From NCBI GenBank assembly GCA_023262855.1, contig JALQYQ010000053.1, positions 1 through 64,000 of the forward strand: 64,000 nucleotides of DNA. Direction: 5' to 3'. The position numbers and the translations under genes were made by a program. Below are positions 1-64,000 of the stretch, piece by piece. Numbering within the stretch: position 1 is the stretch's first letter; each line of letters starts with the position of its first letter. Source of the stretch: Crocinitomicaceae bacterium. GTDB lineage: Bacteria; Bacteroidota; Bacteroidia; Flavobacteriales_D; Crocinitomicaceae. The notes under the pieces are model-generated. The model saw only the letters and a list, made by a program, of their open reading frames with translations. It did no database searches and was not told where the DNA came from.

Positions 1-29
1 CTAATATAGTAAAACATAGTTTGCGTTAA
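1..29 (+). CDS. 3' end of a T9SS-sorted surface protein (cut by window edge)
   Basis: Only the last nine codons and the stop (TAA 27-29) are inside the window. They read SNIVKHSLR, the same residues and the same bases as the end of the protein that stops at 4959. This is the extreme end of a type A T9SS sorting domain, so a paralogous secreted protein lies immediately to the left. The frame is set by the identical sequence at 4931-4959. Nothing can be said about the rest of the protein. Confidence 0.75.
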
Positions 30-42
30 AATTATGGTCTGA
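15..42 (+). repeat. E3 element, copy 1 (stop-codon hairpin plus GGTCTGA)
   Basis: CATAGTTT (15-22) pairs with AAATTATG (29-36) around the loop GCGTTA, with one G-U wobble; GGTCTGA follows at 36-42. The stop codon TAA lies across the loop and the right arm. The same unit occurs at 4945, 8557, 11456 and 11889. Confidence 0.75.
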
Positions 43-50
43 ATGAGATT

Positions 51-74
51 GGGAGATGCAAACGAGTGTCTCCC
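51..74 (+). other. hairpin with loop containing TGCAAACGAG
   Basis: GGGAGA (51-56) pairs with TCTCCC (69-74) around a 12-nt loop that contains TGCAAACGAG. There is no T-run, so it is not an obvious terminator. The loop is shared with 8587-8620, where the stem sequence is different. Confidence 0.55.
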
Positions 75-127
75 ATCTTAATCCAAATTAGCAAACTAGT
101 TTACTAAGAAAGAAACTGAAAAATGAT

Positions 128-162
128 AAATCCCCTTTGTGAAAGCAAAGGGGATTTTTGTT
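128..162 (+). terminator. Rho-independent terminator
   Basis: The stem AAATCCCCTTTG / CAAAGGGGATTT has a 6-nt loop and a T-rich tail. It ends the transcript of the T9SS gene that enters from the left. Confidence 0.8.
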
Positions 163-429
163 TTTATACTAATTTTAAACTGATTTTGTATACTTTGTAC
201 AGATATGGTTAAGGGCACATCATTTAATTGAATTTGTTAATTTGATGACATCTTGATATACCCAGCCTGTAAAATTCAGATTCACTGCAAAGTAAATATT
301 AATTGGTCTTTGCTTTGGATTTATTAAGATTCACTTTTGTCATTATGGCTATCTTGTTGCGTTTCAAATGTATATGACTTTTCTTTTTCTTAAATCGGAA
401 GAAATTTCCCAAATACGGAAAAAATGCAT

Positions 430-443
430 GTTAAGAAATTAAC
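430..443. promoter_or_regulatory. inverted repeat GTTAA-GAAA-TTAAC, possible operator
   Basis: A 14-bp repeat with 5-bp arms. A second one with the same arms starts exactly 74 bp downstream, about seven helical turns away, on the same face of the DNA. A regulator binding both is inference only. Confidence 0.3.
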
Positions 444-503
444 AATTATTTAAGGCGTTACCAATATTGCTTGATTTTATTGCATTTTAAGGAATAATTA
501 CGT

Positions 504-517
504 GTTAAATATTTAAC
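504..517. promoter_or_regulatory. 14-bp perfect palindrome GTTAAATATTTAAC, possible operator
   Basis: Perfect dyad 81 bp upstream of the start codon of the large surface-protein gene. It shares its arms with the inverted repeat at 430-443. AT-rich dyads can arise by chance in this genome, so confidence is low. Confidence 0.3.
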
Positions 518-560
518 ATTTCATTTTGGCATATTTCTTAATGTTAATATTGGCTTCATC

Positions 561-592
561 TAGACCATGAAGTTAAAACGCTAAAAACTATA
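561..592 (+). repeat. E5 element, copy 1 (inverted relative of E3)
   Basis: Reads TAGACCAT, then AA, TTAAAACGC and AAAACTAT. This follows the reverse complement of E3 (TCAGACCATAATTTT, then AACGCAAACTATG) with small gaps. It ends six bases before the start codon at 598, so it lies in the 5' UTR. The match is by eye. Confidence 0.5.
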
Positions 593-597
593 TTACT

Positions 598-3500
598 ATG
601 AAGAAAATTTATGCATTTTGGGGTACGTCTTCCCCTAGAACAATAAAGACTGTTTCAAGGTTTGTAAATGGAATTATAAAGATTACTTTTTTATTCTTCT
701 TAATTAGTCTTTTTAGCATTAGGTTAAACGCTCAATGTAGTAATTGTAATTCCAATTATCCAAGCGGTACATTTTCGACAACCTCGGCTTCATGGACAAA
801 TGTTTCTTCTTATATTTATGGAGGAGAATATGCATATTACAATGTTAGTTTAGGCTCAACTTACGAGTGGTCCACATGTGGAATTGCAAGTTATGATACT
901 CAATTAACTTTAAAACAAGGTAGTAACTGTAGTGGAACAACTTTAGCATATAGTGATGATTTTTGTAACGCACAATCTCAGATTACTTGGACAGCCACAT
1001 TCACAGGTACTGTTACTGTTTTATTAAGTCAATACTACTGTTCGAATAATTCAACAAATACTTCGCTTCAATGGCGTTGCAGTAATTATGTTGTGCCTTG
1101 TGTTGCACCATCTATTCCTGGTTTTGGTACGAACGCGTGGAACGTGGCGTGCTATGAGGGGAACAATTTCAATACGTTTAAAGGCTTTTATACACAAACG
1201 AGTTTAAATTTTGATTCATCTACTAGATGGGCGACAGGAGGTACACCTTCAAGTGCCAACGCTACTGGAGGTGCTGCTTATTCAGGATGTCCTGTGAGTG
1301 CTGATAATCATTCTGTGAGCTACAAAAGACAGGGGTTCACGCCTGGTATCTACACAATTGATATTTTGAGAGATGACGATTATTTCCTTTTAATTAATGG
1401 TGTACAGGTAGTATCTGGTGGTTGTTGTGGTTGGTCCTATGGTGTTTGGAGCGGTTTGCTTGATGCTACATCAACTGTAGAAATAAGACTAAGAGAATAT
1501 AGTGGTGGATCCCAAATTGCTGCGAACTTCAACTATTGTGCTTTACCTTCGGTGCCAGGTTTTGGAAATAATACATGGAATGTTCTTGGTTACCGACATA
1601 ATGGGTATAATTTTGCTAATTTATCAGGATTAACAGCTCAAACTTTCTATGGGTATTATTCGAATTCAACCATTGATATTTCGTCTACCAACCAGTGGTG
1701 CAGCGATTGTAGTCCTTCTAATGCAACGGGTTGGTCGGGTTGTGTATTACAAGCAGATAATCATACCGTTGTTTATAAACGCCAAGGTTTTCCAAGTGCC
1801 TATTATCAGATAGATTTAAATGGCCACGATGATGGTGTGCAATGTTACGTTAATGGAGCCTTGGTTTATCAGATTGATGGTTGTTGTGCTGACAGAGGAA
1901 TTATTTGGTCTGGTATGCTGTGTTCAACAAGTACAGTTGAATTTCGTGTAATGGAAGGCGGAGGCGGCAGTAATTTATTTGTTGATTTTATTGAATCATC
2001 AGTTACAGCAAATGCCGGAGTTGATGCAACAATTTGTTCGGGACAATCAACAGTGCTTAATGGCTCATCAACGTTACCTGCGAATTACACCTACACTTTA
2101 ACAATGAATGATTCTTATGGAGATGGCTGGAATGGTGGTTATCTTTCTGCTTACATTAATAATAGTTGGTTTGCTAATTACGCTGCAAGTGGATACGGTT
2201 CAACAGCAACTATTACTGTTAATCCAGGTCAAACAATTTATTTTGTATATACGAGCGGTTCTTGGGAGAGTGAAAACACTTACTCAATTGCTCGAAATGG
2301 TTCAACAGTCTACTCTGCAGGAACTTATCCGCCAACTGGTACGGTTTATACTAACAATAGTCATCCTCAAATTGTGAACTATTCTTGGACTCCTTCTACA
2401 GCATTGAGTTCATCAACTATTGCGAATCCAACGTGTACAGCAACAACTTCAACTAATTACACATTTACAGCAAATAATAGTGGTTGTTCGGTTTCAGACC
2501 AAGTTTTGGTAACTGTTAATACAGTACCTGCTCAACCATCAACGATCGCAACACCTTCAATTATTTGTAATGGAGTTAATGGAGCATACAGTGTTACCAA
2601 TGTGCCAGGCGTTACGTATACTTGGTCTTATTCAGGAGCTGGAACAATCTCTGGAAGCGGCAATAGTATTACATTAAACGCAACAACTAGTGGGACTCTA
2701 ACAGTTACACCTTCAAATTCATGTGGTAATGGAATAGCAAGGACGCTCAGTATAACGCTGAATCCGTTGAGTGCAGGTTCACATAATTCAACAATAGTAA
2801 ATGGTTGTGTTGGTTCCAATCCGTCCAACCTAACTTTGACTGGTACTTCGGGTGGAACTGCTCCTTACTCCTACCAATGGCAAGTAAACGGAGCAAATGC
2901 TACTGCGTCTACTAATTCTCCTAATTCGACATCTTCGAGTTATGACCCTGATGCATTAACTACAGTGGGAACATTTTCGTTCAGATGTATGGTGACCGAT
3001 GCATGTGGAAACGTTGCATACACTAACCCAAAAGTATTTAATCTTGTAGCAGATCCGAATACTCCAAGTGCTACAAAAAGTCCAAACTTATCATCAGTAT
3101 GTCCAGGAACTACTTTAACGGTATCAAATCCTCAATATGGAACAGAGCAAGGAAGAAGTTGTGGTTTTGAATATAGGTTCTCTACTGACGGCGGAACAAA
3201 CTATTCCGCATGGTCTGCAACAGTTCCTTCTGTTACGGCGGTTGGTACAAACAACCGAATTCAGGTAAGGGTTATCTCGAACTGCGCTGATGGTTGCAAC
3301 GCAAGTTTAGCATCAACATATTCATGGAATGTAAATACGGAATCTACTGATCCTACATCTATTTTAGGAACAACGAGTATTTGTCAGGGTAACTCAACGA
3401 CATTGACAATTGTTGGCGGAAGTGCTGGTACAGGTGCTACACCGCAATGGTTTGAAGGAACTTGTGGAAGCACCGTAATTGGTTCAGGTAGCTCAATTAC

Positions 3501-4959
3501 CGTTTCACCAACTATAAACACGACTTACTTCGCTAGGTATAATGGAACTTGTAATACGACAGCATGTGTTAATGCAATTGTGGTAGTTAACGCTTTACCT
3601 GTAGTTAATGCTGGTCCAGATAAAACAGTTTGTATGGGTAATTCTGTAACACTTTCAGGAACTGGGGCTTCAACTTACACTTGGGATTATGGTGTAACAA
3701 ATGGAGTAGCTTTCACTCCAGCAGCTACTACGACATATACAGTTACTGGAACTTCTAATGGATGTACAAACACAGATCAGGTTGTTGTTACGTTGCCTAC
3801 TGCAGGTTCAGATTTGGCGACTGATGGAGAAAATGCAACATGTGCTGTAAGTGAGAACGGTTGGGTACATTTCTACAATTTATCATCTGGTAAATTAATC
3901 GCGTCCATTAACTCACAAGGACAAGACCTTGGAAACGTAACCATGACGTCGTATGTTGATGCTACTAATGCATTGGTTCCTGCTTGTGTAAATCCAAGTG
4001 CATTAACTTCAACAAGTGTTATGCAACGTCACTGGGTAATTACCCCAACAAATCAGCCAACTTCAGCAGTGTTGGTTCGTTTCCCTTTTAGTGACAATGA
4101 ATTTAATTCTTTGAATACTGCTGCGTTTAACAATCAAAATCCAAATGATAATGTTGGTGCTATTGGTGATGTTAAACTATCAAAATACAGCAATGGCAGT
4201 GCGGGGAATGTTAATAATATTGCAACGGATAATTGTGGTTCAGGTTCAACAACCTTACACACTCAAATGGCTGGTGGTAATGGTGTATTAAGTACCATCT
4301 ATCCACAGATCACGAGTGTAACAGGTAAATATGTTACCTATGAAATCCCAGGTTTCTCAGAATTTTGGTTACATGGTAGTGCAATGGATTCTCCACTTCC
4401 AGTAGAATTGGTAAACTTCCAAGCGAATTGTGCGGGTGAAGGAAAAGTTGATGTTACATGGGCAACGGCTTCGGAGCACAACTCAGCAAACTTCACAGTT
4501 GAAAAATCACGTGATGGAATTAACTGGACAATACTGACTTCAGTTGCTGGAGCAGGAAACTCTACTCAAATGATTAATTATTCAATTGCAGATAGCGACG
4601 CTGCTTCAGGAGTTAATTACTATCGTTTGACACAAACAGATTTCGATGGCGCTTCTGAAACGTTTAATATTGCAAGTGCAAATTGTGGCGATAACTCTCC
4701 ACTCACAACTGTAAAAGTATATCCGAATCCAAGTGCTGGTGATTTCTATATCGACTTCACTTCGGAGGAAATCACAGGAGCTTCAGTAATTACAATTACA
4801 GATGCACGTGGAACGGCAGTGTATACACAAAATGTTACAGTAACAAAAGGCAGCAATGTATTCCACATTGAAAATATGGACGCTGCTCCAGGAATGTACT
4901 ATATCCAGGTTTCTAACGGAACCGCTACCTCTAATATAGTAAAACATAGTTTGCGTTAA
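598..4959 (+). CDS. large secreted surface protein with tandem PA14-like repeats and T9SS sorting domain
   Basis: 1453 residues, probably a secreted, cell-surface-anchored adhesin or structural protein; the ligand is unknown. A long basic N-region and hydrophobic stretch ending in LNAQ (residues 1-46) form the signal peptide. Residues 47-165 are a Cys/Tyr-rich domain. Residues about 167-316 and 317-468 are two tandem copies of a PGFG-N-x-W-N-V / YKRQGF / DD-x5-NG / GCC domain that resembles PA14-type folds. Ser/Thr-rich Ig- and PKD-like modules follow. A fibronectin-like module (PLPVELVNFQA, from about 1267) precedes the type A sorting domain (VYPNPSAGDFYIDF to KHSLR, 1371-1453). This last pair of modules recurs in the 6827 and 8789 genes. 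The protein should cross the inner membrane by Sec and the outer membrane by T9SS, with loss of the C-terminal domain. An E5 element precedes the gene and an E3 element overlaps its stop. Confidence 0.85.
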   Translation: MKKIYAFWGTSSPRTIKTVSRFVNGIIKITFLFFLISLFSIRLNAQCSNCNSNYPSGTFSTTSASWTNVSSYIYGGEYAYYNVSLGSTYEWSTCGIASYDTQLTLKQGSNCSGTTLAYSDDFCNAQSQITWTATFTGTVTVLLSQYYCSNNSTNTSLQWRCSNYVVPCVAPSIPGFGTNAWNVACYEGNNFNTFKGFYTQTSLNFDSSTRWATGGTPSSANATGGAAYSGCPVSADNHSVSYKRQGFTPGIYTIDILRDDDYFLLINGVQVVSGGCCGWSYGVWSGLLDATSTVEIRLREYSGGSQIAANFNYCALPSVPGFGNNTWNVLGYRHNGYNFANLSGLTAQTFYGYYSNSTIDISSTNQWCSDCSPSNATGWSGCVLQADNHTVVYKRQGFPSAYYQIDLNGHDDGVQCYVNGALVYQIDGCCADRGIIWSGMLCSTSTVEFRVMEGGGGSNLFVDFIESSVTANAGVDATICSGQSTVLNGSSTLPANYTYTLTMNDSYGDGWNGGYLSAYINNSWFANYAASGYGSTATITVNPGQTIYFVYTSGSWESENTYSIARNGSTVYSAGTYPPTGTVYTNNSHPQIVNYSWTPSTALSSSTIANPTCTATTSTNYTFTANNSGCSVSDQVLVTVNTVPAQPSTIATPSIICNGVNGAYSVTNVPGVTYTWSYSGAGTISGSGNSITLNATTSGTLTVTPSNSCGNGIARTLSITLNPLSAGSHNSTIVNGCVGSNPSNLTLTGTSGGTAPYSYQWQVNGANATASTNSPNSTSSSYDPDALTTVGTFSFRCMVTDACGNVAYTNPKVFNLVADPNTPSATKSPNLSSVCPGTTLTVSNPQYGTEQGRSCGFEYRFSTDGGTNYSAWSATVPSVTAVGTNNRIQVRVISNCADGCNASLASTYSWNVNTESTDPTSILGTTSICQGNSTTLTIVGGSAGTGATPQWFEGTCGSTVIGSGSSITVSPTINTTYFARYNGTCNTTACVNAIVVVNALPVVNAGPDKTVCMGNSVTLSGTGASTYTWDYGVTNGVAFTPAATTTYTVTGTSNGCTNTDQVVVTLPTAGSDLATDGENATCAVSENGWVHFYNLSSGKLIASINSQGQDLGNVTMTSYVDATNALVPACVNPSALTSTSVMQRHWVITPTNQPTSAVLVRFPFSDNEFNSLNTAAFNNQNPNDNVGAIGDVKLSKYSNGSAGNVNNIATDNCGSGSTTLHTQMAGGNGVLSTIYPQITSVTGKYVTYEIPGFSEFWLHGSAMDSPLPVELVNFQANCAGEGKVDVTWATASEHNSANFTVEKSRDGINWTILTSVAGAGNSTQMINYSIADSDAASGVNYYRLTQTDFDGASETFNIASANCGDNSPLTTVKVYPNPSAGDFYIDFTSEEITGASVITITDARGTAVYTQNVTVTKGSNVFHIENMDAAPGMYYIQVSNGTATSNIVKHSLR
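1096..1998 (+). repeat. two tandem copies of a ~150-residue domain inside the 598 gene
   Basis: The copies begin near 1096 and 1540. Shared landmarks, in order, are PGFG-N-x-W-N-V, an NATG-GC segment, ADNH-V-YKRQGF, a DD motif followed by NG, GCC, and W-G-L/M-x-TSTVE. Copy identity is moderate at protein level and low at DNA level, so the duplication is old. The DD/NG pattern suggests a PA14-like carbohydrate-binding fold, which is inference. Confidence 0.6.
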
Positions 4960-4972
4960 AATTATGGTCTGA
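4945..4972 (+). repeat. E3 element, copy 2
   Basis: Same hairpin as copy 1: CATAGTTT / AAATTATG around GCGTTA, then GGTCTGA. It spans the last codons and stop of the 598 gene. The second hairpin, with the TGCAAACGAG loop, follows at 4981-5004. Confidence 0.75.
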
Positions 4973-4980
4973 ATGAGATT

Positions 4981-5004
4981 GGGAGATGCAAACGAGTGTC
5001 TCCC
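4981..5004 (+). other. hairpin with loop containing TGCAAACGAG, copy 2
   Basis: GGGAGA / TCTCCC around a 12-nt loop, identical to 51-74. It lies in the 3' UTR of the 598 gene, between E3 and the terminator. Confidence 0.55.
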
Positions 5005-5054
5005 ATCTTAATCCAAAAAAGGCAAACTTGCTAGCTAAGAAAGAAACTGTAAAA

Positions 5055-5090
5055 AGAACCCTTCCTGCAATAGGAAGGGTTCTTTTTTTT
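5055..5090 (+). terminator. Rho-independent terminator of the 598 gene
   Basis: AGAACCCTTCC pairs with GGAAGGGTTCT around a 6-nt loop, followed by eight or more T. It is strong and correctly placed about 95 bp after the stop codon. Confidence 0.9.
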
Positions 5091-5216
5091 GGGAATAATT
5101 CCCATTACGGGAAGTTTTAAATAATAAAAGTAATTGGAGCATGTTTGTAATTACTTGATTTGTAATTATTTGTATATTTTTAAATAATGTGGCACAAATT
5201 TATCAATTCAGTTAAC

Positions 5217-5240
5217 TCAGACTTTTATTTTAACTCTATA
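5217..5240 (+). repeat. E5 element, copy 2
   Basis: Reads TCAGAC, then TTTTATTTTAAC and CTATA, matching the left part of the reverse complement of E3. It ends 10 bases before the ATG at 5251. This copy keeps the TCAGAC and ATTTTAAC blocks but not the rest. Confidence 0.4.
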
Positions 5241-5250
5241 ATTGAAGATT

Positions 5251-6798
5251 ATGAATAAACAATTATTTTTTAACAAAACTATTTTATTTGCTGTAGTTTT
5301 TGGATTTATGAATACCGAAGCAAAAGCACAAAGTGTTGCCATAAATTCAACCGGAACAAACCCTGATGCTTCATCTATTCTAGATTTAAGCTCAACTACA
5401 AAAGGATTCTTAGCACCACGTTTAACATTGATTCAACGAAATGCAATTGCATCACCTGCAACAGGTCTCTTAATTTATCAGACAGACAATGTACCAGGTT
5501 TTTATTTCTTCGATGGTTTAGCATGGCTACCTCTTACATCCTCTACAGGTGGATTAGCAAATGGTACACTTGCAGGTAATACAACGTATTGGAATGGTTC
5601 GACGTGGGTGGTTAATAGTGCTAATATTTACAATAACGGAGCAAATGTTGGGGTAGGAACAAGTTCTCCAATTCAAAAATTAGATATTAATGGACGTATG
5701 CATGTAACCGAGGGCGTGATTCAGCGAGGTGGTGCAGCAATAACCAGTACAAGTGACTTAGGGTTGTATTCGCGTAACTCAGGAAATTGGATGAGACTTG
5801 TTACAAATGCAGCTCCAATCAAATTTTACTCGGATGATAACTCTGGCACAAATTGGAATATGAGCATTGAACCAAATGGAAACGTTGGAATTGGTACAAA
5901 TTTAACAGCCATGTCTCGTTTAAGTATTTTAGTGCCTGATGATAAAAACGGGAATCCAATGGACAATGGTATTCATGTTTACAACAATGGAAATGCAGGA
6001 GACAATGATGATGCTATTATTGCTGCGCGTGTTTCTGATGCCGGTTCTGGTGATCCATTCTTTTCAGTTGATGTAAATGGAATTGGTGGTTGGTCATTTG
6101 GTTTGGATAATAGTGATAATGATAAATTCAAGATTGGACGTAGTTGGAATGATCCAGGGGCGAATACAAAATTTACGATTGACCCAAATGGAATGGTTGG
6201 TATTTCCACTGCAACGCCTTCTGCTATGTTGCAAATAGATCACAATTCAGCGAGTACATATGGAACTTCTGTTTTATTGTACGAAAATCAAGCAGGAAAT
6301 AGTGATGGATCAAAAATTGGGTTCGATAAATATACACCAGACAAACGTTGGACAATCGGTATGATGAATGGGAATACAGAAACTGGATTTGGAATTAATG
6401 AAGATGGTGGAATTGGAGGTTTTGGAACCAATCGAATGTATTTCCAAGCTGGTGGTAATGTTGGAGTTGGTACAACTGCTCCATCTGCTAAGTTGGATGT
6501 TAATGGAAGTATTAAAGTGGGAGGAGGAACTGTTGTAAATAAAATTCAAACAGGACAAGCGACTCTTGGAACAGGGGCTGCAGGTGTTCAGCAATTTACC
6601 ATTACGTTTCCAACTGCTTTTGCAGCTGCGCCACGTGTAGTTGTTTCAGCGGAAAGTGCAAATACCACAACAGAAACATTTATCACAACAGTGAAATCAA
6701 TTACAGCAACTACATTTATGGTAAATGTATACCGCATCGATTCTCCTGGAGCAGCATGGACGCAGTCATTAAAATTGAACTGGTACGCCTTTCAATAA
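5251..6798 (+). CDS. secreted tail-fibre-like protein with H-type-lectin-like C-terminus
   Basis: 515 residues from the ATG at 5251. A TTG nine bases upstream is in frame, but the ATG gives a normal signal peptide, MNKQLFFNKTILFAVVFGF up to AKAQS. The start of the mature part (SVAINSTGTNPDASSILDL, then TTKGFLAPRLT) and the repeated NVGVGTSSPIQKLDINGR and NVGIGT-type segments are typical of a family of Bacteroidota surface proteins related to phage tail fibres. The last 75 residues (FTITFPTAFAAAPRVVVS and so on) look like an H-type lectin or collar domain. No T9SS sorting domain is visible, so its export route is uncertain. The 6827 gene follows after 28 bp, so the two are probably co-transcribed. 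Binding partner unknown. Confidence 0.75.
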   Translation: MNKQLFFNKTILFAVVFGFMNTEAKAQSVAINSTGTNPDASSILDLSSTTKGFLAPRLTLIQRNAIASPATGLLIYQTDNVPGFYFFDGLAWLPLTSSTGGLANGTLAGNTTYWNGSTWVVNSANIYNNGANVGVGTSSPIQKLDINGRMHVTEGVIQRGGAAITSTSDLGLYSRNSGNWMRLVTNAAPIKFYSDDNSGTNWNMSIEPNGNVGIGTNLTAMSRLSILVPDDKNGNPMDNGIHVYNNGNAGDNDDAIIAARVSDAGSGDPFFSVDVNGIGGWSFGLDNSDNDKFKIGRSWNDPGANTKFTIDPNGMVGISTATPSAMLQIDHNSASTYGTSVLLYENQAGNSDGSKIGFDKYTPDKRWTIGMMNGNTETGFGINEDGGIGGFGTNRMYFQAGGNVGVGTTAPSAKLDVNGSIKVGGGTVVNKIQTGQATLGTGAAGVQQFTITFPTAFAAAPRVVVSAESANTTTETFITTVKSITATTFMVNVYRIDSPGAAWTQSLKLNWYAFQ

Positions 6799-6826
6799 TA
6801 GAACATTTTGTTTTAAATAGTTTCTT

Positions 6827-8329
6827 ATGAAGAATAAAATGGAAAGTAGAATGAAGCTGCTTTTACTAATATCCTTTTTGGGATACGGTAGAGTTGGAGC
6901 TTTATTTTCTCAAGTCACTGTGTCAACTGGTACTTCAATTGTTGCGAATAACAATGCAATTATTGTGCTTCAGGATATTTCATACAACAACGAATCATCA
7001 AATACTCACTTTGTAGATCCACTAAATAATTGCGGTGTAAAATTGACGGGTACAAATCCTGTCTCATTTAATAGTTCAGCTGCTTACACGACTGAGTTTT
7101 CAAATTTATTGATTGACAAAGTTAATTCAGCAGTTACACTTAATAATCCAGTGAATGTGAGAACCGTATTAACAATGTTAAATGGTGATATTTACACAAC
7201 TGCAAATAATATTCTATCACTAGGAGTGAATAATCCAGCAGCGATTAATTATTTCTCAGGAACGGTAATTGGTCCAATGAAGAGGTGGTTCAATGCGACA
7301 ACAAATTCAGGCCAAAGTTCTAGTTTATTTCCTGTTGGAAATGTGGATGGAGGTGTAAAAAATAGAAAGGCATTAGTAGAATTTACAAATTCACCAACTC
7401 AATCTGGCTATGTTAGTGTTGAATTTATTGGACAAAATCCTACATTGACAAGTGCTGGTACGAACGGAATTACCTTAGTTGACCAATATAATTGGCAATT
7501 AGACAATGTCGTAACAGAAGGTTTTTGGGATGTAAAACAACTAAGTTCAGTAGGAGGAACCTATTGTTTGACTACAAGAGCCAATCAATTCACTACGTTT
7601 GATTACACTGCTAGTAGAATTATTAAATCAGCAAGCCCTTACGCAGTCTGGAGTTTAGAAGGAGTTCATGGAACAACTACCGGAAATCAGCTCGATTACA
7701 TTATTAACCGAACTGGATTAACAGGAACAGCCTATTACACTATCGCTTATCCAACTGCAATTCCATTGCCCATAGAATTAATTAGTTTTCAAGCGAATTG
7801 TAATGATGATAATTCAGTTTTAATTTCTTGGTCAACTGCTTCAGAGTTTAATTGTGCAAGTTACCTTCTAGAAAAATCCAGAGATGGGGTGAATTGGAAT
7901 GTTCTAACTACGATAGCAGGATCTGGAAATTCAACAAGTCTTTTGAATTACTCCTTTGTTGATAATCAGGCTGAATCGGGCACAAACTATTATCGATTAA
8001 CGCAGTTTGACACGGATGGAGTTTCTCATACCTTTAATGTTGATAGTTCTAATTGTAATGAATCGAATATTGGAAATCCAATTGTGATTTATCCAAATCC
8101 ATCATCTGATGAGTTTTATATAGATTTTTATACAACTTCGCTAAACAAAGAGTCGTACGTCTCGATTGTTGATTCCAAAGGTGCACAAGTGATTTATAAA
8201 AAAGTGGCAATTGAAAAAGGAAGCAACGTGCTTCATCTTGAAAATTTAAATTTAGCAAGTGGGATTTATTTTGTTCAAGTGACAGATGGAGATAATTCAA
8301 CTGAAATTGTAAAATATTGTAATCATTAA
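6827..8329 (+). CDS. secreted protein with T9SS type A sorting domain
   Basis: 500 residues. The signal peptide is MKLLLLISFLGYGRVGALFSQ preceded by a short basic stretch; in-frame ATGs at 6839 and 6851 are alternative starts, and 6851 would give a more ordinary signal peptide. The N-terminal half is Asn/Thr-rich beta structure without a recognised domain. A fibronectin-like module starts near residue 314 (LPIELISFQANC) and a sorting domain at 418-500 (VIYPNPSSDEFYIDF). The protein ends in KYCNH rather than the KHSLR or KHSFR of its neighbours, and its stop does not carry an E3 hairpin. Probably an operon with the tail-fibre-like gene upstream. Surface location is well supported; function is not. 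Confidence 0.8.
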   Translation: MKNKMESRMKLLLLISFLGYGRVGALFSQVTVSTGTSIVANNNAIIVLQDISYNNESSNTHFVDPLNNCGVKLTGTNPVSFNSSAAYTTEFSNLLIDKVNSAVTLNNPVNVRTVLTMLNGDIYTTANNILSLGVNNPAAINYFSGTVIGPMKRWFNATTNSGQSSSLFPVGNVDGGVKNRKALVEFTNSPTQSGYVSVEFIGQNPTLTSAGTNGITLVDQYNWQLDNVVTEGFWDVKQLSSVGGTYCLTTRANQFTTFDYTASRIIKSASPYAVWSLEGVHGTTTGNQLDYIINRTGLTGTAYYTIAYPTAIPLPIELISFQANCNDDNSVLISWSTASEFNCASYLLEKSRDGVNWNVLTTIAGSGNSTSLLNYSFVDNQAESGTNYYRLTQFDTDGVSHTFNVDSSNCNESNIGNPIVIYPNPSSDEFYIDFYTTSLNKESYVSIVDSKGAQVIYKKVAIEKGSNVLHLENLNLASGIYFVQVTDGDNSTEIVKYCNH

Positions 8330-8381
8330 CTAAGCTAATCAAGAATACTTTTGTTAAACCGTTTGTTATGGTGACAAAAAA

Positions 8382-8417
8382 AAAGGGTCTCAATTATTTG
8401 AGGCCCTTTAGATTTTA
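8382..8417 (+). terminator. Rho-independent terminator of the 5251-6827 operon
   Basis: A twelve-pair stem with one U-G pair (AAAGGGTCTCAA / TTGAGGCCCTTT) closes a TTAT loop. A run of A on the left also allows function on the opposite strand; the T-tail on the right is short and interrupted. Confidence 0.7.
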
Positions 8418-8539
8418 TGTAAAACGATCTGAAATGTTTGTCTTAATAACGAAACAAAAATACAAAAGGTTGCGTATTATGTAAAAAAAAATTATATTTA
8501 ATCACCGAAAATATGGCTACATGAGTCCTTTGGGACACT

Positions 8540-8571
8540 ACCTCATATAGTAAATACATAGTTTACGTTAA
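8540..8571 (+). pseudogene. remnant of a T9SS gene 3' end
   Basis: ACCTCATATAGTAAA, then TACATAGTTTACGTTAA, matches the end of the 598 gene (ACCTC-TA-ATATAGTAAA, then ACATAGTTTGCGTTAA) except for a 2-base deletion, a 1-base insertion and one substitution. The frame is therefore broken and no reading frame leads into it. It appears to be the stump of a lost surface gene, or a stranded 3' element. The E3 hairpin inside it is intact. Confidence 0.55.
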
Positions 8572-8583
8572 ATTATGGTCTGA
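8557..8583 (+). repeat. E3 element, copy 3 (not on a gene)
   Basis: CATAGTTT / AAATTATG around a 5-nt ACGTT loop, then GGTCTGA. The hairpin is kept although the overlapping coding frame is destroyed, which argues that the structure itself matters or that the decay is recent. Confidence 0.65.
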
Positions 8584-8586
8584 ACT

Positions 8587-8620
8587 GAAAAGGGATTTGC
8601 AAACGAGCTTATCCCTTTTC
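8587..8620 (+). other. hairpin with TGCAAACGAG loop and changed stem
   Basis: GAAAAGGGAT pairs with ATCCCTTTTC around a loop containing TGCAAACGAG. The stem differs from the hairpins at 51 and 4981 but is still fully paired, while the loop sequence is kept. This is the pattern expected of a selected RNA structure. Confidence 0.5.
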
Positions 8621-8751
8621 TCATTTTTAGAAAAATACCTTTTTATATTCCCGTTTTGGTAATAAGTCTCATTGTGAGAATTCTGTAATATCTTCATTTT
8701 TAATTATTTATTGTTTTTGGCATTAAAATAGTTCTGTTTTAACCGGAGCAG

Positions 8752-8777
8752 TCAGACCGTTCCATAACGTTTAACTA
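8752..8777 (+). repeat. E5 element, copy 3
   Basis: TCAGACC, then TAACG and AACTA, in the order and approximate spacing of the reverse complement of E3. The TCAGACC block is the exact complement of the GGTCTGA that ends every E3. It lies 12 bases before the ATG at 8789. Confidence 0.4.
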
Positions 8778-8788
8778 ATTTTTATTAT

Positions 8789-11470
8789 ATGTATTTCAAT
8801 GTGAAGAATACCCCTGCGGTACTTTTAACTGTTATTTTTTTTGTTTTCTTATCATTAAATTTTTATTCACAGACTAATGTTTGCGCTGGTTCAACTAGTC
8901 AGTTGTCTTATTCCGGAACCGGCGGGACCTGGTCGTCTTCAAACACTGGAGTAGCCACTGTTAACTCAACAGGTTTGGTTACTGGTGTTTCTGCCGGAAG
9001 TTCAACGGTTAGTTATCAATCGAATAGTTCAACCAATACATCTTTGTATTGGAATTTTGATAACACTCCTACTCAAAGTGGTTCTATCTTAACTTATAAC
9101 CCAACAACTACCTCAAACAGTTCTTTGCTTTCTGGTAATTATACAACTACTGGTTCAGCTCAAGCAGTTAACCCGTTTTCGACATGGGGGAATAGTGTGA
9201 AACAAACTGATTTCGGTCCGAACTATTCGTATATCGAATTTACAACGACTGCAACGACTACAAATTTGTCTTCGATGGTCTTTCAAGTTTGGCACAACCA
9301 CAATTCAGGTCAAGCAGGTACAGGGAATTACGATGTACGTCTCCAGATTTCGTCATTTAATGGTGTATCATGGAGTGCTTGGTCAAATATTGGGAATGTT
9401 TTTACATGGTCCTCTGCTTCAACAGCAGCCCCTAGTCCTAATACGGGGCATAATATCTCTTTAACTGGAAATAGTGTGCCTGCAGGAACTCATCGAATTA
9501 GGTGGTTTAAGGTTAGTGGATCTACTTCTACAAATGGTGATGGATACATAATGAACACAGTTACTTTTAATTGTCAAAGTGTCGTGAGTTCAACTACGTA
9601 TTCAACGAATTTAAATGTTACTGCTCCAGCAACAGCACCAACTAGTATATCAGGTATTTCGAACATTTGTCCAGGAAATTCTGTTGTTTTAACTGCAAAC
9701 GGTGGTTCTGGATCCGTTTATCAATGGGGTACAGGGTCCGTTGGAACTAATATTATTAGTGGCGCAACAAGTTCGACATACACAGCGACGCCTTCAGCGA
9801 CAACAACTTATTGGGTAAGAAGAGTACAACAAAGTCCATGTACAGGGTTTACCGACGGAGTAACATTTGCTGTGACAGTAGCAAGTACAAATAGTTCTAC
9901 AAACTTAATAGTTTCCAATGGTGATTATATTTGGCAGGGAGGAAGTAGTACAAATTTAAAAACTGCTGCAAATTGGATCGTATTTACTTCTCCAAATAAT
10001 TATGCAATAGCTAGTAATGATATTAGTTCAACCAAAAATGTATTTATTCCCAAACTATCTACTTGTGTCAATAATAGCTTTCCTGTTTTAAATCAACCTG
10101 TGATTACATCAAGTAATACTTCTGTAAGAGACATAACAATTTTAGAAAATGCTATCTTAACAGTAGATGATGAAGATTTAGATGTCTTTGGTAATTGGGT
10201 GAATAACGGGACGTTCAATCATGCGAATGTCGATAAAAAAGTAGATTTCAAGCATGCTTCTGCTTTGCAAACGATAGGGGGAACATCAGAAACGGAATTT
10301 TATAACTTAGAAATATCAGAGAATAATTCAAACAATGTTGTGTTATCTAAAAATACTATAATTAAAAACAATTTTAAATTTGGTGACAATCGTAAGTTTG
10401 AATTAGGAGATTTTAATATTGTCTTTCTTGGTAATTCAACTATTTCAAGTGAAAGTAATTTAAGATACTTTGTAACTAATGGAATTGGAACTGTTAAAAG
10501 AATTTTAAATGGTTCAACTCAAAAAGAATTTCCAGTAGGAATTTCTACCTACAACCCATGTCTTTTAAACAATACTGGAACCTCTGATCAGTTTTCAGTT
10601 AGAGTAATTGAAAATGTTACCAATGATGGAACAGGAATTGGATTAACAACGGCTGCGCCAGTAGTTAAAAGAACTTGGATGGTGGATGAATTGATTTCCG
10701 GTGGTTCAGTTGTAGATATGAGTTTATATTGGAATGGATCTTCAGAGGAAATAAATGGTTTTGATCAAGCGTCTCTTTTTGTTGCTCATCATGATGGAAA
10801 TAATTGGGAAAACATAGGAGTAACAAGTAATTCAACAACGCCTTTGTTTATTAAAAAAGACGATATTTCAAGCTTTTCACCATTCACAATTGGATCACTT
10901 GGTGGTTCTCCACTTCCAGTTGAGTTGACAAGTTTCACTGCTTCATGTGAAGAAGGTAAGGGTGTTTTTGTTAAATGGTCAACAGCTTCAGAACACAATT
11001 CAAGTTATTTTGATGTATTGAAATCAGAAGACGGTCACAATTGGAGAAGTATTACTGTTGTTTCTGCAGCAGGAAATTCTGTTAATCACATCGATTATTC
11101 GGTTGTTGATGCTGAAAAAATGAATGGAACAGTTTATTACAAGTTGATGCAGTATGACATCGATGGTAAATTGAAAGAGTACGGTCCAATTTCAAGTTCT
11201 TGTAATTTATTGAATGAAATGGTTGTGAAAACTTTTCCAAATCCAAGTAGTCAAGAGTTTTATGTCGAAATTATTTCACCAGAATCAACTACAACAGTTA
11301 TTTCAATTGTTGATGCGCATGGCAAAACGGTTTATTCTCGCACTGTGGATACTGATAAAGGAGTAAATCTATACTCATTTGAAGATTTAAATATCTTACC
11401 AGGAATGTATTACATTCAAATTTCAAACGACCTTACAACCCCTAACGTTGTGAAACATAGTTTTCGTTAA
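8789..11470 (+). CDS. large secreted surface protein with Ig-like modules and T9SS sorting domain
   Basis: 893 residues. Signal peptide at residues 1-29 (hydrophobic core LLTVIFFVFLSLNFYS). A short bacterial Ig-like (Big2-type) module follows (TWSSSNTGVATVNSTGLVTG). Then come an approximately 150-residue beta-rich domain with a WHNHNSG segment, further Ig-like modules (NICPGNSVVLTANGGSG), a fibronectin-like module from about 708 (PLPVELTSFTASC) and the type A sorting domain at 811-893 (TFPNPSSQEFYVEI to KHSFR). The last two modules are homologous to those of the 598 and 6827 proteins, so the cluster arose by duplication with replacement of the N-terminal parts. Preceded by an E5 element and ended by an E3 element and a terminator. 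Probably an adhesin or structural surface protein; substrate unknown. Confidence 0.8.
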   Translation: MYFNVKNTPAVLLTVIFFVFLSLNFYSQTNVCAGSTSQLSYSGTGGTWSSSNTGVATVNSTGLVTGVSAGSSTVSYQSNSSTNTSLYWNFDNTPTQSGSILTYNPTTTSNSSLLSGNYTTTGSAQAVNPFSTWGNSVKQTDFGPNYSYIEFTTTATTTNLSSMVFQVWHNHNSGQAGTGNYDVRLQISSFNGVSWSAWSNIGNVFTWSSASTAAPSPNTGHNISLTGNSVPAGTHRIRWFKVSGSTSTNGDGYIMNTVTFNCQSVVSSTTYSTNLNVTAPATAPTSISGISNICPGNSVVLTANGGSGSVYQWGTGSVGTNIISGATSSTYTATPSATTTYWVRRVQQSPCTGFTDGVTFAVTVASTNSSTNLIVSNGDYIWQGGSSTNLKTAANWIVFTSPNNYAIASNDISSTKNVFIPKLSTCVNNSFPVLNQPVITSSNTSVRDITILENAILTVDDEDLDVFGNWVNNGTFNHANVDKKVDFKHASALQTIGGTSETEFYNLEISENNSNNVVLSKNTIIKNNFKFGDNRKFELGDFNIVFLGNSTISSESNLRYFVTNGIGTVKRILNGSTQKEFPVGISTYNPCLLNNTGTSDQFSVRVIENVTNDGTGIGLTTAAPVVKRTWMVDELISGGSVVDMSLYWNGSSEEINGFDQASLFVAHHDGNNWENIGVTSNSTTPLFIKKDDISSFSPFTIGSLGGSPLPVELTSFTASCEEGKGVFVKWSTASEHNSSYFDVLKSEDGHNWRSITVVSAAGNSVNHIDYSVVDAEKMNGTVYYKLMQYDIDGKLKEYGPISSSCNLLNEMVVKTFPNPSSQEFYVEIISPESTTTVISIVDAHGKTVYSRTVDTDKGVNLYSFEDLNILPGMYYIQISNDLTTPNVVKHSFR

Positions 11471-11483
11471 AATTATGGTCTGA
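11456..11483 (+). repeat. E3 element, copy 4
   Basis: CATAGTTT / AAATTATG around TCGTTA, then GGTCTGA, covering the last codons and stop of the 8789 gene. The loop differs by one base from copies 1 and 2, while the arms are unchanged. Confidence 0.75.
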
Positions 11484-11489
11484 AAAGTG

Positions 11490-11518
11490 AAAGCGAGGAG
11501 AGGTCCTCGCTTTTTTTT
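11490..11518 (+). terminator. Rho-independent terminator of the 8789 gene
   Basis: AAGCGAGGA / TCCTCGCTT with a GAGG loop and an eight-T tail, seven bases after E3. Confidence 0.9.
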
Positions 11519-11701
11519 GTTTCAAAATCGAGTAAATAAAATAAAGCACGTGTCAATACGTATGCGGTAATTTGCTTCTATGCAAGTGTTCTGTTTATAG
11601 TTGAAGGTTTTAGTGTATGCATCCGAATTTTTGAGATCCGACTTACAATTGTAAACAGCATACAACTCGTATGTTTTTTCGAGTAGTCAGTAGATTTTTT
11701 A

Positions 11702-11729
11702 TTAGACCGTAATTTGTTAATGCAAACTA
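11702..11729 (+). repeat. E5 element, copy 4 (not on a gene)
   Basis: TTAGACCGTAATTTGTTAA, then TGCAAACTA. This is the best match to the reverse complement of E3 (TCAGACCATAATTTT-AACGCAAACTA), differing at a few bases and a two-base insertion. With the E3 at 11889 it brackets about 160 bp that carries no real gene. Confidence 0.6.
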
Positions 11730-11762
11730 ACTGTTGTTCAACTAATAAAAAATTTTCCTTTT

Positions 11763-11846
11763 ATGAGAAATTTAAACAATTCAAATAAATGTAAACTACT
11801 GAAAATTAGCAAAGTGATTAATTGGCATCGTATTTATATACGTTAA
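11763..11846 (+). pseudogene. 27-codon frame, possible stump of a surface gene
   Basis: MRNLNNSNKCKLLKISKV, then INWHRIYIR and stop. It begins 34 bp after an E5 element, as the real surface genes do, and ends 42 bp before an E3 element. It has a basic N-terminus but no hydrophobic segment. It may be the start of a surface gene whose body was deleted, a small peptide gene, or chance. Confidence 0.25.
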
Positions 11847-11888
11847 ATAGAGCGAAAGCTTCATTAACCCACTAACCCAAATCTAAAT

Positions 11889-11915
11889 CATAGTTTGCGT
11901 TAAACTATGGTCTGA
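11889..11915 (+). repeat. E3 element, copy 5 (not on a gene)
   Basis: CATAGTTT / AAACTATG around GCGTT: here the wobble pair of the other copies is a perfect G-C pair. GGTCTGA follows. No reading frame runs into it. Confidence 0.7.
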
Positions 11916-11917
11916 GG

Positions 11918-11949
11918 AAAAGGTGAGGCGTAAGTCTCACCTTTTTTTT
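11918..11949 (+). terminator. Rho-independent terminator after E3 copy 5
   Basis: AAAAGGTGAG / CTCACCTTTT with an 8-nt loop and a long T tail, three bases after GGTCTGA. It has the same layout as the E3-terminator pair of the 8789 gene. Confidence 0.85.
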
Positions 11950-11954
11950 ATTCA

Positions 11955-11987
11955 AAAAAAAAGGAACAATTAGTGCTCCTTTTTTTT
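11955..11987. terminator. second, bidirectional terminator-like hairpin
   Basis: A seven-A GGA arm pairs with a TCC seven-T arm. It is flanked by A on the left and T on the right, so it could work in both directions. No gene ends here on either strand. Confidence 0.6.
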
Positions 11988-12073
11988 GGTGGTTTCGTTT
12001 ATTAATCAGTCCTAATCTGGGAAAATCTATCCTTTATTAGGAAATATTTTTGATGTGCCAAAAGTTAAATCGT

Positions 12074-12203
12074 TGAATATCAATTGTATAAATCTAACGG
12101 CACGATTATTTCAATGTTTAAACTGATTATCGTAGAGTGGTTTCAAGAATAATCAGGTTAGGTAAATAGCAAAAGGAGAATCGGAAACGGTACTCCTTTT
12201 TTT
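12074..12203 (+). ncRNA. candidate small RNA, unit B1
   Basis: About 130 nt, homologous to 12338-12465. It starts with TGAATATCAAT; then comes a TATAA-type string, GGCACGA, the block GATTATCGTAGAGTGG (12125-12140), a dyad CTGATTAT / ATAATCAG that encloses it, AGGTTAGGTAA and a terminator (AAAAGGAG / CTCCTTTT). There is no coding frame common to the two units. The exact 5' end is unknown. Confidence 0.4.
12171..12203 (+). terminator. terminator of unit B1
   Basis: AAAAGGAG / CTCCTTTT with a 14-nt loop and a T run to 12203. Confidence 0.7.
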
Positions 12204-12337
12204 ATTTCCTGAAACGAAAGTATAACCTTATTTTGATTCTACAATGGATTTTTGAGTTTCTTGAAAAATAAATTCTCATTATTGGATAAAGATTCCAAAA
12301 TTGGAAATTTACCAAAATGAAAAAGTTTTTATAAGTC

Positions 12338-12465
12338 TGAATATCAATATGTTATAATTTAGGCACGAATTTGACTATACTTTACTCGATTATCGTAGAG
12401 TGGTTTCATGAATAATCAGGTTAGGTAATAGCAGAAAAGGGAGTGTTTACACTCCCTTTATTTTT
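12338..12465 (+). ncRNA. candidate small RNA, unit B2
   Basis: Same order of blocks as B1: TGAATATCAAT, TATAA-type string, GGCACGA, GATTATCGTAGAGTGG (12388-12403), ATAATCAGG, TTAGGTAA, then a terminator with unrelated stem sequence. The first block and the GATTATCG block are 50-51 bp apart in both units. The central 45 bases are nearly identical while the terminator stems differ, so the RNA rather than a whole duplicated segment seems to be conserved. Confidence 0.4.
12436..12465 (+). terminator. terminator of unit B2
   Basis: AAAGGGAGTG / CACTCCCTTT with a TTTA loop and a T-rich tail. A perfect ten-pair stem. Confidence 0.85.
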
Positions 12466-12681
12466 GCGTCTAATTTTCCAAAAAAAGGAATTTCTTTCCA
12501 AAATCCGGATTAAATCAATAATTGACCTGAATTAATCAATTGATAATCAACAGAATACTAAATAGGAATAGTTTTTATTGTTTTTGCAACATAATAATTA
12601 CTTGGTTTTTATTAATTAGGAAATAGATATTTTTTCATGTTGTCTATTTACTACCAATTTTCGTTGCTTTATTTAGGTAAA

Positions 12682-12716
12682 AAAAAAGAGGAACCTTCCA
12701 CGTTCCTCTTTTTTTA
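12682..12716. terminator. bidirectional terminator at the end of clpB
   Basis: AAAGAGGAAC / GTTCCTCTTT with A and T runs on both sides. It ends clpB on the minus strand and any plus-strand transcript from the non-coding region. Confidence 0.85.
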
Positions 12717-12729
12717 TTATGCTTTCCGC

Positions 12730-15345
12730 TTATAGCTCTTCTGAAGCTAAGACTGGTTTTCTAAATACTATTTTACCATCAAAGATATCCATTACAACAT
12801 TTTGACTTCGATCTATTGCTCCAGATAAAAGTGCTTTCGATAGTTCATTCAATACTTGCTTTTGAATTACTCGTTTTACAGGTCGTGCCCCAAAGAACGG
12901 ATCGTACCCCGTTTCTGCAATCCATTCAAACGCATCATCCGTAATGACTAAATTAAGTTCCTTTTCTTTGAGTTGATTTTTTAGACTGTTCAATTGAATC
13001 GAAACAATTTCTTTGACATTCTCCTTCGTAAGAGGCATAAACAAGATTGTTTCATCGATGCGATTTAAAAATTCAGGTCGAATTGTTTGTCTCAATAATT
13101 CCATGACCTCAATTTTTGCTTTTTCTCCAGCTCGCTCAAATTCAGCAGGTTTAATGTTATCAAATTTTTCATGAATGATATGAGATCCTAAATTGGATGT
13201 CATGATGATGATCGTGTTTTTAAAATTCACCAATCGACCTTTGTTGTCTGTTAATCTTCCATCATCAAGAACTTGCAATAAAACATTGAAAACATCAGGA
13301 TGCGCCTTTTCTATTTCGTCCAATAGAATAATCGAGTAGGGACGTCTTCGAACTGCTTCCGTTAATTGACCTCCTTCATCATATCCAACGTATCCCGGAG
13401 GAGCGCCAACCAATCTAGAAACTGAGTGTTTTTCTTGGTATTCACTCATGTCTATTCTTGTCATCGCATTTTCATCATTGAATAAATATTCAGCCAGTGC
13501 TTTTGCAAGTTCTGTTTTTCCAACACCCGTTGTTCCTAAAAAGATGAAAGAACCAATTGGTTTTCTAGCATCTTGTAATCCCGCTCTTGATCTACGCACT
13601 GCGTCTGAAATTGCACTAATAGCCTCCTCTTGTCCAACTACGCGTTTTCCTAATTCATCTTCCAATCGTAAAAGTTTAGAAACTTCACTTTCTATCATTT
13701 TATTCACTGGAATACCTGTCCACTTTGAAACAACTTCAGCTATTTCTTCTGCATCAACTTCTTCCTTGATCATTTTAGATTTCACTTGCATTTCTGATAA
13801 TTGAACTTTCAATTTCTCAAGTGTTTCCTCAGCTTCTTTAATTCTTCCGTAGCGAATCTCAGCAACTTTTCCATAATCTCCAGAACGTTCCGCTTGATCT
13901 GCTTCAAGTTTGAATTGTTCTATAGCCTCTTTGTTTTTTTGAAGTGCATCGATAATATCTCGTTCTGCTTGCCATTTCGCTTTGAAAGAATCGCGTTGTT
14001 CTGATAAATTCGCCAAATCCTTTTGAAGAATTTCCATTTTCTTCGTGTCATTTTCGCGTTTAAGAGCGGCACGTTCAATTTCCAACTGCATTATTTTGCG
14101 TTCTAATTCATCCAATTCCTCTGGTTTTGAATTAATTTCCATACGAACCTTAGATGCTGCCTCATCAATTAAGTCGATTGCTTTATCAGGTAAATGACGA
14201 TCTGTAATATAACGTTGTGATAATTCAACTGCTGCGATGATCGCTGCGTCTTTAATCAATACTTTGTGGTGATTCTCGTATTTCTCTTTAATACCACGTA
14301 AGATGGAGATTGCATCCTCAGTTGTTGGTTCATCCACTAAAACTGTTTGAAATCTTCGAACAAGCGCTTTGTCTTTCTCAAAGTACTTTTGATATTCATT
14401 CAATGTTGTTGCTCCAACAGCTCTTAATTCTCCTCGTGCTAAAGCAGGTTTTAAAATGTTTGCAGCATCCATTGCTCCTTCGCCACCACCACCTGCACCA
14501 ACAAGCGTGTGAATTTCATCAATGAATAAAATTATTTCTCCTTCTGCACTGATTACTTCTTTAACAACTGCTTTTAAACGTTCTTCAAACTCTCCTTTGT
14601 ATTTTGCCCCAGCTATCAACGAACCCATGTCTAACGAATAAACAACTTTCGATTTTAAATTCTCAGGAACATCTCCATCAATAATGCGATGCGCAAGTCC
14701 TTCGGCGATGGCTGTTTTACCAACTCCTGGTTCACCGATGAGAATCGGATTGTTTTTCGTTCTTCGTGTTAATATTTGTAAAACCCTGCGTATTTCGTCA
14801 TCTCTGCCAATAACGGGATCCAATTTCCCAGACTTTGCCAGTTCATTTAAGTTTTTTGCGTATTTCTCTAATGATTGATAAGTGCCTTCTTGACTATTAG
14901 AAGTGACTTTATCTCCTTTTCTTAAATCCATAATTGCTTGTTTAAGCGTTGTTTTTGTAATTCTGTTATCTTTTAATAAACTTCCAATAGCATCGTTTAC
15001 ATCAAGCAATCCCACTAATAAAAGCTCGACTGAAACAAATTCATCACCAAAACTTTTCATTTCAGCTAATGCATTCGTTAAAACTTTATTTGCGTTTTGT
15101 CCTAAGTAAACTTGTCCGCCTTCTACTTTTGAATAACTGACTAGAATTCGATCTAAGGCAGCTTCTAGCATTTGTTGATTTACAGAAAGCTTTTTAAATA
15201 AATAAGGTGCCACATCTTGATCAATCAAAAAAATGGCCTTTAATAAATGTCCAGTTTCAATGGCTTGATTTCCGCTGGACTCAGCAAAGTTTTGAGCTTG
15301 CTGAATCACTTCTTGTGATTTAATTGTAAATTTTGAAATATCCAT
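12730..15345 (-). CDS. clpB: ATP-dependent disaggregase ClpB
   Basis: 871 residues, the full length for ClpB. A hexameric AAA+ chaperone that rescues aggregated proteins in the cytoplasm together with DnaK. Clp N-domain repeats at 1-145; NBD1 with Walker [11 protein letters not shown] (about 203) and Walker [11 protein letters not shown]; a long coiled-coil middle domain (about 400-530) that separates ClpB from ClpA and ClpC; NBD2 with Walker [11 protein letters not shown] (about 603) and [12 protein letters not shown]. The C-terminal ClpB D2-small domain is complete. Single gene, divergent from the glucosaminidase at 15563. Heat-shock control is usual for the family, but I see no clear heat-shock operator in the 217-bp intergenic space. 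Confidence 0.97.
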
Positions 15346-15562
15346 TTTAAGTAATTTTTGAACGAAAGGGCTTCTTCAAATTAAGCACCAAGTCTTTTTT
15401 TTAAGAAAATTCGGAAATTTTGGCATTTCAATTAAATACTTCATGACTAATTGACTTGTTTCTATAGCGTTAGGTGGTAATAAACATGAAATTTTGACTT
15501 ATCAACATTTTTTGTAACCATTGTTAATAACTTCCGTATTACTCTAACACAAACAAAACAAC

Positions 15563-16492
15563 ATGAAATTAGTAGCAATCGGAATTTCAGTTTCTCTCAG
15601 TTATTTTGCGTTTAGCGGCGAAGCAGAGAAACAGATCTCAAAAAAGGAGTACGTCGACATGTGGCGAACTACAGCTGTTCAACAGATGATTGACTATAAT
15701 ATTCCTGCTAGTATAACATTGGCTCAAGGAATATTAGAATCGGGTAGTGGTAATTCAGATTTAGCAAAAAACGCTAAAAATCACTTCGGTATTAAATGTC
15801 ACGACTGGACTGGTGAAAAAATGTACATGGATGACGATCAGAAAAATGAATGCTTCCGTGTATATGCTACTGCCGTAGAAAGTTATGTTGATCACAGTTT
15901 ATTCTTAAAGGATAAAAAACGATACAGTGCTTTATTCAGTTTAGAAAAAACAGATTATAAATCGTGGGCAAAAGGATTGAAAGATGCTGGTTATGCAACG
16001 AATCCTAAATATCCAGAATTGTTGATTGAAATCATTGAAGACTTAAAGTTGAATGAATTGGATCAATTGGGAATTCAAAACAATGAATTAAAGCCAGATT
16101 TAACTGCAGATGTAAAATCTACAACAAACGCTTCAAGTGTCGATGCCGTTAAGCATACAGTAATGACGCATGATAATAAAGTTAAATATGTAATTGCTAG
16201 AAAAGGTGATACGTTTTACCGAATTGCCAAAGAATATGAACTTGGTTTGTGGCAATTGTATAAATACAATGATTTTGGACCTAAAAAAGATGTACTAATC
16301 GAAGGTGATATCGTGTATATCCAACCAAAAAGATCAAAAGCAAAAAATAAAGAAATTAAGCTTGAAAAAGCAATGACGTTAAGAGAAGTTTCACAAAAGG
16401 AAGCTGTAAAACTAGAGTCATTAATAAAATTAAATAATATTTCTTCCGGTGATGAATTACTTCCAAAGGGAGAAAAGGTTACCCTCCATTAA
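15563..16492 (+). CDS. secreted glucosaminidase (GH73-like) with LysM domains
   Basis: 309 residues. A peptidoglycan hydrolase for cell-wall remodelling, acting in the periplasm or outside. Weak signal peptide at 1-18 (VAIGISVSLSYFAFSG). The GH73-type catalytic domain covers 28-165, with the acid residue expected in GILESGSGNS and the family segments NHFGIKC and YATNPKYPELL. A LysM module follows (YVIARKGDTFYRIAKEYEL, about 213-255) and then a second, weaker one at the C-terminus (TLREVSQKEAVKLESLIKL). The order catalytic domain then LysM is typical of Bacteroidota. It stands alone and is followed by a terminator. Confidence 0.88.
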   Translation: MKLVAIGISVSLSYFAFSGEAEKQISKKEYVDMWRTTAVQQMIDYNIPASITLAQGILESGSGNSDLAKNAKNHFGIKCHDWTGEKMYMDDDQKNECFRVYATAVESYVDHSLFLKDKKRYSALFSLEKTDYKSWAKGLKDAGYATNPKYPELLIEIIEDLKLNELDQLGIQNNELKPDLTADVKSTTNASSVDAVKHTVMTHDNKVKYVIARKGDTFYRIAKEYELGLWQLYKYNDFGPKKDVLIEGDIVYIQPKRSKAKNKEIKLEKAMTLREVSQKEAVKLESLIKLNNISSGDELLPKGEKVTLH

Positions 16493-16502
16493 TGGCATGT
16501 CC

Positions 16503-16520
16503 AACCTGCGCTAACAGGTT
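16503..16520 (+). other. small hairpin after the glucosaminidase gene
   Basis: AACCTG / CAGGTT around a 6-nt loop, eleven bases after the stop codon, with no T run. Possibly a 3' stabilising hairpin ahead of the real terminator. Confidence 0.4.
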
Positions 16521-16552
16521 TGTGAGGTTTTTTAGTTTGTTGTTGTTTGTTG

Positions 16553-16582
16553 AGAGCCCCGGTGAAAACTGGGGCTTTCTTG
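16553..16582 (+). terminator. terminator of the glucosaminidase gene
   Basis: AGCCCCGGT / ACTGGGGCT closed by a GAAA tetraloop, followed by TTCTTGT. The hairpin is strong and the T-tail modest. Confidence 0.7.
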
Positions 16583-16736
16583 TATTCCTATAACTCAATA
16601 GTGATTTTAAGAATCCAATAATAACCTCGATACATCGTTAAATAAACCGTTTTAACCGTTAAATCAATAGGATTAGCATTAAGATTGATTGTATGAAAGT
16701 TATTTTATAATTTAGAGGCAATAATAAACCAAGACT

Positions 16737-18278
16737 ATGAAGCCTTCAACGGAGTTGTTTAAACTGATTAAATCATTATCGAAATCGGAGAAACGTTTTT
16801 TTAAACTTTCTTCTTCGCTACAATCGGGTGATAAGAATTATTTAAAGATTTTCGATTTCATCGAAGGTCAAGCCAAATATGATGAAGAAGAATTGAAACG
16901 GGTTTTCAAAAAGGAAACGTTCATCAAGCATTTACCTTCTGAAAAAAATCATTTATATAAATTGATTTTAAAAAGTTTGCGTTCTTATTACAGTGAACAA
17001 TCGGTTAGTAGTTTGTTAAAACAAGAGATAAAGAACGTTGAAATTCTATATAACAAGGCACTTTATAAAGAATGTGAGAAGTTCGTCTCTCGTGCTAAGC
17101 AAATTGCGCGCGATCATGAAAAGTTCTATTATTGGTTTGAACTTATTTCGTGGGAAAAGAAATTATTGGAAGAAGCCTATGAATCCGGGGAGTTTACCAC
17201 AAATTTAGATGCGCTTGTTGAAGAAGAAGAAGAAGTAATTGCTAAATTGAGAAACCTCGCGGAATACCAAGTGATTTATTCAAAAATAAACTTGATTTTC
17301 AGAAGTGGTGGTTTTACGCGAACTGATGCTGAACGTTTAGTTGTTGACGGAATTGCCGATTACCATTTAATTAAAGGGAAAAACACTGCCTTATCTACAC
17401 GCGCTGCTTCCATGTGTTATTATATTAAAGGTTTGTGCGCGGCAACAAATCGCAATTATGAAGACAGCTTTCAGTTTTTTAATCGTACAAGAGAAATTTT
17501 AGATCGAAATCCTGATATTAAAGCTGATTCAGGACAACGCTATGTAATGACCTTGTCGCACCTTTTGAGATGTTACATTGACAGTGAAGATTTTGAAAAA
17601 GCGCAAAGTTTGATTCTAGATATGCGCGCTTTGGATGGTAAAAAAGGATTTAATTCAATTGATATTATGGTGCGTATTTTTACGAGTACCTACAATTTGG
17701 AATTGAACTTATTGCATACGATGGGGGATTTCCAAAAGAGTGTTGATTTGATTCCTCAAATAGAAAAACTTCAAGAAGAATATGGCGATAAAGTAAGTAA
17801 AGAGCAAGAAATTCTACTTACATACAACAAAGCATACAGTTATTTTGGAATTGGTGAATTTAAAAAGGCTTTGTCTTATATCAATGAAGTCTTAAATGAT
17901 AACGAGCAAAATTTAAGGCAAGATATCTACAGTTTCTCTCGTTTGTTCAATTTGGTACTTCACTTTGAATTGGAGAATTACGACTTTTTGGAGTACATCA
18001 TTAAGTCAACAAACCGTTATTTGAGTAAACAAGAACGTGACTACGAGGTTGAAAATGTATGTATTAAGCACATTCGTAAACTTTCTAAATCTATACACTC
18101 AACTGAGCGCATTTTGGTGTTAGAAAAAATGAAAGAAGAGTTAGAACCTTTATTAATGGATCGAAATGAACGCGTGGTACTGGAATATTTCAATATTACA
18201 GCATGGGTAACGAGTAAGATTTACAAGATAAGTTTCAGTGAAGCGGTTCAAAGTGAATTGAAAACAGCTAAAAATTAA
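16737..18278 (+). CDS. TPR-like helical protein, function unknown
   Basis: 513 residues, no signal peptide or membrane segment, so cytoplasmic. All-helical, Lys/Glu-rich, with degenerate tetratricopeptide-like repeats, for example NRNYEDSFQFFNRTREIL and GIGEFKKALSYINEVL. The N-terminal LFKLIKSLSKSEKRFFK and SEKNHLYKLILKSLR segments recur in a family of hypothetical proteins of Flavobacteriales. No catalytic motif seen; a protein-protein scaffold is the likely role, but that is inference. Its last 11 bp overlap the convergent gene that ends at 18268. Confidence 0.7.
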   Translation: MKPSTELFKLIKSLSKSEKRFFKLSSSLQSGDKNYLKIFDFIEGQAKYDEEELKRVFKKETFIKHLPSEKNHLYKLILKSLRSYYSEQSVSSLLKQEIKNVEILYNKALYKECEKFVSRAKQIARDHEKFYYWFELISWEKKLLEEAYESGEFTTNLDALVEEEEEVIAKLRNLAEYQVIYSKINLIFRSGGFTRTDAERLVVDGIADYHLIKGKNTALSTRAASMCYYIKGLCAATNRNYEDSFQFFNRTREILDRNPDIKADSGQRYVMTLSHLLRCYIDSEDFEKAQSLILDMRALDGKKGFNSIDIMVRIFTSTYNLELNLLHTMGDFQKSVDLIPQIEKLQEEYGDKVSKEQEILLTYNKAYSYFGIGEFKKALSYINEVLNDNEQNLRQDIYSFSRLFNLVLHFELENYDFLEYIIKSTNRYLSKQERDYEVENVCIKHIRKLSKSIHSTERILVLEKMKEELEPLLMDRNERVVLEYFNITAWVTSKIYKISFSEAVQSELKTAKN

Positions 18279-19728
18279 GAATTCCCGAAATAATTACATT
18301 TCCCGTTGAATTCGCAATGGTTGTTATACTATTGGAGAAAGCGTAATAGGTCGTAGTATTTGTTCGTTGGCGGTAGGATAAATCAAAAGTGAATTTTTTT
18401 GTTTTGAATCCAATTCCTCCTGAGATAATCATGTCTGGTTTAAGTTCTATTTGTTGGTCTGAATTGAATGCATTTCCATAATAAGCAAATCCACCGCGTA
18501 AAAAACAACCAGCAAACAATACATATTCACCACCAATTCTTATGTTCAAAGCATCTTGAAAAACAGATTTTGCATAATTGTTTTCGTATTCATAATTGTA
18601 CGCTTCATATTTTAAATCCGAAGTGCTTTTAAAATGAGCATGTCGATAACTCAAATATTCCACATCTACATTCAAACAACCTTTGGTTCCAAAAACAAAT
18701 GCAACTGATCCAACAACTCTAGCAGGTGTGCGCACTTTATATTTATAATCACCAACAGGAATTAAGCTGTCTGCCACAGTGTAACTTGCATTTGTAAATC
18801 TACTTGCCATTCCAGCGGACCAAGTATCCGTCATTTCAGAATAAGTAGGTGAGTGTAGAGCTAATCCAAAACGAAGAGATTCATTTGCTAAATAAATTCC
18901 TCCAAATCTTAGATTTACTCCATTTCCTTTTGTTTTTAAATAGTAATTGTAATCAAATCCACGTAAATCTGTACCGCTTGTGTCGACCAACGTTTCTGAA
19001 TGTTTGTAATCTTCTATATAGCGATAGGAACGGATGCTCAAATTCCCACCGATGTACAATTTATTGAGGTAATTTCCACTCAAATTAAAGTAAAATTCAT
19101 TTATCCCGCCTTTTGTTAAAATCTCTCGAGAGTGATAAACATCACCTGAATTTAATTGTGAATAGAATTCTTGATTGACAGCGTCGTATTTTATGGTATG
19201 CGTTTGATATGCTAAATCAGAGCTAAACGGAAAATAAGTGTTCAGTTCTTCTGGATAATAACCCTGAATTTGGCTAACAAAATTGTCTAACAAGGATGAG
19301 AATTGTTGTCCTTCGTAACGAATTTCATTTTTGAAGCTCTCAATTTGATTATATCCTAATCCAAATTGATTGAATAGAAAACCATTTCCATTTTCAGAAA
19401 CATCGTTCGCAATAACAAATCCAAGATTGCTAATTCCACCTTGGCCTGATGATGCTTTCGTTAGAACAGAATTAAAAGTTGATTTAGTAGATGAACCACC
19501 ACCAAAGATTGAAGCACCAAACTGAGATGATGAATAACGACCGTATCCAGCGGGATTTATTTGATAGGAACTTAAATCTGCACCTAAAGCACCGAAAGAA
19601 CCGCCCATTGCTTCAAACCGAGCCGAGCCATGATAGCTTGTTTTTGAATGACGATATAAATCATTTTCATTTTGAGAAAAACAAAAAATAGGCAAACAAA
19701 TACTTAAAACAACAAAACGAACCATCAA
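18268..19728 (-). CDS. outer-membrane beta-barrel protein, OMPP1/FadL-like
   Basis: 486 residues. Signal peptide MVRFVVLSICLPIFCFSQ. The mature N-terminus (SARFEAMGGSFGALGADLS, then INPAG) is the hallmark of the FadL/OMPP1 transport family in Bacteroidota, where AMGGA and NPAG motifs begin the hatch region. The remainder alternates aromatic and polar residues as in a barrel, ending in beta strands with NVIISGILNF. Proposed role: uptake of hydrophobic compounds across the outer membrane; substrate unknown. It follows the 20757 lipoprotein gene after 3 bp, so the two form an operon. Confidence 0.82.
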   Translation of the reverse strand: MMVRFVVLSICLPIFCFSQNENDLYRHSKTSYHGSARFEAMGGSFGALGADLSSYQINPAGYGRYSSSQFGASIFGGGSSTKSTFNSVLTKASSGQGGISNLGFVIANDVSENGNGFLFNQFGLGYNQIESFKNEIRYEGQQFSSLLDNFVSQIQGYYPEELNTYFPFSSDLAYQTHTIKYDAVNQEFYSQLNSGDVYHSREILTKGGINEFYFNLSGNYLNKLYIGGNLSIRSYRYIEDYKHSETLVDTSGTDLRGFDYNYYLKTKGNGVNLRFGGIYLANESLRFGLALHSPTYSEMTDTWSAGMASRFTNASYTVADSLIPVGDYKYKVRTPARVVGSVAFVFGTKGCLNVDVEYLSYRHAHFKSTSDLKYEAYNYEYENNYAKSVFQDALNIRIGGEYVLFAGCFLRGGFAYYGNAFNSDQQIELKPDMIISGGIGFKTKKFTFDLSYRQRTNTTTYYAFSNSITTIANSTGNVIISGILNF

Positions 19729-19731
19729 TAT

Positions 19732-20757
19732 TTAGTTTCTTCGAACACCTGTAGTTGGACGACTTGCGCCACCACTTCTTGATCCACCACCTACATTTCC
19801 TCCAACTGAACCACGGTTAATAGATTCATTTGTTGGTCTTTGCTGGCTATTTGAACCTCTCGCATTTACTGTACTTGGCAGATTGTTCGTTCCAACAGGG
19901 CTAGTTCTTACTTCTGAACTAGTATAAACAGGTCTGCTTTGTGTTGGTTTAATTTCTTTAGTTGCACGAACCGAAGCTGTTGATTGATTTACATCAACTT
20001 TTCCACTAGATACATTTTGCCCAGCAAGCGAACGAGCCGAAAGTGGTTTAGAAACTATTGTGTGTGATTCATTGTTACTTGAAACTCCGGCATGTGATTT
20101 AACAAGATTCGAATTGTTTCGATTACCACTATTAGTGTAGCCACTTAGACTTCCTCTTGGACCTGAGTGATCATTGTGTAAACTATTGGAATTGTTGTAA
20201 TTGTTTGAATTTCCGTAATTATTTGAATTATAGCCGTATGGATTTGTGTTGTAGAAAAATGCGTTACTCGAAAAATAAGGTGAACTGTAACTTGTTCCGA
20301 AATAAAATCCACCATACGGGTTATAATAAGGCGAGTTCATGTTGCCAAAATAGCCGTATTGACCTGCGCCATAATTCATATATCCTGGCCCAAAGTAATA
20401 ATGACCAAATGCATTGTAATAACCATATCCATAATACATGTCGTTCAAACCTGAATATCCATAATTTCGAGCTCCCCAACCACAATCAAATGGTGTAAAA
20501 AGAAAAGGGTTGCAATCGCAATAATTCATCGCAGCTATATTGTAAGGGTCATAATAATATGCACTGGATGCCACTCCTTTGTCTTTTTTATAGCGATAAG
20601 TAGAATAATTTGTTTCGTCAGTTAACGATTCTCCAACTGGTAATTCTGCGTTTTTCATCACGTAAACGTCATCATCAACGAGCATTCGATTTGAATAACA
20701 TGAAGTTAAAACTCCAGACAATAGGGTTAAGGAAGATAGGTATAGTGTAACTTTCAT
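19732..20757 (-). CDS. Tyr/Asn/Gly-rich lipoprotein
   Basis: 341 residues. A lipoprotein signal peptide with lipobox LTSC (Cys 20). Residues about 60-200 are extremely rich in Tyr, Gly, Asn and Phe (strings such as NYGYSGLNDMYYGYGYY) and the rest is rich in Ser, Asn, Arg and Thr. The sequence looks intrinsically disordered and no domain is recognised. It heads an operon with the FadL-like barrel gene three bases downstream, which suggests a surface or periplasmic accessory of that barrel. The composition could favour aromatic stacking or amyloid-like assembly; this is speculation. Confidence 0.7.
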   Translation of the reverse strand: MKVTLYLSSLTLLSGVLTSCYSNRMLVDDDVYVMKNAELPVGESLTDETNYSTYRYKKDKGVASSAYYYDPYNIAAMNYCDCNPFLFTPFDCGWGARNYGYSGLNDMYYGYGYYNAFGHYYFGPGYMNYGAGQYGYFGNMNSPYYNPYGGFYFGTSYSSPYFSSNAFFYNTNPYGYNSNNYGNSNNYNNSNSLHNDHSGPRGSLSGYTNSGNRNNSNLVKSHAGVSSNNESHTIVSKPLSARSLAGQNVSSGKVDVNQSTASVRATKEIKPTQSRPVYTSSEVRTSPVGTNNLPSTVNARGSNSQQRPTNESINRGSVGGNVGGGSRSGGASRPTTGVRRN

Positions 20758-20800
20758 CTTTTTGAAGATTTAATTTATCCTAAAGGTAATTTTTAATTTT

Positions 20801-20808
20801 TAACTTTG
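20801..20808 (+). promoter_or_regulatory. -7 box TAACTTTG for proS
   Basis: Exact match to the Bacteroidota -7 consensus TAnnTTTG, 36 bp ahead of the ATG at 20845. A -33 TTG at the usual distance is not evident. Confidence 0.5.
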
Positions 20809-20844
20809 CAAAAAATTAACAAAGTCAATCAACGATTTAAGTTC

Positions 20845-22317
20845 ATGGCACAGAAATATACAACTCGCGAAGAGGATTACTCAAAATGGTACAACGAATT
20901 AGTTTATAGGGCAGATCTTGCAGAACATTCAGATGTTCGCGGATGTATGGTTATTAAACCGTATGGATATGCGATCTGGGAAAAAATGAAAGACGTTTTG
21001 GATCAAAAATTCAAAGAAACCGGACATTCAAATGCATATTTCCCCTTGTTTATACCTAAATCGTATTTGAGTAAAGAAGCTAGTCATGTAGATGGCTTCG
21101 CAAAAGAATGTGCTGTTGTAACACATTACCGTTTGAAAAATGCGGAGGATGGAAGTGGAGTGGTCGTTGATCCAACAGCAAAACTAGAAGAAGAATTAAT
21201 TGTTCGACCTACATCTGAGACGATTATTTGGAACTCGTATAAAAACTGGATTCAATCATACCGTGATTTACCTATTCTTATCAACCAATGGGCAAATGTT
21301 GTTCGCTGGGAAATGAGAACACGTTTGTTTTTAAGAACAACTGAATTCCTTTGGCAAGAAGGTCATACTGCGCATGCTACGAAACAAGAAGCTATTGATG
21401 AAACAGTTCAAATGCTAGAAGTGTACGCTGATTTTGCAGAGAATTTCATGGCAATGCCAGTGATTAAAGGTGTAAAAACAGAAAGCGAGCGTTTTGCAGG
21501 TGCAGATGATACGTATTGTATTGAGGCAATGATGCAAGATGGAAAAGCTTTACAAGCTGGAACTTCACATTTCTTGGGGCAAAACTTCGCGAAAGCGTTT
21601 GATGTTAAATTTGCAGATAAAGAAGGTAAATTAGAACATGTTTGGGCAACTTCTTGGGGTGTTTCAACTCGTTTGATGGGAGCGTTAATTATGACGCATT
21701 CTGATGATGAAGGATTGGTTTTGCCTCCAGCATTGGCTCCAATTCAAGTTGTTGCTGTTCCGATCCATCGCACAGATGAAGAATTGGCTAAAATCGATGA
21801 AAAATTCCAAGAATTAGGCAAGAAATTGAAAGCTTTAGGAATTTCATTTAAATATGATAATGATGACAATCGTCGTCCAGGATGGAAATTTGCTGAGTAC
21901 GAAGCCAAAGGTGTTCCAGTTCGTTTAGCAATGGGTCCAAGAGATTTAGAAAATGGAAAAGTTGAAGTAGCTAGAAGAGATAACAAAACGAAAGAAGTTG
22001 TTGACTTTGATGGTATAGATGGATTTATTGAAAACCTATTAGCTGAAATTCAAACTAATTTATTGCAGCGTGCGAAAGATTACCGTGCAGCAAATATCCA
22101 AACAGTAGATTCTTACGAAGAGTTCAAATCGAAAATTGATGGTGGTGGATTTTTCTATGCCCATTGGGATGGAACGAAAGAAACTGAAGCAAAAATCAAG
22201 GAGGAAACTCAGGCAACGATTCGTTGTATTGCCATCGACCAACCTGAAGAGGCAGGTGTTTGTATGGTAACAGGTAAACCATCTTCTAAACGCGTGATTT
22301 TCGCAAAAGCATATTAA
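20845..22317 (+). CDS. proS: prolyl-tRNA synthetase (short, archaeal/eukaryotic-like type)
   Basis: 490 residues from the ATG at 20845. A TTG at 20806 is in frame but overlaps the -7 promoter box, so it is rejected. Class II synthetase charging tRNA-Pro. Motif 1 region YGYAIWEKM; motif 2 in [20 protein letters not shown]; motif 3 in [15 protein letters not shown]. The long editing insertion of the typical bacterial enzyme is absent and the length fits the ProS-3-type group common in Bacteroidota. An anticodon-binding domain and a C-terminal zinc-domain-like part follow. The 22319 gene begins one base after the stop, so it is co-transcribed. Confidence 0.95.
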
Positions 22318-22318
22318 A

Positions 22319-22999
22319 ATGGAGCAAAATCGAAAAATAATTCTTGACCTTCTATTGAATAAATCAGCGTTGAAACAAAACATCGCTGATGATTGCGAAC
22401 AAGTTTTTTTGAAAATCAAAGAGACGATTAAATCAGAAATTGATGCGCTTCAAAAAAAGGTTAAAGATCAACGAATTCGATTAAGCTACAAAGAAAAAGG
22501 CAACTTTGAAATTCATGTTTATGTTGGTAGTGATGTACTAGTTTTTCACCTACATAACAATGTTTTTCGTTTGCCTGATGATAATCCGTTATGGGGCACA
22601 AAATACCTAAGAGAGAACGATGCCAACGGTTATTTTGGTGTTATTTATATCTATAATTTTTTAGCAGAGTCATTTATTCAAAATCGTTTAAATGACTCTG
22701 GCTATTTGATTGGTCGATTGTTTATTAATCACGATCGCCATTTCATGATGGAAGGCAAAGGACAATTGGGAGTTCTGTTTAGAGATTTGGAAAACACTGT
22801 TCTTACAGATGACTTGGTTTGCCTTATCGTTCAGTCTTCTTTTGCGTATGCCTTAGAGTTTGATTTATTAGTGCCACCGTATGATTTCGTAGCAGAATTA
22901 TCGGTTGGTGAGATACAATTAATTAGTAACAACCTACAATTGCAAACCGGTAAACGTCTGGGATTCAAAATGAAATCCGACGAAAGTGATTTTTTTTAA
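22319..22999 (+). CDS. conserved hypothetical protein
   Basis: 226 residues with no signal or membrane segment. Helical first 55 residues (LKIKETIKSEIDALQKKVK-type coiled region), then a mixed alpha/beta part (GNFEIHVYVGSDVLVFHLH). Nothing identifies a catalytic site. The gene starts one base after proS, so translation is probably coupled; similar proteins seem to exist in other Flavobacteriales, from memory rather than a search. It ends just ahead of the tRNA promoter. Confidence 0.65.
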   Translation: MEQNRKIILDLLLNKSALKQNIADDCEQVFLKIKETIKSEIDALQKKVKDQRIRLSYKEKGNFEIHVYVGSDVLVFHLHNNVFRLPDDNPLWGTKYLRENDANGYFGVIYIYNFLAESFIQNRLNDSGYLIGRLFINHDRHFMMEGKGQLGVLFRDLENTVLTDDLVCLIVQSSFAYALEFDLLVPPYDFVAELSVGEIQLISNNLQLQTGKRLGFKMKSDESDFF

Positions 23000-23016
23000 A
23001 AAAAAGCGCAGATACG

Positions 23017-23047
23017 TTTGCTATTACAGAATTTCGTAATATATTTG
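23017..23047 (+). promoter_or_regulatory. promoter of the tRNA-Glu pair and rpsT
   Basis: TTTG (23017-23020), 19 bases, then TATATTTG (23040-23047). Both boxes match the Bacteroidota consensus at the ideal spacing. It lies 31 bp ahead of the first tRNA. Confidence 0.8.
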
Positions 23048-23078
23048 CACTCCCAAATTAACGGGAAAATTGACATAC

Positions 23079-23153
23079 GGCCCATTCGTCTAGTGGTTAG
23101 GACGCCAGGTTTTCATCCTGGAAACAGGAGTTCGATTCTCCTATGGGCTGCCA
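23079..23153 (+). tRNA. tRNA-Glu (TTC), CCA encoded
   Basis: 72 nt plus encoded CCA. Acceptor GGCCCAT / ATGGGCT, D arm with TAGTGGTTAGGAC, anticodon stem CCAGG / CCTGG with loop TTTTCAT giving anticodon TTC, T arm AGGAG-TTCGATT-CTCCT, discriminator G. Co-transcribed with the identical copy at 23166. Confidence 0.97.
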
Positions 23154-23165
23154 AATTTAATATTT

Positions 23166-23237
23166 GGCCCATTCGTCTAGTGGTTAGGACGCCAGGTTTT
23201 CATCCTGGAAACAGGAGTTCGATTCTCCTATGGGCTG
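23166..23237 (+). tRNA. tRNA-Glu (TTC), CCA not encoded
   Basis: The 72-nt body is identical to the first copy, but the bases after the discriminator are CAAG, so CCA must be added by the nucleotidyltransferase. Tandem duplication with a repeat length of 87 bp. Confidence 0.97.
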
Positions 23238-23275
23238 CAAGACATATGTCTATAACTTTATAAAACAAAAGAAAA

Positions 23276-23527
23276 ATGGCGAATCACAAGTCAGCACAAA
23301 AAAGAATCAGATCAAACGAAGGAAAAAGACTTCGTAACAAATATCAGCACAAAACAACTCGTAATGCTGTACGTAAATTACGCGCATTAACAGATAAAAA
23401 AGAAGCTGAGACATTGTTTCCAAGTGTTGTAGCTATGTTGGATAAACTTGCAAAAAGAAACATTATCCACAAAAACAAAGCTGCGAACTTAAAATCTGGT
23501 TTACAAGTTGCTATCAACAAACTGTAA
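23276..23527 (+). CDS. rpsT: 30S ribosomal protein S20
   Basis: 83 residues, [19 protein letters not shown] at the start, the standard S20 opening. Very basic, binds 16S rRNA early in 30S assembly. It begins 38 bp after the second tRNA-Glu, so it may be expressed from the tRNA promoter. Confidence 0.97.
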
Positions 23528-23546
23528 TAGTTTTTGACAAGATATG

Positions 23547-23570
23547 AAGGGGGCATTAGCCCCTTTTTTT
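23547..23570 (+). terminator. terminator of the tRNA-rpsT unit
   Basis: GGGGC / GCCCC with an ATTA loop and seven T. Confidence 0.88.
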
Positions 23571-23597
23571 ATACCTTTATTTTTTTAATTATCAGTC

Positions 23598-25334
23598 ATG
23601 CGAAATTGGGTGTTGTTTTTTCTGTTATTCTTTTGTTTTATTGGCAGGTCACAGAATTTCAATTCACTCATTCCATACGATACATTAAAATACACGAGTA
23701 GAATAGGAGGACAGCTTGATTCTATTGATGTGTTTAATGCCTTTTTGAGTTCTACAAATCCAGGAGGAAGTATATCTCAATTTAATACTTTCACTCCGCG
23801 TTGGTTGTTCACTAATCATGGTGCTCAAATTCAACAAAACTTCAATTCATGGAAGCCACTCGTTTTTTCTGGACTCCCGCACATAGGATTTAATTATTCG
23901 TTTGGTTCCCAGGGAACTCAGAACGTATTAATGTCTTACCAGCAAAGTTTTGGAAAATATCTCATTGTCAATTTAGAATACAAAAAAAACAAAGGTTCTG
24001 GTTTTCTCAGAAATGGAGATTACAATCTTAATGACTTGGAATTCCAATTAGCCAAAAAAGGTTCTTTTTATTCTTTTTTAACTCAGGCCTCTTATTTAAC
24101 ATCTGAGTTTCATGTAAACAACGGTTTATTGGTCGATTCGTTGGCTGATGATTTCGCACTTCGATTATTGCCCGTTCAAAAAGAAAATGCCTATCATTCA
24201 AATCAACGAACGAATTTGATTCATACAAATTATTTCGATTTCAGTAAGGATTCTCTTGTTGCGATTGGTTTATTCACTTCTCATCAATTACAAATTCGAA
24301 ACTTACGATATTCCGAAGAAATAGACACCTTATCGTTGATTTACAATGAAATTAACTACGACAGTACCTTGACAATGGATCAAAATCAATTGTCGTCAAT
24401 AACGAATGGTGCAGGATTTTTTTTTAAGAACAAGAAAGTTGCATTTGGCGTAGGTGCTGAAGTTCGATATTGGAAATACGACAATTTGAATCATAGAAAT
24501 GATACAACAGAAGTTAATCTTGCTGCTAATTTTCAGTATCAAACGCGTAAGTTTAAATTTTCTGAAGTTCACAAACACAATTTGATTGGTGCTAAACAGG
24601 AATTTAAAAATGAACTAGCAACTTCAATATTAGTTGGTAGAAGTAAATTGAATGCATCCTTAAATTACAGAAGTGAGTTACCGGAAGTTCATCAGCGATT
24701 TATCTACGCAAATAACTATGCTTCAACGATTCAAAATCCACAAAAACAAACGCGTTTGTATGGTGATATCACGTTTCAACAATCATTTGGTGGAATTGAT
24801 TTGAATGCTGGTGTAAGTTATGTGAGCTTGAAAAATAACTATTTCTTCATCGATTCACTTTGGAGAAATGATACAATAACGAATTTGTCAGCATTGCAAT
24901 TCAATTTAAGAGCTTCTTATCGTTTCAAAAAACTGTATTTGCAGCCTAGTTATGCTTTTGCAATCAATTCAAGTTCGATTCAATTTATTCCAAATCATCA
25001 AATTAGTGTAAGAACTTTTCTAAAAGGAGGTTTGTTCAAAGCAAAAAAAATGCAAGCGTACATTGGAGTTGATGCATCTTATTTATCGCAGTTTTCACCA
25101 ATTCAATTTAATTCTCTAATCGGCTCGTACGAATTTTGGAAAACAAATTCTGTAAATTCTGTGTACTTCAACCTTCACTTCTTTACAGGGTTTCAAATTG
25201 ATGAATTCAAATTTTATGTTCGTTTTGAAAATATTGGGTATTTCTGGAATCAACATTCTATGCCCGTTTTAACGAATCATCCAATTCCTGGAACTCAATT
25301 CAGACTTGGGTTAACGTGGGATTTCTTTAATTGA
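23598..25334 (+). CDS. outer-membrane beta-barrel protein, putative porin
   Basis: 578 residues. Signal peptide MRNWVLFFLLFFCFIGRSQ. The mature part has alternating hydrophobic/polar strands with many aromatic residues (NVLMSYQQSFGKYLIVNLEY, later KKLYLQPSYAFA), and ends FRLGLTWDFFN, with the terminal aromatic residue of a barrel. It resembles the Bacteroidota 'putative porin' (Porin_10) group; assignment to that group is inference from general features. Monocistronic. Confidence 0.7.
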   Translation: MRNWVLFFLLFFCFIGRSQNFNSLIPYDTLKYTSRIGGQLDSIDVFNAFLSSTNPGGSISQFNTFTPRWLFTNHGAQIQQNFNSWKPLVFSGLPHIGFNYSFGSQGTQNVLMSYQQSFGKYLIVNLEYKKNKGSGFLRNGDYNLNDLEFQLAKKGSFYSFLTQASYLTSEFHVNNGLLVDSLADDFALRLLPVQKENAYHSNQRTNLIHTNYFDFSKDSLVAIGLFTSHQLQIRNLRYSEEIDTLSLIYNEINYDSTLTMDQNQLSSITNGAGFFFKNKKVAFGVGAEVRYWKYDNLNHRNDTTEVNLAANFQYQTRKFKFSEVHKHNLIGAKQEFKNELATSILVGRSKLNASLNYRSELPEVHQRFIYANNYASTIQNPQKQTRLYGDITFQQSFGGIDLNAGVSYVSLKNNYFFIDSLWRNDTITNLSALQFNLRASYRFKKLYLQPSYAFAINSSSIQFIPNHQISVRTFLKGGLFKAKKMQAYIGVDASYLSQFSPIQFNSLIGSYEFWKTNSVNSVYFNLHFFTGFQIDEFKFYVRFENIGYFWNQHSMPVLTNHPIPGTQFRLGLTWDFFN

Positions 25335-25398
25335 TCGAAGTTTTATTTTAATTGAATTTGGGCGTTTTTTAGTGAACAACGAAAGGTCTAAAAACGTC

Positions 25399-25430
25399 GA
25401 AAGGAGCAAAACAGGCGTTTCGCTCCTTTC
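25399..25430. terminator. hairpin after the porin-like gene
   Basis: GAAAGGAGC / GCTCCTTTC with an inner AAAC / GTTT pairing. The plus side lacks a T run (CCTAACC repeats follow); the minus side has GACGTTTTTAG. A terminator for the 23598 gene is likely but not certain. Confidence 0.5.
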
Positions 25431-25587
25431 AAACCTAACCTAACCTACCTTTTACAACTAAACCTAAGTCAAATTTAGATTAATTATTAATTGCATGCAA
25501 GTTTTTTTTGAAAAAAATATTTTTTTAATTCACAATTCACTTTTAAAAGAATAAATAGGTGATTGGGTTCAGATTGTTTGCATTGTT

Positions 25588-25595
25588 TATCTTTG
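25588..25595 (+). promoter_or_regulatory. -7 box TATCTTTG for fabG
   Basis: Exact TAnnTTTG match 19 bp ahead of the ATG. A TTG at 25563-25565 is 22 bp upstream and could serve as the -33 element. Confidence 0.6.
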
Positions 25596-25614
25596 GTTAA
25601 AATTTTTTTTAGCT

Positions 25615-26361
25615 ATGAAATTATTAGAAAACAAAGTGGTTTTGATTACTGGAGCATCTAGAGGAATTGGTAAAGCAATTGCTGAGGAGTGCGTTAATCA
25701 TGGTGCTAAAGTTGCTTTTACATATTTATCATCTGATGAAAAGGCAAGAGCTCTTGAAGCTGAATTAGCAAAAGACGGAGGAGTTGTAAAAGGGTTTAAA
25801 AGTGACGCTTCTAAATTTGATGATGCACAAAAGTTAGTAGATGATGTTGTTGCGGAGTTTGGAACTATCGATGTTTTGGTAAATAATGCAGGTATTACAC
25901 GTGATACTTTATTAATGAGAATGACTGAGGAGCAATGGGATGAAGTGATCAATACGAATTTGAAATCTGCATTTAATTTAACTAAAGCTGTTCAACGCCC
26001 AATGTTGAAAGCAAGAAGTGGTTCTATAATTAATATGTCTTCTGTTGTTGGAGTAAGTGGTAACGCTGGTCAATCAAATTATGCAGCTTCAAAAGCTGGT
26101 TTAATTGGTTTCTCTAAATCAATTGCACAAGAATTAGGTTCAAGAAACATTCGTTGTAACGCAATTGCTCCAGGATTTATTGAGACTGAAATGACAGAAG
26201 TTCTTGATCAAAAGGTTGTTGAAGAATGGAGAAATTCTATTCCATTAAAAAGAGGTGGCTCACCGAAAGATGTTGCTAACCTTACAGTTTTCTTAGGTTC
26301 CGATATGTCTGCATACATTACCGGTCAAACAATTAATGTTTGCGGTGGAATGTTGATGTAA
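25615..26361 (+). CDS. fabG: 3-oxoacyl-[ACP] reductase
   Basis: 248 residues, a classical short-chain dehydrogenase. Cofactor motif TGASRGIG (about 12-19), NNAG, catalytic Ser in MSSVVGVSG (about 142) and Y-x3-K in NYAASKAG (about 155-159). The C-terminus TGQTINVCGGMLM is typical of FabG. Reduces 3-oxoacyl-ACP with NADPH in fatty-acid elongation. It stands alone here rather than in a fab cluster. Other SDR substrates cannot be excluded, but the whole sequence is FabG-like. Confidence 0.92.
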   Translation: MKLLENKVVLITGASRGIGKAIAEECVNHGAKVAFTYLSSDEKARALEAELAKDGGVVKGFKSDASKFDDAQKLVDDVVAEFGTIDVLVNNAGITRDTLLMRMTEEQWDEVINTNLKSAFNLTKAVQRPMLKARSGSIINMSSVVGVSGNAGQSNYAASKAGLIGFSKSIAQELGSRNIRCNAIAPGFIETEMTEVLDQKVVEEWRNSIPLKRGGSPKDVANLTVFLGSDMSAYITGQTINVCGGMLM

Positions 26362-26381
26362 TATAAATATTCTTTGAATTG

Positions 26382-26413
26382 AAAGCCATTCGTTATGCGA
26401 GTGGCTTTTTTTG
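26382..26413. terminator. bidirectional terminator between fabG and the ABC transporter gene
   Basis: AAAGCCATTCG / CGAGTGGCTTT, eleven pairs with one wobble, then seven T. The right arm is also the last codons (KKPLA) and the loop holds the stop of the convergent gene. Confidence 0.85.
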
Positions 26414-29400
26414 TAGACGATTACGCCAATAACCAACGGTCATTAACAACTTGCGTAACCAATCATAATAAAGAGCTATAAACGAAAGAATAATAATTCC
26501 CCAAAGAACAATTAAATTAGCCCAGAACGTACTTAATTGTAAACCAAACAGATTTTTACTTGGTGCATAAAAGTGGGAACTGAAAAACAACGGATCTTTT
26601 GTAGCCAAGAAAATCGGATTGTCTTTTCTAAACAGTTCATTTTTATAGGTCAACACCTTTTCCGTTTCCAAACGATTTGTAACAATATCATTTAAAGCTT
26701 CATTCGAGTACTGATCTCTCAATAAATTATAGGTTTCAATTCCCATTTTTTGCTTCTTCAATTCAATGCTATCGGAAGATCTATTCGCTGTATTGATGTA
26801 TTGCTTTTTAAGGTAGCCGAAGAATTCATCCAATTTATAGGTGTTAATCTTTTCTTTTGGACCATCGAATGCTAGTAATGTTTGTTCGCAATCTTCGCAT
26901 TTCAAGTTTTCCCATTTATCTTCTTCCTTTTTTATTTCCTTGATTAATAAATCACGTGAATTCTGACGCACTTTCCAATCAACTTTTGTCGATGAGAGCT
27001 GGTCTAAATGGTATTGAATTTCAGGTAGCCAATAATCTTTTTTCCAACTAGCTTCAAATTTATCTTTATTCAATTCAAAAAACAACTTATCCAAATCATT
27101 TTCAGTGGATTGCGAAACAGCAATTGCTTCGTATGACCAACGCGAAACCATCAAATCGCCAATCCAAGGAACCTCTGTTGATTTTGAAAGAACCGGGTGT
27201 AATTTGTCGAATTTTACAATTACTCCACTAAACAAGAGTTGTGGAATAATCATAATTGGAACAATGACATAAATAACTTTTGCTGAATTGAATGCGCTTG
27301 AAATATTGAGTCCTAAAACATTTGCAGCACAAGAGGTAGTAAACAAAATCAACCAATATTCTAACCATAATCCTTTTATCTCGAGGATGTAATTACCAAT
27401 TAGTACAAATAACAACATTTGAACAGCTGAGATAATAAAAAGGATAGAAATCTTTGAATATAAATAACTGGCTTTCGAAAGGTTGAGAAACGATTCGCGT
27501 TTTAAGATGCGTTTGTCCTTGTGAATTTCTTCTGCAGCAACAGTTAATCCTAAAAATAAGGCTACTACTACAGCGATGAAGATGTATTGAGGAATATTCT
27601 CATTACTGTAAAATGAATAATGTGAATTTCCATCTTGATTGGTACTGAAATACTTCACAAAAAAGGAAAGGACCAAAGCAAGAAGTGGTGCTTCTAAAAA
27701 AGTAACTAAAATATATTGACGATTTGAAAGCTTACTCAAAACATCACGCAAAAAGAAAACCCAAAACTGTTTCAAGCGTGAAGGAATACTTGAGTGGGCG
27801 GATGGAGTAGTATTTCGTTGTTCAACCTTTGTAATCTTTCTGGATTTCAAGTATTTGCTGTACCATTCTTCTGGACTCGTTTTTCGCGCATCTGTCAACT
27901 TGCCGTATTCATCCACAATTTTCGTGTCGATGATATTAAATAATTGTTCAGGATTGACATTTCCACACAGTGAACATTCACGTTCTTCAGCATTTCCGTG
28001 ATGAATGTGATGTTTGAAATAGACAATAGCATCAATTGGATTCCCATCAAAAATAGGGAAGCCTCCTTGATCCATGATTAACATACGATCAAACATCTTA
28101 TAAATCTCTGAAGATGGTTGATGTATCACAACAAAAACCAGTTTCCCCTTGAAAGTCATTTCCTTCAATAAGTCCATGATGTTTTCCGAATCCCTCGACG
28201 ATAAACCTGAAGTGGGTTCGTCAACAAACAAAACTTCTGGCTCACGAATCAATTCCAACGCAATGTTCAAGCGTTTTCTTTGTCCGCCTGAAATGGTCTT
28301 TTCTAAAGGATTGCCAACAACTAAATCCTTAACTTCATACAAACCAATGGACTGAAGCACATCAATAACTTTTCGGTTGATTTCTCGATCAGTTAATTTG
28401 GAATAGCAAAGCTTTGCGTTAAAAAAAAGATTTTGAAAAACTGTTAATTCTTCAATTAACAAATCATCTTGACTTACAAAGCCAATAATTCCTTGTAATT
28501 TCGATTTTTCGGTATGAATATCTAATCCGTTGATTGTTATTGTTCCTGTCGTTGGTTTGTAAGAACCATTCAAGACATTCAATAGGGTAGACTTTCCTGT
28601 TCCTGAACCACCCATAATTCCAACCAACTTTCCAGATTCTTCAACGAAATTGAATGGATATAAGCCAGGTTTACCACCTTTGAATTTGTAAGAAATGGCA
28701 TCAACCTTAAAAGTAATCCGTTCTTTATTACCTAAATCAATGAATTTGCTGATGACATCGCTGTAGTAAACTTGTTTTGTTTTTTGTGTCTTTAGTGTAG
28801 AACCACGTGTAAAAATATGCGTCCGATCATTTGAAACAAACTGACCATTTATGCTAAGATCATCTTTTCCAAAATACTTAAAAAACAAAGTGTTAACACT
28901 TTTTACTTGAAGTATTCGTATATCATCATCTAACCCTCGAAGTTGGATTGTTTTGAGCCCTTCCTTTGGAACAGCTTGTACATAAAGTACATCAGGAGAG
29001 ATGATTGTATGAACATTGGAGCTTAGAACAAAATCCGTGATTATGTCATATTCTTCCTTAGCAATGTTAAATGATTCAGCAACAGTGTTAACGAACTCAA
29101 TTTCTTGTTCGGTCACAACTTCATTGGATTGAATAAATTCTATGATACGAATCAATACAATTACCTTTTGCTTCTGTGTTAATTCCTCATTGATTTGAGC
29201 ACAAATGCGAAGGATTTTTACAGAATTTAAGGATGTTCTTTTTCTGTCACCATCTTTGCGCTGTTGTTTTAGATGCAACGCATTTAGGTATTCATCGAAT
29301 AAACCAAGGTATTTTTGGACTAATAAGGCATTTAATTCGGCTCTTAAAAAAGAGTCAATAATCGATTTTCCTTTCGAACTTTTAATTTGCTGAACTTCAT

Positions 29401-29476
29401 CACTTTCACCTAAATCATCAACTTTTGCAATAATCGCAAAAAGTTGCATTAAGGCACGGAGAATTCGCTCGCTCAT
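26393..29476 (-). CDS. ABC transporter, ATPase and membrane domain fused (ABCG-like), with helical N-terminal domain
   Basis: 1027 residues. Residues 1-155 are a helical domain resembling TerB-like regions (ALMQLFAIIAKVDDLGESDE). 160-260 are beta-rich and FHA-like (DDLSINGQFVSNDRTHIF). The ATPase has Walker A GIMGGSGTGKSTLL (about 288), signature SGGQRKRLNIAL and Walker B VLFVDEPTSGLSS. Cys-x2-Cys pairs occur in ECSLCG and CEDCEQ. An ABC-2-type membrane domain occupies about 575-800, with a large loop and a final helix near the C-terminus. The order NBD then TMD is that of ABCG/White-type half transporters, which act as dimers. Substrate unknown. Third gene of an operon with the lipoprotein at 29924 and the secreted protein at 29489, 12 bp from the latter. 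Confidence 0.82.
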   Translation of the reverse strand: MSERILRALMQLFAIIAKVDDLGESDEVQQIKSSKGKSIIDSFLRAELNALLVQKYLGLFDEYLNALHLKQQRKDGDRKRTSLNSVKILRICAQINEELTQKQKVIVLIRIIEFIQSNEVVTEQEIEFVNTVAESFNIAKEEYDIITDFVLSSNVHTIISPDVLYVQAVPKEGLKTIQLRGLDDDIRILQVKSVNTLFFKYFGKDDLSINGQFVSNDRTHIFTRGSTLKTQKTKQVYYSDVISKFIDLGNKERITFKVDAISYKFKGGKPGLYPFNFVEESGKLVGIMGGSGTGKSTLLNVLNGSYKPTTGTITINGLDIHTEKSKLQGIIGFVSQDDLLIEELTVFQNLFFNAKLCYSKLTDREINRKVIDVLQSIGLYEVKDLVVGNPLEKTISGGQRKRLNIALELIREPEVLFVDEPTSGLSSRDSENIMDLLKEMTFKGKLVFVVIHQPSSEIYKMFDRMLIMDQGGFPIFDGNPIDAIVYFKHHIHHGNAEERECSLCGNVNPEQLFNIIDTKIVDEYGKLTDARKTSPEEWYSKYLKSRKITKVEQRNTTPSAHSSIPSRLKQFWVFFLRDVLSKLSNRQYILVTFLEAPLLALVLSFFVKYFSTNQDGNSHYSFYSNENIPQYIFIAVVVALFLGLTVAAEEIHKDKRILKRESFLNLSKASYLYSKISILFIISAVQMLLFVLIGNYILEIKGLWLEYWLILFTTSCAANVLGLNISSAFNSAKVIYVIVPIMIIPQLLFSGVIVKFDKLHPVLSKSTEVPWIGDLMVSRWSYEAIAVSQSTENDLDKLFFELNKDKFEASWKKDYWLPEIQYHLDQLSSTKVDWKVRQNSRDLLIKEIKKEEDKWENLKCEDCEQTLLAFDGPKEKINTYKLDEFFGYLKKQYINTANRSSDSIELKKQKMGIETYNLLRDQYSNEALNDIVTNRLETEKVLTYKNELFRKDNPIFLATKDPLFFSSHFYAPSKNLFGLQLSTFWANLIVLWGIIILSFIALYYDWLRKLLMTVGYWRNRLQKKPLA

Positions 29477-29488
29477 TTAAACGATCAA

Positions 29489-29920
29489 TTATTGCTTGAA
29501 GCCAATAAGCATAACAGCACAACCTGTGACTTTTTTATCCAAATCTAATTCTGTTTCAATTGTAACAGGAATTGTTTTCGGCACTTTAAAATCCCAGTAC
29601 GGCGAATTTTTAAAATCTTTATTCGTGAAAAGAATGTTTCCTTTAGGATCGCGAACTGTGAAAATTACATAATCATCTTCAGAACCAGCACTTGCAGCAA
29701 TACGGTAAGTTGAACCGCCAAAGAAAGTTGTTTTAAATTCAGCTTTTTCTCTATCTAAAAAAGCAGTGTAAACTTGTCCGTCAGAAACGAATTTTGATGA
29801 ACCTTTTGTTCCATTTAAGTATCCTTCACAAACACCAACAATTTTTTCGCAATCTTGTGCTTTTACATTAGCGCTTAAAAAAGTGGTAAACGCAATTAAG
29901 AGTATTGTAGAGTATTTCAT
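29489..29920 (-). CDS. small secreted protein, function unknown
   Basis: 143 residues. Signal peptide cleaved after NVKAQ. The mature part has Cys residues in DCEKIVGVC and near the C-terminus (KKVTGCAVML), and beta strands (QVYTAFLDREKAEFKTTF). No family recognised. It sits between a lipoprotein gene (3 bp upstream) and the ABC transporter gene (12 bp downstream), so a periplasmic partner of that transporter is plausible. Confidence 0.7.
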   Translation of the reverse strand: MKYSTILLIAFTTFLSANVKAQDCEKIVGVCEGYLNGTKGSSKFVSDGQVYTAFLDREKAEFKTTFFGGSTYRIAASAGSEDDYVIFTVRDPKGNILFTNKDFKNSPYWDFKVPKTIPVTIETELDLDKKVTGCAVMLIGFKQ

Positions 29921-29923
29921 GGC

Positions 29924-30811
29924 TTATTTAATAATGTTTTCACGGATTTGAGCAACTTTCAATGCAATTTGTTCCAATGTTGCAGCATCAATTTTAACAG
30001 TGATGTTGTGGTTCAACGTTGTCGTTTTTGTTTTTGCATCAGTTTTTGGAGCAACATATTGATAATCAATAACCACTTTATCAAATGATGTTTGAAGATC
30101 TTTTAATTCTGAAATTAAATTATCATTGCTTCCTTTCTTGTTGTACTCTTCCAGAATCTCAATAATTGTATTCAACGTTTGCTGTTGTTCTCCGATACGA
30201 GAAATAATTTTTTGATTGCTTTTCGTTTTGTTCAGCTGACAAGCATAATGCAATGATTCAACCCATCCACCTGTTAATATAAGTGCTGAAGTGGCTTTTC
30301 TGTTCGAGTTTTTCAAGTAGTTGTCCGCTTTTCTGAACGCATCTGAGACAATAACCATCATTGAGTCTTGATTGTCGGAATTCTTTTCAAAACGCGACAT
30401 GAATTTTTTATCAAATGCACCCTCTAAACCTAATTCACCCGTTAATTTCTCAACCACTGATAAGTATTTCAATGAAACGCTTTTTTGTTTGTACAAGGCA
30501 GAATAACCTAAATCTGTACCGTAAATACCAAGGTTCAATGCTTGTTTATATTCAGTTGAATAAGTTGATGCACTTTTTATTGGATTCAATAAATCTTGGT
30601 TAAATGGCAAATTTATTTCCTTAATCAACAATGCAGTTTGCACAGGTGAAGGAATACTGAAAATTTTACCATCGAAATTTGTATTCAAAGAACTGTTTGG
30701 ATCAAGAACTTCCTTGTCAACTTTCTCTTTTCCATCATTTGAGCCACCACAAGAAGTGAGCAATGAAAGCGAAAGACCTATAATACTAAGTGAATAAAAA
30801 GTGATTTTCAT
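29924..30811 (-). CDS. lipoprotein, function unknown
   Basis: 295 residues with lipobox LTSC (Cys 21) followed by GGSNDGKEK, so lipid-anchored. The rest is mostly helical, with paired Lys/Asn-rich helices (NTIIEILEEYNKKGSND) and no domain I can name. First gene of the three-gene operon with the secreted protein and the ABC transporter; divergent from hemB. Confidence 0.7.
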   Translation of the reverse strand: MKITFYSLSIIGLSLSLLTSCGGSNDGKEKVDKEVLDPNSSLNTNFDGKIFSIPSPVQTALLIKEINLPFNQDLLNPIKSASTYSTEYKQALNLGIYGTDLGYSALYKQKSVSLKYLSVVEKLTGELGLEGAFDKKFMSRFEKNSDNQDSMMVIVSDAFRKADNYLKNSNRKATSALILTGGWVESLHYACQLNKTKSNQKIISRIGEQQQTLNTIIEILEEYNKKGSNDNLISELKDLQTSFDKVVIDYQYVAPKTDAKTKTTTLNHNITVKIDAATLEQIALKVAQIRENIIK

Positions 30812-30912
30812 ATGAACGTGTAAATAACGAGGCTAAAGTAACAAAAAAATATAAAAATCACTTCTCAAATGAATTGAACATGATAAAAAGTTAACAATTG
30901 GATAAGCTTGAT

Positions 30913-30920
30913 TAACTTTG
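30913..30920 (+). promoter_or_regulatory. -7 box TAACTTTG for hemB
   Basis: Exact TAnnTTTG match 23 bp ahead of the ATG at 30944. It lies inside the longer in-frame extension that starts with TTG at 30908, which decides for the ATG. Confidence 0.55.
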
Positions 30921-30943
30921 AGCTATTATTAAACATTTTGAAC

Positions 30944-31915
30944 ATGAATATCCGTCCAAGAAGAAATAGAAAATCGGCTGCAATTCGTCACATGGTTGAA
31001 GAAACTAAAATTGGTACTGAACATTTGATTTATCCCATTTTTTTAAAAGATGGTAAAAATATTAAAGAAGAAATTTCCTCGTTACCAAATAACTTCCGTT
31101 GGTCAATTGATAAATTGCTACCAGAAATAGAAACATGTATGAATCTTGGAATTTATACCTATGACATGTTCCCTGCGGTTGACGAGGCTTTGAAAGACAA
31201 AACAGCAACATATAGTTATGCCGAAGAGAATTTTTATTTGCACGCTATCCGTACGTTAAAAGAAACGTTTCCTGAGATTGTTTTAATGTCTGATGTGGCA
31301 ATGGATCCATATTCTTCTGATGGACATGATGGTTTAGTTGAAAACGGAACTATTTTAAATGATGAAACCTTGCCGATTTTAAATAAAATGGCGCTTGCAC
31401 AAGCTCAAGCTGGAATTGATATTATCGGACCTTCAGACATGATGGACGGACGAGTAGGGAGTATTCGCGAATATTTAGATTTGCATGATTTTACAGACGT
31501 TTCAATCATGTCCTATACTGCAAAATACGCAAGTGCATTTTATGGGCCTTTCCGTGACGCGTTAAACTCCGCACCAAAACATGGTGATAAAAAAACGTAT
31601 CAAATGAATCCAGCGAATAAACGTGAAGCATTGTTAGAAGCTGAATTAGACTTTATGGAAGGTGCTGATATGTTAATGGTAAAACCGGCACTTTGCTATT
31701 TAGACATTATTCACATGTTAAAAGATAATTTCAATATTCCAATCACTGCGTACAACGTGAGTGGTGAATGTGCAATGGTGTATGCCGCAGCAGAAAAAGG
31801 TTGGTTGAATTATGATTTGGCAATTAGTGAAATGCTTTTAAGTATGCGTCGTGCAGGTGCAGATGCTATTTTGACCTACTTTGCTAAGGATTTTGCACAA
31901 TTATTAAAAAAATAA
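30944..31915 (+). CDS. hemB: delta-aminolevulinic acid dehydratase (porphobilinogen synthase)
   Basis: 323 residues from ATG 30944 (MNIRPRRNRKSAAIRHMV). Condenses two 5-aminolevulinate molecules to porphobilinogen in haem synthesis; cytoplasmic. Schiff-base Lys in ADMLMVKPALCYLDII; second-site segment ITAYNVSGECAM. The metal region reads MSDVAMDPYSSDGHDG: the three Cys of zinc-type enzymes are replaced by Ala and Asp, so this is a magnesium-type enzyme. Single gene, divergent from the lipoprotein-ABC operon. Confidence 0.95.
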   Translation: MNIRPRRNRKSAAIRHMVEETKIGTEHLIYPIFLKDGKNIKEEISSLPNNFRWSIDKLLPEIETCMNLGIYTYDMFPAVDEALKDKTATYSYAEENFYLHAIRTLKETFPEIVLMSDVAMDPYSSDGHDGLVENGTILNDETLPILNKMALAQAQAGIDIIGPSDMMDGRVGSIREYLDLHDFTDVSIMSYTAKYASAFYGPFRDALNSAPKHGDKKTYQMNPANKREALLEAELDFMEGADMLMVKPALCYLDIIHMLKDNFNIPITAYNVSGECAMVYAAAEKGWLNYDLAISEMLLSMRRAGADAILTYFAKDFAQLLKK

Positions 31916-31954
31916 CCTAAAAGACAAAAAGCGATTTTTTTCGTTTGAATTTAC

Positions 31955-32920
31955 ATGGAAGAATACGATTTTTATCCGCCAAAACCTGAGCTAATTGAAG
32001 CAAAACCAAAAGGCAATCTTGCTTTGACGGTTTTTTCGATTGTGCTTTTTGTTATTGCATTTCTTTTGGTGTTTACAGAAGAAGTTAACTTCATCATTTA
32101 TTTCTTGGTGGTATTGTTAACGCATGAACTCGGTCATTTTACAATGATGAAGTTGTTTGGTTATAATAACGTCAGAATGCTTTTTATTCCATTAATGGGA
32201 GCCTTTGTTCAAGGTAGCAAGGAGGAATATTCTCAAAAACAAAGTCTTATTGTTGTAGGTGCAGGACCATTTCCTGGGATTCTTATTGGAGTTGGTTTGA
32301 TATTTCTAGCGAACGTTTTTCAAGAAGTTTGGATGGTGAATTTGGGGTTGCTGTATCTTTTTTTAAACTTAATGAACTTGATACCATTAGATCCTTTAGA
32401 CGGTGGACAATTGTTCAAATTATTGATGAAACACAATCACGATTTATTTTTATTGATTTTTTCATTCATTTCTTCGTTGGTGCTAATTGTTGTCGGTTGG
32501 TTAATCGATGAATACATGTTGATTGCCTTTGGATTTATCATGGGGTTCAGAGTACGTTCAATTCAAAATCAATATCATTTGAGAAAGGAACTTCGCGACG
32601 AAGAAATCAATTACAAAACGACTTATAAACTGCTGTCGAACAAGGATTTTCAAGGAATCAAAAACATTTTATTGGAACGAAACAATGCCTTGAGAACCTA
32701 TGTTGACAATGTTTCTGAAGAAGATGCGAATCCACTATTAGCGAGTCAAGTAAATTCTGTTTTGTTGAGCCCTGTTAAAAAGGATGCAAGTTTTCTATTC
32801 AAATTCACCATTGTCTTTTTTTGGATTGCGTCGTTGCTAACACCTTTGGTATTATTGTTGGTTTACCTCGAAAAAATAATGGAATATTATGACTGGTACT
32901 TCAAAGCAATTCAAGGTTGA
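31955..32920 (+). CDS. membrane metalloprotease, M50 / site-2 protease family
   Basis: 321 residues with about six membrane segments. Zinc motif HELGH (about 57-61) inside a helix and a second motif PLDPLDGGQ (about 147) that matches N/L-x-P-x-D-G of S2P proteases. There is no PDZ domain, so it is not a standard RseP. The C-terminal 110 residues are a soluble part with a last membrane helix (FIVFFWIASLLTPLVLLLV-like). Intramembrane proteolysis of an unknown substrate. Its last 32 bp overlap the Smr gene. Confidence 0.82.
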   Translation: MEEYDFYPPKPELIEAKPKGNLALTVFSIVLFVIAFLLVFTEEVNFIIYFLVVLLTHELGHFTMMKLFGYNNVRMLFIPLMGAFVQGSKEEYSQKQSLIVVGAGPFPGILIGVGLIFLANVFQEVWMVNLGLLYLFLNLMNLIPLDPLDGGQLFKLLMKHNHDLFLLIFSFISSLVLIVVGWLIDEYMLIAFGFIMGFRVRSIQNQYHLRKELRDEEINYKTTYKLLSNKDFQGIKNILLERNNALRTYVDNVSEEDANPLLASQVNSVLLSPVKKDASFLFKFTIVFFWIASLLTPLVLLLVYLEKIMEYYDWYFKAIQG

Positions 32921-33461
32921 CGAAAAAGTCGCTTTCTTGTATGAGCAAGGGGGTGGAATCGTTCGTCGCATCGATGAAAAAGGTTTCATTCATGTTGAAG
33001 ATGAACTGGGATTTGAACGTCCATTCCGCGAAAACGAATTGGTAAAAATTCACGGAACCGAATATCATCTTCCTGATGAACATGTTGCACAGATCAACGA
33101 AGACGATACTTTTTCGAAATTCAAACATTCCGTGCGAAAAGAACAATTAACAGGTGTTCGCAAACCAATTGATATTTGGGAAATTGATCTTCACATTGAA
33201 TCCTTGATTGATTCACATGCTGGAATGGGAAATGCAGAAATTTTAAATCTTCAAATGAAGGAATTTCGTTCTTTTTTTAACCGAGCGAAGGAAAAACACA
33301 TTCGCAAACTGATTGTGATACACGGAGTAGGTGAAGGAGTTTTAAAAACGGAAGTTCGCTTATTCTTGGCTAAAAAAGAAGGTGTGGAGTTTTACGATGC
33401 TGATTTCCGTGAATATGGCAAAGGAGCTACAGCAGTTGAGATTCGCTATAACGGAATTTGA
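32889..33461 (+). CDS. Smr-domain protein
   Basis: 190 residues. N-terminal small beta domain (KVAFLYEQGGGIVRRIDEKG) as in DUF2027 proteins of Bacteroidota. The C-terminal Smr domain (about 95-190) has the LDxH-like segment EIDLHIESL and the nuclease-loop motif IHGVGEGVLKTEV. Smr domains are endonucleases that act on RNA or branched DNA, in MutS2 or as stand-alone proteins. It starts inside the M50 gene (32-bp overlap), so the two are translationally coupled. Confidence 0.8.
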   Translation: MTGTSKQFKVDEKVAFLYEQGGGIVRRIDEKGFIHVEDELGFERPFRENELVKIHGTEYHLPDEHVAQINEDDTFSKFKHSVRKEQLTGVRKPIDIWEIDLHIESLIDSHAGMGNAEILNLQMKEFRSFFNRAKEKHIRKLIVIHGVGEGVLKTEVRLFLAKKEGVEFYDADFREYGKGATAVEIRYNGI

Positions 33462-33486
33462 AAATTAAAGAATTCAGCTAACAAAA

Positions 33487-33534
33487 ATTCAAAGATTTAA
33501 CTATTTAAATTTTTGAATCATCAAATCTTCGAAT
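33487..33534. terminator. inverted repeat between convergent genes
   Basis: ATTCAAAGATTT (33487) and AAATCTTCGAAT (33523) pair with one mismatch around 24 bases that are themselves AT-rich. It is probably a bidirectional terminator for the Smr gene and the convergent 33537 gene. Confidence 0.5.
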
Positions 33535-33536
33535 CG

Positions 33537-34025
33537 TTATATATCCTTTCCAAAGGAATGCACATCGTTGTGATTTTCCTCAATTTGGTCTTTCACTTTC
33601 TTAATGGATTGCGTCAGTAAGAAAATGTCAGGTGTAACATTTTTACCCAGCCAATCCCAACTCATCTGGTCGTCTTCAACCGCCATAGCGATGTGATAAA
33701 GAATCTCAAAATTGTGTGCTATTAACCATTTTTGAGCTGTTTCATTTCCTTCGGCTGCATTGATCATAGCCATCAAATGCGGATAACCGTTTTGTAACAA
33801 CCAAGTACGAGCTTCATCTTTCAAGTAAATTGCAAAGGTTGCCATGGACAATTCTGGGTATCCATTTTCTTTTAACCAACGCATTAAGTCATCGTTTCCT
33901 TCAATTGCACGAGCCCAAGCCAAAATTATTTTTGGATGATAATCCAATGGTTTCACAAATGACATTGTCACTTGTTCGACTGGTTTAGGACTATTTTTTT
34001 CTTTCTTTTTTAAAAAGCTGAACAT
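33537..34025 (-). CDS. hypothetical protein, ankyrin/HEAT-like helical repeats
   Basis: 162 residues from MFSFLKKKEKNSP. The longer frame starting at 34079 would overlap the SpmAB-like gene by 43 bp, so the inner ATG at 34025 is preferred. Four imperfect units of about 28 residues recur with W-L-x-x-N-G-Y-P or similar (DDLMRWLKENGYPELSM, RTWLLQNGYPHLMAM, QKWLIAHNFEILYHI, MSWDWLGKNVTPDIF). Helical-repeat fold; function unknown. It is 11 bp downstream of the SpmAB-like gene, so in one operon. Confidence 0.65.
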   Translation of the reverse strand: MFSFLKKKEKNSPKPVEQVTMSFVKPLDYHPKIILAWARAIEGNDDLMRWLKENGYPELSMATFAIYLKDEARTWLLQNGYPHLMAMINAAEGNETAQKWLIAHNFEILYHIAMAVEDDQMSWDWLGKNVTPDIFLLTQSIKKVKDQIEENHNDVHSFGKDI

Positions 34026-34036
34026 ACTGAATTGAA

Positions 34037-35464
34037 TTAGAAGAACCACATTGCAACAAATACTGCAGTGATAACACATATTAAGTCAACAAGTAACATC
34101 GTTCCTAATGCATATCGTGTATTTCGAACGTTGATTGCGCCAAAATAAACAGCAATTACATAAAACGTTGTTTCAGCGCTACATTGAAAAATACAACTCA
34201 AACGACCAGTCAAAGAATCTGGACCAAATGTTTGCATGGAATCAATCATGAACCCACGTGAACCAGAAGAGCTAAATGGACGCAACATGGCAACAGGTAA
34301 CGAATCCGTGACTTCTTTGGAAACACCCATCAGATGAAAACCATTTGAAATCCAAACACTGATAACCTCAAACAAACCACTGTTTCTAAACAATGAAATC
34401 GCAGCCAACATTCCAAGTACATACGGGAAAATTGAAACTCCAGTGCTGATTCCACTTTTCGCGCCTACAACGAAAGCATCAAAAATGGTCGTTTCTTTTT
34501 CTTTAAATTTTCGTTCATTGACAAATGCAAATATCAAGGTGAAAGCTATAATTGTCAACAAAAGCAAACTTGAAAAATTACTTGTAAAAAAGTTCTTTCC
34601 GATTAAATCTAAGCTGTTGACATATAACAACAAACCGATAATTCCAGCTATAATTGATATTAAAGCGATTAACAAGGTCGCACTTCTGAAATTGATACGT
34701 TGACGAATACCTACAATTAAAAATGCCGCAATTGTACCAATGAATGATGTAATAATACACGGCAACATAACATCAGCCGGATTTGTTGCATCTTGAGCAG
34801 CGCGGTAACCAATGATGGAAGTTGGAATTAATGTCAGTCCAGCAGCATGCAAACACATAAACATGATTTGAGCATCACTTGCTTTTTCTTTTTCAGGATT
34901 AATTTCCTGTAAACTTTGCATCGCTTTCAATCCAAAAGGTGTTGCGGCTGAATCCAAACCTAAAAAGTTGGCGGAAAAATTCAACGTCATGTAAGAAATT
35001 GATTCGTGTCCTTTAGGAACTGATGGGAAAACACTGACAAAAAATGGACTTAATCTTCGTGCTAAACGCTCTGTCGCTCCAGAGTCTATTAGCAACTGCA
35101 TGATTCCACTGAAAAAAGCAAGGTAAGCGATTAACGGTAGAATTAAATCAAACAAGCTCGTTTTACATGTTTCAAGCAAACCATCTGATTTCTGAAATCC
35201 ATTGTAAATTGTAACTGTTTTGTTTTTCATTACAAACATGCTATCTGTATCGGGAATTGCATATGTTCCTTCGGATGAAGCTTTTAGTGAGTCTTGAATC
35301 GCATGTGGCAATTGGTTAAGGTATTTTTCTCCTACCAAAATAGGATCATCCTTTTTACCATTCAACATGTAATCGATTGAATAATTGTTCGATGTAAACA
35401 AACTCGCTACCACAAATAGGATGGAGGAGATAAATATTATAAGCCAAAATCTACTAAGTACCAT
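34037..35464 (-). CDS. membrane protein, SpmA-SpmB fusion with nucleoside-recognition (Gate) domains
   Basis: 475 residues with nine to eleven membrane helices. First half like SpmA (SGIMQLLIDSGATERLARRL, then FLGLDSAATPFGLKAM); second half like SpmB (GAKSGISTGVSIFPYVLGML, then PVAMLRPFSSSGSRGFM). In spore formers these are two genes for spore-core dehydration. Fused homologues are found in non-sporulating Bacteroidota, where the role is unknown, probably transport of a small molecule. A periplasmic insert of about 80 residues lies after the first helix. Confidence 0.82.
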   Translation of the reverse strand: MVLSRFWLIIFISSILFVVASLFTSNNYSIDYMLNGKKDDPILVGEKYLNQLPHAIQDSLKASSEGTYAIPDTDSMFVMKNKTVTIYNGFQKSDGLLETCKTSLFDLILPLIAYLAFFSGIMQLLIDSGATERLARRLSPFFVSVFPSVPKGHESISYMTLNFSANFLGLDSAATPFGLKAMQSLQEINPEKEKASDAQIMFMCLHAAGLTLIPTSIIGYRAAQDATNPADVMLPCIITSFIGTIAAFLIVGIRQRINFRSATLLIALISIIAGIIGLLLYVNSLDLIGKNFFTSNFSSLLLLTIIAFTLIFAFVNERKFKEKETTIFDAFVVGAKSGISTGVSIFPYVLGMLAAISLFRNSGLFEVISVWISNGFHLMGVSKEVTDSLPVAMLRPFSSSGSRGFMIDSMQTFGPDSLTGRLSCIFQCSAETTFYVIAVYFGAINVRNTRYALGTMLLVDLICVITAVFVAMWFF

Positions 35465-35541
35465 ATCACGAATATCGTTTAAAAGCGGCCGTTAAATTCG
35501 AACCGTTTTACTTTTCTTTCAACAGTGATTGTTAAAAACGA

Positions 35542-36108
35542 CTAATTTGAACGATTCAGACAGAAATTAACAAAGTTCTCAATGATAATTCTCCCGAGAT
35601 TTCCTGAGACTTCCGGATGAAATTGAATTCCAAATAGTGGTAATTCATTGTGTTGCATTGCTTCATTGACACAAGCATCAGAAGAAGCAATAAGCTTGAA
35701 ATTTTGAGGGATTGAAATGGTTTCGCAATGATCTTCCATCATTTCAAACTCTTGCGGTAATTTTTGAAAAAGAATGGAATCTTCGAAAGCTTCAATCGTT
35801 TGCCAATCGCGGTCTTCTTTCATTCGTGAACCAAAAGCCCCAAATGTTAATCCAATCAATTGATGTCCAAAACAAATTCCTAGAACCGGAATTGACGTGT
35901 TTTTAATCCATTCAACTTTTTTAAGGTGTTCTGAAATGTTTTGTTCAGTTATGAGCACGGGCGCACCAGAAATAATTACTCCATCGAATTCAGTTAAACG
36001 TTCTATTGAAAAGTCTAAAATTGGAATTGTAGTGAAACCACAAAATTCATCCACCATTTCTTCAATGTATGGGACTTTTGAACTTCCGCAATTTAAAATG
36101 AGGATCAT
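35542..36108 (-). CDS. class I glutamine amidotransferase-like protein
   Basis: 188 residues, a lone GATase domain like the N-terminal part of GMP synthetase. Nucleophile in PVLGICFGHQLIG, His-Glu pair in FGIQFHPEVSG. It would release ammonia from glutamine for a partner synthetase, but none is adjacent. Its start overlaps the stop of the Sua5-like gene by 4 bp, so the two are translationally coupled. Substrate unassigned. Confidence 0.8.
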   Translation of the reverse strand: MILILNCGSSKVPYIEEMVDEFCGFTTIPILDFSIERLTEFDGVIISGAPVLITEQNISEHLKKVEWIKNTSIPVLGICFGHQLIGLTFGAFGSRMKEDRDWQTIEAFEDSILFQKLPQEFEMMEDHCETISIPQNFKLIASSDACVNEAMQHNELPLFGIQFHPEVSGNLGRIIIENFVNFCLNRSN

Positions 36109-36722
36109 AAATCCAATTGTCCAATTCCTTGACGCACGATTTCAGGAGCTCCGGAAGTGCAATCGACAACAGTTGAAGCGTCCAGATTCCCGTAACCGCC
36201 ATCGATGATTAATTCCACGTCATCTTCGTAACGTTCATAAATTGCATATGGATCCGCAAAGTAATCCATGATCTCGTCTTCATCGTTGTGTAAAGAAGTC
36301 GTTGCAACTGGATTCCCGAGTGCTCGAACAATTTCTAAAATAATTTCATTGTTTGGAATACGAATACCTATTTCTTTCTTGTTGCTATCGAACAATTTAG
36401 GAACTTCATTGGTTGCAGTTAAAATAAAAGTAAAAGGTCCTGGAAGACTGTTTTTCAATAACTTAAATGTTGGTCGATCAATTTGTTTTACGTAATCAGA
36501 CAAATGACTTAAATCAGAACAAATAATCGAGAAATTTGCTTTGCTTAGCTTGATATCTTTCAATTTCGCTAGGTTGTTCAATCCTTTTTTGTTCAACAAA
36601 TCACAGCCCATTGCATAAACAGTATCCGTTGGAAAAATAATTACTCCTCCTTTTTGCAATATTTCAACAGCCTGTTGTATCAGACGTTTGTCGATGTTCT
36701 TTGGATTAATTTCTACAATCAT
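36105..36722 (-). CDS. Sua5/YciO/YrdC family protein, probable threonylcarbamoyl-AMP synthase
   Basis: 205 residues. The fold motif GGVIIFPTDTVYAMGCD, the KxR-like region KLKDIKLSKANFSIIC and LPGPFTFIL are family hallmarks. TsaC/Sua5 makes threonylcarbamoyl-AMP for the t6A37 tRNA modification; YciO-type paralogues have other or unknown roles. The KDIKLSKA segment, without the usual KxR-P, is closer to YciO-like members, so I leave the symbol open. Overlaps the GATase gene by 4 bp. Confidence 0.82.
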   Translation of the reverse strand: MIVEINPKNIDKRLIQQAVEILQKGGVIIFPTDTVYAMGCDLLNKKGLNNLAKLKDIKLSKANFSIICSDLSHLSDYVKQIDRPTFKLLKNSLPGPFTFILTATNEVPKLFDSNKKEIGIRIPNNEIILEIVRALGNPVATTSLHNDEDEIMDYFADPYAIYERYEDDVELIIDGGYGNLDASTVVDCTSGAPEIVRQGIGQLDL

Positions 36723-36726
36723 AACG

Positions 36727-36751
36727 AAAAAAAAGAGGACAACGCCCTCTT
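36727..36751 (-). terminator. terminator after the 36750 lipoprotein gene
   Basis: On the minus strand AAGAGGG, loop CGTTG, TCCTCTT, then an eight-base T run. It lies between the lipoprotein gene and the Sua5-like gene downstream of it. Confidence 0.75.
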
Positions 36752-37193
36752 ACTTTTTATAAAATTCAACATGATTTGAAGCTTTATTTTTTAACACCAA
36801 TTCATCTGCTGTTAATGTTTGAACTTCAAATTCTTCAGTAATTAAAGAGTCATTCACAAAATGATTCATTTTAAGGTTTTTTCCGTTTAAGGTAAATTGA
36901 CCTTTGTAACGTTCTTGAATTTCGCTTACACCTGAATCAATCATTTTTTGATCCGTAATTTTATCAAAGAAGACAAAATAACCATTGGCTTCAAATTCAA
37001 TACTTACAGCCGTTGGCTTACCTTTTGAATCGACAACTTTACCATTTTTTTGTTCTTTGAACAAGGTCCATTCACCATTGATTGTTACCTCAACTGGTTT
37101 TTCAGTTTTAGCTTCGGGTTGTGGATCATTTGATGTACAAGCCGCAGAAATCAATAACAAGGAAAATGATGCAAATGATAATAATCGTTTCAT
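36750..37193 (-). CDS. lipocalin-like lipoprotein
   Basis: 147 residues. Lipobox ISAAC (Cys 19). The mature domain, about 110 residues of beta strands (GEWTLFKEQKNGKVVDSKG, then EFEANGYFVFFDKIT), follows the pattern of small lipocalin-like proteins (DUF4488/DUF5004-type) of Bacteroidota. Ligand unknown. Monocistronic between two terminator/promoter regions. Confidence 0.65.
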   Translation of the reverse strand: MKRLLSFASFSLLLISAACTSNDPQPEAKTEKPVEVTINGEWTLFKEQKNGKVVDSKGKPTAVSIEFEANGYFVFFDKITDQKMIDSGVSEIQERYKGQFTLNGKNLKMNHFVNDSLITEEFEVQTLTADELVLKNKASNHVEFYKK

Positions 37194-37226
37194 GGTTAAA
37201 ATTTAATAGCCTTCAAATATACCTTT

Positions 37227-38363
37227 TTATCGCAAGCTGTCTTTGTAAATTTTACAAGAAATTGCACGGTGATCTGAATAAGCATCTTCTTGAATTACAA
37301 AATGACTTGATTGTAAATCTTTTGTATGAAAAATATAATCAATTCTTCCTGCAGGAACTTTTCCAACATAAGTAGTTCCAATTCCAGATGAACAGTTTCT
37401 AAATGCATCAATCAATAATTGGTTGAATTGATTGTAGGCGTATGACATTGGAGTGTCATTAAAATCGCCGCAAACAATCGTTGGATAAGGCGATGTTTTA
37501 ACATGTTCCATAACCGTTCTAGCTTGTTCAGCACGTTTTGGATAGGCGATACGCAATTTATCAATCAATAATTTTATAGTTGAGCGATCATCGGCTGTTT
37601 TAGTGCTTCCATCTTCAAAAACAGAATAATCTTCTTGTTGTAAACGAATGGATTGAAGGTGAACATTGTAAATTCTAAACGTATCTTGGTTCTTTACTAA
37701 ATCCACGTAAATGCAATAATTGAAATCATTTTCACCTTGAGTAGAGAACATCACATCACCTTTGGCAATTAAAGGATATTTTGATAAGACACATACACCA
37801 AAATTTTGTCTGCCTTTCAGTTTGTGCGCATAACGTTCGTGATAGTCTTTAATTCCTAATAATTGAATCAAAGTATCGCGTGTAGAAAAAGATGTGGGTT
37901 TATCCTGGTGATAAAACTCTTGAAAACAAATGATGTCTGGATTTGAACGAACAATGTAATTGAAGATAGAATCGCGTTTTTCTGTGCGATGGTCTGTATC
38001 TGAAGAGTATAAATCAAACAGACGAACATTGTAACTCATTACATTTAGCACTTTTTCTTCTGTTGGAACATTTTCTTGATCTGATCCAAATGCAATCATT
38101 CTGAAATGCAGTTTTCCGCCTAATAAAAGAACTCCTAGTGTAATCAATGCCCATTTTGATTTGGCAAAGGACCAGATGATTAAAAAGATTATTGTGAAAA
38201 TTAATATGATTGGATAGGCCAAACCAAAGAATGGAAGTAGCTTAAACGTTGCGGGATGAACAAAAGGAGCAAGGTAGGCCAAAATCAAACCAACAAGGCA
38301 GATAATGGTCAACACTTTTATTAGTGAAGAGAATTTTAATATTTTCTTTAACAGGTTACCCAT
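37227..38363 (-). CDS. membrane-anchored endonuclease/exonuclease/phosphatase-family protein
   Basis: 378 residues. Three N-terminal membrane helices (about 15-100) followed by an EEP domain: MSYNVRLFD, DIICFQEFYH (metal-binding Glu), IVCGDFNDTP, RIDYIFHT and YSDHRAIS, the full set of catalytic motifs. The substrate (phospholipid, nucleotide or nucleic acid) cannot be told from sequence. Its start overlaps the end of the rhomboid gene at 38356 by 8 bp, so it belongs to the mutL-rhomboid-rhomboid operon. Confidence 0.85.
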   Translation of the reverse strand: MGNLLKKILKFSSLIKVLTIICLVGLILAYLAPFVHPATFKLLPFFGLAYPIILIFTIIFLIIWSFAKSKWALITLGVLLLGGKLHFRMIAFGSDQENVPTEEKVLNVMSYNVRLFDLYSSDTDHRTEKRDSIFNYIVRSNPDIICFQEFYHQDKPTSFSTRDTLIQLLGIKDYHERYAHKLKGRQNFGVCVLSKYPLIAKGDVMFSTQGENDFNYCIYVDLVKNQDTFRIYNVHLQSIRLQQEDYSVFEDGSTKTADDRSTIKLLIDKLRIAYPKRAEQARTVMEHVKTSPYPTIVCGDFNDTPMSYAYNQFNQLLIDAFRNCSSGIGTTYVGKVPAGRIDYIFHTKDLQSSHFVIQEDAYSDHRAISCKIYKDSLR

Positions 38364-39285
38364 TCTTGCTTTGATTGAAAAGGAATTCCTTTTCTGCTTT
38401 TGTTAACGATTCATAACCAGATTTAGAAATTTTATCCAAAATGGCATCAGTTTTCGCTTGTTTTTGTTTTTTCTCTAAATTAAATTCTTCGTCCGTTTTG
38501 AAACGTGCATTTTGATATGCTCCTCCTTTTTTTACTTTCAGCTGTTTGTTTGAACTGAAAAGTGTTTTAAAAAACCGTGAAATTCGATCTCCTAACATTT
38601 GTAATTGTATTATCAAATTTGAACTACTGTGGTAATTATAAACTGAAAGCATTCCAAACAAAGCACCGCCCAAATGTACAAAGTGAGCCGTTCCATCATT
38701 CAGTCCTAAAGATACTAAATCAGTTAAAATAAAAAGTCCTGCGACAAAAATTAATCGAATTGAAAATAAATTAAATACGTTCACCACTAAATTTGGTCGA
38801 TGAAAAGCCATTGCAGCTAGAAGTGTCATTACTGAACCTGATGCGCCAACTACCACAAAAGATTGACTTTCAAACGCTGAAAATATAGAATGTGCTAAGA
38901 GTTCAATAAATCCACCAATTATTCCACCAAGAAGATAGGTATAAATCAATCGCTTTTGATCAAACATAGCCTCGAATGCTCGTCCAGAGAAGTATAAAAA
39001 TACCATGTTCAAAAACAAGTGAATTATTGAAAAATGAGCAAAAATACTTGTGACGATGCTCCATGGTTTGAAGATAAATTCCTCAAAATTGGTATTGAGC
39101 GCAAAGATAGAATTGACAACCGATGTCACTTGTGGTTCAACTTCTTCTCCAAGTAAACGACCAAAAACCAACGCAATTTGAATCACTAGAAAAACAGCAA
39201 CGTTGAAAATAATCAAACGAGTAGTGATACCACCAAACTTGTATTGATGTTTTAAATCATCCCATAAATTGCGTTCTGTCTGCAT
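38356..39285 (-). CDS. rhomboid-family intramembrane serine protease
   Basis: 309 residues, six core membrane helices. Catalytic Ser in VVGASGSVMTLLA and His in FVHLGGALFG. HLFLNMVFLYFSG carries the oxyanion-side HxxxN. The C-terminal tail of about 90 residues is basic and cytoplasmic (KQLKVKKGGAYQNARFKTD). Substrate unknown. One base after the second rhomboid gene. Confidence 0.9.
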   Translation of the reverse strand: MQTERNLWDDLKHQYKFGGITTRLIIFNVAVFLVIQIALVFGRLLGEEVEPQVTSVVNSIFALNTNFEEFIFKPWSIVTSIFAHFSIIHLFLNMVFLYFSGRAFEAMFDQKRLIYTYLLGGIIGGFIELLAHSIFSAFESQSFVVVGASGSVMTLLAAMAFHRPNLVVNVFNLFSIRLIFVAGLFILTDLVSLGLNDGTAHFVHLGGALFGMLSVYNYHSSSNLIIQLQMLGDRISRFFKTLFSSNKQLKVKKGGAYQNARFKTDEEFNLEKKQKQAKTDAILDKISKSGYESLTKAEKEFLFNQSKNG

Positions 39286-39286
39286 C

Positions 39287-40030
39287 TTACCAAAAGTTCT
39301 TTTTATCTGTTTTTCGCCAATAAATTACCATTATAGCTGCAGTGATTGCACCACCCACGTGTGCAACATGACCAACAAAATCGGTAGCAGAATGGCTGAA
39401 AATCTGAATTACTTCAAAAATAAAATAAAAGCTTATCAAGTATTTTGCTTTAATCGGGAAAAGAAAATACATATAAAACTCTGTATTGGGGAACAAAATA
39501 CCAAATGCTATTAATAAACCATAAACTATTCCAGAAGCACCAAAACCTGAAGTACCAGACCGCATTAAATACTTATCTATTATCCATTGGTCTTTAGAGT
39601 TATATCTAATACCTCCAATGCTCTTAAGTTGATTATCTAAACTATCAATGTTGTATCCTAAATTGACTAATTGCTTTTTAATGTTAGATAATTCAATTAC
39701 TCCAAAAATGTTATGAAAAACAACAGCGCCTAGGCCAACTGCCATTACAAAAATAAAGAATCGTTTAGCTCCCCAAAGTTTTTCCAAGCTTGAACCGATC
39801 ATTACAAAAATGAACATGTTGAAAAAAAGGTGAATAAACGTTGCATGGAAGAACATTGAAGTGATTACTTGAAAGGGTTCAAAAAAGGCGGAATTAAAAA
39901 AATGACTACCAAAAAGTGTGGCCAAATCGACCCCTTGTTTTTCAAATACAAGACTCGCCAAAAAAAACAACACATTCAGAATTAGAATGTTCTTGGTGAC
40001 TTGTGGGATATTATTTAAGAATGAAAACAT
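39287..40030 (-). CDS. rhomboid-family intramembrane serine protease
   Basis: 247 residues. HLFFNMFIFVMIGSSLEKLWG, catalytic Ser in GFGASGIVYGLL, His in HVAHVGGAI. It has an extra 40-residue loop between helices 3 and 4 (KQLVNLGYNIDSLDNQLKS). It lies directly between mutL (1 bp) and the first-described rhomboid (1 bp), so all are co-transcribed. Confidence 0.9.
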   Translation of the reverse strand: MFSFLNNIPQVTKNILILNVLFFLASLVFEKQGVDLATLFGSHFFNSAFFEPFQVITSMFFHATFIHLFFNMFIFVMIGSSLEKLWGAKRFFIFVMAVGLGAVVFHNIFGVIELSNIKKQLVNLGYNIDSLDNQLKSIGGIRYNSKDQWIIDKYLMRSGTSGFGASGIVYGLLIAFGILFPNTEFYMYFLFPIKAKYLISFYFIFEVIQIFSHSATDFVGHVAHVGGAITAAIMVIYWRKTDKKNFW

Positions 40031-40031
40031 G

Positions 40032-41864
40032 TTAAAATTTTGTTGCGATTTCGTCTAATGTGATTGTTTCTATAATTTTCTTTCCTTTCGGTGTAAATGA
40101 GTGTTCTGAACAGGAAAATAATTGTTCAATTAAATGTTCTGCAGCTTCATTGGTTGTAATTGATTTTCTTCGTCCTGTTGCCGTTGCAATTGCTTGAACA
40201 ATCACGTGAGCAACTTCACCTTTGTCGATTTCTTGAAAGGCAATCTTTTCTAAAATTAAATCAAGGCATTCATGGATGCTTTCTTCTTGCAAAATAGCTG
40301 GAACAGCATTGATTTCAATGGTTTTATCAGAAAATTGTCCGACAAATCCTAAACGCTCCAACATTGTTTTGTTGCTTTCCCATTCCGTTTTTTCATTGCT
40401 TGAAAACTCACGTTCAATAGGAAATAATAACTGTTGTGAAGCGATTGGTTTTGAAATGAATTGTGCCATTAATTCATCGTAAACAATGCGTTCCGTCGCT
40501 CGTTGCGCATCAAACACCAACAAACCAGATTTACTCGTCGTGAAAATATATTTACCTCGAAATAAAAATGCTTTTGGTAAGGAATCACTGCTTGGTAAAT
40601 CTAATTGAACAGGCTCAATAACATGTTCTTCCTCTTCAATCTTATAGAAATTTTGCCAATCAGCTGGTGTTGTTTCACTCGCACCAAATCCTTCCGCTCG
40701 AATCGCTTTTGTAAATGAATTTCCGGAAGAACCTGAACTTGAAGAGCGTGAAGTCATTTGAAACGGATTGTAATCAGGATTCACACGAATGGTTGGCTCA
40801 ACGACAGGTTGGTATTTCATTTCATGTGGCAAATCAAAACTTGTCTCACGCTCAAAATCGAGAGTAGGAGCTACATTGTATTTTCCCAATGCTTGTCGAA
40901 CAGCTGAAAGTAAAATCGCATAAATCAATCGATCTTCTTCGAACTTAATTTCTGTTTTAGTTGGATGAACATTGACGTCAATTTTCTTAGGGTCAACCGT
41001 CAAGTAAAGAAAGTAGCTCGGAAACATTTTGGGTTGAACCAATCCATCAAAGGCCTTTGTAAGCGCGTGATTGAAGAATGTATCTTTGAAATAGCGATTA
41101 TTGACGAATAAGAATTGTTCACCACGAGATTTCTTGGCGAACTCTGGTTTCCCAACATATCCCACCACTGTTACAATTTCTGTAGATTCATCAATTGGAA
41201 CCAATTTATCATTGGAAGATTTTCCCAATACATCCACAATTCGCTTTCTTAAAACAGCTGAATACAAGTTGTAAACCTCATTGTCATTGTGATGCAATGT
41301 GAATGATAAATCTGGATGTGCCAAAACAACACGTTCAAATTCATCCACAATGTGATTGAATTCAACGTTGTCAGATTTCAAGAAATTGCGTCGCGCTGGA
41401 ACATTGTAAAATAAATTCTTCACTTCAAATGAAGTTCCAACAGGACAAACTGTCGGCTCATTCGTTTTGATTTTACTTCCTTCAATTTCAATTAAAGTTC
41501 CTGTTTCACTGTGTGCTTGTCGCGTTTTTACGCACACATGAGCAATTGCAGCAATAGAAGCCAACGCTTCACCACGAAAACCTTTCGTTTTTAAAGCGAA
41601 TAAATCATCTGCCGTCGAAACTTTACTTGTAGCATGTCGCTCAAAACACATCACTGCGTCAGTGCCTGACATTCCATAACCGTTGTCAATTATCTGAATT
41701 AAGGTTTTACCGGCATCTTTAATGATAACCTGTATTTTGGTTGCACCAGCATCAATGGCATTCTCAACCATTTCTTTAACAACAGAGGCAGGACGTTGAA
41801 CAACTTCTCCAGCTGCAATTTGATTCGCAATATGATCAGGAAGTAATTTAATTATGTCGCTCAT
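40032..41864 (-). CDS. mutL: DNA mismatch repair protein MutL
   Basis: 610 residues. GHKL ATPase motifs ENAIDAGAT, IDNGYGMSG and TKGFRGEALASIAA at the N-terminus, then a Ser-rich linker (about 365-400) and the dimerisation domain. In that domain the nuclease motif DQHA-x2-E-x4-E reads DAQRATERIVYDE: both Glu are kept, but the Gln-His-Ala is not. The FSCSEHSFTPKGKKI segment near the end corresponds to the CPHGRP region and retains one Cys. Endonuclease activity is therefore doubtful; other Bacteroidota MutL also vary here, as far as I recall. First gene of a four-gene operon. Confidence 0.95.
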   Translation of the reverse strand: MSDIIKLLPDHIANQIAAGEVVQRPASVVKEMVENAIDAGATKIQVIIKDAGKTLIQIIDNGYGMSGTDAVMCFERHATSKVSTADDLFALKTKGFRGEALASIAAIAHVCVKTRQAHSETGTLIEIEGSKIKTNEPTVCPVGTSFEVKNLFYNVPARRNFLKSDNVEFNHIVDEFERVVLAHPDLSFTLHHNDNEVYNLYSAVLRKRIVDVLGKSSNDKLVPIDESTEIVTVVGYVGKPEFAKKSRGEQFLFVNNRYFKDTFFNHALTKAFDGLVQPKMFPSYFLYLTVDPKKIDVNVHPTKTEIKFEEDRLIYAILLSAVRQALGKYNVAPTLDFERETSFDLPHEMKYQPVVEPTIRVNPDYNPFQMTSRSSSSGSSGNSFTKAIRAEGFGASETTPADWQNFYKIEEEEHVIEPVQLDLPSSDSLPKAFLFRGKYIFTTSKSGLLVFDAQRATERIVYDELMAQFISKPIASQQLLFPIEREFSSNEKTEWESNKTMLERLGFVGQFSDKTIEINAVPAILQEESIHECLDLILEKIAFQEIDKGEVAHVIVQAIATATGRRKSITTNEAAEHLIEQLFSCSEHSFTPKGKKIIETITLDEIATKF

Positions 41865-41891
41865 TTCTCTGCTTAATCCGTTGTTGTGTTA

Positions 41892-41919
41892 CAAAAATAA
41901 GACAATATTTGTCTTTCAA
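41892..41919 (-). promoter_or_regulatory. promoter of the mutL operon
   Basis: On the minus strand TTG (41917-41919), 17 bases, then TATTTTTG (41892-41899), fitting the Bacteroidota consensus. The start codon is 27 bp further on. Confidence 0.55.
41899..41915. promoter_or_regulatory. 17-bp perfect inverted repeat in the mutL promoter
   Basis: AAGACAA-TAT-TTGTCTT lies exactly in the spacer between the two promoter boxes, where a repressor would act. It could also serve the divergent GH3 gene. The binding factor is unknown. Confidence 0.4.
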
Positions 41920-42106
41920 CGAGCTCATTTTGTCAATAATTATTCCATTCATCAAAACTCTGACAAATGGTCAGTAAGCCATTCATTTTATATTAAAACA
42001 CGGTCTGAAATTAGTTTAACTAAAATAAAACAATTCAAGGCAGATGACTTTCATCGGAAGTCCTTAAATTCGTGGATTAAATAATATATCGTATTTATTT
42101 CCTCCA

Positions 42107-45034
42107 ATGATTAAGAAAAGTCTCCTTTCTTTCAGTTTTTTAGCCACGATTTTCGTTGCGTTTCCAACAATTGTTTCTTTGGTGAAAGCGGATAAAACCA
42201 ACCTTTCAGCAACACCAGATACAGGAATGAGTGCACAGGAATGGGCTGAAAACAAACTCGCTTCAATGACTTTGGAAGAAAAGATTGGGCAATTTTTTAT
42301 GGTCGCTGCTTATTCAAATCAAGGAGAAGTTCACTTGTCTGAAGTTGAACAAATGGTTTTGAAAGACAAAGTTGGTGGAATCATTTTTTTTCAAGGCGAA
42401 AAATCAAACTTAAAAGCTGCGATTCAACGTTTTCAAGCTGGATCTAAAATCCCTTTATTGATTGGAATGGATGCTGAATGGGGAACTTCAATGCGTTTGT
42501 TTGATGGTCAGCGTTTTCCATATCAATATACAATTGGTGCTGCTGATAGCCTTGAATTATCAAAGGAAATTGCTGCAATGATGGCGCAGGAGTGTCAAGA
42601 ATTAGGTATTCACATGAACTTTTCACCCGTTGCGGATGTGAATAGTAATCCAAATAATCCAGTTATTGGTTTTCGTTCATTTGGAGAAAATCCAAAAAAA
42701 GTAGCAGATCATGTAAAAGCTTTTGTGCGCGGCATGGAAGAAAATGGCATCATGACAAGCATCAAGCATTTTCCGGGACATGGAAATACGGACAAAGATT
42801 CACACCTTGAATTGCCAACTGTTTCACAAAGTTTAAAAACCATCGAAGCTATTGATTTCTATCCATTTATTGAAGGGATTAACGCTGGAAGTTCTTCAGT
42901 GATGATTGGACATTTGAATGTGCCAGCTTTGGACGATTCTGGCTTACCAAGTAGTTTATCGAAGAAAATAATCCAAGATGTATTAAAAGGAAAATTATGC
43001 TTTAAAGGTTTGGTGATTTCAGACGCATTAAATATGAAGGCTGTTGCCGATAAATATGGAAAAACGGATGTTGTTGTAAAAGCGTTTGAAGCCGGTTGCG
43101 ACATTCTTTTATTCCCTGAGAGTGTTTCTGATGCTATTTCAGCGATTAAACAAAAAGTGAACAAGGGCGAACTTTCGAAAAAAGAAATCGACGAACGTTG
43201 CATGAAAATCTTGTTGGCGAAACACAAGTTTGTTGTCAAACCGAAAAAAGCAAAAGTTTATTCGAAAGAGCAAATCAATCTTGCCATCAAAAAAGTGTAT
43301 GAACGCGCAACAACTGTGTTGAAGAATGAAAGCGTGTCACTTCCAATTGATCGTTTAGACAAAAAAATCGCACGAGTTTCTATTGGTACAAATGCTATTT
43401 CATACACGGATGCGATCTCTCAATATGCAGATATTCATCATTTTCACTACTACTCAAATGCAGAAGCAATTGCTGAGTTTGCTAAATATGTTGATCAATA
43501 TGATCAAATCATTTTATCACTTCATGCTTCAACTGTTAGACCTAGAAATAATTATGGGTTTGGAGAGGGTTTAAAGGAATTATTTCATCTTTTTTCAGCT
43601 TCAAAAAATACAACGCTCGTTATTTTTGGAAATCCGTTAGTTCTTAGTTCAAATAGTGATTTATCCAACTTTAAATCAGTTATTTTGGGTTATGAGAACA
43701 ATCCTAATGCACAATTAGCTGTAACAGAAGTAATCTTTGGTGCTAACGAATGTAGGGGGAATTTACCATTTACGATCAGCTCAACCTATCAGCGAGAATT
43801 CGGCGTGATTGTTCCGTGGGGAGGACGCTTGAAATTCTCACAACCAGAAGAAATTGGTGTAGACCCAAAGAAATTAGATGGTATCGATAAAATTGCATTG
43901 AATGGTATTGAAAAGGGTGCTTTTCCAGGTTGTCAGATTTTAGTTGCGTGTGAAGGGAAAATCATTTACCGTAAAAGTTTTGGAACTCAAACCTATTCAG
44001 ACACGACAAAAGTTAAAAACACGGATGTCTACGATATCGCTTCTGTCTCTAAGATTGCTGGATCAACTTGTGGAGTCATGCGTTTACAAACATTGGGGAA
44101 ATTCAGTTTAAATAATCAATTAAAAGATTATATTCCAGAAGTCACAGGTTCAGGTAGTTATGGAAACATTTTAATTCGTGACATGATGGCACATCAAGCG
44201 GGATTAACTGCTTGGATTCCATTTTATAAACGTACATTGAAGAACGGGAAACTGAATCCAGCGATTTATTCTTCAGAAAAAAAGAATGGATTTGAAAAGC
44301 AAGTAGCAGATAATATTTGGATTCGAAACGACTACACCGATTCAATTTACAAGTCAATTCTTTCAACAGCTTTAGGTCCTAAAAAATATGAGTATTCGGA
44401 TTTAGGTTATTATTTCATCAAAAAAATCATTGAAAAACAAACAGGCAAATTGTTCCAAGATTATTTAATGGATGAGTTGTATTTGCCATTAGGATTGCGT
44501 TCCATGCGTTATCAGCCAAGAATGTACTTTCCAATTGGCAGAATTATTCCAACAGAAAATGACCAAGCTTTTAGAGGTCAATTGATTCACGGCTATGTGC
44601 ATGATCCAGGAGCAGCAATGCTTGGAGGTGTTGGTGGACACGCAGGATTGTTCTCAAATGCAACTGACTTAGCAAGTTTAATGCAAGTTCTTTTGAACAA
44701 AGGCAGCTACGGAAACGTTTCATACATTGACTCGGCAGTTGTAGCAGAATTTACGAAAGCACAATTTCCTGGAAATCGAAGAGGAGCAGGGTTTGACCGT
44801 CCAACCGCAAGTGGAGGTGGACCATGTCACGAGTCGGCTTCACAGTTGAGTTTTGGGCATTCAGGTTTTACAGGAACATTGGTTTGGGTTGATCCAAAAT
44901 ATAATTTAACGTATGTCTTTTTATCCAATCGCGTCTGTCCAGATCAAGACAATTGGAAAATTAGAGACATGAACATACGAACAGAAATACAGCGCGTGAT
45001 ATACGAAGCAATAACAACGAGAGATAAAAAATAA
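42107..45034 (+). CDS. GH3 beta-N-acetylhexosaminidase fused to a serine beta-lactamase-like hydrolase
   Basis: 975 residues with a signal peptide (LLSFSFLATIFVAFPTIVSL). The GH3 catalytic domain spans about 50-380 and contains the NagZ-type loop KHFPGHGNTDKDSHLELP (about 219). A GH3 C-terminal domain spans about 390-590. From about 600 a class C beta-lactamase/transpeptidase-like domain follows, with S-x-x-K in SVSK (about 646), YSDLGYY and HSGFTG. The architecture is recurrent in Bacteroidota and suggests a periplasmic enzyme that acts on sugar and peptide or ester parts of peptidoglycan fragments. Its relation to beta-lactam resistance is unknown. Probably an operon with bshA 23 bp downstream. 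Confidence 0.9.
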   Translation: MIKKSLLSFSFLATIFVAFPTIVSLVKADKTNLSATPDTGMSAQEWAENKLASMTLEEKIGQFFMVAAYSNQGEVHLSEVEQMVLKDKVGGIIFFQGEKSNLKAAIQRFQAGSKIPLLIGMDAEWGTSMRLFDGQRFPYQYTIGAADSLELSKEIAAMMAQECQELGIHMNFSPVADVNSNPNNPVIGFRSFGENPKKVADHVKAFVRGMEENGIMTSIKHFPGHGNTDKDSHLELPTVSQSLKTIEAIDFYPFIEGINAGSSSVMIGHLNVPALDDSGLPSSLSKKIIQDVLKGKLCFKGLVISDALNMKAVADKYGKTDVVVKAFEAGCDILLFPESVSDAISAIKQKVNKGELSKKEIDERCMKILLAKHKFVVKPKKAKVYSKEQINLAIKKVYERATTVLKNESVSLPIDRLDKKIARVSIGTNAISYTDAISQYADIHHFHYYSNAEAIAEFAKYVDQYDQIILSLHASTVRPRNNYGFGEGLKELFHLFSASKNTTLVIFGNPLVLSSNSDLSNFKSVILGYENNPNAQLAVTEVIFGANECRGNLPFTISSTYQREFGVIVPWGGRLKFSQPEEIGVDPKKLDGIDKIALNGIEKGAFPGCQILVACEGKIIYRKSFGTQTYSDTTKVKNTDVYDIASVSKIAGSTCGVMRLQTLGKFSLNNQLKDYIPEVTGSGSYGNILIRDMMAHQAGLTAWIPFYKRTLKNGKLNPAIYSSEKKNGFEKQVADNIWIRNDYTDSIYKSILSTALGPKKYEYSDLGYYFIKKIIEKQTGKLFQDYLMDELYLPLGLRSMRYQPRMYFPIGRIIPTENDQAFRGQLIHGYVHDPGAAMLGGVGGHAGLFSNATDLASLMQVLLNKGSYGNVSYIDSAVVAEFTKAQFPGNRRGAGFDRPTASGGGPCHESASQLSFGHSGFTGTLVWVDPKYNLTYVFLSNRVCPDQDNWKIRDMNIRTEIQRVIYEAITTRDKK

Positions 45035-45057
45035 CACATTATCAAGGAATTAAACAC

Positions 45058-46191
45058 ATGAAAATCGGAATTGTATTATACCCAACGTTTGGCGGAAGTG
45101 GAGTTGTTGGAACAGAATTAGGAAAGGCGTTAGCGAAAAAAGGCCATGAAATTCATTTCATCACCTATTCACAGCCTGTTCGACTTGGAAGCTTTAGAGA
45201 AAATATCTTCTACCACGAGGTTGCTGTCAGCGATTATCCCTTATTTGAATACCAACCTTATGAAACAGAATTAACCAGTAAAATGGTCGATGTTGTAAAA
45301 TATGAGAAGTTGGATTTATTGCATGTTCACTACGCAATCCCGCATGCTTCTGCAGCTTTTATGGCAAAACAAATATTGCAATCACAAGGTATTTCGATTC
45401 CATTTATCACCACTTTACATGGTACTGATATTACATTAGTCGGAAAAGATCCATCTTTTGAACCTGTTATTACGTTTTGCATCAATCAATCTGACGCTGT
45501 AACTGCTGTTTCTGAAAGTTTAAAAGAGGATACATACGCTCATTTTAATACGTCTCGTGAAATTCATGTAATTCCGAATTTTATCGCTCCGAACATCGAA
45601 ACAAGTTCTGTTTCAAGCGATGTTAGACGCAAATATGCTTGTGATGGTGAAAAAATCCTGTGTCATGTTTCAAATTTCAGAAAAGTAAAACGTGTTGAAG
45701 ATGTTGTTCGCATTTTTGCAGAGGTTAACAAAGTCCAAAAAGCAAAATTAATTCTTGCAGGCGATGGCCCTGAGCGTTACAGCGTTGAAAAATTGGTTCG
45801 TGATTTAGGTATTTGTGATCGGGTTATATTCTTAGGAAAAGTAAGAGACACAGCGCATGTATTAGAAATTGCTGATTTGTTTTTGCTACCGTCAGAAACG
45901 GAAAGTTTTGGTTTAGCGGCACTAGAAGCAATGGCTGTGAGTGTTCCAGTAATTTCCTCAAATACCGGTGGAATTCCAGAAGTGAACATTCATGGAGTTA
46001 CTGGCTATTTATCAAATGTTGGTGACGTTGAAGACATGGCAAAAAATGCGTTGAAGATTTTAAAAGACGATGAAACATTGAATCAATTCAAGGTGAATGC
46101 ATTGAAAAGAGCGCATGATTTCGATTTGGACAAAATTTTACCGATGTACGAGAAAATCTATTTTGATTTGGTTCCTAGCGTTGCAAAATAA
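45058..46191 (+). CDS. bshA: N-acetyl-alpha-D-glucosaminyl L-malate synthase BshA
   Basis: 377 residues, GT4-family glycosyltransferase. The start MKIGIVLYPTFGGSGVVGTE is diagnostic for BshA; HVHYAIPHASAA, HGTDITLVG and the UDP-sugar-binding ESFGLAALEAMA are present. It transfers GlcNAc from UDP-GlcNAc to L-malate, the first step of bacillithiol synthesis. BshB and BshC are not in this window. A terminator follows. Confidence 0.93.
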   Translation: MKIGIVLYPTFGGSGVVGTELGKALAKKGHEIHFITYSQPVRLGSFRENIFYHEVAVSDYPLFEYQPYETELTSKMVDVVKYEKLDLLHVHYAIPHASAAFMAKQILQSQGISIPFITTLHGTDITLVGKDPSFEPVITFCINQSDAVTAVSESLKEDTYAHFNTSREIHVIPNFIAPNIETSSVSSDVRRKYACDGEKILCHVSNFRKVKRVEDVVRIFAEVNKVQKAKLILAGDGPERYSVEKLVRDLGICDRVIFLGKVRDTAHVLEIADLFLLPSETESFGLAALEAMAVSVPVISSNTGGIPEVNIHGVTGYLSNVGDVEDMAKNALKILKDDETLNQFKVNALKRAHDFDLDKILPMYEKIYFDLVPSVAK

Positions 46192-46215
46192 TTTGTGATT
46201 AGAATAGTATAAAAC

Positions 46216-46245
46216 AAAAAAGGCATTCGAATGAATGCCTTTTTT
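46216..46245. terminator. bidirectional terminator between bshA and the thiolase gene
   Basis: GGCATTC / GAATGCC with a GAAT loop, extended by AAAAAA / TTTTTT. Serves both convergent genes. Confidence 0.92.
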
Positions 46246-46265
46246 GTTGTTTGATTATTTTGAAA

Positions 46266-47444
46266 TTAAATATTCTCAATAATAATTGCAGAAGCACCAC
46301 CACCACCATTACAAATAGCAGCACCACCAATTTTACCACCGTTTTGTTTCAATACATTGATTAATGTTACAACAACGCGAGAACCTGAGTTTCCAAGTGG
46401 GTGACCTAAAGAAACCGCACCTCCGTTTACGTCAACTTTCGCTGGATCTAATCCTAATATTTTAGTGTTTGCCATTCCAACAACAGCGAACGCTTCGTTT
46501 AATTCCCAGAAATCAACATCAGCTGTTGTTAAACCTGCTTTATCCAATGCTTTTGGAATCGCCAAAGACGGAGCGGTAGTGAACCATTCTGGAGCGTGTG
46601 CCGCATCAGCATAGCTAACAATTTTTGCTACCGGTTTTAAACCATATTTTTCAACCGCTTCTTTTGAAGCTAAAATCACTGCAGAAGCACCATCATTTAA
46701 TGTAGATGCATTAGCAGCTGTAATTGTTCCTTCTTTATCAAATGCTGGACGCAATGAAGGAATTTTATCTAAGAAAACGTTTTTATATTCTTCGTCTTCA
46801 GAAACCATAATTGGATCTCCTTTTCGTTGAGGAACAGCAACAGGTACTACTTCATCATTGAATTTACCAGCTTTCCAAGCCTCAGCAGATTTCGTGTAAG
46901 ATGCAATTGCAAACTCATCTTGTGCCTCACGTGAAAAACCATATTCTTTCGCGCATAATTCAGCACAATTTCCCATTGGAACTTTACTGTAAACGTCTAG
47001 TAAACCATCTTTTGTGATTCCATCCAACATTCCAATGTTTCCGAATTTCACACCGTTACGTCCGTCTAAATAATGAGGAACTTGTGACATGCTTTCCATA
47101 CCACCTGCAACAACGATTTGGTTATCACCAGCTAAGATTGACTGAGCACCAAACATAATTGCTTTCATTCCAGAAGCACATACTTTATTCACTGTTGTAC
47201 AAGGAACATTGTTACCTAATCCTGCACCAAGTGCTGCTTGACGAGCAGGAGCTTGACCAACACCAGCTTGCAATACATTTCCCATGAAAACTTCATCAAT
47301 TAATTCAGCTTTCACGTTTCCTTTTTCCAAGGCACCTTTGATTGCTACTGAACCAAGTTGTGTAGCAGGAATTGTTGACAATCCTCCTAAAAACGCACCC
47401 ATTGGCGTTCTCGCAGCAGAAATGATATATACTTCTTTAGACAT
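46266..47444 (-). CDS. acetyl-CoA C-acetyltransferase (thiolase)
   Basis: 392 residues, thiolase of the biosynthetic/AtoB type. Nucleophilic Cys in NKVCASGMKAI, NEAFAVVGMA, GGAVSLGHPLGNSGSR and the C-terminal CNGGGGASAII. Condenses two acetyl-CoA or cleaves acetoacetyl-CoA. Monocistronic, divergent from the DUF3078 gene. Confidence 0.93.
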   Translation of the reverse strand: MSKEVYIISAARTPMGAFLGGLSTIPATQLGSVAIKGALEKGNVKAELIDEVFMGNVLQAGVGQAPARQAALGAGLGNNVPCTTVNKVCASGMKAIMFGAQSILAGDNQIVVAGGMESMSQVPHYLDGRNGVKFGNIGMLDGITKDGLLDVYSKVPMGNCAELCAKEYGFSREAQDEFAIASYTKSAEAWKAGKFNDEVVPVAVPQRKGDPIMVSEDEEYKNVFLDKIPSLRPAFDKEGTITAANASTLNDGASAVILASKEAVEKYGLKPVAKIVSYADAAHAPEWFTTAPSLAIPKALDKAGLTTADVDFWELNEAFAVVGMANTKILGLDPAKVDVNGGAVSLGHPLGNSGSRVVVTLINVLKQNGGKIGGAAICNGGGGASAIIIENI

Positions 47445-47568
47445 TTTTTTAAAGTTTTATTAATCCGCAACGAATTTAAGAAAACAATCGAAATGAATTT
47501 ATAATTGAGCACTTTCTTTCTTGAATAATTCTCTTTTATTGCTGAGATTTGTGGCCTAAATTGTAACA

Positions 47569-48534
47569 ATGAAATCACTACTTATTTTTTGCACATTTCT
47601 GTTCGGGTACATATCTAGTGCGCAAACTGACTCATTACCAGTTGCAGATACACTTATAAAATCAGATTCAATTCCGAAAAAGTGGAAATTGAAAGCTATT
47701 TATGGCTTAAACGGCACGCAAACATCTTTTGTGAATTGGAATGCTGGTGGACGAAACAATGTGTCACTTTTAGGGTCGATATCTGCCAGTGCGAATTATG
47801 AGAAAAAGACCTTGAAATGGACAAATGATTTCTCTTTGGCGCTTGGAGGTTTGCAATACATCGAAAAAGGTTCGAAAGAGGGAATGCAAAAAACAGATGA
47901 TCGAATTGATATTGCTTCAAACCTAGGTTATAAGTTGAAAGAACATTTTTATTTCTCTGTCATTGGTGGTTTCAAAACACAAATGTTGGATGGATTCACT
48001 TACCCAAATGATTCCGTTCGTGTTTCTACATTTTTAGCACCTGGATATGTTAGTTCTGCCTTGGGAATCGATTACATTAAAAGTGATAATTTCTCGATAT
48101 TCACTTCGCCTTTTGCAATGAAATTAACGATTGTTAATGATCAAGTTTTAGCAAATGCAGGAAGTTTTGGTGTGACTGCAGCAACGTATGATGGACTTGG
48201 GAATGTTCTCAAACAAGGCGAACGTTTACGTGGTGAATTCGGAGCTTATGTTAAAATGAAATACAATTTTACCATTGCTAAAAACATTGATTTAAAATCA
48301 AAACTTGAATTGTTTAGTAATTACTTAAACAACCCACAGAACATTGATGTAAATGCTGAAGCGTTATTTAATTTTAAAGTAAATGAATGGTTTTCAGCTT
48401 CTTTGCAATGGACACTCATTTACGATGACGACATTGATATTCGTGATGCGGATGGGAATATTGGTCCAAGAACACAATTTAAATCTGTTCTAGGATTGGG
48501 TATTTCTTACAAAATGATGAATTTCAAAGACTAA
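47569..48534 (+). CDS. DUF3078 outer-membrane-type protein
   Basis: 321 residues. Signal peptide to SSAQ. WKLKAIYGLNGTQTSFVNW, then NAGGRNNVSLLG, is the family opening, and the rest alternates as barrel strands (FKSVLGLGISYKM at the end). DUF3078 members are Bacteroidota outer-membrane proteins of unknown role. It stands between the thiolase (divergent) and the 48611 gene, 76 bp upstream of the latter. Confidence 0.82.
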   Translation: MKSLLIFCTFLFGYISSAQTDSLPVADTLIKSDSIPKKWKLKAIYGLNGTQTSFVNWNAGGRNNVSLLGSISASANYEKKTLKWTNDFSLALGGLQYIEKGSKEGMQKTDDRIDIASNLGYKLKEHFYFSVIGGFKTQMLDGFTYPNDSVRVSTFLAPGYVSSALGIDYIKSDNFSIFTSPFAMKLTIVNDQVLANAGSFGVTAATYDGLGNVLKQGERLRGEFGAYVKMKYNFTIAKNIDLKSKLELFSNYLNNPQNIDVNAEALFNFKVNEWFSASLQWTLIYDDDIDIRDADGNIGPRTQFKSVLGLGISYKMMNFKD

Positions 48535-48610
48535 ATTTTCAAAACTGAAAAACATAGTTTTAAACATACGAGTCTTTCTAGTCAATAATTCTTAATTTCA
48601 CGCATCTAAA

Positions 48611-50692
48611 ATGCGTTTTGCTTCAGACATATCAATTTGGTGGCTAATTCCATGGGCTGGAATATGTGTTTTCCTTGCTGTTTGGTTTTATAGAAATGTA
48701 AACTGGATCAGTAGTTTATCCAAAAAATGGCAATTAACACTTAAAGTACTGCGCGGATTTAGCTTGTTTCTTCTTGGGATTTTATTGTGTGGAATTTTGT
48801 TTGAGGCAGTAAATTACCGTGAGGAAAAACCAATTATAATTACCCTTGTCGATGAATCTTCATCTATGAAGAATTACAAAGACAGTTCGAAGATAAACTC
48901 GTATTTAAACAACTTACAGTCAGATTTAAAAGAACAATTGGGTGAGGAGTTTGAATTTGTTGAAATGACAGTTGGAGCTGAAGTTGAATATAAATCGAAG
49001 CCAGATTTCAAGGATGGAATTTCAGATCTTTCAGCTGGTTTCGAGAAAATCAATTCAGATTTTTACAACAGAAATATTGGAGGAATTATTTTTGTTTCAG
49101 ATGGAAATTACAACAAAGGAAATAATCCAACCTATGCTGCGGAAAAAATAAATTTCACACCGGTTTTTGCGCTAACTGTTGGTGATACAATTCCCAAACG
49201 CGATCATTTCATTAAAAATGTTTTGGTGAATGATGTAACATTTTACAAGAACAAATTTCCTGTAGAAGTTGATGTTGAAGCGATTAAAATAGGAAAGGGT
49301 GGGGCGACAGTTTCAATTTCTTCGGAAGGAAAAACAATTGCATCACAAAAAATAACGTACAAAGATGGTAAACATGATTTCGAGCATGTTTCTTTCCTGT
49401 TGGATGCGAATAAAATTGGCTTTCAAACATATACAGTTAGTGTTTCAAATGTCAATAATGAATACAATTACAAAAACAATTCACGTGTATTCTACATTGA
49501 AGTAATTGATTCTAGAAGTAAAGTATTGATGCTCGCAGGAGCACCGCATCCAGATGTCGCTGCAATGAAACAAATCATCGAAGAAGATGAAAACTTGGAA
49601 GTCGTTTCTGAACTCGCAAAAGACTGGAAGCGTGATTTGAAAAAAGTTGATTTGATTATTTGGCATGAGCCGGGGGTAAATTTCGATCCATCATTGAATA
49701 ACTTATTAGCAGAAAGTAAAATTCCAATTTTATACATCATTGGTCCAAATACTAGTGCTAACGTAATTTCTAAGTTGGGACTTGGAATGACCGTTTCTTC
49801 AGGGAATCAATCAGACGAAATTCAAGGAGGAATCAATGATGGATTTCAGCAGTTTGAACTTTCAGATGAATTGAAAAATGCATTTAACTATTATCCACCG
49901 TTGAGAAGTCGCTTTGGTGAGTTAAAAGTTTCTGGAGGGGCAGAAGTATTGGTTTACCAACGAATTGGACCAATTAAGAAAAAAGAGCCGTTAATCTTCT
50001 TTAATAAAAAAGGAACCGTAAAAAATGGTGTTGTTTATGGAGAAGGGTTGTGGAAGTGGAAAATTAATGACTACACTCGCACCGGAGATTGTGTTGCTTT
50101 CAGAGATTTAATAAGCAAGACAACGCAATATTTATTAGTAAAACAAAATACAACAGCCTTACATGTTACTTTTCCAAAACGTTTCTCAAAAGACGAAGAG
50201 GTTGAGGTTAATGCATCATTTTACAATGAATCATTAGAAGCAATTACAAGCCCAAAAATCAACTTGACGCTGACAGATGAAAAAAATAAAACAAGCAAAT
50301 TTCAATTTGGTGTTGTTGGAGATAGTTATAAATTGTCCTTAGGGAAGTTGAAACCAGGCAAATACAGTTGGTTTGCAACGGCAACGTTTAATGGTAAAAG
50401 TTACAAGAAATCAGGTGTTTTTGTGGTTGAAGACATTGCAATCGAACAATTGGACACTTATTCGAACCAAGCCTTAATGAATCAGTTGGCGCAAAAAACA
50501 AAAGGTAAATTCGATTTATTGAAAAATTATCAGAAAATCATCAATCAAATCAAAAACAGGGACGACATTACGAGTGTTTCTATTAAAGACGCGTCGTTCA
50601 ATGATTTAATCGACTATAAATTAATTGCCATGATTCTTTTGTTATCCTTGGCAATTGAATGGTTCTTGCGCCGTTGGTTTGGTGGTTATTAA
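48611..50692 (+). CDS. membrane protein with von Willebrand A domain
   Basis: 693 residues. Two N-terminal membrane helices (9-27 and 44-66), a periplasmic vWA domain whose MIDAS motif is DESSSM (about 81), a large periplasmic part with beta-sandwich and GATase-like sections (KVLMLAGAPHPDVAAMKQI) and a final helix (LIAMILLLSLAIEWFL). This is the layout of the BatA-related/VWA membrane proteins of Bacteroidota, but the usual MoxR-BatABD neighbours are absent. Function unknown. Confidence 0.78.
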   Translation: MRFASDISIWWLIPWAGICVFLAVWFYRNVNWISSLSKKWQLTLKVLRGFSLFLLGILLCGILFEAVNYREEKPIIITLVDESSSMKNYKDSSKINSYLNNLQSDLKEQLGEEFEFVEMTVGAEVEYKSKPDFKDGISDLSAGFEKINSDFYNRNIGGIIFVSDGNYNKGNNPTYAAEKINFTPVFALTVGDTIPKRDHFIKNVLVNDVTFYKNKFPVEVDVEAIKIGKGGATVSISSEGKTIASQKITYKDGKHDFEHVSFLLDANKIGFQTYTVSVSNVNNEYNYKNNSRVFYIEVIDSRSKVLMLAGAPHPDVAAMKQIIEEDENLEVVSELAKDWKRDLKKVDLIIWHEPGVNFDPSLNNLLAESKIPILYIIGPNTSANVISKLGLGMTVSSGNQSDEIQGGINDGFQQFELSDELKNAFNYYPPLRSRFGELKVSGGAEVLVYQRIGPIKKKEPLIFFNKKGTVKNGVVYGEGLWKWKINDYTRTGDCVAFRDLISKTTQYLLVKQNTTALHVTFPKRFSKDEEVEVNASFYNESLEAITSPKINLTLTDEKNKTSKFQFGVVGDSYKLSLGKLKPGKYSWFATATFNGKSYKKSGVFVVEDIAIEQLDTYSNQALMNQLAQKTKGKFDLLKNYQKIINQIKNRDDITSVSIKDASFNDLIDYKLIAMILLLSLAIEWFLRRWFGGY

Positions 50693-50775
50693 TTCGAAAA
50701 CAACTTTTTTTTCATCGATATATACTAAACAAAGTGCTTGTGCGTTTTTAGAGAAACAAACTCACGTTCTTGCCT

Positions 50776-50925
50776 ATGTTGAAAAAATACCCTGAAGTTA
50801 TCGCTCCTGCCAATGAGTTGAAAAATGGCCCTTCAAACAATGTGATTAACGCCTTATTAAATTACAGTAAATCGCTAGAAGTGAAAAAAGTGAAAAAGAA
50901 AAATGTTCTTATTCACCTCAATTAA
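50776..50925 (+). CDS. 49-residue small protein
   Basis: MLKKYPEVIAPANELKNGPS, then NNVINALLNYSKSLEVKKV and a Lys-rich end KKKNVLIHLN. It has an amphipathic helix (NNVINALLNYSKSL) of a kind I recall in short flavobacterial proteins, although no search was made. A clean stop is followed by a strong terminator eight bases later, and 83 bp separate it from the vWA gene. This pairing of frame and terminator is the main support. Possibly a regulator or nucleic-acid-binding peptide; role unknown. Confidence 0.6.
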   Translation: MLKKYPEVIAPANELKNGPSNNVINALLNYSKSLEVKKVKKKNVLIHLN

Positions 50926-50933
50926 AAAACTGT

Positions 50934-50959
50934 AGCCATCCGAAAGGGTGGCTTTTTTT
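50934..50959 (+). terminator. terminator of the 49-residue gene
   Basis: AGCCATCC / GGGTGGCT closed by a GAAA tetraloop and followed by seven T. Confidence 0.9.
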
Positions 50960-51003
50960 GTAAGCAACTGTAACTTTACTCTATTGATTTTTGTTTTAGT
51001 ATT

Positions 51004-51870
51004 ATGAAAAATCTAATCCTTGTACCATCTTTTCTTTTTTACTCGCTTGTTTCATCATCAATTCACGCTCAGCAAGAGCCAATTTTTACACAAGTAGATA
51101 ATACTTACAACTTTTTTAATCCTGCAAGTTCTGGATTGAATTACCAAATTCAAACTACAGCCTTGGCACGAACTCAATGGGATAAAGTAAATGGTGCTCC
51201 AGAATCACAATTGATAAATTACTCAATGAAATTAAAACCACTTCACGGAGGTATTGGAATTAATTATCTACATGAAACAATTGGCTTCACAACATACAAT
51301 CGCGTGAAATTAAATTATGCATATCATCTTGCGGAATTTCAAGGTGGTGAATTATCAATCGGTTTATCTGCAGGAATTAATAATTTAAAAATTACACCAA
51401 CTTGGACGCCACCAACAAGTGCAACTGACCCAACTTTACCAGTAAGTTCTTATGATACGCGATTCACGAGTGATTTAGGTTTGATGTATAAAAACGAAAA
51501 AATGTCCGTTGGATTAAGTGTTACGCAGTTGAATCGCGCTCGATATTCGTCAGGTTATCGAGATGAATTGCACACTTTTGCCTATGCGGATTACCTATTT
51601 AGTTTGTCTTCTGAATGGAAATTAAAACCTCAGGTTATGATATCTACAGATTTTACGCAAGTAAGCACGGTTATGAATGTTATTGCTATCTTGAAAAACA
51701 AGTTCCAATTTGGGGCAGGTTATCGATCGTATGAATCAATCGGCGCAATGATAGGCTGGGATATATTTGAAAAATACCGAATTAGATATTCGTATGATTT
51801 GTCAATACACAGTTTGAGTTCAATCAGTAAAGGATCACACGAAATTTGTATTGGCTTTCTATTAAAATAA
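51004..51870 (+). CDS. PorP/SprF-family type IX secretion membrane protein
   Basis: 288 residues. Signal peptide to SIHAQ, then the family opening QEPIFTQVDNTYNFFNPASSG. The rest is a barrel (GGIGINYLHETIGFTTYNRVK, in two parts LNYAYHL) ending CIGFLLK. PorP/SprF proteins work in the outer membrane with T9SS, some for a single substrate, for example SprF for SprB. No large adhesin gene sits beside it; candidate substrates are the T9SS genes at the left of this window, which is inference. Confidence 0.85.
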   Translation: MKNLILVPSFLFYSLVSSSIHAQQEPIFTQVDNTYNFFNPASSGLNYQIQTTALARTQWDKVNGAPESQLINYSMKLKPLHGGIGINYLHETIGFTTYNRVKLNYAYHLAEFQGGELSIGLSAGINNLKITPTWTPPTSATDPTLPVSSYDTRFTSDLGLMYKNEKMSVGLSVTQLNRARYSSGYRDELHTFAYADYLFSLSSEWKLKPQVMISTDFTQVSTVMNVIAILKNKFQFGAGYRSYESIGAMIGWDIFEKYRIRYSYDLSIHSLSSISKGSHEICIGFLLK

Positions 51871-51872
51871 TC

Positions 51873-52085
51873 CTATAGATAAGTTAGGATCAAATTAGAA
51901 AACTGCTGAATGCGCGGTTTGTTTGCTTGTGCTTTTGCAAATTGTAAGCCTTTAACATACCAATCAATTGCTTCTTGGTCGTTTCCTTTTTCTCCTGCTA
52001 GATTACCCATTTCTAAGTAAAACAATAAATCGTTTGATTCTTGCATAACCTGTGTGTTAGATGAAGTGTGAGTTTCAATTTTCAT
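51873..52085 (-). CDS. 70-residue TPR-like protein
   Basis: MKIETHTSSNTQVMQESND, then one TPR-like pair (LFYLEMGNLAGEKGNDQEA, then IDWYVKGLQFAKAQ). An AGGAG lies 12 bases before the ATG on the minus strand, which is strong for this phylum and supports the start. Cytoplasmic, role unknown. It converges on the PorP/SprF gene with only 2 bp between the stop codons. Confidence 0.55.
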   Translation of the reverse strand: MKIETHTSSNTQVMQESNDLLFYLEMGNLAGEKGNDQEAIDWYVKGLQFAKAQANKPRIQQFSNLILTYL

Positions 52086-52151
52086 ACTACAAAATAACTC
52101 CTACAAGGTTAATTCAATGTTAGCAAGACTTCAATTTTAGGTTATTAATTC

Positions 52152-52193
52152 AAAAAAAAATCCCGATTCATTTTGGAGTGAACCGGGATTTTT
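52152..52193. terminator. bidirectional terminator after the S46 peptidase gene
   Basis: AAAAATCCCG / CGGGATTTTT with an inner TTCA / TGAA pairing. A on the left and T on the right allow use on both strands. Confidence 0.85.
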
Positions 52194-52212
52194 AAGCTAA
52201 TTTGAAGTGTGA

Positions 52213-54354
52213 TTATTTTGTCACGATATCCATTTCATCAACAATGTGTTTCGCGCCTGCGTACTTGTCAATCAACCACAATACGTAACGAATATCAACA
52301 TTGATAGTGCGTTGTAATTTTTTATCGAAGATAACATCCCCAGCCATTGCTTCAATGTTTCCATCAAATGCCAAACCGATTAATTCACCTTTTCCATTCA
52401 ATACTGGTGAACCAGAGTTACCACCTGTGATATCATTATCAGTCAAGAAACAAACAGGCATGTAACCAGCTTTGTCAGAATAACGACCGAAATCTTTCGC
52501 TTTCGCCATATCTAACATTTTTTGCTCTAGGTCGAATTCTGAATCACCTTTTTTGTATTTCTTCACTAAACCATCCATTGTAGTGTAGTAATTTACTTTC
52601 GCATCATTGCGTTTGTCAGCAGGTAACGCTTTCACTTTACCATAAGTCAAACGTAAAGTAGAATTTGCATCTGGATATTGAATTGGCGCCAATTTAGACT
52701 CACGTAAACCTTGAACCAACAATCTGAATGAAGCAGTGTAATCGTTTTGAGCTTTAGCAATTTCGTCAGATTTAGAACCGATGTGAACGATTAAATCTTC
52801 AGACAATTTATACATTGGATCGTTTGTAATCATTCCTTCAGATGGGAAATCTAAGAATGCCATCATTTTTTCTTCTGATGTAAACAAACTCAACAAGAAT
52901 AATGAGTTTACAAATTTATCGTATTCTCCATTGATTGCAACAACTGAAGGTGCGATTTGGTATCCAACAGATTTTGTAGCGTACAATGCTAATTCAGCAC
53001 GTAAAATATCCTTTTCAGCAGGAAGGTACAATTCAGCGAAGAATGCTTTAATTCCTTCTTCTAAATCTGGGCGCATTTGAGCACGTGTTGCAGCATCTGC
53101 ATTAGCATATGCAATCATTTGTTTACCAAATGAACGAGAAATTGTACCGTAAGAAGAACAACGTAACAATTGCTGTAAATAGTTGTCGTGGCGTGCTTTC
53201 TCATTTGTCAATTTGTAATAATTGTTGATAGTTGCAACAACATTACCGTATTTCTCTTTGTTCGCCGGTTTATTCGCCCATTTGTTGAATTTCGCTTCTT
53301 GTTCAGCTTTCAATTTAGCGGTTTGGAATTTAGAAAGTGCATCAATCATTCCTTGACGGTTTTTCCAGTAGTTCGCAACACCAGCATATTTAGAAGCATA
53401 AATCAAATTCAATGCATCACTTTGATCCATGTATTTTTTCATTTGATCCATTCCAGTTTTTGAACCTTCAACCCAAGCAGGATAAGCGAATTTTACGTTT
53501 TGTTCAATACCACCAGCTGGCATCCAACGATTTGTTCTTCCTGGGTAACCAAGAATCATCGCGAAGTCATTTTCTTGAACTCCACCAATGTTTACTGTTA
53601 AATGTTGTTTTGGTTTTAATGGAACATTATTCACATTGTACTCAGCTGGATTTCCATTTGCATCTGCGTATACACGGAACATCGAGAAATCACCTGTGTG
53701 ACGTGGCCATTCCCAGTTATCTGTGTCTCCACCGAATTTACCAACGTTTTCTGGTGGTGTTCCAACTAAACGAACATCTTTGTAATCTTGGTAAACGAAG
53801 TAGTAATACTCGTTTCCTTGGAAGAATGAACGAACAGAAACAGTGTATTTTCCACCTTCATTGTTTTCTTTTTCAATCAAAGCAACTTCTGCTGCAATCG
53901 CTTTTTCACGTTCTGCTTCAGTCATACCTGGATTTACTTTCGCCAAAATTCGTTTAGAAACATCGTCCATACGAACGAAGAAACGAACGTACAATGATTT
54001 TGGTTTTAACTCATCTTTTTTAGTTGCTGCCCAATAACCATTTTTCAAATAGTTTGACTCTGCTGTCGATAATTCAGCAATTGCATCATATCCACAGTGG
54101 TGATTTGTAAGCAATAAACCATCTTTCGAAATTACTTCCGCTGTACAACCACCATTGAACTGAACGATTGCATCTTTTAATGAGTGATTATTGATGGAAT
54201 AAATTTCCTCAGCTGTTAACTGAAGACCCATTTTTTCCATGTCTCGGTGATTCAAGCGATCAATGAACATCAAGAACCACATACCTTCATCAGCACGAGC
54301 AAACGACCCGAACATCAAAACAAAGGCAAGTAACGTAATTTTAAATTGTTTCAT
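52213..54354 (-). CDS. S46-family dipeptidyl-peptidase (DPP7/DPP11 type)
   Basis: 713 residues, full family length. Signal peptide to FARA. Catalytic triad of the chymotrypsin-like double barrel: His in LLTNHHCGYDAI (about 84), Asp in FGGDTDNWEWPRH (about 208), Ser in ITGGNSGSPVLNG (about 643). It removes dipeptides from peptides in the periplasm for amino-acid nutrition. The S1 residue that separates DPP7 from DPP11 specificity cannot be fixed by eye. Monocistronic. Confidence 0.93.
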   Translation of the reverse strand: MKQFKITLLAFVLMFGSFARADEGMWFLMFIDRLNHRDMEKMGLQLTAEEIYSINNHSLKDAIVQFNGGCTAEVISKDGLLLTNHHCGYDAIAELSTAESNYLKNGYWAATKKDELKPKSLYVRFFVRMDDVSKRILAKVNPGMTEAEREKAIAAEVALIEKENNEGGKYTVSVRSFFQGNEYYYFVYQDYKDVRLVGTPPENVGKFGGDTDNWEWPRHTGDFSMFRVYADANGNPAEYNVNNVPLKPKQHLTVNIGGVQENDFAMILGYPGRTNRWMPAGGIEQNVKFAYPAWVEGSKTGMDQMKKYMDQSDALNLIYASKYAGVANYWKNRQGMIDALSKFQTAKLKAEQEAKFNKWANKPANKEKYGNVVATINNYYKLTNEKARHDNYLQQLLRCSSYGTISRSFGKQMIAYANADAATRAQMRPDLEEGIKAFFAELYLPAEKDILRAELALYATKSVGYQIAPSVVAINGEYDKFVNSLFLLSLFTSEEKMMAFLDFPSEGMITNDPMYKLSEDLIVHIGSKSDEIAKAQNDYTASFRLLVQGLRESKLAPIQYPDANSTLRLTYGKVKALPADKRNDAKVNYYTTMDGLVKKYKKGDSEFDLEQKMLDMAKAKDFGRYSDKAGYMPVCFLTDNDITGGNSGSPVLNGKGELIGLAFDGNIEAMAGDVIFDKKLQRTINVDIRYVLWLIDKYAGAKHIVDEMDIVTK

Positions 54355-54527
54355 ATGTTTTTATTTGTTTTTAATTTCCTGCGAAATTGAACGTTGTTAT
54401 TTAATTTGTCAACTATCGCTCATTTACAACAGGTTATTTTCCTTTTTGTTTTTGGTTAAAACTTGCGGCGTAAAAATACGCAACTTTCATTAAAAAATGC
54501 TTCCTTTTGGCTAAGGATTAACACCGT

Positions 54528-57500
54528 TTATCTAAAAATTAATTCATCTGCGAAAAGCCATGTGTCATTTCCTGCTCCCAAATGCCAACTTGGACATTTT
54601 CCAAAATTATTCGCTACAATTCGAATGGCTTTTATCGGAGTTGATGTATTGGTTGAGCGATAAAAATCGGCGATTGTTGGTCCAACATAATCAGAAAAGG
54701 CTGGAATTAACGTTGGCGTATTTGCATTAGATGCAAATGAGTTGTTTGTTCCAATGGATTCTAATTTTTGATACGAAACTCCATCAAATGAAATTTCAAT
54801 CTCAATTGAAGAAGGATAAAAAATCCATGATTTCATATCTTGTAAACAGGAAATTCCAACTTCTTTCAACACTCTTGGAGTTTCAAAACTTACTTCTGCA
54901 ACAACATCTTTAGCGTAAAATCCTTGCCAATCGCCAGTTCGAAATTCTTTAGTTCCCTGAACACCATCAATCAACGTGTTTGGACCTGAAGCAGCATACT
55001 GGTGAGCAAATTCTGTTTTCAAATTCAAACTGACATTGGTATCGCGCTTGATAAAATTCGCTTTTACCCATGGACTTACAGAATAATCAATTGATGGCAT
55101 TGCTCCACCATATTCCATTGCAGGAGAAATCATTGAAATTTGACGCGCTTCAATTTCCGAACTTGAAGTGATTGATATCGGTTTTGAATATTCAAAAACG
55201 GCAGTTGTATCATTGGTAAAACGATACTCAACTTTAATATTTTCCCAATTTAATGGTGCTTGATGGTCAATTTCCACATTCATTTGGTCGTCAAAAATGC
55301 GGTTTTCAACTCTAAAAAATGGGGAAGAAGCAAAACGCATATTCAAAGCAATTTCCTTCGTTACAGGACTACCAATTGATGTTCTACCATTGTTATTCGG
55401 CTTCGAACCCATTTCGAAAATCAACTCACCATTCTTTTGCATTAAAGTAGAATGAGCACATCCATTCATTGTCCAATTTTGCCCATTCAATTTGATTGAT
55501 TGAACATATTTATTATTTGAAGAGTTGTTTATCGATTTAATTTTCAAAGTTTTAGCATCTCCTAATTGAATTATAGCTTCATCAATTAATGGTCTTCCGA
55601 AATCGTACCAGGGATGTCCTGGCGCAACTTGATACAAACCTAATGCACTCAAAACATACCAGGCAGACATTTGACCACAATCTTCATTTCCAGCATAACC
55701 ATCCGGTGTTGGAGAATACATTTCTTTCATTATTTGATCTACGTAATCGGCAGTTTTGTGAGGTGCATTCGTATAATTGTACAGATAAGCCATGTGATGA
55801 GAAGGTTCATTTCCATGAGCGTATTGCCCAATTAATCCTGTGATATCAGCTTGATCACGTCCAGAAAGTCCTGATGTTGTTGTAAACAATCGGTCCAACC
55901 ATGTTTCAAGCGAATCTTTTCCGCCCATCATTTGCCCTAATAAATCGATTGCATGTGGAGCATACAACGAATATTGCCAACTATTCGCCTCGGTGTAATT
56001 GAAATTAACTTCAGAAGGCTCAAAAGGTGAGTACCAAGCTCCATCACGTCTTGCGCGCATGAATTTTGTTTTTGGATCATAGAGATTGATAAAATTCAAC
56101 GAGCTTTTGTAGTATGCTTGATAAACATCCATTTTTCCCATTCGTGTGGCCATGCTTGCAATGCAAAAATCATCGTAAGCATATTCCAAAGTTTTTGAAA
56201 CTGATTCTGGTTCATCACCTGAACTAATGAATCCTTTTTCACGGAATTGTTTTTTTCCTAATTCGTCAATTTTAGAGGTGAAAATCATCGCTGATAACGC
56301 TTTTTCAGCATCAAATCCATTGATTCCTTTTAAATAGGCATCTGCAATAATTGAAGCACTATGGTATCCAATCATACAATCAGTTTCATTTCCAGCTAAT
56401 TCCCAAACCGGCAAATCTCCACCTTGTTCATATTGACGTAAAAAAGTCGTTATAAAATCATTTGTTCGTTTTGGTTGAATCAAGGTGTACAAAGGATTCG
56501 CCCCACGATACGTATCCCAAATACTGAAAACAGAGTATTGCGGAATATTATCCGTAATCATGTGGATTTGATTATCACGCCCACGATAGCGACCATCTAC
56601 ATCACTCCAAATATTTGGTTGAATAAAGGTGTGATACAAAGCAGAGTAAAAGTTAACCATCACTTTTGTATCCTTTGTTTGAATTGCAATTTTGTTCAAT
56701 TCTTCATTCCATTTTCGAACGGTTTCTGCTCGCAACATGTCAAAATTCCAATCAACGATTTCTTTTTCCAAATTTGACTTTGCACCGTCTTCGTCAACAC
56801 CAGACATACCAACTTTGATTAAAATCTTCTCTGTCTTTGCATTGAAGGTAAGCAATAACTTATGTTGTCCATTTTTTGTAAATAATTTAGCCTTTTCATA
56901 CGGAACATTGGTTTTTAAATAAAAATAAAAATGCTGTTCGTTTGCCCACGCTTGACTAATACGCGAACCAGAAATCGTGTATTTATCTTTTATGTTTAAT
57001 GTATAATTCAACAATTTGTCACGATGATCTAAGTCAATTAGAATAAATCGTTTTCCTTTTTGTGTTCCAAAGGAATATTCGTGCATACCAGCACGTTCGG
57101 AAACAGTCAAACGGACATTGATGTTTTGATCCAACAATTTTACTTCATAATAGCCGGGAGAAGCATTTTCTTGTTCATGTGAAAAACGAGAACCATATCC
57201 TTTTGGGTCTTTGTAACCAGGATTCATTTTTGGATAGCCAACTTGCGGAACAAGCAACAAATCGCCATAATCAGGAACTCCTGTTCCACTTAAATGCGTA
57301 TGACTGAATCCATAGATAATGGAATCAGAATAATGATATCCTGAACAACCGTCCCAACCTTCATAACGCGTATCCGGACTCAATTGCATCATTCCAAACG
57401 GCGCTGTGGCTCCTGGAAAAGTATGTCCATGTCCACCAGTTCCAATAAATGGATCAACGAATAAACTTTTTGAAGTTGCATTCGATGGTGGTGTTGAAAA

Positions 57501-57617
57501 ATCGATGTATTTTTTGCGAATATCTTGCGATGCTTTTACAGCATCAACACTTTTGTCTTGCCCGAAAATGGAAAAGCCAAGCCCAAAACACAAAGTACTT
57601 ATCAAATACGTTTTCAT
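54528..57617 (-). CDS. GH92 family glycosidase (alpha-mannosidase type)
   Basis: 1029 residues with a signal peptide to GFSIFG. GH92 signatures: VDPFIGTGGHGHTFPGATAP, then FGMMQLSPDT, YGFSHTHLSGTG, and the catalytic Glu segment GNEDCGQMSAWYVLSALGL (about 642). The C-terminal 250 residues hold extra beta-sandwich modules, the last with F5/8-type features (ASGPNTLIDGVQGTKEF). GH92 enzymes are exo-alpha-mannosidases on N-glycans and similar mannans; the bond specificity is open. First gene downstream of the ROK kinase gene, 3 bp apart, which suggests coupled sugar release and phosphorylation. Confidence 0.92.
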   Translation of the reverse strand: MKTYLISTLCFGLGFSIFGQDKSVDAVKASQDIRKKYIDFSTPPSNATSKSLFVDPFIGTGGHGHTFPGATAPFGMMQLSPDTRYEGWDGCSGYHYSDSIIYGFSHTHLSGTGVPDYGDLLLVPQVGYPKMNPGYKDPKGYGSRFSHEQENASPGYYEVKLLDQNINVRLTVSERAGMHEYSFGTQKGKRFILIDLDHRDKLLNYTLNIKDKYTISGSRISQAWANEQHFYFYLKTNVPYEKAKLFTKNGQHKLLLTFNAKTEKILIKVGMSGVDEDGAKSNLEKEIVDWNFDMLRAETVRKWNEELNKIAIQTKDTKVMVNFYSALYHTFIQPNIWSDVDGRYRGRDNQIHMITDNIPQYSVFSIWDTYRGANPLYTLIQPKRTNDFITTFLRQYEQGGDLPVWELAGNETDCMIGYHSASIIADAYLKGINGFDAEKALSAMIFTSKIDELGKKQFREKGFISSGDEPESVSKTLEYAYDDFCIASMATRMGKMDVYQAYYKSSLNFINLYDPKTKFMRARRDGAWYSPFEPSEVNFNYTEANSWQYSLYAPHAIDLLGQMMGGKDSLETWLDRLFTTTSGLSGRDQADITGLIGQYAHGNEPSHHMAYLYNYTNAPHKTADYVDQIMKEMYSPTPDGYAGNEDCGQMSAWYVLSALGLYQVAPGHPWYDFGRPLIDEAIIQLGDAKTLKIKSINNSSNNKYVQSIKLNGQNWTMNGCAHSTLMQKNGELIFEMGSKPNNNGRTSIGSPVTKEIALNMRFASSPFFRVENRIFDDQMNVEIDHQAPLNWENIKVEYRFTNDTTAVFEYSKPISITSSSEIEARQISMISPAMEYGGAMPSIDYSVSPWVKANFIKRDTNVSLNLKTEFAHQYAASGPNTLIDGVQGTKEFRTGDWQGFYAKDVVAEVSFETPRVLKEVGISCLQDMKSWIFYPSSIEIEISFDGVSYQKLESIGTNNSFASNANTPTLIPAFSDYVGPTIADFYRSTNTSTPIKAIRIVANNFGKCPSWHLGAGNDTWLFADELIFR

Positions 57618-57620
57618 GAT

Positions 57621-58565
57621 TTATTTTTTTAAGTCCCAAAAAACATGTGCAGCTGTGCCTAAAACAGCAGCGTTACGGTCGTGAAGTGAAGAAACGCGAA
57701 TATCAATTTTGTTTTTATAAATCACCAGCATGTTTTCTTCCATGTACAATTTGACTTTTTTGGCAAAATCGCCACTATGCTGCGCAATTCCACCAAAAAG
57801 AACATATGCTTTTGGACTAGAAAAACATGCATAATCGGCTAGGGCAGATCCTAACAATTTGGCAGTGAAATCAACAATTTCTTTCGCAAATAAATCTCCC
57901 TGATCGGCTTCATCGAATACATTTTTTGCACTTGGATTTTCCATGGTCATTAAGGATGAAAATGCTTTGTTTTCAGAATCCAACTCCTTGATGCTACGAA
58001 CAACACCCGTTGAAGAACAATACGTCTCAAGACAACCGTGACGTGTACAACCACACAAACGACCATCTGGAATTACACGAATATGACCATATTCTCCTGC
58101 AAAACCGTCATGACCGTAAACTAGTGAACCATTAACAATTACACCACTTCCAACTCCTGTTCCAAGAGTAATAGTCACAAAATCCTTTACATCTTTTGCA
58201 TTTCCAAAAAGCATTTCGCCCATCGCAGCTGCATTTGCATCATTCGTTAACAACGCAGGAATTCCAAAGGTATGTTCGAACATTTTTGCAAGTGGCACAA
58301 TTCCTTTCCACGTTAAGTTTGGAGCATATTCAATGTTTCCTGTAAAATAATTTCCATTTGGAGCACCAACACCAATTCCAATTAATTGCTTTAAATACCC
58401 TTTGTCTTCTAAGTCTTTGTAAATGGCATCCACTAATTCTTGTGGTTCATTGAATGATTTTGTTGGAAAGTCAAATTCATAAATTACCTCTCCAATTTTA
58501 TTCACCACACCATACTCGGTAGATGTTCCACCTATATCAATTCCTAAAGCGTATTGATTCTCCAT
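57621..58565 (-). CDS. ROK-family sugar kinase
   Basis: 314 residues. ATP motif GIDIGGTSTEYGVV at the N-terminus, TLGTGVGSGVIV, and the ROK zinc motif GRLCGCTRHGCLETYCS. Phosphorylates glucose, mannose, GlcNAc or a similar hexose; the GH92 neighbour makes mannose a plausible substrate. Three bp separate it from both GH92 and, upstream, the HD hydrolase gene. Confidence 0.9.
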   Translation of the reverse strand: MENQYALGIDIGGTSTEYGVVNKIGEVIYEFDFPTKSFNEPQELVDAIYKDLEDKGYLKQLIGIGVGAPNGNYFTGNIEYAPNLTWKGIVPLAKMFEHTFGIPALLTNDANAAAMGEMLFGNAKDVKDFVTITLGTGVGSGVIVNGSLVYGHDGFAGEYGHIRVIPDGRLCGCTRHGCLETYCSSTGVVRSIKELDSENKAFSSLMTMENPSAKNVFDEADQGDLFAKEIVDFTAKLLGSALADYACFSSPKAYVLFGGIAQHSGDFAKKVKLYMEENMLVIYKNKIDIRVSSLHDRNAAVLGTAAHVFWDLKK

Positions 58566-58568
58566 TTT

Positions 58569-59219
58569 TTAATTCAATTTAGAATTCCATTCATTATAAA
58601 ACTGTTCAAGGAATTGCTCCATAAACGTATGACGTTCTTTTCCGATTTGTTTCGCCGTTTCTGTATGTAGGCGTGCTTCAAGTAACAACAATTTTTCGTA
58701 AAAGTGATTTATTGTGTGACTTTTTGACGATGCATATTCTTCAAAAGAAGCATGCATAGTTGGTGTTAAATTGGGAATGTACATCGGTCGATTTTTACTT
58801 CCTCCATAAGCAAATGCTCGTGCAACACCGATAGCGCCAATCGCATCCAAACGATCAGCATCTTGTACAATTTTTCCTTCTAATGTTTTCAATGCATCTT
58901 GAACGTGTGCTCCTTTGTATGAAACACCATCAACAATTTCCTTAACTAGTTGTGATTTTGCCGAATCGTAATTCAAATCACTCAACAATTCTAAAGCTAC
59001 TTGTCCACCAGCATTTAATTTTCCACCATTCATTTTATGGTCTGAAATATCATGTAAAAGTGCTGCCAATTGAATGATTTCAAGATCACCACCTTCTTTT
59101 GACTGAAGATATTCCGCCATTTTCAAGACGCGCTCAATGTGAAACCAGTCGTGACCAGTTGTATCATGCGCAAAAATAGCAGTGACTTTGCTCTTAATTA
59201 TTTCAACGGTTGAACTCAT
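58569..59219 (-). CDS. HD-domain phosphohydrolase
   Basis: 216 residues. The HD motif appears as GHDWFHIERVL and LAALLHDISDHK, with the distal Asp in IVQDADRLDAIGAIG and a C-terminal GGSKNRPMY segment typical of the YedJ/YpgQ group, which hydrolyse (deoxy)nucleotides in tests. Its start overlaps the stop of the Ycf48-like gene by 4 bp (ATGA). Confidence 0.87.
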   Translation of the reverse strand: MSSTVEIIKSKVTAIFAHDTTGHDWFHIERVLKMAEYLQSKEGGDLEIIQLAALLHDISDHKMNGGKLNAGGQVALELLSDLNYDSAKSQLVKEIVDGVSYKGAHVQDALKTLEGKIVQDADRLDAIGAIGVARAFAYGGSKNRPMYIPNLTPTMHASFEEYASSKSHTINHFYEKLLLLEARLHTETAKQIGKERHTFMEQFLEQFYNEWNSKLN

Positions 59220-60268
59220 TTTTGAACTTGGATTAGATCCATTATTTTAAAACTTCCATTTGGAATAGTAGCGTATAATTTAGAATTGTTGGCACACATT
59301 GAGAAAAAATTACCATTTGCGAAAGGTATCCATGTTTTTCCAAAATCGAGTGAATAATCAATTCCATTTGTACCGCATGCATAAAACACGCCATTCGCTT
59401 CGATTACACAAGAACGATAACCACGTGTTTGTTCTATTGCATTTATCCAAAATTCACCACCATCATCGGTGTAAAAACACGTATTTAAACATAAATCTGG
59501 ATTTGAATAATCCCCACCAACAATGACACCAACTGAATCATTCATCATGCACAATGAAAATGCACCGCTCGACTCACTAGTCATATACGGAAGAGAAGTA
59601 GATTTCCATGATTTACCTTGATCTGTAGATTTGAAAAATCGACTCTTTTTTCCTCCGGAAACAAACAGAAAAGTTGAATCATTCATTACTTGAACATTTG
59701 TTCCACTTGCAGCAAATCCAGCTTCACCTTCAAATGCCTCAAGTTTTCCTTCACATTCTTTCCATTTTAATCCACCATCAATCGACTTGAAAAGTGAAAA
59801 GTATCCGTTTTTAGGATCTCCCATGATGAATCCAACTTTGTTGTAGAAATCCATTCCATCTAGAAATGTTCCAATCCAAATACTTGTGCTTGGGGTAATG
59901 TAATCTAAAAATTTTTGACCATCTGTTTGAGCGAGAAGTCCATACGTTCCGCTTTGCATTCCATATAAATAATTCCCACAAAACTCGATATCACGCATTT
60001 CTTCAAAACGCTTATTTGCCAACAAATTGATTGATTTCGATGTAGAAAGATTCGTTGCATACATTGAACCATTTGAATTTGCGGTGTAAACAATGCTATC
60101 TTTCACAACAATACTTCGAGAATAACAACCTTTTTCCGCTGAATATTGAATTATTGGGGCAGTTTTATTTTTGCGTGTGTATTTATTTTCTTGCGCAAAA
60201 AGCACAGCAACACTGCAAATAAAGATACTACTTAGTAAAACGTTGTTCAAATTTCGATTTTTGCTCAT
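59216..60268 (-). CDS. secreted Ycf48/BNR-repeat-like beta-propeller protein
   Basis: 350 residues. Signal peptide NVLLSSIFICSVAVLFAQ. Repeats of the type STDQGKSWKSTSLP, SIDGGLKWKECEG, YTDDGGEFWINA and SLDFGKTWIPFA are Asp-box (BNR) blades. It shares only the fold with plant Ycf48. Function unknown, possibly binding. The first 41 bp overlap the end of the acyltransferase gene, yet the start is supported by the signal peptide. Confidence 0.78.
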   Translation of the reverse strand: MSKNRNLNNVLLSSIFICSVAVLFAQENKYTRKNKTAPIIQYSAEKGCYSRSIVVKDSIVYTANSNGSMYATNLSTSKSINLLANKRFEEMRDIEFCGNYLYGMQSGTYGLLAQTDGQKFLDYITPSTSIWIGTFLDGMDFYNKVGFIMGDPKNGYFSLFKSIDGGLKWKECEGKLEAFEGEAGFAASGTNVQVMNDSTFLFVSGGKKSRFFKSTDQGKSWKSTSLPYMTSESSGAFSLCMMNDSVGVIVGGDYSNPDLCLNTCFYTDDGGEFWINAIEQTRGYRSCVIEANGVFYACGTNGIDYSLDFGKTWIPFANGNFFSMCANNSKLYATIPNGSFKIMDLIQVQK

Positions 60269-61172
60269 TCCTTAATTTTTCAATATCCGAAGGAAGTTCT
60301 CTTTTCCAACGTTTGTGTGACCAAATCCAATAAGCTGGATTTTTAATAATTTCTTTTTCTAACAAATGTGTATGTGCTTCGGTGATTTCTCCCCATTCAG
60401 TTGAAGAAGCATTTTCTGTAATCAAAAACAATTCCATTTCGTAATAGCCACGTTTAATTTTTCGTGTTGCGAAATATACAACGGCAAAATCAAATTGGTG
60501 TGCCATTAGTTCTGTTCCAAAAGCAATTGCTGTTTTTTGGTGTAGAAAATCCATCCAGTAACTTTTACTTGAATCACCAGGAGACTGATCTCCAAGTGTT
60601 AAAACAGCAATCGGGTGGTGCAAATTCTTTTCTATTTCTTCCTTGAAATTTTTGGAATGGATCACATTCATGCCAAAGCGCATTCTGCGTTCGTTTATTT
60701 TTTTATCCCAGAACTTACTTGTCATCGGCATTCCAATTCCCATTGCTTTATGAGGGAATAGAAAATTTTGTGCTGTAATTAACCATTCCCAGTTGTTATA
60801 ATGTCCTGAAACCAATACAACACTTTTCTTCTGATTGTACAATTGGTACATTACTTCAGGATTTTTAACTAAAAAGCGTTTAGATAAGGAGCCTTTTGAA
60901 ATCGTTAGATTTTTTATCCCTTCCGCCAATAAATCACAGAAATGACGGTAAAATTGGCGTTTAATTTTCGCTCGTTCGTTTTTTGAAACATTCGGAAAAG
61001 AACGTTCAATGTTTTCTTCAATTACTTTTTTTCGATATGGTATGATTGTAATTAAAAGCAAATAGAAAAAGTCGGTAAACAGGTATAAAATCCTTAGCGG
61101 AAGATAGGAGATGGGAATCACCAAACAATAATATGCGAATTTAGCCATCATCACTGATACTTGTTTCCCCAC
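60228..61172 (-). CDS. lipid A biosynthesis-type acyltransferase (LpxL/HtrB family)
   Basis: 314 residues with an N-terminal membrane helix. Catalytic H-x4-E-like block SGHYNNWEWL and downstream LTLGDQSPGDSSKSYWMDF; the ending IWSHKRWKRELP is the family's WxHKRW. It adds a secondary acyl chain to lipid A or a related lipid, at the inner membrane. Overlaps rarA by 22 bp upstream and the Ycf48-like gene by 41 bp downstream. Confidence 0.87.
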   Translation of the reverse strand: MGKQVSVMMAKFAYYCLVIPISYLPLRILYLFTDFFYLLLITIIPYRKKVIEENIERSFPNVSKNERAKIKRQFYRHFCDLLAEGIKNLTISKGSLSKRFLVKNPEVMYQLYNQKKSVVLVSGHYNNWEWLITAQNFLFPHKAMGIGMPMTSKFWDKKINERRMRFGMNVIHSKNFKEEIEKNLHHPIAVLTLGDQSPGDSSKSYWMDFLHQKTAIAFGTELMAHQFDFAVVYFATRKIKRGYYEMELFLITENASSTEWGEITEAHTHLLEKEIIKNPAYWIWSHKRWKRELPSDIEKLRNEQKSKFEQRFTK

Positions 61173-62431
61173 AATTGATGAATAATATCTTGAATTTCTT
61201 GTTCTTTTTTTGAACTTCCCGCTTGAAAGAATTGAGTTCCTTTTACTTCATCTGGTAAAAATTCTTGTTGAACAAAATTCCCAGGAAAATCGTGTGAATA
61301 CAAATAATCTTTTCCATAACCCAATTCTTTCATCAAGGCAGTTGGTGCATTTCGTAGGGGTAGAGGAACACTTAAATTTCCACTCGAACGAACTTCTTCT
61401 TGCGCACGATTGATTGCCATGTAAGCACCATTTCCTTTTGGTGAAGAAGCGAGGTAAATCGTGCATTGCGCTAAAATGATTCTTGATTCAGGCCAACCAA
61501 CAGCTTGCACAGCTTGAAAACAATTGTTCGCCATTAACAAGGCGTTTGGATTTGCCAAACCAATATCCTCAGCCGCTGAAATCAATAAACGACGTGCAAT
61601 GAACTTTGGATCTTCACCACCTTCAACCATTCGAGCCAACCAATAAACAGCTGCATTTGGATCGGAACCGCGAATTGATTTTATAAACGCAGAAATAATA
61701 TCATAATGCTGCTCTCCATCTTTGTCATACATGGCCAAACTTTGTTGAGCAGATGACATCACAACTTCATCCGTTATTCGTATGATTTTAGCTTCTCGAA
61801 AAGTTCCAACGATGATTTCAAAAATGTTCAATAGTTTTCGAGCATCACCACCTGAAATAGCTAAAAGCGCATTCGTTTCCTCAAGAATAATCGACTTTTC
61901 TTTTAGCACAACATCTTCCTTGATGGCACGATTCAATAAATTCAATAAATCTTCTTTGGTGTGCGATTGAAGCGTGTATACTTGACAACGCGACAAAAGA
62001 GCTGATATTACTTCAAACGATGGGTTTTCTGTCGTTGCACCAATCAAGGTTACAATTCCTTTTTCAACAGCTCCAAGTAATGAATCTTGTTGCGCTTTCG
62101 AAAAACGATGAATTTCATCGATGAACAAAATTGTGCCTTGTTGCTGAAACATTCCTCCTTGTTCAACACGCGTAATGATATCTCGAACATCTTTCACACC
62201 AGATGAAATCGCCGAAAGTGTGTGAAAGGGTCTTTTCAAATGATTGGAAATCAATTGCGCCAAAGTTGTTTTACCAACTCCTGGAGGCCCCCAAAAAATC
62301 ATGGAAGGAATCAAACCTGAATCCAATGCTCTGCGCAAGGATGCACCTTCTTTCAAAAGATGTTCCTGACCAATGTATTCATCCAATGATTTGGGACGCA
62401 TACGTTCAGCAAGAGGCGCAAGGAATGACAT
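61151..62431 (-). CDS. rarA: replication-associated recombination protein A
   Basis: 426 residues, AAA+ clamp-loader-like. Walker A WGPPGVGKTTLAQ, Walker [16 protein letters not shown], sensor GATTENPSFEV, and the C-terminal MgsA domain (GSDPNAAVYWLARMVEGGED). Acts at stalled replication forks. First gene of the dense minus-strand run to the GH92 gene. Confidence 0.95.
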   Translation of the reverse strand: MSFLAPLAERMRPKSLDEYIGQEHLLKEGASLRRALDSGLIPSMIFWGPPGVGKTTLAQLISNHLKRPFHTLSAISSGVKDVRDIITRVEQGGMFQQQGTILFIDEIHRFSKAQQDSLLGAVEKGIVTLIGATTENPSFEVISALLSRCQVYTLQSHTKEDLLNLLNRAIKEDVVLKEKSIILEETNALLAISGGDARKLLNIFEIIVGTFREAKIIRITDEVVMSSAQQSLAMYDKDGEQHYDIISAFIKSIRGSDPNAAVYWLARMVEGGEDPKFIARRLLISAAEDIGLANPNALLMANNCFQAVQAVGWPESRIILAQCTIYLASSPKGNGAYMAINRAQEEVRSSGNLSVPLPLRNAPTALMKELGYGKDYLYSHDFPGNFVQQEFLPDEVKGTQFFQAGSSKKEQEIQDIIHQLWGNKYQ

Positions 62432-62537
62432 GAATTCTCAAATTTTTAAGAACTCAAAGATACGGAATTGCCATTATGAAAAAGTGCGCTTTTCAACGAT
62501 TTATCAACAGAATCGGGAAGTATTGAACAAGAAAGAT

Positions 62538-63116
62538 TTAATTATCTTGAGGATTAATAGGGAATTTTGAAATCGTTTTAAATCGCTCTCCCTGTTTTTC
62601 AAGACAATGATTCCAAAATTGATCATCAGATGTTGAAAGGATTTCTTTGCTCGTAATATTATCGGCAACAATCCATGCATTTTCTTTCAATTCACCAGTA
62701 AGTTGCTTTTCTGCCCATCCTGAATAACCAAGGAAAAAGCGGATTTTTTCACTTTGTGTTTTATCCGCTTCAATGATTGCTTGAATTTGTTCGTAATCTC
62801 CTCCGAAACTTAATTCATCATTAATTGGAATACCGCCTTCAACTTCATCACCGAAAGAATGGATGAAAAACAAACTTTGTGTTTCAACAGGTCCGCCAAC
62901 ACTTATTCTAGCTTTAATATCAGGAAAACTTTCGTCAACCTCATGTAAATCAATATCCAAATAGTTGTTTAAAACGAAGCCGAATGAACCTTCTGAATTA
63001 TGATCGCACAACAAAACAACCGACCTTCTGAAATAGTCTTCATCCAAAAATGGATCAGAAATGAGCACATTTCCAACTTTTGGTTTTTTATTGTTCTTAA
63101 ATGCTAAATCAATCAC
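62538..63116 (-). CDS. YqgE/AlgH family protein
   Basis: 192 residues. Family motifs GNVLISDPFLDEDYFRRSVV, SFGFVLNNY, ISVGGPVETQSLFFIH and the late FFLGYSGWAEKQL. Known structure, unclear function. Monocistronic. Confidence 0.9.
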   Translation of the reverse strand: MIDLAFKNNKKPKVGNVLISDPFLDEDYFRRSVVLLCDHNSEGSFGFVLNNYLDIDLHEVDESFPDIKARISVGGPVETQSLFFIHSFGDEVEGGIPINDELSFGGDYEQIQAIIEADKTQSEKIRFFLGYSGWAEKQLTGELKENAWIVADNITSKEILSTSDDQFWNHCLEKQGERFKTISKFPINPQDN

Positions 63117-63180
63117 AGAAGTTGTGTTTTAAACGTTTGTGTAAAATTAGAATTATTTCATGAATTCAATTCAAAAAACA

Positions 63181-63212
63181 AAAACGGTTCCCAAGAACTT
63201 GAGAACCGTTTT
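63181..63212 (-). terminator. terminator of the MBL-rhodanese gene
   Basis: AAAACGGTTC / GAACCGTTTT with a 12-nt loop and an A run on the plus-strand left side, which is the T tail on the minus strand. Confidence 0.85.
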
Positions 63213-63233
63213 ACACACATGAATAAACCTAAC

Positions 63234-64000
63234 TTATAGTAGAGTGGTAGGACAAACATATTCTGTTTTTGGAACGGATGTTTTTACTATCGCACTCATT
63301 CCACCTTCAACGTCTACAAAATCTTCCCATCCTCGAGATTTTAAGATGGATGCAGCAATCATACTTCTGTATCCGCCTGCACAATGTAAAATGAATGGCT
63401 TATCTTTTGGGAACTCCGCCAAATGATTATTAATTTCATTCAAAGGAATATTGATTGCATCCACAACATGCTCAGAATCAAACTCACTTTTCTTTCTAAC
63501 GTCAAAAACCAATGGTTTTGAATTGTACGTTGATTCAAACGCTTCCGCTGAGATACGATTTACCGTATCAATTTCTTTGCTAGCATCTTTCCATGCATTA
63601 AATCCATCCTTTAAGAAACCAATTGCATGATCATAACCAACACGAGACAAACGAATAATCGCTTCTTCTTCACGACCTGGTTCTGCAACAATTAATATTT
63701 CTTGCTTAATGTCGGCAATCATTTCACCAACCCACATAGCGAAATTGCTATCAATTCCAATGTTAATACTGTTTGGAATAAATCCTTTAGCAAACACTTC
63801 TGGATTACGCGTATCTAAAATCAAGGCATGCGTTTCATTTGCAACTAATTCAAACTCCTCAACTGAAAGCGCTTTATTTCCACGTTCCATTACAGTATCT
63901 AAACTTTCATAACCTTGAATGTTCATCAATACATTTTTAGGGAAATATCCAGGAGGATTCGTTAAACCTGTCAATAATTCTTTCACGAATTCTTCACGCG
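63234..64000 (-). CDS. metallo-beta-lactamase-fold/rhodanese protein, C-terminal part (cut by window edge)
   Basis: The frame runs on past 64000 (residues RREEF-type upstream of the GTG at 63986), so that GTG is not the true start. The visible 255 residues contain the end of an MBL-type domain (TNPPGYFPKNVLMNIQG) and two rhodanese domains. The first (about 45-140) lacks the catalytic Cys (LIVAEPGREEEA); the second has a complete loop HCAGGYRS. This order, MBL then inactive and active rhodanese, is that of CstB-like persulfide dioxygenase/sulfurtransferases. Metabolism of sulfane sulfur is a reasonable role; it could also be detoxification linked to thiols such as bacillithiol. Confidence 0.82.
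   Translation of the reverse strand, partial: REEFVKELLTGLTNPPGYFPKNVLMNIQGYESLDTVMERGNKALSVEEFELVANETHALILDTRNPEVFAKGFIPNSINIGIDSNFAMWVGEMIADIKQEILIVAEPGREEEAIIRLSRVGYDHAIGFLKDGFNAWKDASKEIDTVNRISAEAFESTYNSKPLVFDVRKKSEFDSEHVVDAINIPLNEINNHLAEFPKDKPFILHCAGGYRSMIAASILKSRGWEDFVDVEGGMSAIVKTSVPKTEYVCPTTLL

Follow-up and report, generated by a model that had tools for sequence, protein, structure and literature searches.

Candidate pairing of mRNA ends in a small set of T9SS surface-protein genes from one freshwater genus

The window, that is, the whole 64,000-nucleotide stretch analysed here, is the start of one contig in a genome of 3.28 Mb and 73 contigs, from a genus of freshwater bacteria. Near its left edge lie genes for large T9SS surface proteins, accompanied by two short elements, E5 in the 5' leaders and E3 at the gene ends. 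These features are listed below; R1 is an E3 model built from the five window copies.

15-42, plus strand: E3 at the left contig edge, at the end of a gene cut by the contig start (copy and coding-end reading, R1 match)
527-532, plus strand: TGGCAT, sigma54-like -24 element of gene 598 (putative promoter)
550-600, plus strand: E5, with hairpin 550-576, loop CTAGACC (560-566) and leader to the ATG (598-600) (hairpin and duplex tests)
598-4959, plus strand: T9SS surface protein, 1453 aa, Por_Secre_tail and Ig_7 (ORF and domain annotation)
4945-4972, plus strand: E3 of gene 598, overlapping the stop codon (fold, R1 match)
4974-5010, plus strand: second hairpin, loop GCAAACGAG, directly after E3 (predicted fold)
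5190-5195, plus strand: TGGCAC element of the 5251 operon, 29 nt from AGAC versus 35-37 elsewhere
5217-5253, plus strand: weak E5 (TCAGACT, without a good hairpin, hairpin p 0.45) and leader
5251-6798, plus strand: H_lectin-domain protein, no sorting domain found when scanned from 5272 (domain annotation)
6827-8329, plus strand: T9SS protein, 500 aa, ending KYCNH, stop codon without E3 (domain annotation)
8557-8583, plus strand: non-coding E3; by eye, the bases upstream resemble a decayed sorting-domain end (R1 match)
8718-8723, plus strand: TGGCAT element of gene 8789 (word and spacing)
8745-8791, plus strand: E5, with hairpin 8745-8763, loop AGTCAGACC, then leader to the ATG (hairpin and duplex tests)
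8789-11470, plus strand: T9SS surface protein, 893 aa, Big_2 and Por_Secre_tail (ORF and domain annotation)
11456-11483, plus strand: E3 of gene 8789, overlapping the stop codon (fold, R1 match)
11702-11729, plus strand: E5-like sequence, best inverted match to E3, without TGGCAY upstream or a good hairpin
11889-11915, plus strand: non-coding E3 (R1 match), with a related copy and similar flank in G002 (L081)

The window thus holds E5 at 561, 5217, 8752 and 11702, and E3 at 15, 4945, 8557, 11456 and 11889. When re-read on the window, the coordinates given for both elements in the original prediction proved right, and the same applies to the placing of E3 at the ends of the genes at 15, 4945 and 11456 (coding ends KHSLR or KHSFR plus stop) and to the exact TCAGACC at 8752-8758.

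The window E3 reads CATAGTTTGCGTTAAAATTATGGTCTGA, its ending TATGGTCTGA is shared by all five copies, and the consensus is CATAGTTTGCGTTAA...GGTCTRA. In T9SS surface genes, its 5' part encodes the C-terminal residues His-Ser-Leu-Arg together with the stop codon; the copies at 8557 and 11889 are non-coding and lie outside any such KHSLR/KHSFR reading frame. When folded alone, E3 is predicted to form an approximately 8-bp hairpin that has the stop codon at its loop, the GGTCTGA tail remains mostly unpaired, and a second strong hairpin follows. A strong terminator-like hairpin is predicted directly 3' of E3 in all 26 copies, and in 10 of them its loop region contains AAACGAG or AAACGTG. Among 20 distinct copies, the E3 hairpin is better than with random 3' arms (combined p 4e-17, the copies being related), and the stem deviations comprise seven G-U pairs, no A-C and five transversions. 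The stems of the hairpins after E3 (window 4974-5010 and 8587-8618, and in relatives) are unrelated to one another, and their AAACGAG/AAACGTG loop could pair with GUUUGC of E3. At the contig start, positions 1-87 are 100% identical (87 nt) to 4931-5017; the contig therefore probably broke at this repeat, and additional E3 genes may lie beyond the left edge.

E3 is confined to few genes. R1 scored the five window copies at 47.7-55.2 bits, and at E <= 10 the sole other match in the 3.28-Mb genome was at chance level (17.8 bits, E 7.9), so that the genome total is five copies, all within the window. In 60 relatives at E <= 1, R1 matched 13 genomes, namely 12 of the genus and one outside it at chance level. 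A second model, R2, was built from a 25-row alignment of 25 copies, leaving out L004 (its E3 is identical to that of L005) and L009, L021, L030 and L034 (judged chance). At E <= 7.8e-6, R2 returned 26 copies, spread over 12 of the 26 genus genomes, the next match having E 0.013, and it gave no further clear copy in the genus compared with R1; the weak E3 of G008_6017 (16.8 bits with R2) stands outside the 26. Among 240 family genomes, 21 had a match at E <= 0.01, and the nine outside the genus reached at most 22.8 bits, which is weak against 27.9-44.5 bits for the 26 genus copies. When 84,980 species genomes were scanned with a pattern, 12 stretches were found in nine assemblies, all on contigs equal in length to contigs of genus genomes; the one titled Chitinophaga pinensis is surely a mislabel. 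In the window's genome, 150 of 209 sorting-domain candidates were scored, and at least 128 matched. Given this number and the genus-restricted matches, E3 has been observed in a single genus and at few of its genes, and its reading as a T9SS-wide element was rejected, since only three coding ends carry it. In Rfam searches, only two tRNAs of the window exceeded the gathering score, and the seven matches within 1-12800 at E <= 1 all fell under it. These tRNA genes are in tandem (23079-23150 and 23166-23237) and have equal Rfam scores.

Judging by the leaders of E3 genes in relatives, an inverted E3 does not fully describe E5. Most E5 copies combine a hairpin, with a gene-specific stem and AGAC in the loop (mostly YAGACC), with downstream bases that match E3 as far as the AUG. 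The stems include CTTCAT/ATGAAG (within a longer stem), TGCATCA/TGATGCA, TATCAT/ATGATG, TTTCGT/ACGAAA, CATCCG/CGGATG, GCTC/GAGC and GGAGC/GTTCC. For the nine AGAC-containing copies, the hairpin around AGAC had a combined p of 3e-7 (G012, G021_14758, G005_5071 and G008_6017 were left out), and those at 11702 and before 5251 are without a good hairpin. In several genes, TTAACGCAAA or a relative stands between the hairpin and the AUG. The original claim that E5 approximates the reverse complement of E3 held weakly as a plain statement: with R1 and filters off, 11702 scored 12.8 and 8752 9.9 bits, which is chance in 64 kb, and 561 and 5217 were not among the matches listed for the 64-kb window. 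Its part that 11702 is the best inverted match stood, with R2 giving E 0.079, the top non-E3 match listed for the genome. A search with strict E5 words in the 26 genus genomes gave 13 matches in six of them, of which 10 were reversed E3, one a true E5 and two others, so that E5 is not findable by words alone; a covariance model of E5 was abandoned, the alignments having too few conserved bases.

As part of the 5' leader, E5 follows a sigma54-like TGGCAY at a distance of about 35 nt, and is for this reason probably at the 5' end of the mRNA. The distance from TGGCAY to AGAC is 35-37 nt in six of seven cases and 29 nt before gene 5251. Sigma54 promoters have a consensus of GG at -24 and GC at -12 at the usual spacing. 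In 22 aligned sites (seven E5 leaders and 15 small-RNA copies, described below) the pattern is TTGGCAYR-N4-TT-N-C; the -24 GG is present in 22 of 22, but the sites were chosen for GG, and the -12 part, TT-N-C, is degenerate, with C in 14 of 22 and the preceding G in 3 of 22. Three of the 18 small-RNA copies were left out of this table (one each from L067, L105 and L112), two of them without a matching GG word. RpoN had a match in every one of the 26 genus genomes, above the cut-off in 25. Counting 24-25 nt from the GG, transcription is predicted to start at the E5 hairpin. In G008_3896, the E5 hairpin is present, TGGCAY is absent, and the gene end lies beyond the contig.

Both features go with E3 when their position before genes is considered. 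A hairpin with AGACC in the loop (score >= 10) occurred at five of 198 gene starts in the fetched regions, all five being E3 genes or leaders of E3 operons, and four control words in the same scan gave no match; among the starts unrelated to E3 there was thus none, as the pairing of the elements had led one to expect. TGGCAY was found 45-100 nt upstream of 9 of 240 gene starts, and seven of the nine lead E3-linked transcripts: five E3 genes and two operon leaders (window 5251 and G005 10782). The other two are copies of one gene, beside an E3 gene in G011 and in G012. TGGCAY was absent (0 of 30) from other T9SS genes, called by a simple end motif. On the other hand, the association is incomplete. 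Among 11 E3-linked transcripts with a visible start, four have neither TGGCAY nor YAGACC, the canonical E5 (the orthologues G021_14758 and G005_5071, G012_10733, and G008_6017, whose E3 is itself weak), and together with the non-coding copies they are cases of E3 unaccompanied by E5. E3 stands alone at 8557 and 11889 in the window and also in G008 and G023, and in G001 and G017 it lies beside gpsA (named by eye from sequence), within what resembles a small RNA. The weak 5217 copy can be linked to the E3 at 8557 only if transcription reads through a terminator-like hairpin near 8385. The words TGGCAY...AGACC at E5 spacing showed no genome-wide enrichment in six genomes (87 matches versus 90 for the control), and a comparable hairpin was present in 22 of the 87, five being E5 and 17 other. 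The association of E5 with E3 rests on position before genes, not on words.

The gene content beside clpB differs between genomes. E3-linked transcripts adjacent to clpB number at least three in the window, one in G005 and one in G023, with an AdoMet decarboxylase/spermidine synthase gene beyond; the G004 locus has a gene pair that by its ends, judged by eye, resembles 5251-6827; and in G001, G017 and G019 only a small RNA separates clpB from that neighbour. The E3 proteins are mosaics with about the last 190 residues in common. Together, these observations imply that genes come and go while the ends persist, and since the clpB locus gains or loses these genes, the turnover is real.

Such turnover is one of the grounds on which E5 and E3 could be the imperfect inverted ends of cassettes that move or recombine as DNA, the first of two readings in the original prediction. 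Mobile cassettes, including integron attC cassettes, have inverted ends around single genes and gene turnover at one locus; E5 and E3 are likewise inverted around single genes at such a locus, these genes are absent in G001, G017 and G019, and 11702-11915 has both ends without a long gene. Cassette movement nevertheless appears unlikely: the promoter-like element and the terminator-like hairpin lie outside the repeats, the E5 stems vary from copy to copy, and the E3 stem deviations include seven G-U and no A-C. A check for target-site duplications found by eye no direct repeat at three module edges (15 nt each side), and no recombinase was present among 16 annotated proteins, which represent a minor part of the window. 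The specific integron attC reading was rejected, because core words and spacing misfit (compared by eye) and the spacer contains a terminator-like hairpin and a promoter-like element.

The second original reading, that the 5' and 3' UTRs pair in the mRNA, is the better supported of the two. E5 is at the predicted transcription start behind the sigma54-like element, E3 is directly before a terminator-like hairpin, and the E5 stems vary while the loop and the E3 tail stay complementary. Each 5' region was compared with its own E3, against shuffles (12 pairs) or 230 natural 5' regions (seven pairs; window 5251, window 11702 and three unpaired transcripts entered only the shuffle and alignment tests). 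The duplex shuffle p was <= 0.017 in 8 of 12 pairs and 0.087 in G012; complementarity with the own E3 was absent from G021_14758, G005_5071 and G008_6017 by both shuffle duplex and alignment. In five of the seven pairs (window 598, window 8789, G005, G023 and G004), the duplexes of -20.6 to -29.2 kcal/mol lay below all 230 natural regions, whose means were -9.2 to -10.4 kcal/mol; G003 was equalled by three and G012 by four of these regions. For 11702, the duplex shuffle p was 0.003 and the alignment was reached by 0 of 500, and for 5217 the tests disagree (duplex p 0.007, alignment p 0.196). Consequently, the proposed match with the own E3 is clear for 561, 8752 and 11702 and divided for 5217.

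The complementarity falls into two blocks, one matching the loop to the tail, the other matching the stretch ahead of the start codon to the final codons and the stop codon; the start codon is inside the predicted duplex in G023 and window 5251. The own E3 was the best partner of three of nine leaders by alignment score and of two of nine by duplex energy: G004 (35.2 versus at most 29.5 for the others) and G012 (33.1 versus at most 23.3) by both measures, and G023 by alignment only. For the remaining six of nine, another E3 was equal to or better than the own one. G012 is without YAGACC, and CCAAATAG matches CTATTTGG in its own E3 instead; the own-best matches of G004 and G012, the latter with a changed word, may point to selection on the match itself in these diverged cases. 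In the loop/tail block of eight pairs (nine-base words typed by hand), the deviations were seven G-U, one A-C and three transversions, and together with those of the E3 stem these counts are as would be expected for sense-strand RNA. The whole free alignments of eight pairs (only the eight rows with p < 0.05 were counted) had five G-U, nine A-C and 17 transversions, and here strand symmetry gives RNA no support. Because the sequences are related, the deviation counts are not independent.

The main rival of end pairing is that E5 and E3 are separate hairpins that do not pair with each other, the 5' one protecting or tuning a sigma54-type mRNA and the 3' one, with the terminator, protecting the 3' end, so that their inverted likeness would be a leftover of descent or chance. 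Both elements do form local hairpins, E3 persists without E5, and most leaders match another E3 at least as well as their own, all of which make this a possible explanation, to be taken seriously though doubted; the five pairs that exceed every natural 5' region and the G012 pair, which stays complementary with a changed word, argue against it. The same G012 pair, as well as the hairpins of the E5 word and of E3, would be left unexplained if the two elements were inverted operators for one DNA-binding regulator, for example with DNA looping, with TCAGACC just past the promoter and GGTCTGA at the gene end. The exact inverted seven-base words and the regular distance of AGAC from TGGCAY would fit operators, a reading that we regard as very improbable.

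Based on the results presented above, the reading we prefer, to which we give a probability of about one half, is that E5 and E3 are the 5'- and 3'-terminal RNA elements of a few sigma54-type transcripts for large T9SS surface proteins and that these ends pair. E5 and E3 are predicted to be on one transcript, which would run from the TGGCAY element to the hairpin after E3. The E5 hairpin would stand at the very start of the mRNA or close to it, exposing UYAGACC in its loop, and the E3 hairpin at the stop codon would leave GGUCURA single-stranded, with the terminator-like hairpin at once after it. The loop UYAGACC may then pair with the tail GGUCURA as a first block, and a second block may form between the bases leading up to and including the start codon (UUAACGCAAA..CUAUG or relatives) and the final codons with the stop codon (CAUAGUUUGCGUUAA). 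The tail would meet the loop first, and the duplex would then spread toward the start codon, closing the mRNA into a loop and repressing translation or altering decay; translating ribosomes and the two local hairpins would be its competitors. Pairing that covers the initiation region is the most likely mechanism, as in icaR, and the matching ends look like a built-in translation switch on adhesin mRNAs. In a broader version, the E3 of one message, including non-coding copies, would also cover the starts of other E5 genes while own ends pair as well, and RNA-RNA competition would pick the surface proteins. Such a trans network is allowed by the cross-pairing energies, which are often as good as those of own pairs, and has candidates in the non-coding window copies of E3 (8557 and 11889) and in those of G001 and G017 next to gpsA, but we consider it rather unlikely.

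Pairing between the ends of a bacterial mRNA has been described for single genes in the portions consulted of PMC3868564 and PMC7821165. In icaR of Staphylococcus aureus, which concerns biofilm, the 3' end of the mRNA is complementary to its own initiation region and the pairing covers it (the same portion of PMC3868564). The likeness is that an mRNA 3' end would pair with its own initiation region; icaR differs, as far as that portion of PMC3868564 describes it, in being a single gene with a long 3'UTR and an anti-Shine-Dalgarno motif, whereas here the genes are several members of one family, the hairpin is terminal and has a loop, the stop codon itself is inside the element, and no Shine-Dalgarno motif was identified. 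In hbs of Bacillus subtilis, a 14-nt 5'-3' interaction protects against RNase Y (PMC7821165, portion consulted); here too, both ends of one mRNA would pair over about the same length, but hbs is a single gene and the effect is protective. RNAIII of S. aureus has a long-range 5'-3' pairing of seven bases (PMC7821165, same portion), which resembles the seven-base pairing between transcript ends proposed here, but it is a regulatory RNA with a small gene and not an adhesin mRNA. Judged from sequence alone, E5 and E3 would work like the icaR/hbs class, and complementarity of 5' leader and 3' end beyond background, which marks this class, was found here in the majority of pairs by either background. 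In the open-licence literature, including the portion consulted of PMC9723704, no such end-pairing control for T9SS surface proteins was found. The best reading is an end pairing repeated across a gene family in one genus, unlike the single-gene icaR. If true, an adhesin mRNA family with paired ends and one promoter type implies that the control can spread as a module, and it offers many natural variants for testing end-pairing control.

Several minor observations concern the neighbourhood of these genes. The apparent small RNA beside clpB (GATTATCGTAGAGTGGTTTCAnGAATAATCAGGTTAGGTAAnAGC and a terminator-like hairpin) is in tandem in the window (12125-12204 and 12388-12466, plus strand), lies behind TGGCAC-like elements and has 18 copies in 11 genus genomes; it matches no Rfam family at gathering score. 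In 15 of the 18 copies, the distance from the GG word to the conserved loop downstream is 35-37 nt, which equals the spacing in the E5 genes. Pairing of E5 with this loop was considered and is unsupported (p 0.105 to 0.544, nine E5 copies). Beside gpsA, E3 ends an apparent non-coding RNA that is similar in G001 and G017 (L078 8678-8947 and L079 8907-9179, minus strand), and G012 has a full E3 gene at the corresponding place. The gene beside the E3 gene in G012 (L076, upstream of 7473, minus strand) and G011 (L077, upstream of 1104) encodes a protein of 162-169 aa and has TGGCAC 54 nt before its start, with the AGAC word absent. Finally, the spacers from E3 to the next gene in G004 and G008 (L070 4900-5180 and L073 4300-4800) contain short degenerate repeats, AATTCGCGCAGCGATCAAATTTGCGAAGC and relatives.
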